Below are positions 1 through 43,535 of a stretch of DNA of 43,535 nt, one piece after another. Every line of letters starts with the position of its first letter. The stretch's first letter is position 1. Both the position numbers and the translations under genes were made by a program. The stretch comes from a virus, in IMG/VR virus record IMGVR_UViG_3300042197_004173, positions 1-43,535 of that record, one strand, 5' to 3'. The notes below the pieces were generated by a model that worked only from the letters and a program-made list of their open reading frames with translations, searched no databases and was not told the origin of the DNA.

Positions 1-130
1 ATATTTATCATTTAAAAAAACCGTAAAAAAACAAAGGTGGATTTTTTATAGGAACCAGAAAATTGAAATCAGCAGATAATTAGATAAGGTTTAAATCAAA
101 AGAGGTATTACAGGATATAATATATATCCT
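1..130. other. Leader region before the first gene, with a palindrome
   Basis: I see no gene here. The last 19 bases, 112-130, form an inverted repeat (AGGATATA, centre ATA, TATATCCT) that ends directly at the ATG of the first gene. It contains a TATAATATATAT run like the TATATATA boxes upstream of many other genes in the window. It could be a promoter, an operator or an mRNA hairpin over the ribosome landing site; the sequence alone does not decide. Confidence 0.4.
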
Positions 131-1711
131 ATGTTTAAATTCGAAACAACCTCAAATCTCACTGAAAACTTTTTATCAAAAAAGTATCCTGAATATTATT
201 CAGAGATGATAAAATTTGTGAAAGAAGAAAATATTTCATTGAGTGAAAAAATATGGCTATTTCAAAATAATCTTCAGGAAAAACCCTTGTGTGGTAATTG
301 TCAGAATAAAACCAAGTTTATAAAATTTTCAGAGGGCTACTATAAATTCTGTTCAAGAAAATGCTCTGCAATTCACTCACACAAAAATAAAGAAGTAAAA
401 GATAAAAGAATTTCTAAAATGCTAGAATATAATCTTGACAAGGAAAAAAAATTACTTATGACTGAAAAGGCCAACTTAACTAAGTCAACATTTTCAGAGG
501 AAAAGAAAAATCAAATAAACTCAACTAGAAAAGAAACAAATTTAAAAAAATACGGTGTTGAAAGTATTTCTCAATTAGAATCAGTAAAAGATATCATAAA
601 GCATAAACTATCGGTCATATTACCAAAAATTAGAGATGAAAAAACAAAAGAAAGAATTGAAAAAAATGAATGCAAATTTTTAGAAGGAAATAGTAAAGAA
701 ATTACTATATTTTGTAATAAATGTCAAAAAACATCAACAAATAATCGATCCTTAATTAACCAAAGGATTAGATATCGTGTTGAAATTTGTACTAATTGTA
801 ATCCGATAGGAGGATCATCTGACTTTCAGAGAAGTGTAAAAGAATTTATAAAATCAAATATTCAAAATGAAATTTTTGACTCTTATAGACAATTCAAATC
901 ATATGAGATCGATATTTTTATTCCGGACCTAAAATTAGGATTTGAATGTAATGGACTTTGGTGGCATTCTGAAATCTATCGTGATAAAAACTATCATAAA
1001 AATAAAATTGATTTTTTTAAAAGTAAAGGAATAGAGATAGTGCATATCTGGGAGGATGATTGGAAATTCAAAAAAGAAATTGTAAAAAGTAGAATTTTAT
1101 CAAAATTAGGAATTTTGCCCGAAAAAATTTATGCCCGAAATTGCCAAATAAAATATGTAAAAAACAAAGAACTAAAAGTTTTTCTGAATCAAAATCACAT
1201 TCAAGGATGGTGTGTGTCTAAAATAAATATCGGTTTGTTTTATAACAATGAAATTGTTTCAGTTGGAACTTTCGGACATTTAAGAAAAAACTTGGGTCAA
1301 AAATCAATTAACGATAATTTTGAATTATTGCGATTTTGCAACAAAAACAACATAAATATTCCTGGATCTTTTTCAAAAATAATGAGTCATTTTATAAAAG
1401 AAATAAAACCAACAAAATTAATTTCTTATTGTGACATGTCTTACAATTCTGGTAAATCCTATCTTTTACAGGGTTTTACACTACAAAAGGAAACAGCACC
1501 AAACTATTGGTACTTTCATAAAGATATTGGTGTTAGAATAAATCGTTGGAATTTTAGAAAAGACAAATTGATAAAAGAAGGATTTGATGAAAATTTAACA
1601 GAGATTGAAATAATGAAAAACAGAGGGTACTATAGACTATTTGATTGCGGATCTTTTCTTTTTTCTAAAGAATTTAATGAAGAAAGAGAAACACAACTGC
1701 TAGATATATAA
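131..1711 (+). CDS. Free-standing Vsr-like (EDxHD-type) homing endonuclease
   Basis: Probable mobile site-specific DNA endonuclease of 526 residues. The N-terminal half has Cys pairs typical of zinc ribbons (CGNC then FCSRKC, about residues 53-80; CNKC then CTNC, about 193-224) and a KKYGVES segment like the DNA-contacting repeats of phage homing enzymes. The nuclease core (about residues 255-315) has EIDIFIPDLKLGFECNG, WHSE and HIWEDDW, the pattern of Vsr/PD-(D/E)XK-derived homing endonucleases such as I-Bth0305I. The C-terminal half (ARNCQIKYV, NHIQGW, LLRFCNKNNIN) aligns by eye with the two other copies at 8759-10225 and 25955-27661. It is full length, with ATG right after a palindrome. 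The cleavage target is unknown; family confidence is high, exact fold class moderate. Confidence 0.82.
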   Translation: MFKFETTSNLTENFLSKKYPEYYSEMIKFVKEENISLSEKIWLFQNNLQEKPLCGNCQNKTKFIKFSEGYYKFCSRKCSAIHSHKNKEVKDKRISKMLEYNLDKEKKLLMTEKANLTKSTFSEEKKNQINSTRKETNLKKYGVESISQLESVKDIIKHKLSVILPKIRDEKTKERIEKNECKFLEGNSKEITIFCNKCQKTSTNNRSLINQRIRYRVEICTNCNPIGGSSDFQRSVKEFIKSNIQNEIFDSYRQFKSYEIDIFIPDLKLGFECNGLWWHSEIYRDKNYHKNKIDFFKSKGIEIVHIWEDDWKFKKEIVKSRILSKLGILPEKIYARNCQIKYVKNKELKVFLNQNHIQGWCVSKINIGLFYNNEIVSVGTFGHLRKNLGQKSINDNFELLRFCNKNNINIPGSFSKIMSHFIKEIKPTKLISYCDMSYNSGKSYLLQGFTLQKETAPNYWYFHKDIGVRINRWNFRKDKLIKEGFDENLTEIEIMKNRGYYRLFDCGSFLFSKEFNEERETQLLDI

Positions 1712-1734
1712 TCTTAAAAAATCAACGGTTTTTT

Positions 1735-2094
1735 ATGATTCTAACCAGACAGATTAAAATCAAAATCAATGAATCAAATTTTTCATATTTTGAAAATTTA
1801 GGTTATGAACCATCTATTGGTGAATTTTTATTAATACCTATTGAACTTTTATCAAAAGGATCTCACTATAAGATAGAATGCCAATGTGATGGATGTGGCG
1901 TAAAAAAATCAGTAATATTCAAGAACTATATAAAATACGATAATCCTTGGGGTATTTATTATTGTAGAAAATGTTCAGAATCTAAAAGAAAAGATACTCT
2001 ACAAAAAAACTATGGTGTTGAATACCCTATTCAAAATAAGAAACTATTTAAAAAAATGAAACAAACTATTTTAGAAAAGAAAAAACAACTATGA
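1735..2094 (+). CDS. Truncated homing-endonuclease-like protein (DNA-binding N-terminus only)
   Basis: 119 residues that align with the first ~115 residues of the homing endonuclease at 8759-10225. Shared features are the MIL start, YFENLGYEP against YYESLGYNV, a CxxC pair (CDGC/CDFC), a second pair (CRKC/CKGC) and a KNYGVEYPI segment matching KYGVDHPMA. The nuclease core and C-terminal half are missing, so it should not cut DNA. It is either the relic of a fourth endonuclease gene or a stand-alone DNA-binding protein. It starts 23 bases after the previous gene and its stop overlaps the next ATG by four bases (ATGA), which suggests coupled translation and hence some selection to keep it. Confidence 0.7.
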   Translation: MILTRQIKIKINESNFSYFENLGYEPSIGEFLLIPIELLSKGSHYKIECQCDGCGVKKSVIFKNYIKYDNPWGIYYCRKCSESKRKDTLQKNYGVEYPIQNKKLFKKMKQTILEKKKQL

Positions 2095-2519
2095 TAGTTG
2101 AAGTTAATTTAGAAAAGTCATTAAGTTTTGATTCTTTTGAATCACTATTAAATAAATACAAAGATTACAAATCTTTTTTCAGAGAAATAAAAATAAACTC
2201 ATTAATAGACAAAGGTTCTCAATTTTGTATTGAAGATATTTACCCACCACTTATATGTGGATTAGATCCTGAACATAAAAATTCACAAGTTTTCAGATTA
2301 TTGGATTCATGTTTTAGAGTCAAATCTATGAACTTCATCATAAAATCTAATCTTTTAGTTGATAAAATTTCATTAGATATTGAAATACTTGACACACCAC
2401 ATGGTAAATTGCTTAAAGATATGATAGATTTAGTAATTTTTAAATTAGAATATATTCACACTCACGATGAAATTAATATCATAGGATTCTACGCCACTAC
2501 TAATCAATTAGTTGACTAA
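2091..2519 (+). CDS. Hypothetical protein, 142 aa
   Basis: I do not recognise this gene. It is acidic and mixed alpha/beta in appearance, with no membrane segment and no catalytic motif. It overlaps the preceding endonuclease fragment by ATGA, so the two are probably translated together. Its TAA stop (2517-2519) shares bases with the TAG stop of the convergent portal gene, leaving no room for a terminator between them. Codon use is AT-rich like its neighbours, so the frame is probably real. Confidence 0.6.
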   Translation: MIVEVNLEKSLSFDSFESLLNKYKDYKSFFREIKINSLIDKGSQFCIEDIYPPLICGLDPEHKNSQVFRLLDSCFRVKSMNFIIKSNLLVDKISLDIEILDTPHGKLLKDMIDLVIFKLEYIHTHDEINIIGFYATTNQLVD

Positions 2520-4201
2520 AACTCAAATTCTCCTCCTCCAGCTTCTCCACCACCTTCAGCAGGAGGAGGTGTTTCACCACCTTCAGCAGGAGGAGTTTCA
2601 GCACCAGCTTCACCACCACCTTCAACAGGAGGAGTTACAGCACCAGCTTCTCCACCACCCTCAGCTGCAGGAGCGGATCCACCACCAGCAGAATCACGCA
2701 TCCAATATCGTTTGTTTTCTTCTTTTTCTTCGTTAGTTAATTTCAAAACATGGTCTATTAGATACTCAATGTGGAAATAAGGAGTTCCATCTGCTTTTTG
2801 TATTCCAGTATAACCACCTAACATTTCAATTTTTTTAGCCATATTTCCTAACTTTTTATATTCCTCAAAAAGTTGATTAGAAACAAAATCTACATCCATT
2901 TGGTTTAATAAAATTTCATCATCCTTGAACTCAGGAAATTCAACTAACATTTGTAATTTAAGTGGCTTAACTATTATTTCTTTGAAGTTTGCACGTAATC
3001 TATTGATAAAATTACTAAACTTTGCTTCTTCTCTTGTCATTTCAGCAGCATCAGTAAAAACATTACCACCACCATTATCACTTTCAAATCTTTGAACTGG
3101 AATTTTAGAAGCTCTTTTTAAAATTTTATAAAAATAAGTTAGAATAACATCTTCATTTAAATTATGACCTTGTGGTGATTCTAGTGTCATGTTAGGTGTA
3201 CCGGCATCACCGTCAGGAAACCAAATCTGTTTGTTATATGGTAAGTGTTTAGTTCCATTAATTGAGAGGGTGCCAAGTGAATCATCCCATTCTACTTCTT
3301 CAGAATAATCATGAATTAATTGTCCAATTTGTTCTTCTGCTCTTTGACGAGAAAGACCCTTTACTGGAATAGTGAATTTTTGATAAACAGTTGCATTAAT
3401 AATATTAAACATAATCTTTGTTTGCTCAATAATTTTCAATTGATTATATGGCTTAATAAGTCCTTCAACATAAGAAGTTTCAGAGTAATCATTTTGTGTA
3501 GAATAGGAAATAAAAATAATTTGAGAATCTAAAAATATTCTTCTTAATTGTGGATCTTCTGGAAATTGAACCCAGATATGACCTATTGATGGTTCAAATG
3601 ATGGAACAAGTGTTTCTGGTCGTAATCTAATGAATTGAATAATATTTTTCTTTTTATCATCCCATACAATTTCCATAGCTAAATATCCATCAATCAAGAA
3701 ATCTTTCATCATATTCCAAGCTGTGACAGAATCTGAAAATCCATAACGATTATAGATTTTTTCAAAAAACTCTTGATATTTATCAATTACATCCTGTGAA
3801 TAATCATTTGAAATATTCTTAGGTTTACAAAACTCTCTATCAGAATAGATTACTGCCTCATCACATACGGTAGATACATAATCTCGTATTTCATCTTTGA
3901 TTGAATACTCTCTTAATATTCTTCTTTTATCCGAATATGAACGATCTAAATACGGTATTGATTTTCTGTTTAGAACAGAAGCAACAGCTCTACGACTAAA
4001 AAAGTCATACATAGAGTTACCTTGCATGGTGTAGGGATCTTCATTTATACCAACACCAACTTGGTTACGCATGACCATATCATCATAATTCATACCCCAA
4101 GATGATAGATTTCGTAAAATACGACTGAATAATCCTCTATTTTCAATTGCTGAATTGAACTGTTGGGTATTCTGATTAAGAGGATTATATGTAGCTGCCA
4201 T
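2516..4201 (-). CDS. 20: Portal protein (T4 gp20-like)
   Basis: Dodecameric portal at the head vertex, through which the terminase pumps DNA and to which the tail attaches. The 561 residues follow the T4 gp20 plan: an N-terminal region with IRDYVSTVCDEAVIY, a central part with FIRLRPETLVPSFEP, and the C-terminal core FPDGDAGTPNMTLESP, GHNLNEDVILTYFYK and AKFSNFINRLRANFKEIIVK. The last pattern matches the conserved FxxFIxRLRxxF of T4-type portals. T4 gp20 is 524 residues; the excess is a repetitive Gly/Glu/Pro/Ala tail (residues ~506-561). A TATATATAC box lies 21-33 bases upstream of the ATG. The small gene at 4240-4506 is just upstream on the same strand, in the place of T4 prohead core genes. 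Confidence 0.92.
   Translation of the reverse strand: MAATYNPLNQNTQQFNSAIENRGLFSRILRNLSSWGMNYDDMVMRNQVGVGINEDPYTMQGNSMYDFFSRRAVASVLNRKSIPYLDRSYSDKRRILREYSIKDEIRDYVSTVCDEAVIYSDREFCKPKNISNDYSQDVIDKYQEFFEKIYNRYGFSDSVTAWNMMKDFLIDGYLAMEIVWDDKKKNIIQFIRLRPETLVPSFEPSIGHIWVQFPEDPQLRRIFLDSQIIFISYSTQNDYSETSYVEGLIKPYNQLKIIEQTKIMFNIINATVYQKFTIPVKGLSRQRAEEQIGQLIHDYSEEVEWDDSLGTLSINGTKHLPYNKQIWFPDGDAGTPNMTLESPQGHNLNEDVILTYFYKILKRASKIPVQRFESDNGGGNVFTDAAEMTREEAKFSNFINRLRANFKEIIVKPLKLQMLVEFPEFKDDEILLNQMDVDFVSNQLFEEYKKLGNMAKKIEMLGGYTGIQKADGTPYFHIEYLIDHVLKLTNEEKEENKRYWMRDSAGGGSAPAAEGGGEAGAVTPPVEGGGEAGAETPPAEGGETPPPAEGGGEAGGGEFEF
2519..2662 (-). repeat. Tandem repeat encoding the portal C-terminal tail
   Basis: Residues 514-561 of the portal consist of two 13-residue units (EGGGEAGAVTPPV, EGGGEAGAETPPA), a shortened unit (EGGETPPPA) and a terminal variant (EGGGEAGGGEFEF). 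At the DNA level this is a 39-base repeat of GAAGGTGGTGG-type triplets, preceded by another Gly/Ala stretch. Low-complexity acidic tails are not usual in T4-type portals; this one is probably disordered and variable in length. Confidence 0.85.
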
Positions 4202-4221
4202 TAAATTTTCAAAAATTTTAA

Positions 4222-4234
4222 GGTATATATAAAA
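4222..4234 (-). promoter_or_regulatory. Candidate late promoter box of the portal gene
   Basis: Read on the minus strand this is TTTTATATATACC, 21-33 bases before the portal ATG. The same TATATATA core precedes most structural genes in this window, at about the position of a T4 late promoter (TATAAATA in T4). Confidence 0.45.
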
Positions 4235-4239
4235 ATATA

Positions 4240-4506
4240 TTACCTCTCCGCATCCTTCCTATAGATAGAAGGACCACTTTTTGGAAGTTCTTCTATAGGA
4301 TACTTACTTAATAAATCTTTTAAGTCGGTCCTAAAATTTTCAAAACCCGTTTTAAACTTTGACTCTGAATGAATCAAAGCCTGAAGGACTGTGTGTGTCA
4401 ATTCTTTTCTCTCATCCATAAGCTTTTGTTCAGCACGATTTGATTCCATATCTTGGCGTAACTTTTGTAAATGATCTAAATCTTCAAACTTTTTCAAATG
4501 TCTCAT
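4240..4506 (-). CDS. Small charged protein, possible prohead core or internal head protein
   Basis: 88 residues, rich in Lys, Glu, Arg and Leu and predicted helical, without membrane segments. It begins MRHLKKFEDL, an N-terminal peptide shared in outline with the products of 10315-11598, 32049-32705, 36193-36930 and 42436-42735. The T4 capsid-targeting sequence MKTYQEFIAE is similar in style. In T4 the genes beside the portal (67, 68) encode small charged prohead-core proteins, and this gene lies directly upstream of the portal on the same strand. Core or scaffold function is therefore an inference from size, charge, N-terminus and position, not from sequence identity. Confidence 0.6.
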   Translation of the reverse strand: MRHLKKFEDLDHLQKLRQDMESNRAEQKLMDERKELTHTVLQALIHSESKFKTGFENFRTDLKDLLSKYPIEELPKSGPSIYRKDAER

Positions 4507-4525
4507 TTATATTTTATATTTTATT

Positions 4526-4539
4526 AGTATATATAAAAA
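4526..4539 (-). promoter_or_regulatory. Candidate late promoter box upstream of the 88-aa gene
   Basis: On the minus strand this reads GTTTTTATATATAC followed by TAATAAAAT, 20-33 bases before the ATG. It is nearly identical to the boxes in front of the portal and the gp15-like gene. Confidence 0.45.
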
Positions 4540-4583
4540 CTTCAAGACAATTATTTATATAATTTGTAAAAAAAATTTATTAT

Positions 4584-5726
4584 ATGAACATTCATCTTGA
4601 GTATATCTGGACAGATGGTAACAATCCTCAACATCTTAGATCAAAAACTAAAATAATTCAAAAAGATGTTAAATCACAATTTGACTCAACAAATCAAGGT
4701 AAAAGTTTAGAAGACTATTTTATAGAATGGAAAAATAATCCAGAAAGTCTACCAACTTGGAATTTTGACGGCTCATCCACTGATCAAGCCACTACCCAAA
4801 AATCAGAATTACTTTTGAAACCAGTCAATATCTTCAAAGATCCATTCAAGTTTAATCATGGATTCTTGGTACTGTGTGAAGTATACAACACAGATTGGTC
4901 TATTCACAAAACTAATACCCGTGCCTCAATGATTAACACTTTAGAAAAATGGGATGATGAAACAATGTATGGATTTGAACAAGAGTATTTCATCTATGAC
5001 AACTTAACATCCAAGCCAGTTGGTTGGCCAAAAGATGGATTTCCAGAACCTCAAGGAAATTATTATTGTGCGGTAGGAGGAAATCATGTAAATGGTCGTG
5101 ACTTTGTTGATGATCATGCTAAACTCTGTGAAGTAATCGGTCTAGAACTCAGTGGTATAAATGCTGAAGTCGCTCTTGGACAATGGGAATATCAAATCGG
5201 ACCAGTTTATGCAAAAGAAGGAAGTGATCAATTATGGATTTCAAGATATATTTTAGAAAGACTTTCTGAAAAGTACAACTATTACATAGTACTTGATCCA
5301 AAGCCATATGTTGGAAATAACTGGAATGGTTCAGGAATGCATGTTAATTTTTCAACTAAAACTATGAGAGAGGATCTAAAAAATAAGAAAAAACTTGTTA
5401 TTGAAGCTTGTGAAAGACTTTCAGAAAAAGTTGAAGAACACATTTTAGTGTACGGAAAAAACAATGAATTAAGACTAACTGGACACAATGAAACATGTTC
5501 AATCAATGAATATAGATTTGGAATTGGTGATAGAACTGCATCAATTAGAATTCCTTCGTCTATTGATGATAAAACCACACCTGGATATCTTGAAGACAGA
5601 AGACCAGCTTCAAATGCTGATCCTTATCAAGTAGTTGAAAGAATGGTTAAAACTATTTGTAAACCATCTAATCAAGATAAGATTAAATCTAAAATTAAGA
5701 CTAAATCAAAAGCTCAATCTGTTTAA
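4584..5726 (+). CDS. glnII: Glutamine synthetase, type II (GSII), phage-encoded
   Basis: ATP-dependent ligation of ammonia to glutamate in the cytoplasm. The 380 residues contain the GSII signatures in order: YIWTDG near the N-terminus, DGSST (62-66), GFEQEY (130-135, metal ligands E132 and E134), GINAEVALGQWEYQIGP (191-207, E195 and E202), GSGMHVNFSTKTMR (249-262), LRLTGHNE (296-303), DRTASIRIP (316-324) and YLEDRRPASNADPY (335-348). All conserved catalytic Glu, His and Arg positions appear to be present, so it should be active. It is close to the usual GSII length, with an extra Lys/Ser-rich tail of ~20 residues. It lies alone on the plus strand between minus-strand virion genes, followed by its own terminator. 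An imperfect host-like -7 element (TATAATTTG) lies at 4558-4566. Cellular origin is likely; this is a candidate auxiliary metabolic gene. Confidence 0.95.
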   Translation: MNIHLEYIWTDGNNPQHLRSKTKIIQKDVKSQFDSTNQGKSLEDYFIEWKNNPESLPTWNFDGSSTDQATTQKSELLLKPVNIFKDPFKFNHGFLVLCEVYNTDWSIHKTNTRASMINTLEKWDDETMYGFEQEYFIYDNLTSKPVGWPKDGFPEPQGNYYCAVGGNHVNGRDFVDDHAKLCEVIGLELSGINAEVALGQWEYQIGPVYAKEGSDQLWISRYILERLSEKYNYYIVLDPKPYVGNNWNGSGMHVNFSTKTMREDLKNKKKLVIEACERLSEKVEEHILVYGKNNELRLTGHNETCSINEYRFGIGDRTASIRIPSSIDDKTTPGYLEDRRPASNADPYQVVERMVKTICKPSNQDKIKSKIKTKSKAQSV

Positions 5727-5738
5727 TAAACAAAAACA

Positions 5739-5767
5739 CCTAAAAAAAATTTTTAGGAGTTTTTTTA
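5739..5767. terminator. Bidirectional intrinsic terminator
   Basis: Stem CCTAAAAA (5739-5746), loop AAA, TTTTTAGG (5750-5757), then a T run on the plus side and an A run on the other. It ends the glutamine synthetase transcript and, in reverse, the convergent gene at 5765-6472. Confidence 0.75.
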
Positions 5768-6472
5768 TCTATAACCTTTCATGCTATTTTGAAGTCGTTC
5801 AATATGTCCCAAAAGTGCTTCATATTTTCCACTAATGATTGAATCAGCGTCTAAAAAGTCTTTAAGTGTTGATGATAATAGTTCTTGATGTCTTTTTTTA
5901 CGAGTAGGTATTTTAGCTCTCCAAATTTCCATAAGCTTATTTGGATCATAAGTATTTTTAGGATGACTGGAATTCAAAAACCGTGGTAAAAGTTCTAAAT
6001 GTATTTGATGAACGACATCAATTTGAACAGCATTATATTCCCAAATACTATACTCAAAACCATATTGAAGCAATTCTCTATAAACACCTTCAAAATTTAC
6101 TTGTAAAACCGAATTACTCTCAAACATTTCTTCAGAAATGAATTTATCAAAAAATCTACATCTTATTTCTAATGGTATAAAATTAAAATTTATACAATAT
6201 AATATCTTTGAATTATTTTCTTGTTTCCAATCAATTACAAATACTGGTGACCATTTCATCCAATTTGAAACATCAGAAGTTTTTGAACTCAATGAATATT
6301 GAAAAAAATAAAATCTACCAGGTGAAATAGAATCTTTGCCAATTGCTGAACACATATCATCGGATTTAGTATATTTCTGAGCCATAAATTCAGTATTTTT
6401 TTGAAAAAAATCAACTAAACTTGTTCCAAAAACTTTTTGATTTAATATTGTTCTTTGTAGCAAAGCACCCAT
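5765..6472 (-). CDS. Conserved phage protein of unknown function, possibly virion or baseplate
   Basis: I take the ATG at 6472 (MGALLQR, 235 residues). A longer frame back to 6505 would add a hydrophobic stretch read from AT-rich promoter DNA and overlap the next gene. Around residues 50-115 the protein has SPGRFYFFQYS, WSPVFVIDW and NFNFIPLEIRCRFFD. That layout (Phe/Tyr-rich start, a P-V-F-V-I-D strand, then N-F-x-x-I-P-x-x-x-R) resembles a family of small conserved T4-like myovirus proteins whose role I cannot name. It starts only 19 bases from the divergent head-completion gene, and in T4 gene 4 neighbours gene 53 (baseplate wedge). A gp53-like role is conceivable but unsupported by motif. 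Confidence 0.6.
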   Translation of the reverse strand: MGALLQRTILNQKVFGTSLVDFFQKNTEFMAQKYTKSDDMCSAIGKDSISPGRFYFFQYSLSSKTSDVSNWMKWSPVFVIDWKQENNSKILYCINFNFIPLEIRCRFFDKFISEEMFESNSVLQVNFEGVYRELLQYGFEYSIWEYNAVQIDVVHQIHLELLPRFLNSSHPKNTYDPNKLMEIWRAKIPTRKKRHQELLSSTLKDFLDADSIISGKYEALLGHIERLQNSMKGYR

Positions 6473-6491
6473 AATGTAGATATATATTATT
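6473..6491. promoter_or_regulatory. 19-base divergent start region with TATATAT box
   Basis: Only 19 bases (AATGTAGATATATATTATT) separate two divergent start codons. They contain ATATATATT, which resembles the late box in both directions. Promoters must either sit here as a shared near-symmetric element or lie inside the opposite coding regions. Confidence 0.35.
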
Positions 6492-7025
6492 ATGTTAAAC
6501 AGCACTCCTAAAAATAAGAATTATCATCAAGGTAATTTCATACCTAAATTCAAAGATAAAGTAATAAAATTAAATTCTCAAGGTGGTGTATATTACAGAA
6601 GTTCTTGGGAATTAAAAATAATGACATGGTTGGATAATAGTGAAAAAGTAACTAAATGGTGTGCAGAATGTATTACTATCCCATATCAAATGACTCACTT
6701 TGATGATGGTGATGTTAGAGTAAAATCACACACTTATTATCCAGACTTTTACTATGAAATGCAATTGACCGATGGTCGTATAAAAAAAGTAATTGCTGAA
6801 GTTAAGCCAAAAAAAGAATTTGAAATGGTGGTAGCACTTCAAGAAAAAAGGCTACAAATTCCAGATGCTTCTGCTAAAGTAAAAAAACTTAAAAATTTTG
6901 AATATGATCTAAAAATGGCTCAGAAAAACCGAGACAAATGGAATACTATGATAAAATATTGTGAGAAAAAAGGATATGACTTCATCGTTATAACAGAAGA
7001 TCATTTAAAAAAGTTTAACTTATAA
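6492..7025 (+). CDS. 4: Head completion protein (T4 gp4-like)
   Basis: Finishes the packaged head before tail joining in T4-like phages. The 177 residues have the family pattern: GNFIPKFKDKVI near the N-terminus, GVYYRSSWELKIMTWLD (about 32-48), then KWCAECITIPYQM, YYPDFYYEM and IAEVKPKKEF, and a C-terminal half with N-x-x-K-W and FIVITEDHL. The PDF ... EVK pair is a PD-(D/E)XK-like nuclease core, in keeping with a nuclease-like fold suggested for gp4. T4 gp4 is about 150 residues. It starts 19 bases from the divergent gene at 5765-6472 and overlaps the 3' end of the convergent membrane-protein gene by 11 bases. Confidence 0.85.
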   Translation: MLNSTPKNKNYHQGNFIPKFKDKVIKLNSQGGVYYRSSWELKIMTWLDNSEKVTKWCAECITIPYQMTHFDDGDVRVKSHTYYPDFYYEMQLTDGRIKKVIAEVKPKKEFEMVVALQEKRLQIPDASAKVKKLKNFEYDLKMAQKNRDKWNTMIKYCEKKGYDFIVITEDHLKKFNL

Positions 7026-7329
7026 TAAAGCTAAAAAGTAATAATAATTTCAATATACAAAACGCATAATCAATTTTTGGATTACTTGGTTTTAATAAAA
7101 ACCATCTTATTAATCCCAAACATATGAAGAAAGTAAAAAAATGTAAATTTATAAAAGCTAAAGATATAACCCAAAAATAATAAAATAGTAAAATAGAAAA
7201 ATAAGAAATATCAAGATAAACAAATAACTTAGACAAATATTTTCTGTCTTTAACAGAAGTATGTATTCTTCTTCTATTAAACATATAATAAATAGTGTTA
7301 ATCAGAAATAAAATAGCTAAAATTTTCAC
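7015..7329 (-). CDS. Small multi-spanning membrane protein
   Basis: 104 residues, mostly hydrophobic, with about three or four membrane segments (residues ~2-16, ~37-55, ~56-76, ~86-103) separated by short basic stretches (NRRRIH, KDRKY). The start is GTG at 7329, overlapping the TGA of the upstream gene (GTGA), a typical coupled arrangement. The next Met is at residue 17 and would lose the first hydrophobic segment. No family is recognised. An L,D-transpeptidase-like gene lies nearby at 7702, so a holin-like role is possible but speculative. Confidence 0.6.
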   Translation of the reverse strand: MKILAILFLINTIYYMFNRRRIHTSVKDRKYLSKLFVYLDISYFSILLFYYFWVISLAFINLHFFTFFICLGLIRWFLLKPSNPKIDYAFCILKLLLLFSFIIS

Positions 7330-7619
7330 TCTTTAAAAATTATTTCTTCTAATTCAATTAGGTTGTTTTTCTCAACTTCGTTCAATCGTATTGAACCATT
7401 CAATAAAATCTTACCATAAAGCTCATCAGAAACAAAACAATCTATTAAACTACCAACTATTCTTGAATATTCTTGAGGAACTTCTGATTTTCTTATTGAG
7501 TATATTTTATCTATGAATTTTTTTGACTCATCAGAATTTATACTAATTGAACATCCATCTGGCAAGGGATTGTTATTTGAAACTGATTCTTCCCAAAATT
7601 GAAATAAACACTTATTCAT
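7326..7619 (-). CDS. Hypothetical protein, 97 aa
   Basis: Soluble, acidic small protein beginning MNKCLFQFWEESVS, without recognisable motif. It forms a two-gene unit with the downstream membrane protein, sharing a 4-base stop/start overlap. Upstream lies AT-rich DNA shared with the divergent gene at 7702. Codon use matches the neighbours. No function can be assigned. Confidence 0.6.
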   Translation of the reverse strand: MNKCLFQFWEESVSNNNPLPDGCSISINSDESKKFIDKIYSIRKSEVPQEYSRIVGSLIDCFVSDELYGKILLNGSIRLNEVEKNNLIELEEIIFKE

Positions 7620-7671
7620 AAATATAATTATGTTTTTTATACAAATTTTTGAATGAATGTTTTAGATTTTA

Positions 7672-7690
7672 TTTTTTATATATAAAAATA
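7672..7690 (+). promoter_or_regulatory. Candidate late promoter of the L,D-transpeptidase-like gene
   Basis: TTTTTTATATATAAAAATA, ending 11 bases before the ATG at 7702. It has the same TATATATA core as the boxes ahead of other structural genes. Confidence 0.4.
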
Positions 7691-7701
7691 AAATCAAAAT
7701 T

Positions 7702-8298
7702 ATGAGTTACACAAGAGAACAAATTGAAAAAGCAGTAAAATCAAAGGGTTACGCTTGGTTTGAAGACGCAACTAACAAAGGATACGATGTTAATATTGTA
7801 GGTGTTAGAAATTCAAAAACTGGTCAAACAGTTACTAATGTATTTGATGATACATTAACTATTTCTTACAAAGAAGGAGGTGTATGGAAATATCATCAAT
7901 GGCCAGCTACAACAGATCCTGGTAAAAAAGGAGTTATGGAATACCATAATGCAGCTGGTGTTGCTAGACTTGTTGAAGGTCAATACAGAGGATCTCATCA
8001 ATTAGGACTTCATCAAGGTAAATACGAAGCACTTAAGCAAAAATCAAATGTAAAAGTATATCGTGACGCAAATCGAGATCTTGTTTATAACGAAGATAGA
8101 ATACAAGAAGGGGTATTTGGAATTAATATTCATAAAGCAGGTGTGGATTCAGCAACAGTAGAAAATTGGAGCGAAGGATGTCAAGTATTTAAAAGAGCTG
8201 CTGATTTTGAGCAATTTATGGCAATTTGTCGTAAAGCATCTCAAATACACGGTAATTCTTTCACTTATACTTTAATAGAAAGTAATGATATAATTTAA
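7702..8298 (+). CDS. L,D-transpeptidase-like protein, candidate cell-wall enzyme
   Basis: 198 residues. Near residues 140-163 is GINIHKAG ... WSEGCQVF, giving His144, Ser157, Gly159 and Cys160. This His-x(n)-Ser-x-Gly-Cys arrangement resembles the active site of L,D-transpeptidases (YkuD) and of phage lysins with the GIxIH ... GCQ pattern. The Cys would be the nucleophile, acting on peptidoglycan cross-links. The N-terminal ~100 residues are not recognised and carry no signal peptide. The gene stands alone, with a TATATATA box just upstream and a strong terminator just downstream. It may be an endolysin or a virion-associated wall enzyme. Motif assignment is by eye and moderate in confidence. 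Confidence 0.6.
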   Translation: MSYTREQIEKAVKSKGYAWFEDATNKGYDVNIVGVRNSKTGQTVTNVFDDTLTISYKEGGVWKYHQWPATTDPGKKGVMEYHNAAGVARLVEGQYRGSHQLGLHQGKYEALKQKSNVKVYRDANRDLVYNEDRIQEGVFGINIHKAGVDSATVENWSEGCQVFKRAADFEQFMAICRKASQIHGNSFTYTLIESNDII

Positions 8299-8301
8299 AA
8301 A

Positions 8302-8330
8302 AGAGGTCTTAAAAAGACCTCTTTTTTTTT
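8302..8330. terminator. Strong intrinsic terminator
   Basis: Stem AGAGGTCTT (8302-8310), loop of three A, AAGACCTCT (8314-8322), then about nine T. Upstream A residues allow it to work in reverse as well. It separates the convergent genes at 7702-8298 and 8329-8694. Confidence 0.85.
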
Positions 8331-8694
8331 ATATTGAATGAAGACCTTGTCCGTCATTGGAACCCTCAATGGATATAAGTTTTATAAGGTTTTCATTATC
8401 ACCCTTCTTCGAATAAAGAAGGTTAAAACCCTTCGCAAGTCCGCGCTTAAATATTTCAGTGAAGTATGCAAAAGCATTATTCGATTTTTCTTCATTAAAA
8501 TTATACCAGTTTTGGAACATATCTAATAATCCAGATTGATAACAATCCATTTTATCGTTATTTGACCAATATCTCATTTTTTTGATAGTTTCCTTGGCGA
8601 GAATTTCTAACATCATCTCTGCCTTTCTTGTTAATTTTCCTTTTGCCTTTGAAACAATAATTTCAACATAAAGATCACGGTTATTTAAATACAT
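8329..8694 (-). CDS. 55: Late-transcription sigma factor (T4 gp55-like)
   Basis: Small sigma factor that, in T4, directs host RNA polymerase to late promoters together with the sliding clamp. I use the ATG at 8694 (MYLNNRDLYVEIIV, 121 residues); a TTG lies one codon upstream. The core around residues 50-90 has MDCYQSGLLDMFQNWYNF followed by NEEKSNNAFAYFTEIFKRG. This matches the gp55 signature (E/D-K-S-x-N-x-F-A-Y-F-T-x-I preceded by a hydrophobic-aromatic helix), which corresponds to sigma region 2. The T4 protein is ~185 residues, so this is short at the C-terminus. It fits the TATATATA boxes upstream of most virion genes. A long hairpin lies directly in front of the start codon. Confidence 0.8.
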   Translation of the reverse strand: MYLNNRDLYVEIIVSKAKGKLTRKAEMMLEILAKETIKKMRYWSNNDKMDCYQSGLLDMFQNWYNFNEEKSNNAFAYFTEIFKRGLAKGFNLLYSKKGDNENLIKLISIEGSNDGQGLHSI

Positions 8695-8698
8695 CAAT

Positions 8699-8738
8699 AA
8701 AGCATTATTTTTTAAGCTATAAAAGCTTAATATGCTTT
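8699..8738 (-). promoter_or_regulatory. Two-part hairpin in the 5' leader of the late sigma gene
   Basis: Outer stem AAAGCAT (8699-8705) with ATGCTTT (8732-8738), an internal loop, inner stem TTAAGCT (8712-8718) with AGCTTAA (8724-8730), and loop ATAAA. It ends four bases before the ATG. There is no T run, so it is not a classical terminator. It could control translation or stability of the sigma mRNA, or process a transcript reading through from the endonuclease gene upstream. Confidence 0.55.
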
Positions 8739-8758
8739 CATGTTATATATTTGTTTTT

Positions 8759-10225
8759 TTATTTGTTTAAAACAAATTTAATCTTACCACAATCCCAGAT
8801 TTTTAAGATATTTCTTCTTTTCATTTCTTTACTTTCTGATAATAATGTAGGAACCCGCGATTTTCTAAATCTAGATTTATGGACTCTTCTGCCGTTGCAG
8901 ATATATTTATAATCAGGGTTTGTTTCATGAGATATAGCAAAACCCAATTTTGTATAAAGATCACCAACTGACCAATCCTTATCAGAATAACTTACTATTC
9001 TTTTTGGTTTGTATATTTTTTCAAAATATTTAAGTAATCTTCCAGCACCTCCAATAACATTAGTATTTATTTTATTACAAAATCTAGATAGATTCCATTC
9101 TTCTTGAACCATTTTTTTTCTACCCTCAAATTTATTAAATGTCATCAAACTAACTAAATCATTGTTAAAATATAATCCTAATTTTATAATAGATTTATCT
9201 TTACCCTGAACATGGTTTTTATCTAAAAAATTAGATGAGGTGTTGCTACAAACTTCACGAATTTCACAAGATCTTGCAAATATTTTATAACTTGTCAAAC
9301 CTAGCCAATTATTTATTTGACTTTTGATTATATCTTCTCTAAAATGCCAATCATCTTCCCAAATATGAATAATTCGTATTCCTTTTTTAAAAAAAAATCG
9401 CGATTTATTTAAATGATACCATTTATCTTTCCATAATTCAGAGTGCCAATATAGTCCATTAAATTCAAAACCCAAGTTTAGCTCAGGTAAATAAATATCT
9501 ATTTCAAACTCATCTCTATATGAGTTAATTACCTCACCCTCATAAATAGAGTGAATATAATTCAAAAGCTGCTTCTCTTTAATCGACTGACTATCTCCTA
9601 TTGGTGTACAAACAGTACAAAGTGTCAAATTATTTTTTTTTCTATGATAATAATTATCGCCTGTTATTAGAAATTCATGTTCAAATCCTGAATCACACTT
9701 AAACTTAGATAGGTTATCAGAAACATATTGTATATAATTTTTATCATGTGATATTTTGGATGTCACTAATCTAATTTCTTCGGATTTTGATACATGATCA
9801 ACTCCCCATTTTTCACGAACATTTTTAATAGTTTTTTCTCTAATTTCTTTTGATTGTTGTAAAAACTCAACTCCATATTTCATTAAATTTGTTTTTTTTG
9901 CCTTATTTTGTGTTTCTTCAAGAGCCATTGGATGATCAACGCCATATTTTAAAAGATTATTTTCTTTTGCCTTTAATGCACCACAACCTTTACAACAGGC
10001 ATACTTGTTACCATTTGATGTGTTTCTAAAGTACTCTCTAAAAGTAATAAATACTATTTTATTACAGAAATCACATTCAACTTCTACTATTTGCCTACTA
10101 CCATTTGTTAAATGTTCTATTTTAACATCTATATAATCACAAACCACATTATATCCAAGACTTTCATAATATTTTAACTTCCTATTATCAAATGTTTGTA
10201 GTCTTATCGTATTATTCAATATCAT
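8759..10225 (-). CDS. Free-standing Vsr-like (EDxHD-type) homing endonuclease
   Basis: 488 residues, second copy of the family at 131-1711. In order: an N-terminal segment with CDFC and CKGC (about 50-80); two KYGV-type repeats (KYGVDHPMA, KYGVEFLQQ) and KWGVDHVSK; a CTVC pair before TPIGDSQSIKEKQLL; the nuclease core EIDIYLPELNLGFEFNG, WHSE, HIWEDDW; then ARSCEIREV, NHVQGKDKS, LSRFCNKINTNVIGG and YSDKDWSVGDLYTKLGF. All core acidic residues are present. It lies between the late sigma gene and a 427-residue structural candidate. Its own ATATATAT box is five bases before the ATG, and a terminator lies upstream, suggesting insertion as an independent unit. Confidence 0.84.
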   Translation of the reverse strand: MILNNTIRLQTFDNRKLKYYESLGYNVVCDYIDVKIEHLTNGSRQIVEVECDFCNKIVFITFREYFRNTSNGNKYACCKGCGALKAKENNLLKYGVDHPMALEETQNKAKKTNLMKYGVEFLQQSKEIREKTIKNVREKWGVDHVSKSEEIRLVTSKISHDKNYIQYVSDNLSKFKCDSGFEHEFLITGDNYYHRKKNNLTLCTVCTPIGDSQSIKEKQLLNYIHSIYEGEVINSYRDEFEIDIYLPELNLGFEFNGLYWHSELWKDKWYHLNKSRFFFKKGIRIIHIWEDDWHFREDIIKSQINNWLGLTSYKIFARSCEIREVCSNTSSNFLDKNHVQGKDKSIIKLGLYFNNDLVSLMTFNKFEGRKKMVQEEWNLSRFCNKINTNVIGGAGRLLKYFEKIYKPKRIVSYSDKDWSVGDLYTKLGFAISHETNPDYKYICNGRRVHKSRFRKSRVPTLLSESKEMKRRNILKIWDCGKIKFVLNK

Positions 10226-10267
10226 TAAATATATATTAAAGATGTGGCAATTCGTTTTAATAAAAAA

Positions 10268-10290
10268 CCCACTAAATTTAATTTAGTGGG
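10268..10290. terminator. Bidirectional intrinsic terminator
   Basis: CCCACTAAAT (10268-10277), loop TTA, ATTTAGTGGG (10281-10290), flanked by an A run on the left and a T run on the right. It lies just downstream of the minus-strand gene 10315-11598 and isolates the homing endonuclease from it. Confidence 0.85.
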
Positions 10291-10314
10291 TTTTTATTTT
10301 TTCTATAATAAAAA

Positions 10315-11598
10315 TTATTTTCTAATTCTTTCTTTGTACTGAACTTCTTTAACAGCTTGTAGTTCAATATCAAGTGCCTTAGATCTTTTCTTTAGATTAG
10401 TTAGTGCCTCTTTAAGAACTTTTGTTTCACCAATCATTTGAATAGACGATTTAATTTTATCAATATTGAAATTAACATCTTCAAGTTTTAAAGTAATTTC
10501 TCTTTCTTTATCTTCAAGTTTCCTTTTTGTAATAATTTCTTTTGATAATTTGTTCTCATAAAAGAATGTCAAATCATAATTCAATTCATTACGAACTTCG
10601 TTCACTAGTTCTATAGCGGATTCGTATTTATAGAACGAATTACCATATCTTTCATCACAACGATAGATAAAAATATTATTTTTATAATTAAAAGCATAAA
10701 CCTCTAATGTTGGATTAATTAGATTTGAAACTCTTTTAACAACATCCAATTCTACAAAAGAATCTAAGTTTTTAGAAACTTCTACTAAAAGTGGATAAAA
10801 GTTTTTATTTACAATTGGAACAACTGGTGAAGAAAAAAGACTTTCTAATGTTGTTTCATCATTTAATTGATCTTCATTGATAAAAATACCACCTTTAGAT
10901 GTTACAGAAAGACCAACTGTTAAGTACTCAGAAATTCTAAAATCTATTCTACTTTCAGAAATCGTTGAAAATTGAAGAGCGGTTTGAAGACTTCTTAATG
11001 TTCTTAATCTTTCTTCATCTTTAACATTATTTTCAAGTAATGTTTTTTCAATAGAATCATTAGTTAAAAGGAACCAAGAATCCCTTAGATACGCTAAGTG
11101 CCCACCTTCTACTTGTTCCACAACAGTGAATACAGATTCTGATTTACCACCACTTAACAAATTAGTCTTTTGTTCGGGTGATTTAGAAAGATTATGCACA
11201 AATAATTTAATTTCAGGAACCCAGTCATAAACAGCTAATTCATTTAGAATTTTTGACATTCTGTCTTGATCTGTTTCCAAATTAATAGTTTGCAAAAGCA
11301 CATTAATTGGTTGGCGATACAACTCACCTTGATTTCTTGAATTTAAAACATTATATAAATTTTTTAATTCATACAATAGTTCATAGTTTTTGATATCATC
11401 ATTTAAACTTTCAAGAAATTTCTTAACTTGTTTATCATAAGTAAATGGTTTCAATTTCTCATTTAATGAAAGTACAATCTGCTTTTCAGAAAGATCATTT
11501 GTAGAGTTTAAGTGGCCTTCAATTACGTATTCAATGTCTGATTGCTCGTAAGACAAAGACTTTTTGAAATTAAATAGCTCAAATTTAAGATTCTTCAT
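10315..11598 (-). CDS. Unknown protein, 427 aa, candidate virion component
   Basis: I do not recognise the family. The start MKNLKFELFNF resembles the N-terminal peptide of several other proteins here. Residues ~1-140 look helical. A middle part (about 145-330) is mixed beta-rich, with VFTVVEQVEGGHLAYLRD and FRISEYLTVGLSVTSKGG. The last ~70 residues are strongly charged and heptad-like (KRKLEDKEREITLKL), predicting a coiled coil. There is no membrane segment and no enzyme motif. It sits directly downstream of the gp15-like tail gene on the same strand, with an ATATATAG/TTATATAA-rich region ahead of its ATG. A structural role is inferred from this context only. Confidence 0.65.
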   Translation of the reverse strand: MKNLKFELFNFKKSLSYEQSDIEYVIEGHLNSTNDLSEKQIVLSLNEKLKPFTYDKQVKKFLESLNDDIKNYELLYELKNLYNVLNSRNQGELYRQPINVLLQTINLETDQDRMSKILNELAVYDWVPEIKLFVHNLSKSPEQKTNLLSGGKSESVFTVVEQVEGGHLAYLRDSWFLLTNDSIEKTLLENNVKDEERLRTLRSLQTALQFSTISESRIDFRISEYLTVGLSVTSKGGIFINEDQLNDETTLESLFSSPVVPIVNKNFYPLLVEVSKNLDSFVELDVVKRVSNLINPTLEVYAFNYKNNIFIYRCDERYGNSFYKYESAIELVNEVRNELNYDLTFFYENKLSKEIITKRKLEDKEREITLKLEDVNFNIDKIKSSIQMIGETKVLKEALTNLKKRSKALDIELQAVKEVQYKERIRK

Positions 11599-11656
11599 AC
11601 TTTGGTATATTATTTTTTATATAATCTATATATTACAACTTAAAAGTCACTTTTTT

Positions 11657-12424
11657 TCATTTTTGGTTAGTATTAAAATTCGGATTATTATTGTTTGCAT
11701 TCGGATTTACATCAATTGGGGATTTATCTAAAAGTCCGTATAAATTATTAAACCATCTAGTTCTATATGGATAGGCGACGCCATCACCAATGTCTGAATT
11801 TATAAAAGCAGGGTAATAAGTTTGTACTTCCAAATCTAATGACATTTTGATAGTATTATCACTTTTTAAATTCTTTTCTCGCGTAATTTCAATAGTCTCA
11901 GTATCTGGAAATGTGACCACGGCATTTATGTGCATGTAATTATGCTCAAAATATATAAATTTATATAACCACAGAGTATTCATAATTTCTTGAGCACATT
12001 TAAATACATCAATTTCAGTCTTTAATAGAATTGTAAGATTATAATTTACTGTAATTGGAATAGCTCTTACTTGTTTTAGTAAAGTTCTTACTTCATCATT
12101 ATCTTCCGTGACAGATCTTAGCCAAACATTCGGATTTCTAAATTCATCAGAACGGATATTAAAATTTGTTAGAGTAAGGTGTCCTCTTGGAATTTGGTCA
12201 GTGTTAAGTTCAACATATCTATTTTCAGAAACAATATCATCTTGGAAAGAATCTAATAAAAATCTTTCATCACCTGAAAGTGAATAATAAATCGGAACTT
12301 CAACTTGAACATCACCTGAAGAAAATCTATTGATCCATCTTAATCTACCTTCTAAAGTATCTAATACACAGACAGTTAAGTCGCGAAAAAATACTTCATC
12401 CATATTAAATTTTTGACCGATCAT
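11657..12424 (-). CDS. 15: Tail sheath stabiliser / tail completion protein (T4 gp15-like)
   Basis: In T4, gp15 caps the finished tail and forms part of the joint to the head. The 255 residues (T4 gp15: 272) share the layout. FFRDLTVCVLDTLEGRLRWI matches the N-terminal helix; SGDVQVEVPIYYSLSGDERF matches T4 SGDKFIRVPITYASKEHF; then PRGHLTLTNFNIRSDEFRN, a strand IPITVNYNLTILLKTEIDVF with CAQEIMNTLWLY (T4 YELSIFTRYEDDMFQIVEQI), and a C-terminal SLDLEVQTYYPAF (T4 SLTFEVNGWMYPP). The C-terminus is Asn-rich (NPNANNNNPNFN). It is transcribed toward the 427-residue gene and is divergent from the clamp-loader gene. Confidence 0.78.
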   Translation of the reverse strand: MIGQKFNMDEVFFRDLTVCVLDTLEGRLRWINRFSSGDVQVEVPIYYSLSGDERFLLDSFQDDIVSENRYVELNTDQIPRGHLTLTNFNIRSDEFRNPNVWLRSVTEDNDEVRTLLKQVRAIPITVNYNLTILLKTEIDVFKCAQEIMNTLWLYKFIYFEHNYMHINAVVTFPDTETIEITREKNLKSDNTIKMSLDLEVQTYYPAFINSDIGDGVAYPYRTRWFNNLYGLLDKSPIDVNPNANNNNPNFNTNQK

Positions 12425-12460
12425 AATTTTCAGATTCTTTAATCTTTTGGTGTTTATTAG

Positions 12461-12476
12461 AGTATATATAAAAACT
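12461..12476. promoter_or_regulatory. Shared divergent TATATATA box (gp15-like / clamp loader)
   Basis: AGTATATATAAAAACT, 37 bases from the gp15-like ATG on the minus strand and about 16 bases before the clamp-loader ATG on the plus strand. On the minus strand it reads TTTTTATATATACT, identical in core to the boxes of the portal and 88-aa genes. Confidence 0.45.
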
Positions 12477-12491
12477 ATTCAGTTCTATAAC

Positions 12492-13460
12492 ATGTCAATT
12501 AAAAATTTATTACTCTGGGAAAAATATCGGCCAAAAAAAATAGAAGATCTTATCTTACCACAAAGAATAATTAATCATTTTGAAGAAGGTGTAACGAGAA
12601 ATTATATTTTCCATGGTCATTACGGCACCGGTAAAACGTCTTTAGCAAGAATTTTGATTGGTAAATATTCAAAAGACAAAGCCTTTTTAGAGATAAACTC
12701 ATCATTATATACATCAATTGATACTCTAAGAAGTGATGTTGAAAATTTCTGTAAAACTCAACCAATGATTGAAACACAAGATACATATAAATATGTTTTT
12801 TTAGATGAATTTGAAAGAGTTTCACAACAATATCAAGATGCTCTGAAAGCATTTATTGAACAATATCACAAAAATGTTAGATTTATTTTAACTACAAATC
12901 ATTTGAGTAAGATTTCTGAGGGTATTAAGTCTCGTTTTACTTGCTTAAATTTTGATGCACAAGATTTGAATGAAGAAAAATTCTTAAAAGGTTCACTTCT
13001 AAAAAAATTAATTTCAGAAGTTTTACCGACTGAAAATTTTGAAATTCAAAAAGAAGTATTAATCAATTTAATTAATAAAAAATTTCCAGATTTAAGATCT
13101 ATATTTGTTGAACTTCAAAATTTAAAAGAATCAAAAAACTATCAAATCACTGATTCAAATGTTTCTACAAAACTAAAATTAGAATTATATGATTTGATTT
13201 ATAACAAATCACATGATTATGAAGCTGTGTACCATTTTTTGATGACAAATTTTGGACCTGAGAAAATAGATAACTTATTCAAAATCTTAGGTCAAGATTT
13301 TATAACTTGGTCTTTAGAAAATAAAAAATCTGTTGATAAACTTTTTGAAGCCAATTTTATTATATCTGAATTACACTTTAAACTTGAAACAAATACAGAT
13401 CCTATCATACTTGGAATGACACTTATAGGTAAATTTAGAGAATTACTGATAGAAAATTAA
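12492..13460 (+). CDS. 44: Sliding-clamp loader ATPase subunit (T4 gp44-like)
   Basis: AAA+ ATPase that opens the sliding clamp and places it on DNA for the replicase; in T4 the clamp also activates late transcription. I choose ATG 12492 (MSIKNLLLWEKYRPK); an in-frame ATG at 12447 would add residues read from the promoter box. Of 323 residues, WEKYRPKKIEDLIL is the usual clamp-loader start. Walker A is GHYGTGKTS (about 42-50), Walker B is FLDEFE (about 103-108), sensor 1 is TTNH, and SRF (after EGIKSRF) supplies the arginine finger. The C-terminal third is the helical collar. T4 gp44 is 319 residues. The partner gp62 and clamp gp45 are not in this window. Confidence 0.93.
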   Translation: MSIKNLLLWEKYRPKKIEDLILPQRIINHFEEGVTRNYIFHGHYGTGKTSLARILIGKYSKDKAFLEINSSLYTSIDTLRSDVENFCKTQPMIETQDTYKYVFLDEFERVSQQYQDALKAFIEQYHKNVRFILTTNHLSKISEGIKSRFTCLNFDAQDLNEEKFLKGSLLKKLISEVLPTENFEIQKEVLINLINKKFPDLRSIFVELQNLKESKNYQITDSNVSTKLKLELYDLIYNKSHDYEAVYHFLMTNFGPEKIDNLFKILGQDFITWSLENKKSVDKLFEANFIISELHFKLETNTDPIILGMTLIGKFRELLIEN

Positions 13461-13477
13461 TTTTAATATATAATGAT

Positions 13478-13855
13478 ATGGCTGAATTTAGTTTTAGAGA
13501 TCATTATATCGGATACAAAGGACATCCAAGATTTGTAGTTAATAAAATCATTGAAGATGATTTAATCAGAGTTATTATACAAAAGTACGAAATGATTCTT
13601 TTTACCAACAAAGGAGAATTATTTGGATTACCCGATTTTGGATGTGACTTACCTATTCTTTTACATCAAACTAGAGTTTCAGCAGATGGCGTAGTTAAAA
13701 CTATTATTCGTCAAATAGAAGAATATATTCCAGAGTTAGCAAGTGGAAGTTATACAATTAATGCAGAATTTTTTCAAGATCCTGAAAATTTTCAAGATGT
13801 TCTTCAAATTAATTTCACTTTGGCTTCTTATGAAGTTTATGCTACTATAACTTAA
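13478..13855 (+). CDS. 25: Baseplate wedge protein (T4 gp25 / GPW family)
   Basis: 125 residues (T4 gp25: 132). This family caps the inner baseplate where sheath assembly begins. The pattern fits: an N-terminal HPRFVVNKIIEDDLIRVIIQ, then MILFTNKGELFGLPDFGCDL (matching the G-x-x-x-x-P-x-F-G-x-D/N-L signature), an SADGVVKTIIRQIEEYIPE helix and a C-terminal beta pair. The usual EPR motif is weak (EYIPEL). It follows the clamp-loader gene by 17 bases, with an AATATATAA box in between. Its TAA stop overlaps that of the convergent giant baseplate gene by four bases. Confidence 0.8.
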   Translation: MAEFSFRDHYIGYKGHPRFVVNKIIEDDLIRVIIQKYEMILFTNKGELFGLPDFGCDLPILLHQTRVSADGVVKTIIRQIEEYIPELASGSYTINAEFFQDPENFQDVLQINFTLASYEVYATIT

Positions 13856-16800
13856 GGATAGTAAGACTGTGTGATTGTCAGAGATCCTATTGAAGAATTG
13901 GTTCCAAATCCAAAAGAATCCGATATTATACTTGGTCCATATGTCTGTGCACCAAGATCCCAAATTCTCTGTATATAAGATTGAGTAGTAGAAATATCTT
14001 GATAGTAAGTTGATAATAAGAATCTAGCTTGCCATTGAGTTGAGGACACTCTAGTTTGATAGTAAACATATCCAAATGAATCCATAGCATTATTAAATAT
14101 TTCTGTCACTAAACCAAAATGTGTTGAACCTATTACACTATCTGAAGCTGTAATTAAATTTACTCCGTATTGTGAAAAAGTAGATAGAATAAACGTTTGA
14201 TTATATTTACTAAATGCTGGAATTGAATCAAAAGACTGTGTAACAAATACAGGTATAGTACCAGCCGTAAATTGTGGATTACTATTATTGAGTCTAAAAT
14301 ATTGAGGATTCAAATCACCATATATTGAAGCGCTCATTCCATAGTTACTTCCTGTTAAAAGTTTTGCCAAAACACTATAAGTTACTGGAACAAGTGCTTG
14401 GTTATTTGTGGTATTAATTGGATCTACCCAATAAGATTTACCACCAACAGTTACATCAGCTCTGACTTCTAATGATAAAGTTGCGCCAGGTGCTAAATTA
14501 CCAGACCAATTCAGATTTTTTCCTTGAATATTCATAACACCAGAATTCACAAGGACATAAGGATTTTTCATAAATACAAAATCATCACCTAACTGTATTG
14601 AAAATTTATTTACAGCAAAAGAAGAATTATTTTGAACAATAAATGGAAATCCATGTTTGATATTTGGAAAAACAATATTTCCAGAAGTTGCTAAATAAGG
14701 ACGATCTGTAGGTCTTCCAAACATATCTGTGAAGCTCTTTGTAAAAGTATTTGCAACTAATTGTAAATTTGGAACTTTATCAACATCAGCATAAACAACC
14801 GGTAATGTAGCATCACGATATTGTTTAGTAGTTAGATTACTAAATGCTTCAATTTCTTGTATATCAAGTATTCCTCGTATTTCAAAATTCTTTCTATCTC
14901 TATAAATAGCACCATAACCATTATCAGATGTAACTTCAATAACTAAATATGGAGTAATATTTGAATCAACAGTAAAATTAAATGGTTTTAAATTTGTTAT
15001 GTGTCTATATTCAGATATTTTATCTACTGGTACTAAACTAATTTGTTTCCACTCTGTTACATCAACCCAATTTTTACCAACACCTGCATCTATAGCCGGT
15101 GAAATTGAAGAATATGTAGCACCGGCTTGGCCACTCCAAACATAAATTAAGCTGTCATATTTAGCAACATCACCAACTTGGTAAACTGTTCCTGAGTTCC
15201 AAAGTTTTATATTTTCAAACTTTCTTGGATTGTTGGTTTTATTGTTCGGTATTACAGATTCATATAACTTATTATAATATACAACTCTTTCTCCTTTTTG
15301 ATAGTTTCTAAAAGCATACCATTCTCTATAGATTTCATAAGTTCGTATATCAACTGTATATGAATCAGGCAATAAACTTGATGTTCCTGGTAAAATATAA
15401 AAATCTAAAACACAATTATACACAGTTGAACCACTATTTACCGGCAATAAATATGTCTCATTCATATCAAACATAACTGGAGTAAAATTCTGATGAATAT
15501 TGAATATTTGAGCATCTCTAGTAATGTGAGTAACAACAGTGTTGTCATTGAAATCAGCTCGTCCTGTGATATCCAAGATCTTATGAGTAATTGGAATGAT
15601 ATTTTTTTGTAACCAATACTTAAGACCTTGTAATTTTTTCTGTACTTCTTCTAAAGTATAGTACAAAATATTATTTCCTTCCTTATCTGTAATTCTATAG
15701 GTTAAATTAAACAGATTGGTATCTGTGTAATTTTTATTTGGAAATAAATGTTTAATGAAATTATTTTCAGTCCATCCTGCAACTGAGTTGTCAAATATAT
15801 CAGGAATTTCTACTTTGAAAAGTTTTCCAAAATTTTCAGAATTAGAATTAATATTTCTATAATACTCTGAAAGTTCAAGATCGTTATAACCAAAATAATT
15901 AATGGCATTAATTATTGACTTATAACTTCCAATATAAGGATAAATCATATTTTTGACCATCAACATTTCTTTTCTTTTCATGTTTAGATATTCCCAATCA
16001 ATACCTTCTTCTTTAATGTCATATTCTTTAAAAATATAGACATCATCAGATGATATAAGTTTTCCAACATTATTCAGTTCTGTATGATATCTGATATCTT
16101 CTATTTCTGTTTGACCTAATACATTAAATCTACCTATTTCTTTGTCCCAAACAATTATTCTAAGTGAAAGATAAGTTACTAATCCTGTTTTCGGAAAGTT
16201 ATTTATCAATGTTTGTTCTTGAACCAAGAAATCTACTTCTTTGAAAAAAGAAACTATAATTTCTCTACTATAAACTTCTTTAATCTTTAACAGATATCCA
16301 TTATTTTGTGAAATATATTGACTTTTTTGATTTGAAACATCTTTTACAAAGATTGCGATAGTTTGTCCTTTTCTGAGACCTCTTTTTGTACCTGTTGATG
16401 TAACTGTAAAGAAACTACTAGAATCAGATTTTAAGGATATTTTTCCGAATATTTCACCTGTAATTGTATCTTGTAATGTTTGGAATAAAATTACATCGTT
16501 ATTTGATGAGTTTGTAGTAATTGTAAAATCAATATTTTCACTACGATATAATTGTAATATAGATCTTAAAGCTCCTTCGTCTAGTGAATTATATCCTATA
16601 AAAACTTGTAATGGCTCTGGAACCACACTAATATCTTCATTATCATCAATGTATTCAAGATTGTAGTCAACTCTACTAAAAATAGTTTGTTGATACTCAG
16701 GATCTTTTACCTTTGAAGGATCTCTATTGGGTTTATTATTCAGAAATACAGTAGGCAGTGGTTTTGGACCAGTGTAAGCTAATGCACCAGATGTTGAAAG

Positions 16801-19800
16801 TTGACTACCTGAAAAATCATATAAGAAAAACTGTTGAACATTATCACTAAACCATTTCCAGTAAAAAGAAACTTGAGGATCTTCATTAAAGTTAGCTCTT
16901 GGTCTTCTTATATACTCTCTAACATTTAACCACAAATAGTCTTTTTTATTATACTCTGGACTTAAAGTTCCATAAAGATTTTCAGTTGTACTACCAGTAA
17001 AAGAATCTAGATTAAAATAACTACCAAGTTCTACACTGATTTCTATAACTTTTTGTGTATCTGGTTGAATTCCCCAAATACTTCTTCTATCTGGGTTATA
17101 AACTAATTTAGTAATTTGACCACCTGCAAAAGTTTGTAAACCCTTAGTTTGGCCTGAAAGTGAATCTAATATTATTACTTGTGAATTTGCCCCGATATAA
17201 ATATCACCATCAAATTGATTCAAAGCTTGATATCCATAATCTGGTGGATTGACCGTAAACAATACAACATCTGTGTCAACAAGTACTGAATTGAATTGAG
17301 TATCACTTGAAATATTGATTGTGCTTGTTAAATTATTAAATAATAAGTTATCAAATGTTCCAGTAGAGACTGATGGTATGTTTACAACCGCATTATTATC
17401 AATTTTTTTCAAATTTGTACCACTAGACATCACATAAACTGCTTCATTTTCAGGATCATAGGCTATAGAGTGTGTTCCAACATAAACTGAATAGGTGGCT
17501 TGCCAATCTCTTGTATCACCATCAATTCTCAAAACAGCCGCAGCATCTGTAGTCACATACATATCATTTTCAAAATCATTAAAAACCATATTGTAACTCA
17601 AGTAAGGATTGATATCAACAGTCACTGGTATTGTACCAGAAACTGGATAAATCAATAAATCTGAACTATTTTCAAAAGAAACATAAATATCACCGTTATT
17701 ATTGTTTAAGGAAATAGAGTAAGCAGTTGAACTAAAAGTATAAATATCAGTTAAAACATTCACATACGGATCTATCTTATAAAGAGAATTTTTTGAAAGC
17801 GCCCATAAGTAACTTGATACATGGTTATAACATAATGCAATCGATTGTGTTAATCCAGAAATAGTAATGTCACCAGTGGCGGCCGTTCGGGTGGCTTTGG
17901 TGGCGGAGGTTTCGGAGGCTTTGGCGGTGGCAGTTTTGGCGGTGGCGGTGCCGGTGGCAGAATTTGCATAATTTGAATTAAATACAGTAACTCTATCTCC
18001 AAGTACATAAATTGAATTTACTGGCTCAACATATACTATATCAACCATTTCTGCGATACCACTTAATTCAAGATTGAAATAAGTGTTAGTGAACATATAC
18101 TCGATACTAAAACTTTGTGTGAATGCCAATTTATCGTACATACCTTGTAATAAACTTGGTACAAAAGATGGAGAACAACCAGTCTGTTCAAAACCAAGAT
18201 TAAAAGCAACAGTAGTGAAAGGTGATTTATTACATAATGAATCTGTAAGACCCCAGAAAGGTCCTTCATAACTAAGATTAATTACATCAGGATTTAAATA
18301 TAAAGAGTTATATTGAATATTTTGTAGTGGATAATAAGTATTATTGATGCCTATGACTTGTCCAGTTGCGAATCCTTTTTCTTCAAAAGATGCGCTTGCA
18401 GTTGCCATGACTATTTCATTTGAAGTAAGAAGTGCTCCTAAATTACCACTAAATTTTTTCAATATACGATAACTATCAATACCAGGTAAAGTTGAACTGT
18501 TAGTTTGTATTTTAAGATCAACCCGCTGGGTTTGTTTCTTAACATTAAATCTTAAAGCACTAGCGGCATTAGTCACAAAAATTCCAAAATCATTCACAGT
18601 CTCTGCCCAGGTAGTTGTCCAATTAGCAAGAGTCTGTGCAATATCTATTTGGCCAGTAAAAGTATCAGTGATAGATTGTTCCTCATATGTTCGGCCGTTA
18701 ATATTAATAGTTAAATTTTTACCAATTGTATTGAATATTACAACACTATGCTCTATATAATAATCAGCGGTTATACCAACACCAACTGTAAAATCTATTC
18801 TAACATTCGGAAAGTCTGATTTCAAATTAATTGAGTTATAATATACTGATGCAAATCCAACTGTGTTTAGACTTACAAGAATACCTAATTTACTTAAAGG
18901 CATGAAGTGTCTTGTTAGCCAGTTGCGGAGTGTTTTATCAATTGTTCTTTGCATATCAACAAGTCCTGATGAATAAACATAACTAATCCTTTCTTTGTAA
19001 GGATTTTTGTTAATTTTGATAATTATACCAGATTCGTCAATATCAACAAAAACTATATTATAATCCCAGTTGCTTGAATAATTATAATTGAATTCTTTAA
19101 CAAGTGACTCATAAGTTTCTATGAGCTTTTCATAGACTCTATCTTCTGAACCTATACTATAAGTTGGAGAAACTTCATTGTAATAATAATTTACAATTGC
19201 ATATTTGCTTGGATAAATTAAATCGGCTTTCAAAAAAGTGTCTTCGTAATAAAAATCTATATTTAAAATCTTCATTTCACTTTTGAATCGTTCAGCTGCA
19301 CTCGCCAGTGTTACTTCAGCTGATTGTGTGAATGATTGTGTAAAATATAATCTATCTGTGGTTAGATAAATCTCACCACCTGTTAAAAATTCATCATTAA
19401 CAGCACCTGATAATGAAGACGGTTCAATAGGTAAATATGTTGGTGTGGACCAATACAGACCAGATTCTTCTGAACCGGAAGGACCAGGTAAAAAAGATGT
19501 AGAGTCACCGAGAGAAAATTGTGGTATTATATCATTACTATAATTAAAAATACCAACCGATTCGAATGGAACTGCTGACCAAGTATAAGCCTGAATACAT
19601 TCATATAGAACATTTTCGTACAAGACCTGACTACCAGTTGCAAAGTAAGTCAAATTAACAATACTTTCAAAGGTTGGAATACTACTGACCTTGAAGAAAT
19701 AAGGATTCAATACGGAATTGGTGACTTTGAACTCAGTACCAGGAGATAAAATATCCGGTATATTATTTGAGAAATATAATCTATTGTTTGTAGAATCAAA

Positions 19801-20643
19801 ACTCAATCCACCTTTATATACTCTGGGTAAATCTGTTTTACTTAATACCTCAATAATTAACTGAGAATCATGAGGTAAAGAATTTTTTGACAAACGCCAT
19901 TCATGATGAACAATATCTTGTACAGATGGATTTTTAATTGTAACTACTTCAACATCTTGATATTTACCAGTGAGTCTATAGTTATCGTTTTTATCAGTAT
20001 TTACAATATTTATTTTACGATATTGATATAATCGGTCATAAAAAGTTGGCTCATTCCATATAGAAAGAGTATCTTTAAGTTTTGGAGTTATATAGTTATA
20101 AATACCAATTAAATCTGTTCCTGTTACAGTTACACCACCATAAGAATTACCATCATTATAACTACCTGAGAATGCTGACTCAAAATCTGCATTATTTAAA
20201 TTAGATAAAATTAAAATGGCATCTTTTTTAGATCCAACAACTGGATAAACAATATTTGGCTCATTAAATTCAAATATAGGAGTGTTGAATCTTACAAAAG
20301 TTCCTAATTTAAAATTTCTTTCTATATTTTTAGAATAAATCCATTTTGAATAAAATGTTTGTTCAAAATTTACAGGTTCAATTTTCGTAACTGATTGTGT
20401 CGCAGCTCCTGAATAAAAATGAAATCCATATTCATTAAATAACTGCCACTTTCTTAAACTCAAATCAGGTGGATTCTCAAAAACAAAAGCATCTATATTC
20501 TCAAAAACATATAATGATTGAGTTTTAAAAGTGTCACTCGATCCCACTGGGAATAAAATATCTCCCTCATGTCTTTCAAGTGACTCATTATAGGTAAAAT
20601 TTAAACTATTTCCCTCTTTATCAAAGAATACTAAGTTTTGCAT
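13852..20643 (-). CDS. Giant baseplate / tail structural protein (possibly gp7-like wedge), 2263 aa
   Basis: Very large virion protein; T4's comparable wedge protein gp7 is 1032 residues. Mostly beta-rich, Ser/Thr/Asn/Tyr-rich. Visible parts are: a YENVLYECIQAYTW segment (~340-356) like small carbohydrate-binding folds; a Thr/Ala-rich linker (~893-924) encoded by GC-rich DNA; a region (~925-1220) with five or more repeats of the type S-x-Y-L-W-A-L, D-I-Y-V-S-F, A-V-Y-V-M-S, D-I-Y-I-G-A, S-I-W-G-I, suggesting a beta-propeller; a helical segment (~1555-1590, MLMVKNMIYPYIGS) of baseplate-wedge character; and two tandem W-x-x-G-x-x-V-x-Y units (~1768-1840) like CBM5/12 domains. It overlaps the gp25 gene tail to tail, supporting a baseplate role. 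The gp7 equivalence is tentative. Confidence 0.78.
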   Translation of the reverse strand: MQNLVFFDKEGNSLNFTYNESLERHEGDILFPVGSSDTFKTQSLYVFENIDAFVFENPPDLSLRKWQLFNEYGFHFYSGAATQSVTKIEPVNFEQTFYSKWIYSKNIERNFKLGTFVRFNTPIFEFNEPNIVYPVVGSKKDAILILSNLNNADFESAFSGSYNDGNSYGGVTVTGTDLIGIYNYITPKLKDTLSIWNEPTFYDRLYQYRKINIVNTDKNDNYRLTGKYQDVEVVTIKNPSVQDIVHHEWRLSKNSLPHDSQLIIEVLSKTDLPRVYKGGLSFDSTNNRLYFSNNIPDILSPGTEFKVTNSVLNPYFFKVSSIPTFESIVNLTYFATGSQVLYENVLYECIQAYTWSAVPFESVGIFNYSNDIIPQFSLGDSTSFLPGPSGSEESGLYWSTPTYLPIEPSSLSGAVNDEFLTGGEIYLTTDRLYFTQSFTQSAEVTLASAAERFKSEMKILNIDFYYEDTFLKADLIYPSKYAIVNYYYNEVSPTYSIGSEDRVYEKLIETYESLVKEFNYNYSSNWDYNIVFVDIDESGIIIKINKNPYKERISYVYSSGLVDMQRTIDKTLRNWLTRHFMPLSKLGILVSLNTVGFASVYYNSINLKSDFPNVRIDFTVGVGITADYYIEHSVVIFNTIGKNLTININGRTYEEQSITDTFTGQIDIAQTLANWTTTWAETVNDFGIFVTNAASALRFNVKKQTQRVDLKIQTNSSTLPGIDSYRILKKFSGNLGALLTSNEIVMATASASFEEKGFATGQVIGINNTYYPLQNIQYNSLYLNPDVINLSYEGPFWGLTDSLCNKSPFTTVAFNLGFEQTGCSPSFVPSLLQGMYDKLAFTQSFSIEYMFTNTYFNLELSGIAEMVDIVYVEPVNSIYVLGDRVTVFNSNYANSATGTATAKTATAKASETSATKATRTAATGDITISGLTQSIALCYNHVSSYLWALSKNSLYKIDPYVNVLTDIYTFSSTAYSISLNNNNGDIYVSFENSSDLLIYPVSGTIPVTVDINPYLSYNMVFNDFENDMYVTTDAAAVLRIDGDTRDWQATYSVYVGTHSIAYDPENEAVYVMSSGTNLKKIDNNAVVNIPSVSTGTFDNLLFNNLTSTINISSDTQFNSVLVDTDVVLFTVNPPDYGYQALNQFDGDIYIGANSQVIILDSLSGQTKGLQTFAGGQITKLVYNPDRRSIWGIQPDTQKVIEISVELGSYFNLDSFTGSTTENLYGTLSPEYNKKDYLWLNVREYIRRPRANFNEDPQVSFYWKWFSDNVQQFFLYDFSGSQLSTSGALAYTGPKPLPTVFLNNKPNRDPSKVKDPEYQQTIFSRVDYNLEYIDDNEDISVVPEPLQVFIGYNSLDEGALRSILQLYRSENIDFTITTNSSNNDVILFQTLQDTITGEIFGKISLKSDSSSFFTVTSTGTKRGLRKGQTIAIFVKDVSNQKSQYISQNNGYLLKIKEVYSREIIVSFFKEVDFLVQEQTLINNFPKTGLVTYLSLRIIVWDKEIGRFNVLGQTEIEDIRYHTELNNVGKLISSDDVYIFKEYDIKEEGIDWEYLNMKRKEMLMVKNMIYPYIGSYKSIINAINYFGYNDLELSEYYRNINSNSENFGKLFKVEIPDIFDNSVAGWTENNFIKHLFPNKNYTDTNLFNLTYRITDKEGNNILYYTLEEVQKKLQGLKYWLQKNIIPITHKILDITGRADFNDNTVVTHITRDAQIFNIHQNFTPVMFDMNETYLLPVNSGSTVYNCVLDFYILPGTSSLLPDSYTVDIRTYEIYREWYAFRNYQKGERVVYYNKLYESVIPNNKTNNPRKFENIKLWNSGTVYQVGDVAKYDSLIYVWSGQAGATYSSISPAIDAGVGKNWVDVTEWKQISLVPVDKISEYRHITNLKPFNFTVDSNITPYLVIEVTSDNGYGAIYRDRKNFEIRGILDIQEIEAFSNLTTKQYRDATLPVVYADVDKVPNLQLVANTFTKSFTDMFGRPTDRPYLATSGNIVFPNIKHGFPFIVQNNSSFAVNKFSIQLGDDFVFMKNPYVLVNSGVMNIQGKNLNWSGNLAPGATLSLEVRADVTVGGKSYWVDPINTTNNQALVPVTYSVLAKLLTGSNYGMSASIYGDLNPQYFRLNNSNPQFTAGTIPVFVTQSFDSIPAFSKYNQTFILSTFSQYGVNLITASDSVIGSTHFGLVTEIFNNAMDSFGYVYYQTRVSSTQWQARFLLSTYYQDISTTQSYIQRIWDLGAQTYGPSIISDSFGFGTNSSIGSLTITQSYYP
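17872..17965 (-). other. GC-rich low-complexity island inside the giant baseplate gene
   Basis: About 90 bases of GGC/GGT/GCC-rich sequence within very AT-rich DNA. On the coding (minus) strand it encodes a linker of mainly Thr, Ala, Ser and Lys (ATGTATAKTATAKASET and on) just before the propeller-like region. On the plus strand the same bases read as an open Gly/Phe-rich frame (GGFGGGGFGGFGGGSFGG). Local repeats of GGTGGC and GGCGGT suggest growth by slippage or import from a GC-richer source. Confidence 0.75.
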
Positions 20644-20659
20644 TAGCTTTTATATAGTG

Positions 20660-20678
20660 TTTTTATATATATAAAAAC
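20660..20678 (-). promoter_or_regulatory. Symmetric candidate late promoter of the giant baseplate gene
   Basis: TTTTTATATATATAAAAAC, 17-35 bases before the ATG at 20643, followed on the minus strand by a second ACTATATAAAAG box. The core reads the same on both strands. Confidence 0.4.
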
Positions 20679-20702
20679 TTTAATTCCTGACCAAGAACTT
20701 AT

Positions 20703-21815
20703 TTACTCCGGAGTCTTTGATTTAAAATTTTCATTATAGATTTTAATTACATCACTAAATTCATCTAGAACTATTTGTTTAAATTTATCATTTTCCCATT
20801 TTTGTTCTTGAATATACTTAGTAATAAATTCTTCATAATCTAGTTTCACAGAGATATTCAATTCTTCTTCTGTAATTTCGGCATCTTTTTTTTCTTTTTC
20901 AGTTTTAACTATATCATCTAAATACTCTACTGATGCAAAATTTCCAACTTCAAGTAATGTTTCCAACTTTCTTCTTAACTTACGATTACTAACCAGAAGA
21001 TTATTTGAAATTGTTAAATCTATATAATCTTTAGTATTTTTTAATGAATCTAAATTTTCAATATCTGATTCATCTTTGATTGTGAATTTTTTAAATACTG
21101 GTGAATATGTATTTGGTATAAATTCTGTTTTACCGGTAATTAAATCAAGAATGGTGATTCCTTTCTGGTCACCCATGTCGTTACGATCCATTTGGTAAAG
21201 AGCTCCGATAAACTCAAAATTAGTATTTACTTGGCGAATGTGCACATGTCCCGAAAAAACTCTATTGTAATGTTTAAATTCTTCAACATCTATTTTATCA
21301 GGATTACGATGGGCCACTGAATTTAAATGCATGACACAACCATTGAGATCGGAATGGCAAAATAAATAATCCCCTGGATTAGATGATATTTCACTAATCA
21401 TATCTAATCTCTTTTCAACCCAAGGCATTAAAATTAATTTTTTGTCAAAGATTTGGAGTGTAGATGTTTTCTCATAAACAAATATATTATCTGAAATATA
21501 TGAAAACAATCTAACGGAATTGACATCATTAGAACCTTTATTAAAGAGATCATGATTTCCAACCATAATGTGTATGGGTAATATATTACTTATTTCTTTA
21601 AGTATTTTTTCTACTTTGTTAAGAGTAATTATGGGAATACTTGTTCTATTATCAAATAAATCACCTAAGTGAATAAGTATATCACCTTCTCTAACATTTT
21701 CCCTTAGATATGGAATAACAAAGTTATAAAAGGTAGATTCCATCATATTTTGCCATTTATCTAAATTATTAGTGTAGATACCAAAATGTGTATCTGTAAT
21801 CATAAAAACTCTCAT
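20703..21815 (-). CDS. 47: Recombination nuclease subunit (T4 gp47 / SbcD / Mre11-like)
   Basis: Metallophosphoesterase nuclease that works with an SMC-like ATPase (gp46/SbcC) in DNA end resection. The 370 residues (T4 gp47: 339) carry all five phosphoesterase motifs: TDTHFG (D8, H10), GDLFD (51-55), GNHD (86-89), CHSD (H154) and GHVH (189-192). The C-terminal ~120 residues are charged and helical (VKTEKEKKDAEITEEEL), the usual site of contact with the partner. No gp46-like gene is in this window. About 210 bases of non-coding DNA separate it from the ABC exporter upstream, so it probably has its own promoter. Confidence 0.93.
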   Translation of the reverse strand: MRVFMITDTHFGIYTNNLDKWQNMMESTFYNFVIPYLRENVREGDILIHLGDLFDNRTSIPIITLNKVEKILKEISNILPIHIMVGNHDLFNKGSNDVNSVRLFSYISDNIFVYEKTSTLQIFDKKLILMPWVEKRLDMISEISSNPGDYLFCHSDLNGCVMHLNSVAHRNPDKIDVEEFKHYNRVFSGHVHIRQVNTNFEFIGALYQMDRNDMGDQKGITILDLITGKTEFIPNTYSPVFKKFTIKDESDIENLDSLKNTKDYIDLTISNNLLVSNRKLRRKLETLLEVGNFASVEYLDDIVKTEKEKKDAEITEEELNISVKLDYEEFITKYIQEQKWENDKFKQIVLDEFSDVIKIYNENFKSKTPE

Positions 21816-22027
21816 ATATTATAATTAATTTTTAAAGTATTCTTTGAAATAAATCAAGACTACTCATATTAATTATATGAAAAAAATATTGAAAGTCTTA
21901 TAAAATTGCCCGGTATGATTCTTTACTAATTTTTTATAATTTTTTATATAACAAATGAAAAATCTGTTCAAAAATTTAAAAATTTGGGAATTTTTGATGA
22001 ATATTTTACTGTTCAAAAAAATTGAAA
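21816..22027. other. Intergenic region upstream of the gp47-like gene
   Basis: Non-coding and very AT-rich. Apart from a weak 11-base direct repeat (CTGTTCAAAAA at 21964-21974 and 22009-22019) I see no structure. Short reading frames here run into the ABC gene on the other strand and are not supported. Confidence 0.5.
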
Positions 22028-23821
22028 TCAATTGGTGGTGGATAAAGACTCACTTAATTGATTCTTTACCAACTCTCTATAATAATCACACTTTTCTAAT
22101 AACTCATGGTGAGTTCCTGAATCTAAAATTTTACCTAATTTCATCACAAATATCCTGTCACAATCTTTAACCGTTGAAAGACGATGAGCAATTATTATAG
22201 TAGTTTTTCCCTTAGAAACCGAATCAATTGCTTCTTGAACTTGCGCCTCTGATACAGTATCAAGTGCTGATGTAGCTTCATCAAAAATTAAAAAATGGGG
22301 ATTTTTAGCAAGTGCTCTTGCAATTCCTATTCTTTGGCGCTCACCACCTGATAATTTACAACCTCTTTCGCCTATAATAGTGTCCCAACCCCATTCTAAC
22401 TTGTGTTTAAATTTCCAAACTCCACTCAATTTAGCAATTTCATCAATTTCTTCATCAGTTAATAAACGATTTACACCAAATGATATATTTTCTCTAATTG
22501 AAGCATCAAAAAGAATAACTTCTTGATCAACTGATCCAATCATATTTAAAAATGATTTTAGTTCAATATCTTTTAAATTATGATCATTAATATAAATAGT
22601 ACCCAACTGTGTATCAAAACTACGTCTAATCAAATTGGTGATTGTAGATTTACCTGAGCCAGATTCACCAACAAAAGCAACTTTTTCACCGTTATTAATT
22701 TTAAAACTTATACCATTGAGTATATATTCATCACTTTCTGAATTTTCAGTATCGTGTTCTTTACCTCTTTTTGGATAAGCAAAGTGCACATTATCAAATT
22801 GAAGCGAATTTATTTTTTGTAAAGTTATTGCATTTTCAACAATTTGAATATCTGGTTTTATATCTAAAAGTTCAAAATATTTTTCAATATTGATTTTATC
22901 AGTTACAAATTGTTTTTGCATATCTGTGAGTGCCCACAAAGAATTAATAAAATTACCTGACCATAAAAACATCATAAATAAATTACCGGATGTGATTTTA
23001 CCATTAACAACAAGGATAACTGCTACAATAATTGTAATCCATCTAAATGCTTGTGAACTGAGTCTGATTAGTGTAAGTTGATTTACAGCACCGAGCCAGG
23101 TTGAAGAATATTCCACTTGATAATCTTCTTGAATTTTTTGGAGATTATTTAGTGATTTTCCTTCAGCTACTTCATTTTTAATTAAAAATACAAAACGATA
23201 TATTTCTGAAATAAATCTTGAGTTTTTATTTCTAATATCACGAACCTTTCGGATTTTAGGATCAATTGATTGATTAAATCTAAAAAGAGAAATAGAAAAA
23301 AATATTGATGATAAAAGATAAGCAAGGCCAATCCAAACATTTACCCAGAACAGTACCACAATAGAAATTATAAATTGTGAAATTGATGGTATAAAATTAT
23401 AAATAAACATATTCATTTGATTGTGAATACTTGCAAATCCTGATTGTACTATACTTTGTTTCACACCAGAATGTTCGTTGATATGTTGGCCATTTGAAAA
23501 TGAAAAAAATTTAATAATAGATTGATGATTTAAGTGATTATCAACATATACATCTAATTTTTTGACTTCAATTCGTTCCCGTATTCTAACTAAAATAATT
23601 TTAGTAATTACTAAAATAGTGGCGGATCCGCACCAAAAAAGTGCCCAATTAAGATTTGCACCTTTTTGTGCCATATCAAATACTTTACTTAAAAAGTAGG
23701 TATTAATAGCTTCAATTGAAGTGATTGCTGCGATAATAAGAAAAACAAGTAGTAAAGTTTTTCTGAATGGTTTAGTAAATTTATAGACTTGAAGTAAAAC
23801 TTCTTTATTAGAATATTGCAT
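22028..23821 (-). CDS. ABC exporter (MsbA/lipid-A-type half-transporter)
   Basis: Full-length half-transporter of 597 residues: membrane domain (~1-310) fused to an ATPase domain (~340-590); it would work as a homodimer in the inner membrane. Hydrophobic segments lie near residues 17-38, 56-78, 140-185 (a pair) and 250-300 (a pair). The ATPase has Walker A VGESGSGKST (~381-391), Q-loop SVDQEVILFD, signature LSGGERQRIGIARAL (~488-502), Walker B FLIFDEATSALD and switch His in IIAHRLS. Nothing is missing, so it should be functional. It lies between tail and recombination genes with a host-type TATATTTG element upstream instead of only a late box, suggesting earlier or host-like expression. Substrate unknown. 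Intact ABC exporters are uncommon in phages. Confidence 0.93.
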   Translation of the reverse strand: MQYSNKEVLLQVYKFTKPFRKTLLLVFLIIAAITSIEAINTYFLSKVFDMAQKGANLNWALFWCGSATILVITKIILVRIRERIEVKKLDVYVDNHLNHQSIIKFFSFSNGQHINEHSGVKQSIVQSGFASIHNQMNMFIYNFIPSISQFIISIVVLFWVNVWIGLAYLLSSIFFSISLFRFNQSIDPKIRKVRDIRNKNSRFISEIYRFVFLIKNEVAEGKSLNNLQKIQEDYQVEYSSTWLGAVNQLTLIRLSSQAFRWITIIVAVILVVNGKITSGNLFMMFLWSGNFINSLWALTDMQKQFVTDKINIEKYFELLDIKPDIQIVENAITLQKINSLQFDNVHFAYPKRGKEHDTENSESDEYILNGISFKINNGEKVAFVGESGSGKSTITNLIRRSFDTQLGTIYINDHNLKDIELKSFLNMIGSVDQEVILFDASIRENISFGVNRLLTDEEIDEIAKLSGVWKFKHKLEWGWDTIIGERGCKLSGGERQRIGIARALAKNPHFLIFDEATSALDTVSEAQVQEAIDSVSKGKTTIIIAHRLSTVKDCDRIFVMKLGKILDSGTHHELLEKCDYYRELVKNQLSESLSTTN

Positions 23822-23842
23822 AAAATATTTTTAGTAAAAATA

Positions 23843-23855
23843 TTATACAAATATA
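23843..23855 (-). promoter_or_regulatory. Host-type promoter -7 element upstream of the ABC exporter
   Basis: On the minus strand TATATTTGTATAA, which contains TATATTTG, an exact match to the Bacteroidota -7 consensus TAnnTTTG, 27-34 bases before the ATG. The same 13 bases occur at 35679-35691. I see no good TTTG -33 element here, so the promoter may be weak. Confidence 0.5.
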
Positions 23856-23880
23856 AAGGAAAAAAGTTTTCTAAAATAAA

Positions 23881-23908
23881 AAAACCGACTTTAGAGTCGG
23901 TTTTTTTT
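23881..23908. terminator. Bidirectional intrinsic terminator
   Basis: CCGACT (23885-23890), loop TTAG, AGTCGG (23895-23900), with A runs before and eight T after. It ends the minus-strand tail tube transcript and separates it from the ABC exporter promoter. Confidence 0.85.
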
Positions 23909-23916
23909 GTAATTTA

Positions 23917-24546
23917 TTAATAACCATCAATAAGTGGAGGCGAAATTGCTGTTCCATTATCAATGTATTCATCTTGCCAATAATCAACTACGAAGTCTGC
24001 GCTAATATTAGCTAATATACCTTGTCCTTCGTAAGTTAAAGAAGCCATATTAGTAATAGAAGATAATTGACAGTTCTGGAATGTTACACGTCTTAAAACT
24101 AAACCTTTTTTATCGTGTTGATTTACGATAATAGTTCCCACCATGTCTGCTTTATAATGTAGGTAACCATTTTGTGAGTTCCAAGCCAGATCGTACCATT
24201 GTTTTAAAGTAGTCCAAGTTTCCATAGATCCATTGTTATTTACATTGACATTAAATGTAATTGCTAAAGAATCAATATGAGTTTCAGAAGGACCAGCGTT
24301 CAAGAAAGCTCTTGTTGAATATTTAAATCTTTGATTAGATTTCCCAATTGGTTTATTAGTTGTACTCAAATCAACAGTAAGTGCTTGTTGAAGCAGTAAA
24401 AAAGGATCTCTACCAGCAGCTTGTAATGCCAAAGGCAAAACAAATGATATCTCAAAGAGATTAGTATATACAGGTTCTTGAGGTAATGAACCTGGACCAC
24501 CTGGTGGTGAATTCACTGCTAAGTTGGAAAAATGTGGTAATGGCAT
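23917..24546 (-). CDS. 19: Tail tube protein (T4 gp19-like)
   Basis: Forms the hexameric rings of the inner tail tube. Of 209 residues (T4 gp19: 163) the family pattern is clear: EPVYTNLFEISFVLP at the N-terminus, a loop, RFKYSTRAFLNAGPSETHID, SLAITFNVNVNNNGSMETWTTLKQWYDL and a C-terminal NCQLSSITNMASLTYEGQG and ISADFVVDYWQDEY. The extra length is mostly an N-terminal Pro/Gly-rich segment (NSPPGGPGSLP). It is divergent from the chaperone gene and followed by a terminator. Confidence 0.9.
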   Translation of the reverse strand: MPLPHFSNLAVNSPPGGPGSLPQEPVYTNLFEISFVLPLALQAAGRDPFLLLQQALTVDLSTTNKPIGKSNQRFKYSTRAFLNAGPSETHIDSLAITFNVNVNNNGSMETWTTLKQWYDLAWNSQNGYLHYKADMVGTIIVNQHDKKGLVLRRVTFQNCQLSSITNMASLTYEGQGILANISADFVVDYWQDEYIDNGTAISPPLIDGY

Positions 24547-24733
24547 AATTTTTTAAATTATTTTTTGTTTAATTGTTTTTTACAATTATAGGTTATATAT
24601 TATTTTTTTTATTTCTCTATTAAACTTCTATGTATATATTGATATAAAAAAGTTAATTTTATCTATTTATATAATCAAACATTCAAAGAGAAATAATCTA
24701 TAAGTATATATATTCAAAAAAAAATCAACATTT
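24547..24733. promoter_or_regulatory. Divergent promoter region between tail tube and chaperone genes
   Basis: 187 bases without a gene. On the minus strand an AATATATAACC box lies about 40 bases before the tube ATG; on the plus strand AAGTATATATATTC (24702-24715) lies about 20 bases before the chaperone ATG. Both fit the late-box pattern. Confidence 0.4.
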
Positions 24734-25684
24734 ATGTCAAATACTAATGAAATGTCAGAAGAAGAATTCTTAAAAAGACACTTGATGGAACAAGAAAATA
24801 AATCTAATTCTAATAATAATTTTAATCCTGCTAAAGCTATGTCAGAAAATATTATTATCACAAATCAAGAAAAAAGTACCGTAAGTGATTTACAATACTT
24901 TAATTTTGATATTAAAGAACTACCGTGTGGTAAATTTTATCCAACAGGAACAGTATTGATGATTAGACCAGCAGCTGTTAAAGAAATTCAAGCTTACTCT
25001 ATGGTTGATGACAACAATTTTTATGACATTGTTGAAAAAATGAATGATATGCTACAATCTTGTGTTAGAGTAAAATATTCTAACGGCCAAATTGCTTCAT
25101 ACCTAGATGTTAAAGATCAAGATAGACTATATTTGATTTTTACCATTCGTGAATTGACTTTTCAACAAGGAAATAGTCTTTCTATAACTGTTCAATCCGG
25201 ATCAACAGAAACTCAAATTGAAATGATTAGAAAAAATTTCAGATTCTTTGAAGCAGATGAACAACTTGAAAAATATTTTAACAAATCTGCAAGTTCTTAT
25301 ATCTTTGAAACAATTAACGGAAAAGAGTTCAAACTAACACCACCAAATATTGGTATTCAAAAATCATTTACCGAATATATTATCAAAGAAAACAATGAAA
25401 ATAGAACACCTAATTTAGCTTTCTTGAAAATTATACCGTTTATGCTTGAAGGTAGGAATTCTATAACATATGATGGAATTAAAGCAAAACTAAAAGAATT
25501 TGAGCAAATGGACGATATATCTTTTCAATTTTTAAATGCCGCTGTTAGTAAGATGACTTTTGGAATTAAAGAAATTGCCAAAGAAGTGGACGGCCAGGAG
25601 GTCCGTGCCGAAATGCAATTTCCCAACGGAGCGTCAGGTATTTTCGTTGTTCGCGACGCCTTTGAGGCCTTTATTAAAAAATAA
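24734..25684 (+). CDS. Baseplate hub / tail assembly chaperone (T4 gp26 family), zero-frame product
   Basis: 316 residues of the T4_baseplate (gp26-type) family: an acidic Asn-rich start, then FDIKELPCGKFYPTGTVLMI (the usual L-P-S-x-G-x-x-Y motif), a helical core with LYLIFTIRELTFQQGN, and a C-terminal part SKMTFGIKEIAKEV then FPNGASGIFVVRDAFEAFIKK. Such proteins help assemble the tail or hub and are often absent from the virion. The gene sits beside the tail tube gene, as tail chaperones do in many phages. The last ~100 bases are markedly GC-richer, with synonymous C/G third positions unlike the rest. The frame ends AAAAAATAA, and a clearly coding segment continues in another frame, so a second, longer product is likely. 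Confidence 0.8.
   Translation: MSNTNEMSEEEFLKRHLMEQENKSNSNNNFNPAKAMSENIIITNQEKSTVSDLQYFNFDIKELPCGKFYPTGTVLMIRPAAVKEIQAYSMVDDNNFYDIVEKMNDMLQSCVRVKYSNGQIASYLDVKDQDRLYLIFTIRELTFQQGNSLSITVQSGSTETQIEMIRKNFRFFEADEQLEKYFNKSASSYIFETINGKEFKLTPPNIGIQKSFTEYIIKENNENRTPNLAFLKIIPFMLEGRNSITYDGIKAKLKEFEQMDDISFQFLNAAVSKMTFGIKEIAKEVDGQEVRAEMQFPNGASGIFVVRDAFEAFIKK
25664..25684 (+). promoter_or_regulatory. Putative programmed frameshift site
   Basis: GAGG (25664-25667) lies eight bases before a run of six A (25676-25681, two Lys codons in frame), followed directly by the zero-frame TAA (25682-25684). A -2 slip of Lys-tRNA on the A run, or a +1 slip at AAA-T, moves ribosomes into the frame that stays open to 25919. 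The Shine-Dalgarno-like tetramer and adjacent stop are common stimulators of recoding. A one-base assembly error in the A run would give the same picture. Confidence 0.6.
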
Positions 25685-25919
25685 ACTTCTGATTCAAAAA
25701 CATTGGCATGTTAATGAATTCTGCATAGACTCTTGGCCATTTTGGCTCTTTGAAGAAAACATTAAAATTATTAATGAACTCAATGAAGAAGAAGAAAAAC
25801 AAAGAAAAACAGAAGAAGATGCACAACAAAAAGGAATGCCAAACTTCAATCCAAATTCAATAATGAGCGGAATGCCTAATTTAGGTAACATAGGAAACTT
25901 AGGAAGTGGTTTCAAGTAA
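25680..25919 (+). CDS. C-terminal extension of the tail chaperone, expressed by frameshift
   Basis: 79 residues (from 25680 for a -2 slip) in a frame without a usable start: no ATG occurs before the Gly/Asn/Met-rich end, and only a TTG at 25560 opens it upstream. The part after the zero-frame stop looks coding. HWHVNEFCIDSWPFWLFEEN is followed by an acidic helix (INELNEEEEKQRKTEED) and a low-complexity GMPNFNPNS tail, with the AT-rich codon use of the genome. This is the layout of the T domain of lambda G/GT-type tail chaperones, made only as a fusion by rare frameshifting. The fusion would be ~395 residues. No other gene occupies this stretch; a bidirectional terminator follows. Confidence 0.65.
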   Translation, partial: NKLLIQKHWHVNEFCIDSWPFWLFEENIKIINELNEEEEKQRKTEEDAQQKGMPNFNPNSIMSGMPNLGNIGNLGSGFK

Positions 25920-25925
25920 TATAAA

Positions 25926-25950
25926 AACCCAGATAAATATCTGGGTTTTT
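25926..25950. terminator. Bidirectional intrinsic terminator
   Basis: CCCAGAT, short AAAT loop, ATCTGGG, flanked by A and T runs. It lies between the stops of the chaperone extension (plus) and the third homing endonuclease (minus). The same CCCAGATA/TATCTGGG stem is reused at 27721-27740 on the other side of the endonuclease. Confidence 0.85.
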
Positions 25951-25954
25951 TATT

Positions 25955-27661
25955 TTATTTAAGCTTTAGAATCCATTTTTTATTGCCAGCGTTGTAAACT
26001 CTATAATAACCAAGTTCGGTCATTATCTCTTCCTCTGTTTTGTTAGGATCATGTCCTAACTTAACAAGTTTTTGTTTTCTCCAATTAAATCTATGACTCC
26101 TAATACCATCTATAACATACCAATATCCAGGTTTAGAGGTATGTTGATATGTAAAACCTAATTTTTGATACAAATCACCATTTGATATTGAATTATCAGA
26201 ATAGGTTTCTAATGAATCTGGAGAATATTCAGAAATAAAATATTTTAAAATCTTAGAAGCACCACCTACTACATTAGTATTAATTTTATTAGAAAATCTT
26301 GTAAGTTCATAATAATTATCCTTACGATTTGACTTCATTCTTTGTAAAGGAAGTCTTAATTTTGAAAAAGTCATTAGACTCACAAGTTCATTATCAAAAT
26401 ATAAACCCAATCTCACAGAGGACTTACAATCACCTTGGAAATGATTATTAATTAGAAATTCTCGTGAATCATTATAAGAAACTTTTCTAATATTGCACTT
26501 TCTTGCCCAAATTTTGGTTTTTGTTTTACCAAGTTTATTCAAAATAAAAGATTGACAAATCTCTCTTTTAGTATTCCAATCATCTTCCCAGATACAATAC
26601 AATCCTATATTTTGATTTTCAGCAAATAAATGTTTTTTTTGATGATAACTATTGTTTTTGAATTTTTCAGAATGCCACCAAACACCATTAAATTCAAATC
26701 CAATTTGAAGCTTTGGAAGGTAAATATCTATCTCATAAGGATTTATGATTGATTTGCAATCAGATATAATCTCATCAGTATAGTTTGACTCAATGAATTT
26801 CATAACTTCCAATTGTGATATAGATGCATTTTTTGAAATAGGATAGCAATTAGTACAAATACTTATATTGGAGTTAATTCTATAATAAAATTGATGTGTT
26901 AAAATTTCGAAATCTTTTTGGCATTCTTTACAGTGAAATTGTAAATTTGTAGAAATGTCTTTCTTAAAATCTTTGAATATAAAACGATCATTTAATTTAC
27001 TTTCTATTCTTTCTCTATAATTTTTATAGAAAAAATCTACAGTCTTTTTATGAATCTCTATTTTCATCCACGGATGATCTACTCCATATTTTTCGTTTGA
27101 TGTTTTTTTATAAGATTCTTTATATTGTTCTATATTGTTTTTAAAAGATTGTATTCTTTTTTGTAAAATATCCACTGATTTTGATGGATTAGAAACTCCC
27201 CAATTTTTAATTAGAGTCTGACTTGATTTTTCTTGAACCTTATCTGATGACATGGCTGAATTACCACCATATCTGATCTGATTAGTGTGAATTATTTTTT
27301 CCTTTATTGACTTTGATTCCGCAGGAGTCTTAGTTCCAAAATTCTCCAAGGATTTATTCTCTTTGATCTTTTTGATATTTGGATCGGATGATATACATTT
27401 TGTGGAACAGTAATCTCTATATCCTAAAGTTGAGTTTCTGAATTTAACTCTATTCTGACAATTTGGATTCTTACAAGTAGGAATTATAGAAATTTTATTT
27501 AGACATAAGTACACTTTTTCTTTAAAAGAAATATCTAAAATTTGATAAGTAGTACAATAATCAATAATATGATCATACTCTTCTTTGTAATTCTTAATTA
27601 AAAAAGACTCTTTACTCATTCTACCAGATGAGTCTGGTTGTTTAAATATCTCTAAATTCAT
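25955..27661 (-). CDS. Free-standing Vsr-like (EDxHD-type) homing endonuclease
   Basis: 568 residues, the longest of three copies. N-terminal zinc-ribbon-like pair (CKNPNC ... YCSTKC, ~60-90); several YGV/WGV DNA-contact repeats (RYGGNSAMS, NWGVSNPSK, KYGVDHPWM); a second pair (CKEC, CTNC); the nuclease core EIDIYLPKLQIGFEFNG, WHSE and CIWEDDW; then ARKCNIRKV, NHFQGDCKSSVRLGLYFDNE, LTRFSNKINTNVVGG and RFNWRKQKL. Acidic core residues are retained. Closest in plan to the 8759-10225 copy, and like the 131-1711 copy at its N-terminus. It is inserted between the chaperone and sheath genes and framed by two terminators sharing the same stem, with its own GATATATATG box upstream. Confidence 0.84.
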   Translation of the reverse strand: MNLEIFKQPDSSGRMSKESFLIKNYKEEYDHIIDYCTTYQILDISFKEKVYLCLNKISIIPTCKNPNCQNRVKFRNSTLGYRDYCSTKCISSDPNIKKIKENKSLENFGTKTPAESKSIKEKIIHTNQIRYGGNSAMSSDKVQEKSSQTLIKNWGVSNPSKSVDILQKRIQSFKNNIEQYKESYKKTSNEKYGVDHPWMKIEIHKKTVDFFYKNYRERIESKLNDRFIFKDFKKDISTNLQFHCKECQKDFEILTHQFYYRINSNISICTNCYPISKNASISQLEVMKFIESNYTDEIISDCKSIINPYEIDIYLPKLQIGFEFNGVWWHSEKFKNNSYHQKKHLFAENQNIGLYCIWEDDWNTKREICQSFILNKLGKTKTKIWARKCNIRKVSYNDSREFLINNHFQGDCKSSVRLGLYFDNELVSLMTFSKLRLPLQRMKSNRKDNYYELTRFSNKINTNVVGGASKILKYFISEYSPDSLETYSDNSISNGDLYQKLGFTYQHTSKPGYWYVIDGIRSHRFNWRKQKLVKLGHDPNKTEEEIMTELGYYRVYNAGNKKWILKLK

Positions 27662-27710
27662 AGTACATACCTTTTTACATATATATCAAAAACTCCTAAT
27701 TCTGTTGAAT

Positions 27711-27745
27711 AAAAAAAAAACCCAGATATTTCTATCTGGGTTTTA
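27711..27745. terminator. Bidirectional intrinsic terminator
   Basis: CCCAGATA (27721-27728), loop TTTC, TATCTGGG (27733-27740), with ten A before and a T run after. It ends the minus-strand sheath transcript. The stem is nearly identical to the terminator at 25926-25950, so the endonuclease gene lies between two matching terminators. Confidence 0.85.
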
Positions 27746-27763
27746 TTTTGACTATCAAAATTG

Positions 27764-30700
27764 TTATGGATTGATGAATCCACCTGCTGAGATAGCTCCT
27801 GTTCTCAAGATTGTAATGTTATTTACAATAATACCCATACCCTTAATTGGTTCTACATAGGTATCAAGAACACCGATTTGATTATCTATAATCTCTGGTG
27901 TATTATTTTCTTCATCAATTTTATTGAAGTAATTATATAATCCATTTCTTACAACATATTTCTCACAAATAAGATCAGCTTGTAATTTGATTTGTTGTCT
28001 AATATCAGCTGTATTGAATTTCCACTGGAAGTCTAACAACATTCTTGAAAGTTCTCTTTCAAGTTCAATCAACACTTCTCTAACATGTATGTAAGAAAGA
28101 GCTGACTTGTAAAGCACTTGAGCCGTATTTTCAGTCTCAATAATAAATCCTCTATTTCTTTTGAAAGTAAGTGGATTCATTTGAGCTTGATTTAAAAACT
28201 CAATGTCACTAGGTGTGAATATTTGTTCAAGATCATTGATTCCTGTAATTCTACCGTTATTAACACCAGCTGCAATTGTCCAAGGAACTAAACTTGAAAT
28301 TGTACTATTATGTTTTCTCATAAATGTCAATCCAACATATGCTGCCGGTGGTACATCTAAAGGCCTTCCAAAGTCATCAATAGTCACGAATGGTGTGAAA
28401 TAACCTACTGAAGTAACACCAACTCCCTTACCGAAAGAGTATAAAAAGTCTGGATCACTTTCAGGATCACCACCTGATGCGATATAAGAAATTTGTAAGG
28501 TTCCTTTTGTGTCTTTAAACACTGGAGAAACTGAATTTTTGAATGTTTTAAGAGATGGCATATTCAAGATACCAAAAGCGTCTAATCTATCACCACAAAG
28601 ATCAACTAATTGTTGTTTTGAGTTTTCTGTAAGACCAAGACCGAATGTATCAATCAAATATCTGAAATCAAATGCTTCTTTATTAGTAAGAGCTTTGAAC
28701 AATGGTGTTCCTTTAGCCATAACATCAAGTATTGAAGATTGTCTCGCATCAGTACCATCAGGTAACTGATCTAATCTCAATCTAAATCCTTTAAGGACAA
28801 TACTTTTATAAGTATCTACATAATCATCAATTTTTGTATATCTTGTAGTTTGAAGATCGCCATTTACTGTCTTAATCTTAATAGCAGAATCACAAGTGAT
28901 TTCTACATATTCTGTACTACCAGGCCATACTTTTTTCGAAAGTATTCTTGTTATCTTTCTTGGCATTTGATCACTCTCAAGTAAACTAGAATCATAGTCT
29001 GCTTCTAAGTAGTCTCCGAGTTTTAATTCACCGTATCTACTTCTTTTACAAAGAATTTTATTTGCCACTGGTGTCCAACCAGTAGGTGTCTCAATTTCTA
29101 TAGTTTGTTTGAAATTACTAATAAATGATTTAACATAGATAGTTCCATTTGTTGCCAATGCGTTGTCATCATCAGTATTTAATGTTGATAGATAATCTTG
29201 TGTTGAAAGCGATTTATCTGTAAATTTAACTACTAGATCACCGTTATCTTTTTGATAAGGAGTAATATAAACTGGACTTCCATCAAAGTCTGAGTTATAT
29301 GCGTATAATTTACTAATTGGAAATACTTCATCAACTACTGTTTCAAATATTTCGTAAGCATAATAGCTGTAAGAACCACTATTGATAAAATTATATTTAC
29401 CATTACTATAAGTAGCTAGTAAATAAGCTCTACCATCAGCTGTACTCGGACTACCATCTGCACTTGCTGGAGGTGAGGCAAATCCATTTTCAAGTGTTAT
29501 ACCTTCATCAACCTTCATTGTGAAAGTTGCACTGTTTTTCACAGCAGTTATTACAACTTGATATCCTGGTACGCCAGTATTATCACCTAAATAATTATTG
29601 ATTTTATCGAAATAATTTTCATTATTCTGAGTATAAGTTCTACCCTGTTTAACCTCAAATACAAGATAGTTATATCCAGTCAATGAAGAAGTAGCCGATG
29701 AACCTGGTACAAAAGTAGCAACAACATCATCCCACAATTCATTTTGATAAAACAAATCACCTACATTAATCAACCCTTGGTCATATTGAGTATAAAACTT
29801 AGAGTATTTACCAACAACACCCATTGAGCTTGTTGAACCCTTTACTAATGATGGAATTGTATCTTTAGTTTCAAATCCAGCGTAGTCAATCAAAAACTCA
29901 TCATCTAATTTATACAGAGCTAACTCACCACGAGTTACAATTCCAGATATTTCAGCATTTGTTAATCCAGTATTAACTACAAAAGACTTATTAACATCTG
30001 CAGTAGTTTTTATATTGCTAAATGTAATTCCAGATAAACTCTTTTTATCAGTTGTTGTTGTTGGATTTAACAACATTAGACCACGATTTTTAGCCGAACT
30101 ATCAATATAAGTCAATAAAGTATTGAATAATTTATGTCTTCTATATGTTTTGTAATCAGTAACATCAGGTGTTGAATTGGTATTTTCAAAAGTAACTTTA
30201 AAGTCACCAGTATTTAGTGTAAGAGTCACACTTGAAGCAGTACTGAATGTATAATCAATACCATTGTAAAGTGGAATATAAGCATTTGAACCACCACCGG
30301 AGTTTGAATTGATAGTTAAATCAGTAAAACTGAAAGTAGCTGTTGTTGTGTCACCAGCGAATAATCCGGAATTAACACTCACAGTACCATAAGAAAGAAC
30401 TATATCAGTTGCACTTACTTTAGGATATGAACCAGTAGCAGTTAAGTTCTTAGCTAAAATTGTACCAGTAGAATCTAAAACAATTGCAAAGTTATAAGAT
30501 TGAGTTCCTGTTCCTCCTGGGAAATTTGAACTTTTTAATTCTGGAGAATAAGTTCCAGATAATGAAACTAAACTACCACCAATCACAGCATATCCGTTAT
30601 CTGAAGTCGGGTGAGTCAAATAATTTAATTTAATACTCATAGTACCAACGGTTCCAGTACCAGATCTGTAGAGGTCGTTAACATAACCTTCTGCGAACCA

Positions 30701-31990
30701 GTAAGTTCTTTGTGGATATGAAAGATATTGAAGATTCTGATCTTTATTAGGACCACTCACAAGGCCACCAAACACAGAAGCATCATTATAAGAGTGTGTA
30801 AATAAACCAGCTCCAGATATAGCACCTGCACTATTTACCATCAAGGTAGAAGTTGTGCCAAAAATTGATATAACATTACCTGGTCTATCAAGAACTCTAT
30901 TAGAATAAGACAATGTTTCGGTTATTTGTTCCTTATATGACAAGAAATCAATAGAGACCTCACCATCTGCTTTACTATCATTTAAATCCAAGGATTGGTA
31001 ATAAGTCTCATCTGATGTTGGAGGATTACTCAAAAGATCATCATAAACAAGTGTATTACCTACTAAATCAACAAGACCTTTTGGATAATCAGTTTCGATC
31101 AAATCACTATTGAATGCGCAAAAAAGTCCTGTTCTGTCAGTGTCTCTATTGACAATAGTTTCAATAAAAATATTTCTACCGTTAGCATCTCTAAAATAAG
31201 GAATCAAAGAAACACCTTCATAATAACCAAGTAATGATACATTTCTATCATTTGCAAAATTTCTTAGCTGGGATTTTTTCAAACCTTCACTAGAGAAATA
31301 TGCAGACCATCTTGGATCAACAGAAAGATTAGCATAATCAGACCATTCACCACCTACTACAACAATATCAACTAAATAATCAGAAGCATAATCCATTGGG
31401 TATAGATATGGTGGCAATTTTTCAATTGAACCATACCACTCTAAAAGTGGTCTATCAAAACCAGTTACTGATGATTTAACACAGTAAACTGTGATATACT
31501 TATCTGATAGATTAGTAATATTCAACAATCTTTTTTCGTTACCTGTGTTATTTTTTACTAAATCAAGAAAAGCATCTGTATCTCTTTTCCAGAAACCAGT
31601 TGTGTCAAAAAATTTACTATAAGCTCCTAGTCTTTCACTATCATTAATGTTCATAGGAGTTGTTGATAAAGATTGATACTCAATAGTGTCTAATGTATCA
31701 TCTGTGATTAATAAATTTACAGCGTACACAGGAGCTGCTTCCAACATTTTGGAAATTGTTCTATGAAAGAATGATTGTTTTCTTTCTAAGTTTCTATCAA
31801 TAGAACCAAAAATTCTTTCTAAGTCACCAATAGAGTTCAAAAGAACTGCAGTGTTTACTGGGCCTTTTTTGGAAAATCCAATTACAAGGTTCGCGAAACC
31901 GCCTTCCACAATTGGACTGGTAATAATTGATTTGTCAATCTCTTCTATGAAGATTCCTGGTCTTTTGTATTTACCGATTTGAATTGCCAT
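27764..31990 (-). CDS. 18: Tail sheath protein (T4 gp18-like), unusually large
   Basis: Contractile sheath subunit. The 1408 residues are about twice T4 gp18 (659). The N-terminus is typical: YKRPGIFIEEIDKS, FANLVIGFSKKGPVN, then LERIFGSIDRN and MLEAAPVYAVNLLI. The conserved C-terminal half starts near residue 1090 (FKALTNKEAFDFRYLIDTFG, CGDRLDAFGILNMPS) and continues with VPPAAYVGLTFMRKHN, VPWTIAAGVNNG, NRGFIIETENTAQ and the final subunit-linking region ending VNNITILRTGAISAG. Between ~350 and ~1000 lies a Ser/Thr/Gly-rich beta region (FSFTDLTINSNSGGGSNAY, VTLTLNTGDFKVTF), most simply one or more Ig-like surface domains. Only one sheath gene is seen. A TAATATATAAG box lies ~30 bases upstream and a terminator follows. 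Confidence 0.93.
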   Translation of the reverse strand: MAIQIGKYKRPGIFIEEIDKSIITSPIVEGGFANLVIGFSKKGPVNTAVLLNSIGDLERIFGSIDRNLERKQSFFHRTISKMLEAAPVYAVNLLITDDTLDTIEYQSLSTTPMNINDSERLGAYSKFFDTTGFWKRDTDAFLDLVKNNTGNEKRLLNITNLSDKYITVYCVKSSVTGFDRPLLEWYGSIEKLPPYLYPMDYASDYLVDIVVVGGEWSDYANLSVDPRWSAYFSSEGLKKSQLRNFANDRNVSLLGYYEGVSLIPYFRDANGRNIFIETIVNRDTDRTGLFCAFNSDLIETDYPKGLVDLVGNTLVYDDLLSNPPTSDETYYQSLDLNDSKADGEVSIDFLSYKEQITETLSYSNRVLDRPGNVISIFGTTSTLMVNSAGAISGAGLFTHSYNDASVFGGLVSGPNKDQNLQYLSYPQRTYWFAEGYVNDLYRSGTGTVGTMSIKLNYLTHPTSDNGYAVIGGSLVSLSGTYSPELKSSNFPGGTGTQSYNFAIVLDSTGTILAKNLTATGSYPKVSATDIVLSYGTVSVNSGLFAGDTTTATFSFTDLTINSNSGGGSNAYIPLYNGIDYTFSTASSVTLTLNTGDFKVTFENTNSTPDVTDYKTYRRHKLFNTLLTYIDSSAKNRGLMLLNPTTTTDKKSLSGITFSNIKTTADVNKSFVVNTGLTNAEISGIVTRGELALYKLDDEFLIDYAGFETKDTIPSLVKGSTSSMGVVGKYSKFYTQYDQGLINVGDLFYQNELWDDVVATFVPGSSATSSLTGYNYLVFEVKQGRTYTQNNENYFDKINNYLGDNTGVPGYQVVITAVKNSATFTMKVDEGITLENGFASPPASADGSPSTADGRAYLLATYSNGKYNFINSGSYSYYAYEIFETVVDEVFPISKLYAYNSDFDGSPVYITPYQKDNGDLVVKFTDKSLSTQDYLSTLNTDDDNALATNGTIYVKSFISNFKQTIEIETPTGWTPVANKILCKRSRYGELKLGDYLEADYDSSLLESDQMPRKITRILSKKVWPGSTEYVEITCDSAIKIKTVNGDLQTTRYTKIDDYVDTYKSIVLKGFRLRLDQLPDGTDARQSSILDVMAKGTPLFKALTNKEAFDFRYLIDTFGLGLTENSKQQLVDLCGDRLDAFGILNMPSLKTFKNSVSPVFKDTKGTLQISYIASGGDPESDPDFLYSFGKGVGVTSVGYFTPFVTIDDFGRPLDVPPAAYVGLTFMRKHNSTISSLVPWTIAAGVNNGRITGINDLEQIFTPSDIEFLNQAQMNPLTFKRNRGFIIETENTAQVLYKSALSYIHVREVLIELERELSRMLLDFQWKFNTADIRQQIKLQADLICEKYVVRNGLYNYFNKIDEENNTPEIIDNQIGVLDTYVEPIKGMGIIVNNITILRTGAISAGGFINP

Positions 31991-32048
31991 ATTTCTTTGT
32001 TATTTTTTATTTATGTCTTATATATTAAAAGAAAAAATCAATTTTTTT

Positions 32049-32705
32049 CTATTTTTGTAAATTTGACATTAGAGATTTTAATCTTTCTTCTTCTATTTTA
32101 ACATCTTTCTTGTAGTCTTCTTTTTTCTTTTGCCAGTTTATAATATCTTTTTTTAGTATTTCATTGTTCTTTGAAATATTATTTCTTAACTGTTGAATAT
32201 CTTTAGAAAGTTTATCTTGAAGATCTGAAATTTCTTTTTTAATTTTTGATTGCTCCTCTGATGTAGAGTCTTGCAATTGCATATTTTTTAGTTTAATATT
32301 TTCTGAAGTATCTTTTTTCAAGTTTTCAATTTCTTGAGTATCTCTATCAATTGTTTTTTTAAGTTTCTCTTTTCTTCTTATAGACCTCAAAACAGATACA
32401 TAATCATTGATTGTTTTGCTTCTTTCAGCGGCTAACTTTTTATTTTTATAAATTGGTAAAAGCTTAGCATCTAATTCGGCATCAGTATGAACTTTTGGAT
32501 CTTTGAAGACATTATCTATCATATTAAACTTTTGTTTGAACTCAATTAATTCTTGAGATTTCTTTTTTAATTTAGAAATTGTTAAATCTTTTGTCTTTTG
32601 ATCAACTCCTGGTGATGTCACTGGTGATTGCTCAATATCATCAGTGCCTTCTTCTTTTTCTTCAACTTCTTCTAAAAAAAGTTCAAATTTTTTTAAATAC
32701 TTCAT
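32049..32705 (-). CDS. Coiled-coil protein with capsid-targeting-like N-terminus
   Basis: 218 residues, strongly charged (Lys/Glu). It starts MKYLKKFELFLEEVEEKEEG, the clearest example of the N-terminal peptide shared by several proteins in this window. A short Pro/Ser-rich linker follows, then a helical domain, then ~110 residues of heptad-like sequence (KKTIDRDTQEIENLKKDTSE and on) predicting a long coiled coil. No enzyme motif. The composition resembles prohead core or scaffold proteins. T4 capsid-targeting peptides end in a protease site (L/I-x-E), and FLEE provides one here. It lies between the sheath and the 960-residue gene on the same strand. Confidence 0.65.
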   Translation of the reverse strand: MKYLKKFELFLEEVEEKEEGTDDIEQSPVTSPGVDQKTKDLTISKLKKKSQELIEFKQKFNMIDNVFKDPKVHTDAELDAKLLPIYKNKKLAAERSKTINDYVSVLRSIRRKEKLKKTIDRDTQEIENLKKDTSENIKLKNMQLQDSTSEEQSKIKKEISDLQDKLSKDIQQLRNNISKNNEILKKDIINWQKKKEDYKKDVKIEEERLKSLMSNLQK

Positions 32706-32726
32706 ACTTTATATATTAATAAAAAA

Positions 32727-32757
32727 CCCTGAACTTTTTATGTTCAGGGTTTTTTTA
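32727..32757. terminator. Bidirectional intrinsic terminator
   Basis: CCCTGAAC (32727-32734), seven-base loop, GTTCAGGG (32742-32749), with A and T runs on both sides. It ends the minus-strand 960-residue gene and separates it from the coiled-coil gene. Confidence 0.85.
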
Positions 32758-35637
32758 AAAACCTCCTACATCATCTGCCTTTTTCTTCAAAGCTTCTAAA
32801 AGTTCCTTTCTATTATAACTACCGGAGGTATTTTTTACCTTCAAATTTTCTTCTTCGGAACTTTTTTCAGTTCTAATTAATTTAAGTGTAACTGGATTTT
32901 TACCCTGATAATTATATTTAACGGAATTCGAATTACCACCACTATCTGTGCTATATAATTTAGAGGATACGATTGTATTTCCACCACTTGTTAGTGTTTC
33001 TATGGTAAATTCTTTATATTCTGGTTCAGAATATTTATTACCTTGAAACTCGGAATAAACCATATTAATTTTTTCACCAGGTTGAGTTTTCTTTTCTCTT
33101 ATTATACCATAATATAATTTATCAGGAGCTCGTCCAGTTCCCATTTTATATTTTTTCTCCCAGTTTTTTCCGGAATAAAGACCTTGTCTTGTAATTTGAT
33201 CTTCAAAAGTCTCATCAGACCTGAATTGGAATTTCACCAGCCACCTTTTATCACTTATTTTTTTCAAAGCCAAAAGACAAATACTATCCTCCTCTGGACT
33301 TATCGGTATAAAATATATTTCACCACCATATTTGCCTATATTTATATCTTCGCATTTAAATGTAGTGTCTGTTTCACCAATCCATGTTAAAGAATCTTTT
33401 GTCATATTAGATGGTATTTTTGTTGGTGGGTTTGGACGACTTCGGATTCCAGTATCTCCTGCCTTTTCATCTACACCAAATTGGCCAAAGTATTTTCTAA
33501 CAAGCTTTCTTCTAGCCGCATCAAAATCAGCAGCCGTTTCTTTATCTAACATATCATTGATAAAATCCAATAATATCTGACCATGAGATTTCTTTTTCTT
33601 ATCGTCTTCTGTTTCAGAAGTTGCTTCAAAAATCTTTTTATAATCTTTTAGTTTTAAAACAAGTGACTCTTGCTTTTGATTGAATGTATCTTCTGAACCT
33701 GGAACTACAAAATTAATATTCGCAAATATTTTTCTATACTTTTGATTTTCCATGACACGTAAAACATTATCTCTCCAACTATCGTAAATTTTCTTAACAG
33801 CATATGGCCCATATCCAGGTGTTTCTTGTGTACCTCTATAATCTTTTCCAAGTGGTATGTATTCCAGAAATGTTTTATTACTTACTTTCCCACCACTACG
33901 ACCAGACGGTATGGTTCCTGTAAAATATAAATCGTGTGCTCTTTGGAAGATTCTTATTATTCTAATTATTGGATCAGGATTTACTGATAAGTTTAACAAT
34001 AATTTTTGTTGGCCTGGACCTGATAGTTTTTGGAATTCATCAACTTCTCTTTGTGTTACAGAAAATAGTTCTTCTGGTAGACTTTTTTTGAATTCTTCAA
34101 ATATTTTTTCCACACTACCATCTTGAATTGATTCTAAAATCAAAAAGTTTTTAAAGTTAATTACACTTTCATTTGTAGTTGCTCCCAATTCTTTAAGAAA
34201 TTTATCAATTTCAGCCAAGCTCTTTTTATGTTTTTCACTAGTAGGATTCTTTTTCAGTGCCAATTCTCTTAATTGTTTTCGTTTTTTAAACTCAGCAATT
34301 TTTTGATCTTTTGTGTAAGTACTGTTTTTCATTACTTGAGTATTACTGTCTTTTGCTCTAATACCCTGAATATTGAACTTTTTCTTAAATTTTTCAAATT
34401 CTGGTCTTCCAACAAAATATTCAATACCTGCGAGAATGTCAAACTTCTTATCATCTATTTCAAGTTTGAAATTTGGATTTTTTTCCATAAAATATTTAAC
34501 ATCATCATTAGTGAGTGATAAAAGACAATTCAAAAAAGCGTTTACATCTTTACCCCAAGCGTCAGGTTGGTCACTTAAATCTTCTATATCTTTAACTTTT
34601 AGTGCCAGTTCTTTTAATTTCTTAATCCTTAGTTCAGGTGTTGCTCCTAAAGTATCTTTTGGTGCAACTGATGCAGTATTACCTGCCTGCTGAGGCGTTG
34701 TAGATTTTTGTTGTGGAACTTGAAGTGGTTTACCAGATTTATCCTTAACTGTGTCTGACCCAGTATATGGTTTTAATTTACCATTTTTGTTTGTATATTC
34801 CTTACCTTTTTCAATTTTTTGAACTTTTTTATTACCTTCAGGTTCTGTGACTTCTTTACCTGTATCAATTTTTTCACCAGTAGCTTCAAAAACAAAATCG
34901 CCAAATTTTAAAACATCTTCATTTATTAGTGTTTCTTGATATTGATAAGTAAAATTTGCATTGATTGTAGAAAATTGATTGCTTACATTTCCAAAATTGG
35001 TTGCAAAAGTTCTATACCCAACAGACGCCACACTTGATGCAGTAGATGTTGAAGTTAATTTCCTCATGTCATCTATAAAATCAGAAATTTTATCCATTAG
35101 ATCTGCCTTACTAACACCTACTTTTCTAAATTCAGCTTCTTCTTCATCATTTCTAGTTGGTGATGAAGCTGGTCCAAATGTATTCTCTAAATCATTATAC
35201 ACATCAAATAAAAATCCACCTTTAATAATCTGTTTCCACTTACCACCATCAGGTTTAGAAGCATCAAAAAGATTTCTATTTGCATCAAGTAAATCCTTCA
35301 ATTTTTGATCATCTGTATTATCAGAATAACAAATATTTTGTAATTCTGAAAAGTAGGATTTTATTTTTATTAGCGTGAATTTATTTTTTGCCTCTCCTTG
35401 TAGTGAGGCAGCTAATAATCCATCAAGTTCTCTTTCAAATGCAGTAACAAGGTCTTTAACTTTAGTCTGGTTATAACCAATTTTCATTTTTCTAATAGTA
35501 GAATTAATCAATCTACCAATCAAAGAATCACCCCAATTTACTTCATTTCCAGCAGGTGCTTCTTCTAGTAATAAAGAATATCCTTTGTGTCTAACTTTTG
35601 GTTTATTTACACTGTATATAAGATTGGACTTTTTCAT
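32755..35637 (-). CDS. Large unknown protein, 960 aa, candidate internal head or virion protein
   Basis: Not recognised as a family. The N-terminus (residues ~18-34, KGYSLLLEEAPAGNEVNWG) contains a likely T4-type prohead protease site (LEE/A). Two further stretches have the same character: TLINEDVLKFGDFVFEA (~235-255) and NESVINFKNFLILES (~485-505). The region between ~255 and ~330 is low complexity (Lys, Thr, Gln, Pro). The part from ~510 on looks globular and mixed alpha/beta, including GYGPYAVKKIYDSWRDNVLR and IGKYGGEIYFIPISPEEDS. No membrane segments or enzyme motifs. One reading is a precursor cut into several internal head proteins. It is large, on the strand of the sheath gene, with an AATATATAC box ~20 bases upstream. 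Confidence 0.65.
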   Translation of the reverse strand: MKKSNLIYSVNKPKVRHKGYSLLLEEAPAGNEVNWGDSLIGRLINSTIRKMKIGYNQTKVKDLVTAFERELDGLLAASLQGEAKNKFTLIKIKSYFSELQNICYSDNTDDQKLKDLLDANRNLFDASKPDGGKWKQIIKGGFLFDVYNDLENTFGPASSPTRNDEEEAEFRKVGVSKADLMDKISDFIDDMRKLTSTSTASSVASVGYRTFATNFGNVSNQFSTINANFTYQYQETLINEDVLKFGDFVFEATGEKIDTGKEVTEPEGNKKVQKIEKGKEYTNKNGKLKPYTGSDTVKDKSGKPLQVPQQKSTTPQQAGNTASVAPKDTLGATPELRIKKLKELALKVKDIEDLSDQPDAWGKDVNAFLNCLLSLTNDDVKYFMEKNPNFKLEIDDKKFDILAGIEYFVGRPEFEKFKKKFNIQGIRAKDSNTQVMKNSTYTKDQKIAEFKKRKQLRELALKKNPTSEKHKKSLAEIDKFLKELGATTNESVINFKNFLILESIQDGSVEKIFEEFKKSLPEELFSVTQREVDEFQKLSGPGQQKLLLNLSVNPDPIIRIIRIFQRAHDLYFTGTIPSGRSGGKVSNKTFLEYIPLGKDYRGTQETPGYGPYAVKKIYDSWRDNVLRVMENQKYRKIFANINFVVPGSEDTFNQKQESLVLKLKDYKKIFEATSETEDDKKKKSHGQILLDFINDMLDKETAADFDAARRKLVRKYFGQFGVDEKAGDTGIRSRPNPPTKIPSNMTKDSLTWIGETDTTFKCEDINIGKYGGEIYFIPISPEEDSICLLALKKISDKRWLVKFQFRSDETFEDQITRQGLYSGKNWEKKYKMGTGRAPDKLYYGIIREKKTQPGEKINMVYSEFQGNKYSEPEYKEFTIETLTSGGNTIVSSKLYSTDSGGNSNSVKYNYQGKNPVTLKLIRTEKSSEEENLKVKNTSGSYNRKELLEALKKKADDVGGF

Positions 35638-35654
35638 GAAAAATTTAGAGTTTT

Positions 35655-35686
35655 TTTGTATATATTAAATTTTTTATCTATATTTG
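35655..35686 (+). promoter_or_regulatory. Bacteroidota-type promoter
   Basis: TTTG at 35655-35658, a 20-base spacer, then TATATTTG at 35679-35686. This is an exact fit to the Bacteroidota primary sigma consensus (TTTG, 19-21 bases, TAnnTTTG), 21 bases before the ATG at 35707. It suggests host-polymerase (early or constitutive) expression of the downstream gene. Confidence 0.65.
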
Positions 35687-35706
35687 TATAAATAAATCAA
35701 TTACCT

Positions 35707-36189
35707 ATGACAAACAACATTATAATGATTGATCTCACACAGTTCAAAGAAACTGATGAAAAAAAATCTATAAATCAGATCTCAAATTATCTTGAGTCAT
35801 TAGGAATGAATACAAATATTAAATGGTTAGCTGATGATTTACACTCAGCAAAGTCTGGGTTTATGGTCTGGGGCAAACCGTTTACTTACCAAAAAAATTG
35901 GACAAAAGTTTGGTTCTTTAAAGATACGCTCAAAATTTTTGCCTTTGAAAACAGCACAGGAAAACATTTTACACAAGACTTCATAAGTTTTATGGAATCA
36001 GTTCAGTCACTTACACCTGGTGATACTCCTGTTTTTTTTAAGTCTGATCCATACATACCATATGATGATGAAAGAGATCCGGTCATATCTGAATGCAAAA
36101 CCATAGATGATGTTCTTGATAAAATTAACAACTATGGTATTGATTCTCTAAGTGACTACGAATTAAAAATACTTCAAAGAAATTCGTAA
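35707..36189 (+). CDS. Hypothetical protein, 160 aa
   Basis: Unrecognised soluble protein with aromatic-rich middle (FMVWGKPFTYQKNWTKVWFF) and an acidic C-terminal half (YIPYDDERDPVISE). An internal Met at residue 7 (MIDLTQF) is an alternative start. It is the only gene here preceded by a complete host-type promoter, on the opposite strand from the neighbouring virion candidates. It may therefore be an early gene, such as a host take-over or regulatory protein; that is inference from the promoter only. It ends three bases from the convergent gene at 36193. Confidence 0.6.
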   Translation: MTNNIIMIDLTQFKETDEKKSINQISNYLESLGMNTNIKWLADDLHSAKSGFMVWGKPFTYQKNWTKVWFFKDTLKIFAFENSTGKHFTQDFISFMESVQSLTPGDTPVFFKSDPYIPYDDERDPVISECKTIDDVLDKINNYGIDSLSDYELKILQRNS

Positions 36190-36192
36190 AAG

Positions 36193-36930
36193 TTATGGTT
36201 TTTTAGTATATTTTGTCCACTTTTTGAAGAATTTACCTAATCTACCTTGCTGAGGTTCAGTTGTATTAAGATTACCTCTAGCCTGACCAGCCGCATTAGG
36301 AGCAGTTTTTTTAAAAATAAATTCACATTTTTCGTAAATCATTCTAGCCTCTTGCTCTGAGCAATCTAACTGGCGTATCTCACTATAAGACATCTTTGGA
36401 GGTCCACTTGCAACAGGTTGTCTTGTATTACTCTTACTACGAGTCTCAAAAGGATTAAATCCACCAGTCGTTGATTTAGATTTTTCTGCTTCTTTCCCAG
36501 AGGCAATGTAAACTTTATAAGTATCTTCCAAGGTATCATGAGTAACATCAACTCTATACTCAGTATTCGGATCTCCTTTAAAAAGTCTTGAAATTGTAGT
36601 TTTTAAATTACCAAGAGCATAGAAAAAATAATTTCCTGGTTTAGGATTATACACACGTTCTTTATTGAAATCATCATTTGCTATATAATCTGTTGGTACA
36701 TTCTTGAGATAATTAGTAATTTGTTTGGCTAAATCTTCGTCATTGCCTGTTTTGCCAAAAGTTTTACCAATTTTACTTATTCCCTTTTCTATTTTTGAAA
36801 GGGCTGCTCCTGATTTCTCAGCAGCACCGGGACCAAATCCTGCTACTGCTGCTGCGATAGCGCCTATTCCAAGAAGTCCAGCCACTACTGATTCATTAAA
36901 CTCCTCAAATCTTTGAATTTTATTTTTCAT
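36193..36930 (-). CDS. Possible internal head protein with glycine-rich hydrophobic segment
   Basis: 245 residues beginning MKNKIQRFEEFNES, of the shared capsid-targeting-like type (M-K, basic, F-x-x-F-x-E). Directly after it is a Gly/Ala-rich hydrophobic stretch (VVAGLLGIGAIAAAVAGFG, ~residues 15-33) that could insert in a membrane, then a basic domain (KIEKGISKIGKTFGK), a mixed domain (YRVDVTHDTLEDTYKVYIAS) and a Lys-rich C-terminus (GRLGKFFKKWTKYTKK). Removal of a targeting peptide after NE would expose the hydrophobic segment at the new N-terminus. No family recognised. An AATATATAATAAAAATATATT stretch lies upstream. Confidence 0.6.
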   Translation of the reverse strand: MKNKIQRFEEFNESVVAGLLGIGAIAAAVAGFGPGAAEKSGAALSKIEKGISKIGKTFGKTGNDEDLAKQITNYLKNVPTDYIANDDFNKERVYNPKPGNYFFYALGNLKTTISRLFKGDPNTEYRVDVTHDTLEDTYKVYIASGKEAEKSKSTTGGFNPFETRSKSNTRQPVASGPPKMSYSEIRQLDCSEQEARMIYEKCEFIFKKTAPNAAGQARGNLNTTEPQQGRLGKFFKKWTKYTKKP

Positions 36931-37051
36931 AATATTTAAAATATATTTTTATTATATATTACTTTCTGTAAGTATTTTTCTAAAAAATCCACCTATTAAA
37001 TTTAGTGACAAAAAAAGTAGAATATATACCTCAAGTTTTTACTTTTTACTC

Positions 37052-37333
37052 ATGAGATACTTAGAATTGATATACGATGGTAAATCCATCAAGAATCAGA
37101 AAAAGATAGAAGAAATCTTACAATCAAAAAAATTTTACTGGCTGATTGACTCAGAAATTGAGGAAGCTAAAATTGAAATCAAAAAAGATACAATTATTTG
37201 GCACTCTGGGTATTTTTTAGGAATTTGGCCTTTTGGTATTTTTAAAAGTGGTGAATTTCACGGCAAATGGATAAATGGAATTTTTGAAGGCGGAATTTTT
37301 TTAGGCACAGGCAATATAAATAATTTAGAATAA
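37052..37333 (+). CDS. Small protein with pentad Gly repeats
   Basis: 93 residues. The C-terminal half is a run of short repeats ending in Gly: IIWHSGYFLGIWPFG, IFKSGEFHGKW, INGIFEGGIFLGTG. Aromatic residues alternate with Gly about every five positions, as in small MORN-like or pentapeptide-like beta sheets that usually mediate binding. The N-terminus (MRYLELIYDGKS) is not recognised. Its stop shares a base with the next ATG (TAATG), so the two genes form a unit. Function unknown. Confidence 0.65.
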   Translation: MRYLELIYDGKSIKNQKKIEEILQSKKFYWLIDSEIEEAKIEIKKDTIIWHSGYFLGIWPFGIFKSGEFHGKWINGIFEGGIFLGTGNINNLE

Positions 37334-37824
37334 TGAATATTAATCTTTTGGATATAAAAAATAACATAGAATCAATGAAGAAGAAAAAAGTTGAAACCAT
37401 AAGAACTTTCAATTTCTGGTCAAACGACTTAATCAAAATAGATAAAGAAGGTGATCAATATTATTTTGAGATTGGAAATGAAATGACAACAGATATAGCA
37501 GAAGCAGTGGCTTTAGCAATATCTATGAAAAATAAAATTGACGATGATTTTTGGAATATTGAAATTAAAAATATTGATTTATATAATATAAGACCAGATT
37601 TAGCAATTTATTGGCTTTCAGGAGGTGACTGGGAATGGAAAGTACAAAGTAACTATAAAAAAAATTGGCACGACTGTAGTTTAATTTTTCAAGAAAAATT
37701 CGGAATGACTATCTTTTCCATATTAAAAAAATCTAAAACATTAGGAGATATTAGAAATGAATTTTTAAAAAAATTAAATATATCAATACTTTATGAATTC
37801 GCATTAGAAAATAATTTAACTTAA
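37333..37824 (+). CDS. Hypothetical protein, 163 aa
   Basis: Unrecognised. The middle has an aromatic-rich segment (IYWLSGGDWEWKVQ) and the C-terminus is helical and Lys-rich. No membrane segment. It is translationally coupled to the upstream Gly-repeat gene (TAATG) and followed by a strong terminator, so 37052-37824 is probably a two-gene operon. Confidence 0.6.
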   Translation: MNINLLDIKNNIESMKKKKVETIRTFNFWSNDLIKIDKEGDQYYFEIGNEMTTDIAEAVALAISMKNKIDDDFWNIEIKNIDLYNIRPDLAIYWLSGGDWEWKVQSNYKKNWHDCSLIFQEKFGMTIFSILKKSKTLGDIRNEFLKKLNISILYEFALENNLT

Positions 37825-37832
37825 ATAAAAAA

Positions 37833-37860
37833 CCTGTTTGAATTTCAAACAGGTTTTTTT
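37833..37860 (+). terminator. Intrinsic terminator
   Basis: Near-perfect inverted repeat CCTGTTTGAA / TTCAAACAGG (37833-37842 and 37844-37853) followed by a T run. That T run merges with a TATATATAC box (37861-37869) of the next gene, so one operon's end and the next promoter are packed together. Confidence 0.85.
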
Positions 37861-37874
37861 ATATATACACTTAC

Positions 37875-38738
37875 ATGAAAGCACACTTTATAGACTTAAA
37901 CATCGTTTTAAAAACTGAATCAAAAGCATGGATTGTTGATAAATCTAAACCCAACATCGCATTATTGAAACTGGATCCATCAGATTTAGAATTATTTAAA
38001 AGCGGAATTTATAAAACACAAGGAAATAAAATTTCTTTCAATGGAAATTCTTTCTGGTTACCAACTAGTTTTATGAATAAAATAGAGATCAAGTGTAAAA
38101 AAGTCGGAGCTAATGTGGCAAATTTGGGAATTTCATTCCAAGAATTTTTGAATACCGACTTAATTGAAAATATCCCAGTTGAATTTGATCTTTCTGTTTT
38201 CAACAACATAATCAATACTAATGATGACATCTACATTTTTTGTTCTAAAAATACTAAAGAAAATTTCAAAAGTAAAATTGAAAAATTAAAAGAAAAATTG
38301 GCTGATTTAGGATTACAAATCAAAGATTTTTATTATCTATCCGAAACTTATTTCAATCAAGACCATGATTTTATAGCTTATATTAAAAATAAAATATTAA
38401 TACAACACTTAGTTGGCTATAAATGTAAAGATAATACTTTCACTTCTGATCAAATAACTAATTATGATGAAATTACATACTACGATGACGATTTGGCATC
38501 AGTCACACTTTCCAAAAATATAAACGATGTTTTAGAAAAATTATTAATTAATTCAGAAGAAACGACCAAAAAACTTTGTCGTGAAAAATTGCAAACCGAA
38601 GATAATATTTTAAAAATTAAATATTATACACATAATAAAGCTAATAAATTTATTGAGAGTGTTGTATATCTGAAACTATCTAACTTGATAAAAACTTTTG
38701 AAAATTTTAACTTTTTTTCTTCTTCATTGCCTCGCTAA
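37875..38738 (+). CDS. Unknown phage protein, 287 aa
   Basis: Mixed alpha/beta. From ~105 to ~220 the order is IYIFCSKNTKENFKSKIEKL, FYYLSETYF, KILIQHLVGYK and EITYYDDD. This (strand, helix, strand, basic KxxLxQHLVG, then a Y-Y-D-D-D cluster) is reminiscent of degenerate HAD-like phosphatase folds of large phages, but the N-terminal DxD nucleophile is not evident. I cannot assign an activity. A TATATATAC box is six bases before the ATG. The 3' end overlaps the convergent terminase small subunit gene by 32 bases, encoding the last 10 residues of both. Confidence 0.6.
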   Translation: MKAHFIDLNIVLKTESKAWIVDKSKPNIALLKLDPSDLELFKSGIYKTQGNKISFNGNSFWLPTSFMNKIEIKCKKVGANVANLGISFQEFLNTDLIENIPVEFDLSVFNNIINTNDDIYIFCSKNTKENFKSKIEKLKEKLADLGLQIKDFYYLSETYFNQDHDFIAYIKNKILIQHLVGYKCKDNTFTSDQITNYDEITYYDDDLASVTLSKNINDVLEKLLINSEETTKKLCREKLQTEDNILKIKYYTHNKANKFIESVVYLKLSNLIKTFENFNFFSSSLPR

Positions 38739-39318
38739 TCAAGTCATTTAACTTTTTACCATCAACAATATCAGTGCTTTTAGTATCGTTTGATTTTGTG
38801 GGGATCTTCATTTGAGCAGCTACTTCTTGTAAATCTTCTCTAAATTTCTTATAATATTCTTCTAATTCAGTTCTTTGTGAAGAAGAAAATTTCGAGTTTT
38901 CTCGGATTTCACGTATAGTTTGATTGATAACTTCATGCATTCTTGCTGATGAATCACCATTATCAACTTGACGCATTTGTGTTAGAAAGTTTTTTCTAGT
39001 CATCTTAGACAAGAAAAGTGTTTCAGCATAAACTAAAGCATCTTCACGGACTTTATTTCTGATATATGGATGATTTTTTAAATCACCAAATTCACTTAAA
39101 TACAAATCCACCAATGATTCTATGACTTCAAGACCTTTTTGTGATACTGTGGTAAGATCTGCATCATAGTCATATAGTTCTATCTGACCTAAATCCGGTA
39201 AATCATCAATTTTAGCCAAATGTGTGGCTATATCAAAATTTTCACTTTGTAATTGTATAATATCGAACTCATCATTAATTCGATTATGTTCTCTTTCTGT
39301 TTTTGACATCGTACCCAT
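38707..39318 (-). CDS. 16: Probable terminase small subunit (T4 gp16-like)
   Basis: Recognises phage DNA and regulates the packaging motor. The 203 residues have the gp16 layout: an acidic N-terminal part with DDLPDLGQIELYDYDADLTT, a long helical core (GLEVIESLVDLYLSEF ... HPYIRNKVREDALVYAETLF) and a coiled-coil-like C-terminal segment. Identification rests on this plan and on position directly divergent from the large subunit. An AGGAG stretch at 39320-39324 is one of the few Shine-Dalgarno sequences here. It is two bases from the first ATG and eleven from the second (39309, MSKTER), so the second start is also plausible. Confidence 0.65.
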   Translation of the reverse strand: MGTMSKTEREHNRINDEFDIIQLQSENFDIATHLAKIDDLPDLGQIELYDYDADLTTVSQKGLEVIESLVDLYLSEFGDLKNHPYIRNKVREDALVYAETLFLSKMTRKNFLTQMRQVDNGDSSARMHEVINQTIREIRENSKFSSSQRTELEEYYKKFREDLQEVAAQMKIPTKSNDTKSTDIVDGKKLNDLISEAMKKKKS

Positions 39319-39324
39319 AACTCC

Positions 39325-39336
39325 TGTATATATACA
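39325..39336. promoter_or_regulatory. Palindromic TATATATA box between the terminase genes
   Basis: TGTATATATACA, a perfect palindrome seven bases upstream of the small-subunit ATG and ~45 bases upstream of the large-subunit ATG. It could serve as a late promoter in both directions. Confidence 0.45.
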
Positions 39337-39380
39337 AAGAATTAATCCCTGTGGATTTTTTTCAAAAAAACAGAAATTTT

Positions 39381-41495
39381 ATGTCAAGACAAATAATCTG
39401 GAACACAAAAATGATTGAAGAAGCAACTGAAAAAATCAATAATGGTTTTGTATTAAGTCGTTTAGATAACCCATTCTTTGAAAAAACTGTTGGTCTTCGA
39501 GCACCGTCTATTGTTTTCAAAATGTCAGAAATGGAACAAGAAGAATATATTCAATGTGCAATTGATATTCACTACTTTGCTTCTAAATATTGTTATATTA
39601 AAGGTGAAGAAGGACAACCAATTATTATTCCTTTAAGAGATTATCAGAGTGAGATTCTTGATAATTTTTTCAACAATCGTTATAATATACTAATGGCTGC
39701 TCGCCAATCTGGAAAAACGATATGTTCATCAATAATGATGTTACACTATGTACTTTTTAATAATAATAAAAATGTGCTCGTAACTGCTAATAAATTAGAC
39801 ACAGCAGTTGAAGTTTTAGATAAAATTCGTGAAATATATCAAAGATTGCCATTTTTTCTACAACAAGGAATTATTAATTGGAATCAAAAATTTATGGTCT
39901 TTGAAAATAAAAGTCGTATTAAAGGATTTGCAACCACAAAGACATCATCTATTGGTCAAACTGCTGACTTTTTATACTTAGACGAGTTTGCTTATTTACC
40001 AGATAATATCGCAGAAAAATTTTACAAATCAGTTTTTCCAACAGTTTCAAATATTGAAAACTCTAAAATTATTATCACTTCAACACCCAATGGATTCAAT
40101 TTATTTCATAAATTGTTAACCGAGGCTGAAAAACCAGAGGGTGAGAAATCTTCCTACTTGGCAAAAAGAGTTTATTGGTGGCAAGTACCTAAAAGATTTG
40201 CGACTTATATAAGATTAAATCCAAAAAAATGCGAAGAACTAAATATAAACAAAGATTTGGTACTGGAATTTTTAAAAGAAAGTTATCCAAAAAACGAACA
40301 CACTTTGAAATACAATGATGAGTTAAAGAAATGGGTTATAACTACATTAAATAATTCTGATTGTACAGAAGAAGATATTTTGGCACAATCAATAAATGAT
40401 ATAAAGTTTTTAGAGTTTGCAGATATTACTACTTGGAAAAAAGAAACTATTAAAGATATAGGTGGTGAAGAAGCATTTAATCAAGAATATGATCTAAGAT
40501 TTATTAATTCATCAAGAAATCTTTTAAGTGAAACACTGATTGATGAACTCATGAAAAATAAAAAAATATTTGCATGGAAAAAAATTGATGAGTTTGAGGG
40601 TAAATTAAAGTTCTCTTATCAAGATTTCAAATGGATACAAGATCCGGATATTTTTGATTTTGATAAAAAGAAATTATATAAAATAATTTTATCTGTTGAT
40701 GTCGCTGAAGGATTGGGTCAAGATTCAACAGTTATAAATTGTTTCAAAATAGGTGTAAAGCCTCAAGAATTAATTGAAAAACAAAAACATAAGTATAAGT
40801 CAATAGTTGATGTAATTGAACTTCAACAAATAGGTATTTTCAGAAGTAATTTAATATCTGTAAAACAACTATCAGAGTTATTATATTTAACAGCTTTTGA
40901 ATTTTTTGATCCTGAAATGGTTAAAATAGTTTTAGAAATCAATACTTACGGCAATGAACTTTTAGCTCACTTACCGAATGTTTTTGAAGGTTCTAATAAC
41001 TATGGTTCTTCAATATTCTTCAAATTTAAACATAGAGCGGATGCAGTAGAGGAAAAAATTGGTCTTAAAGTAGGAGAAAATAAAAATATTTTAGTTAAAG
41101 AATATCAAGATAGAATGGAAGATAGATCCATTATTATTTATAACGATATAAATATATCAGAAGTAACAACATTTATTAAACACACAACATCAGCAGGTAA
41201 TATTAGATATGCAGCAGATGGTTCTGCACACGATGACACAGTAATGACTATTATTGACATGTGTTCAATATTTGAAAAAAATAATTTCAAACAAATATGC
41301 GAAGAATACATAGAAAATATTAATGATAGTGTTGAAAAAAATTATATAAAATCTATATTCCAAGAATTAGAAGCATCACAAGGGACAGATTACACACAAC
41401 TTCTGGATATTAGAAGAAAAAGATTAGCAAGTAATAGATACAAAAATGACGTTTTATCAACGAAATGGGACAACCCATATAAAAAGTATAACTAA
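39381..41495 (+). CDS. 17: Terminase large subunit (T4 gp17-like packaging ATPase-nuclease)
   Basis: Motor and nuclease that fills the head through the portal and cuts DNA to length. I choose ATG 39381 (MSRQIIWNTK, 704 residues); a GTG at 39351 is in frame but less likely. ATPase domain: adenine-binding LRDYQSEILDNF (Q motif), Walker A AARQSGKT (~105-112), Walker B LYLDEFA (~198-204), coupling motif STPNG (~233-237). Nuclease domain: SVDVAEGLGQDST (~439-451, first catalytic Asp), VLEINTYGNELLAHLP (second acidic site) and HDDTVMT (~616-622). T4 gp17 is 610 residues; extra length lies between the two domains and at the C-terminus. All catalytic residues are present. Confidence 0.95.
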   Translation: MSRQIIWNTKMIEEATEKINNGFVLSRLDNPFFEKTVGLRAPSIVFKMSEMEQEEYIQCAIDIHYFASKYCYIKGEEGQPIIIPLRDYQSEILDNFFNNRYNILMAARQSGKTICSSIMMLHYVLFNNNKNVLVTANKLDTAVEVLDKIREIYQRLPFFLQQGIINWNQKFMVFENKSRIKGFATTKTSSIGQTADFLYLDEFAYLPDNIAEKFYKSVFPTVSNIENSKIIITSTPNGFNLFHKLLTEAEKPEGEKSSYLAKRVYWWQVPKRFATYIRLNPKKCEELNINKDLVLEFLKESYPKNEHTLKYNDELKKWVITTLNNSDCTEEDILAQSINDIKFLEFADITTWKKETIKDIGGEEAFNQEYDLRFINSSRNLLSETLIDELMKNKKIFAWKKIDEFEGKLKFSYQDFKWIQDPDIFDFDKKKLYKIILSVDVAEGLGQDSTVINCFKIGVKPQELIEKQKHKYKSIVDVIELQQIGIFRSNLISVKQLSELLYLTAFEFFDPEMVKIVLEINTYGNELLAHLPNVFEGSNNYGSSIFFKFKHRADAVEEKIGLKVGENKNILVKEYQDRMEDRSIIIYNDINISEVTTFIKHTTSAGNIRYAADGSAHDDTVMTIIDMCSIFEKNNFKQICEEYIENINDSVEKNYIKSIFQELEASQGTDYTQLLDIRRKRLASNRYKNDVLSTKWDNPYKKYN

Positions 41496-41501
41496 AATAA
41501 A

Positions 41502-42284
41502 ATGAAACAAATTCAAATAGTAACTGATCCAGTAGTAGAAGGTACAGTTCAACTTACAGAAATTCAACTACTTGAACTTATAAACAAAGATGGTTTAGTC
41601 TCAGTATTACAATCTTATGAATTACCCGAAGAGTTCATACTCAAATGGGGACCTGGAAATTCCGAATTTGATGGATTACCAAAAAGTATAATCATGTCAC
41701 AATGTTGTTTAAGTGAAAATTTTATCAAAAAGGCATTGGAAACAAGATATCTTGATTTAGAAGATATTTATGAACTTAACATGAAAACTTATTCAAAATT
41801 ATCTTCTGAATTCATAGATTTATATGACGAATTTATAAATTGGGAAAGAATGATTTTATATCTATGTTCTTCTGAACAAGTTGATAATATTGAAAAATAT
41901 GAATGGATTATTGATAAATTTAATCTATGGAAATTAATCAGTGCAAACAACTTACCAATTGAATTTATCAGAAAACATAAAGATAAATTAGATTGGAGAA
42001 TTGTATCAATTATTTCCGAGTTTTCTGATGAAGAAAAACAAGAATTTGTTGAAGAAATTCCAAACTTTGAATCTGAATGGGAAGAATTCAATCAAAAAGA
42101 AAATGAAAAGATTTTTGGAAAAGATTTATCCAATCTTTCCACTAAAAGTATTAGACACATGATTTCTGAAATTAGTGAAAAATATGATAGAGAAGTTGAA
42201 ATCAAACACACTGTTGATAATGCAACAAAAGAAGATATTGAAAAGATAAAACAATCTATTCAAAATGGTGATTTGGGGTGGTAG
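41502..42284 (+). CDS. Helical-repeat protein of unknown function
   Basis: 260 residues. The middle contains degenerate repeats: LPEEFILKWGP, LSENFIKKALE, LSSEFIDLYDEFINW, LPIEFIRKHKDKLDWRIVSI, i.e. L-x-x-E-F-I followed by a charged helix and W, about every 40-70 residues. This is a helix-pair repeat scaffold as seen in several large-phage hypothetical proteins. The last ~60 residues are charged and helical. It starts six bases after the terminase large subunit stop, so it is probably co-transcribed with it. No enzymatic motif. Confidence 0.65.
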   Translation: MKQIQIVTDPVVEGTVQLTEIQLLELINKDGLVSVLQSYELPEEFILKWGPGNSEFDGLPKSIIMSQCCLSENFIKKALETRYLDLEDIYELNMKTYSKLSSEFIDLYDEFINWERMILYLCSSEQVDNIEKYEWIIDKFNLWKLISANNLPIEFIRKHKDKLDWRIVSIISEFSDEEKQEFVEEIPNFESEWEEFNQKENEKIFGKDLSNLSTKSIRHMISEISEKYDREVEIKHTVDNATKEDIEKIKQSIQNGDLGW

Positions 42285-42435
42285 GTGAACTTTTATGGCA
42301 AAATATTTTTCTAATGATCAATATTAAAATTTGATCACAAATCTTTATAATTGAATGTTTGAAACAATTGATTTACTGTGGCTTAGAATCACTTGTTTAT
42401 ATATAATAGTTATGTGTAATAATTTTTTACCCACC
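42285..42435. other. Intergenic region with repeat element
   Basis: No gene is visible. It holds one copy of the GTTATGTGTAATA element (42409-42421) and TATATATAATAG just before it. No clear terminator lies between the convergent genes at 41502-42284 and 42436-42735. Confidence 0.5.
42409..42421. repeat. End-region repeat element, copy A
   Basis: GTTATGTGTAATA, identical over 13 bases to 43511-43523. It lies 14 bases beyond the stop of the minus-strand gene 42436-42735. Confidence 0.5.
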
Positions 42436-42735
42436 CTAAAACACATTAACTATATTATTTCTATCTTTAATGTGAAAAATATTAAAACTATTTTTATCTG
42501 TTTTCCATTTTGAATCATAAGGACTGCTATGTTGTAATTCAACATCAAATTCAACTTCATATCCAATATCATCACCAAAATCTCTTATAGATTTGATAAT
42601 CCCAACACCATTTATTGTGATTTCTTTACCATCACCCTGTTTTCTAATTATGTCTTTAACTTCTATACTCTGTCTAACAAAATAATGTTGAATTACATTA
42701 TCTACATTTTCGTTGAATTTTCTAATATGTTTCAT
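42436..42735 (-). CDS. Small protein with capsid-targeting-like N-terminus
   Basis: 99 residues. It begins MKHIRKFNENVD, matching in outline the N-terminal peptide of the coiled-coil gene 32049-32705 and others. The rest is a small beta-rich domain (KEITINGVGIIKSIRDFGDD, YEVEFDVELQHSS). No known family. An AATATATAAAAG box on the minus strand lies ~20 bases upstream. It may be a packaged internal protein, by analogy with T4 internal proteins; this is inference from the first 12 residues only. Confidence 0.6.
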   Translation of the reverse strand: MKHIRKFNENVDNVIQHYFVRQSIEVKDIIRKQGDGKEITINGVGIIKSIRDFGDDIGYEVEFDVELQHSSPYDSKWKTDKNSFNIFHIKDRNNIVNVF

Positions 42736-42837
42736 AGTTTTAATTTTTTCTTTTATATATTAAATAATATTTTTCATTTTTAACCCATTCTAATCAAATT
42801 CATCGGTTAAGTCAAGTTTAGTGCTTCTAATCTCACA

Positions 42838-42862
42838 CTACATATACACCCAACCGTTATAT
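42838..42862. repeat. End-region repeat element, copy B
   Basis: CTACATATA, eight bases, CGTTAT, two more bases, ending next to the stop codon (42863-42865) of a minus-strand coding fragment. Copy C at 43493-43523 has the same two blocks at the same spacing. Confidence 0.55.
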
Positions 42863-43015
42863 TCAATATTCTATGAAAAATCTATCACAAATCTCATAAT
42901 TTTCCATTTCAAGAGCATCAAGATAATCATCGCAATTCTTTTTAGTATCAGAACTAAAAGGTATAATGTCTGAAAACTCCTCTCTCAATTCAATAATTCT
43001 TTTTAATCTATCACA
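42863..43015 (-). pseudogene. Coding fragment without start, 50 codons
   Basis: Open on the minus strand from just after a stop (43016-43018) to TGA at 42863-42865. The translation looks protein-like and acidic (RLKRIIELREEFSDIIPFSS, then DDYLDALEMENYEICDRFF). No ATG occurs until late. Likely the C-terminal part of a decayed gene. Confidence 0.45.
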
Positions 43016-43095
43016 TTAAAATTCTTTGTATTTACCATTTTAAACAATGCTAATATGGCAATGAAAAAGATTACACCTTTATTTGTTTGCTGCCA

Positions 43096-43203
43096 TCATA
43101 AATGTGCGTCAAAATCATTCGGAAAACGAGATGATAGTTGTATATTCTCACGTTGTTTTCTAACGCAATCTAAATGTCTTTTACTGATAATTATTTTTTC
43201 CAT
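43096..43203 (-). pseudogene. Short frame of 35 codons, possible N-terminal remnant
   Basis: It has an ATG and reads MEKIIISKRHLDCVRKQREN then a polar stretch to TGA (43096-43098). In the same frame beyond the TGA a hydrophobic segment follows (GVIFFIAILALF), suggesting one original gene interrupted by a nonsense change. Too short and isolated to call a gene with confidence. Confidence 0.3.
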
Positions 43204-43270
43204 AGAATACTAAATATAACAGCAAATATAAGAAATAAATCTTACTTTGTCTATTTTTTAATGAAAAGAT

Positions 43271-43462
43271 TTACTTCTCATATTTGCAACCGTTATATCC
43301 AGTTTTTTCAAGAGTATCTTTCAACCAACCGTATTCCTTTAAATTATTTTTTGATATGAAATTTTCTAAATCTGAATTGAATACAAATCCCATAAATTGT
43401 GCTCTATTATCTCTGGTACTAAATTCACCATATGTTTTTGATGCTAATAAATTACCAGGTAT
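43271..43462 (-). pseudogene. Coding fragment without start, 63 codons
   Basis: Open on the minus strand between a stop at 43463-43465 and TAA at 43271-43273. It reads IPGNLLASKTYGEFSTRDNR, then FMGFVFNSDLENF and KEYGWLKDTLEKTGYNG, clearly protein-like, but the only ATG is at residue 22. It is probably the 3' part of a truncated or frameshifted gene. A start inside, giving about 42 residues, cannot be excluded. Confidence 0.5.
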
Positions 43463-43492
43463 TTAAGTTTTGTGTTTCAATTTAAGAAAAAA

Positions 43493-43523
43493 CTACATAT
43501 ATCTGTAGTCGTTATGTGTAATA
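43493..43523. repeat. End-region repeat element, copy C
   Basis: CTACATATA (43493-43501), eight bases, CGTTAT (43510-43515), continuing GTGTAATA. It shares its first half and spacing with copy B and its second half with copy A. It flanks the 5' side of the coding fragments on the minus strand. Confidence 0.55.
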
Positions 43524-43535
43524 AAAAATAACTCT

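Follow-up and report, generated by a model that had tools for sequence, protein, structure and literature searches.

The stretch of DNA that we analyzed (hereafter the window) corresponds to one complete linear IMG/VR contig, 43,535 bases long. Because sheath, portal, and tail tube genes are found in it, the window is a fragment of the genome of a contractile-tailed phage (Table 1). The tail tube gene belongs to a family common to the phages PAU, pT24, and PTm1, of which the PAU and pT24 members match tail-tube families. Beside it lie two overlapping coding segments in different frames, namely ORF1, whose 3' end reads ATT AAA AAA TAA, and a +1-frame segment (ORF2) that continues past the ORF1 stop. 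The original prediction had drawn attention to the AAAAAA-TAA end of ORF1, to a coding-looking continuation to 25919 in the +1/-2 frame, and to a GAGG (25664-25667) eight bases 5' of the A run (25676-25681), and all of these are present in the sequence.

Several other features of the window deserve mention. An ABC transporter gene (22028-23821; phrog_2392, E 4e-122) neighbors the tail tube gene and has the same orientation, and two homing-endonuclease genes of one PHROG family (phrog_3339) are located at 131-1711 and 8759-10225. A 2,263-aa ORF at 13852-20643 has no PHROG match at E 0.01, and its product is possibly the tape measure or another large structural protein. Between the end of ORF2 and a convergent gene at 25955 there is an inverted repeat followed by a T run (AACCCAGATAAATATCTGGGTT, approximately 25923-25950), which, judged by eye, is terminator-like.

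Table 1. Positions of the tail genes and of the elements of the ORF1-ORF2 junction in the window
Feature	Position	Strand	Remarks
Portal gene	2516-4201		
Tail tube gene	23917-24546	-	phrog_32623; divergent from ORF1
ORF1, 0-frame product, proposed "G" form	24734-25684	+	316 aa
GGAGGTC, Shine-Dalgarno-like island	25597-25603	+	Near-zero synonymous diversity, codons -29 to -27
Spacer, codons -26 to -22	25604-25618	+	15 nt, no synonymous constraint
Proposed +1 shift site UUU_C	25619-25622	+	0-frame context TTT CCC AAC GGA
Dual-coded overlap, 0 frame and +1 frame	25620-25684	+	Stop counts, synonymous constraint
+1-frame segment, proposed "T" part	25620-25919	+	99 aa; TAA at 25917-25919
GAGG and A6 run, rejected site	25664-25681	+	Not conserved
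0-frame stop TAA	25682-25684	+	
Tail sheath gene	27764-31990	-	phrog_34521, E 7e-91

Close relatives of ORF1 are encoded on 295 IMG/VR stretches, and more distant ones, with ORF1 identity down to approximately 20%, occur in huge phages, Lak, MA9V, MaF61, pT24, PTm1, and PAU; none was detected in the genome-contig collection that was searched. Genomes of 635-735 kb are among the related records, and those relatives that have been cultured infect mainly Bacteroidota.

The comparison of 41 dereplicated junction representatives shows that the frame break is conserved. In every one of them (41/41) the +1 frame, which is the same as the -2 frame, stays open past the ORF1 stop and into a conserved second segment, and every close relative with a complete junction has the frame relation of the window. 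Within the last 18 ORF1 codons, the +1 frame contains 0 stops in 738 codons, as against 37 expected when ORF1 codons are swapped for synonyms drawn from ORF1 usage (minimum 24 in 1,000 shuffles). Across 15 divergent lineages, 0 stops are found where 15.7 are expected, a count reached in none of 20,000 shuffles, while the +2 frame of the same stretch carries 22 stops in 270 codons. The frame break is genuine and conserved beyond chance. In Lak-B5, an in-frame TAG is present inside the +1 extension, after position 4793, so that the fusion would reach full length there only under genetic code 15, with TAG decoded as an amino acid.

To locate the shift site, we measured synonymous diversity per codon in 61 close relatives, numbering codons back from the ORF1 stop. 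Diversity is approximately 0.9-1.0 of expectation up to codon -30, dips to near zero at an isolated island (GAG GTC, within GGAGGTC), is again approximately 1 at codons -26 to -22, falls to 0 at TTT CCC AAC from codon -21 (25619), and then stays at approximately 0.1-0.2 until the stop. Single-base variants follow the same pattern: of the 0-frame-synonymous changes that are possible, 6/6 occur at codons -26 to -22, 0/1 at TTT, and 4/18 at codons -20 to -14. In addition, a +1-frame stop sits one codon 5' of TTT C in L084, L086, L080, and L094-L098, so the shift in these genomes must occur at TTT C or later; taken together, the onset of constraint and the position of these stops place the start of double coding at TTT. 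From there to the ORF1 stop the DNA has coding character in two frames, and beyond it the +1 segment is coding.

TTT CCC is kept in all 153 members of the clade to which the window belongs. CCC is rare in the genes of the window (13 of 354 proline codons; 1.1 per 1,000 codons), and there is no further in-frame TTT CCC among the window genes examined. In the relatives, the 0-frame A-site codon is mostly CCC, with CAA in Lak and L086 and, as the sole CGN, TTT CGA in MaF61. TTT C is missing here from L085 and MA9V-2, and in PTm1 it is displaced, which indicates that the shift site differs among some distant lineages. The window site has the layout of a UUU_CGN-type site, that is, UUU in the P site, then C, with a rare 0-frame codon next. 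The sequence pattern fits a +1 shift by P-site re-pairing from UUU to UUC beside a rare A-site codon; constraint mapping places the shift here rather than at the A run of the original prediction, and in the +1 rather than the -2 direction.

Upstream of this site, the GGAGGTC island is a candidate stimulator. Its spacing to the site is identical in PAU, L171, L174, L086, and the L084 clade. However, GGAGG lies 17 nt from TTT, whereas stimulatory Shine-Dalgarno elements are reported at 3 nt from +1 sites and at 9-14 nt from -1 sites (PMC5009743), which counts against the +1 reading. A further point against it is that Bacteroidota hosts reportedly do not recognize Shine-Dalgarno sequences, a property that has been described for the ribosomes of Bacteroidia (PMC9976891); GGAGGTC is nevertheless nearly invariant in these phages. 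A search with RNAalifold for a conserved stem-loop around the shift site gave weak pairs only, none of them convincing.

What the two segments encode can be approached through their relatives. ORF1 matches phrog_36717 (E 1.7e-15); the window protein itself has no match to PF12322 (T4_baseplate), and it aligns over its length with homologs that exceed the PF12322 cut-off, namely PAU gp93 (3.4e-8), L174 (1.4e-7), and L086 (9.2e-7). Assigned in this way, through its PF12322-matching relatives, ORF1 would belong to the T4 gp26 family, as had been predicted. We also modeled the ORF1 and ORF2 parts separately with AlphaFold2. In a BFVD search, the ORF1 model (pLDDT 83.7) proved similar to baseplate hub proteins of the T4 type (CP220 hub, 5.7e-6; SP-15 hub, 9e-10; Aeromonas phage 25 gp26, 4e-3), suggesting a predicted fold that is common to the T4-type hub proteins. 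Direct hhalign alignments of ORF1 with the single T4 gp26 and gp51 sequences are weak, so it is PF12322, PHROGs, and BFVD, together with cyanophage intermediates, that provide the link to T4; searches of the PDB by sequence and by fold returned no match.

The +1 segment resembles gp51. On its own the window segment has no match to phrog_634 ("baseplate hub assembly catalyst", gp51), and the corresponding segments of relatives do match this family (L180, 8.8e-5; L098, 3e-4; L170, 8e-4). Moreover, a +1 profile led by the window aligns colinearly with gp51 of the cyanophage S-SRM01 (hhalign probability 77%, E 2e-5), and cyanophage gp51 in turn matches the C-terminus of T4 gp51 (E 3e-6). The AlphaFold2 model of the 99-aa ORF2 is mostly helical but of low confidence (pTM 0.46), and a structure search with it was uninformative. 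A gp51-like second segment fits the earlier idea of a G/GT-like pair that merges hub-chaperone and G/GT logic.

Alternative explanations of the frame break must be weighed against programmed +1 frameshifting. The original prediction considered a base-count error in the A run to be the chief alternative. The conserved frame relation excludes it. An assembly or base-calling error, or a pseudogene, is barely credible, with nothing found in its favor, as the same frame relation is found in all relatives whose junction is complete, each assembled independently, and in the isolate genomes of PAU, pT24, PTm1, and MA9V-2, and the comparison with homologs proposed at the time turned out in favor of a conserved break. 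The A run has also been considered as the shift site itself, by ribosomal or transcriptional slippage just before the stop, with the nearby GAGG as signal. Both elements are present in the window, yet most relatives have GAAG, and the A run varies such that relatives with the same frame break read AAAGAA, GAAAAA, or GCGGAG; in addition, the onset of constraint lies about 60 nt 5' of the A run. We regard a shift at this place as highly improbable. A net -2 shift at ATT/CTT TTC (codons -14/-13), with tRNA-Phe moving from UUC to UUU, would yield the same frame relation as +1, and for this reading it can be said that the window clade shares a conserved (A/C)TT TTC with many others and that the Shine-Dalgarno-like element, lying farther upstream, suits backward shifts better (spacings in PMC5009743). 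It would, however, not account for why the window clade lacks synonymous changes over codons -21 to -15, and the re-pairing fails in Lak (ATA TTC), in L171 and L178 (TTA TTC), in L096 (ATC TTC), and in pT24, which makes it quite unlikely. A -2 re-pairing at TTT or CCC was discarded because of mismatches.

The remaining alternative is that ORF2 overlaps ORF1 as a distinct gene, initiated at a start codon of its own and perhaps coupled in translation to ORF1, and that no fusion is made. Indeed, a +1-frame ATG is located 29 or 26 nt ahead of the ORF1 stop in 152 of the 153 clade members, the annotations of pT24, MA9V-2, MaF61, and PAU treat the small second ORF as a separate gene, and the window has TTG as a possible start. 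The statement in the original prediction that there is no usable start is thus correct for ATG in the window, which is the one clade member (1/153) lacking it in the +1 frame, but does not extend to the TTG and GTG codons in the +1 frame of the window or to the ATG of its relatives. That ATG can be understood as a by-product of conserved 0-frame His-Asp-Ala codons (CAT GAT GCC), and constraint begins at TTT CCC, about 11 codons 5' of it. Evidence against a separate start comes from L084, L094, and L095, in which, counting from the last +1 stop, there is no +1-frame ATG, GTG, or TTG until 82 nt beyond the ORF1 stop, and the 27 codons ahead of the first start evolve as +1-frame coding sequence. 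Over these codons L084 and L094 differ by 8 synonymous and 5 nonsynonymous codon changes (2, 4, and 10 changes at codon positions 1, 2, and 3), and throughout the comparisons among the three genomes synonymous changes are as frequent as nonsynonymous ones or more so, with the third position dominant. Coding codons that no start precedes argue against independent initiation in this clade. Similarly, in L171 and L086 the first start lies 28 nt beyond the stop, and sequence resembling FSLFQI.L.NFFKAK..LYYH is conserved ahead of it. On account of these start-less coding segments we reject an independent ORF2 start as a general rule and consider a separate gene unlikely. Initiation at an unusual codon may occur in the start-less lineages, and an extra, separate ORF2 product is possible in the ATG-bearing relatives; frameshifting explains every lineage, with or without a start, by a single mechanism.

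Thus, we propose, at a probability of roughly 80% and from sequence evidence, that programmed +1 frameshifting at UUU_C makes a two-product tail-assembly chaperone that includes a minor 394-aa fusion. The programmed joining of the two segments had been predicted, together with a fusion of approximately 395 residues, and is supported by the absence of +1 stops and by constraint mapping. The majority of ribosomes would terminate at the ORF1 stop, which yields the 316-aa gp26-family protein. At UUU_CCC (codon -21), a minority would shift by +1: with the rare CCC still to be decoded in the A site, tRNA-Phe in the P site would leave UUU and pair with UUC instead; the next codon would then be CCA, and the +1 frame would be read to 25916. 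In the resulting fusion, a gp51-like helical domain would take the place of the last ~20 ORF1 residues. We infer the ribosomal mechanism, its direction and efficiency, and a stimulatory role of GGAGGTC from these sequence patterns. By analogy with lambda gpG/gpGT, perhaps the short form coats the tape measure, and the fusion recruits tail-tube subunits.

If correct, this proposal has several implications. That gp26-like and gp51-like parts are joined by a conserved frameshift suggests a testable role for both T4 proteins as tail-assembly chaperones, and the arrangement may explain how T4-like phages make paired tail-building helpers, as lambda does by frameshifting. UUU_C would be one more +1 site, preceded by an element under tight conservation, in phages of hosts that are thought not to use Shine-Dalgarno pairing. 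In addition, hundreds of large phage genomes would have an ORF2 that is misannotated or has been overlooked. A literature search, with incomplete coverage of subscription papers, found no description of such a shift site in huge or Lak phages and no paper linking gp26/gp51 of T4-like phages to frameshifting.

The T4 proteins themselves are listed as hub assembly chaperones, gp51 being essential and of unknown function (PMC3004832). Judged by sequence, T4 gp26 and gp51 are paralogs (BLASTP E 2e-6), both being nearly full-length in phrog_150. Their genes (3803-4429 and 4480-5229 in T4, L185) differ in that gp51 has an extra C-terminal phrog_634 region, as if G and GT had come from duplicated genes. 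In 10 of the 13 other T4-like phages examined (L186, L187, L189-L194, L197, and L198, comprising cyanophages, Moby, Va3, Melnitz, Ochrobactrum OC, and Aeromonas CC2), gp26 ends in the canonical -1 heptamer T_TTT_TT(C/T), at most a codon or two from the stop, and gp51 follows in the -1 frame. In ACG-2014g, Syn19, ACG-2014j, Melnitz, and CC2 the first start codon lies at least 50 nt beyond the gp26 stop, and the -1-frame peptide ahead of it is largely conserved. From this sequence pattern, gp26 and gp51 of these phages are probably linked by an unannotated -1 frameshift; in Va3 and Moby, a stop-start overlap (TGATG and TAATG) is a rival explanation. The statement in the original prediction that T4 uses separate genes therefore holds for T4 itself, but other T4-like phages appear to join the two by frameshifting.

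The pattern in these thirteen genomes suggests gp26/gp51 as the counterparts of lambda G/GT, two genes having taken the place of the frameshift in T4. It is tempting to extend this to contractile T4-like phages generally, in which gp26/gp51 would be the G/GT pair, ancestrally frameshifted, with T4 and its close kin exceptional through duplication; we put the chances of this broader reading at about even. Under it, U_UUU_UUC would be the site of a -1 shift in phages such as cyanophages and Aeromonas CC2, and UUU_C that of a +1 shift in jumbo and huge phages of Bacteroidota, while duplication would have given T4 its separate short (gp26) and long (gp51) genes.

Frameshifting in G-T genes has been described as widely conserved "except T4" (PMC5009743), and several known systems can be set beside the window locus. 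Like the proposed window pair, lambda gpG and gpGT share their N-terminal part, and the longer of the two arises by a frameshift close to the 3' end of the first ORF. The lambda shift is -1, however, and instead of the -1 (or -2) slippery sequence that marks G/GT pairs, the window site maps to TTT C and +1; ORF1 is, moreover, apparently a T4 gp26-family protein of a contractile-tailed phage, unlike lambda gpG. With regard to gene order, a tape-measure gene (E 9.6e-7) lies directly 3' of ORF2 in MA9V-2 (ORF1 - ORF2 - tape measure), and in PAU and pT24 the tube gene lies directly 5' of ORF1 (tube - ORF1 - ORF2). ORF1 of the window also adjoins the tail tube gene, but in divergent orientation, and no tape measure was identified among the window genes. 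Relatives of both window parts match the families of T4 gp26 and gp51 (PF12322/phrog_150 and phrog_634), yet in T4 these are separate, divergently oriented paralogous genes without a frameshift, unlike the window locus.

As to the direction of the shift, the archaeal virus HSTV-2 very likely has a +1 frameshift in a myovirus G-T pair (PMC5009743), as is proposed for the window; its host is archaeal, and the likeness is drawn from the published description. The Listeria phage PSA also uses +1 shifts in capsid and tail structural genes, likewise involving a proline codon (PMC5009743), but there the shift is on the proline codon itself, next to a stop codon or pseudoknot, and it extends structural proteins rather than a chaperone. 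In influenza A PA-X (UUU_CGN), the P-site UUU is followed by C, re-pairs to UUC, and has a slow 0-frame codon next (PMC5009743). Sites of the PA-X type are known from eukaryotic viruses, unlike the window phage, and, if the broader reading of gp26/gp51 is true, UUU_C would be the bacterial counterpart of this type of +1 site.
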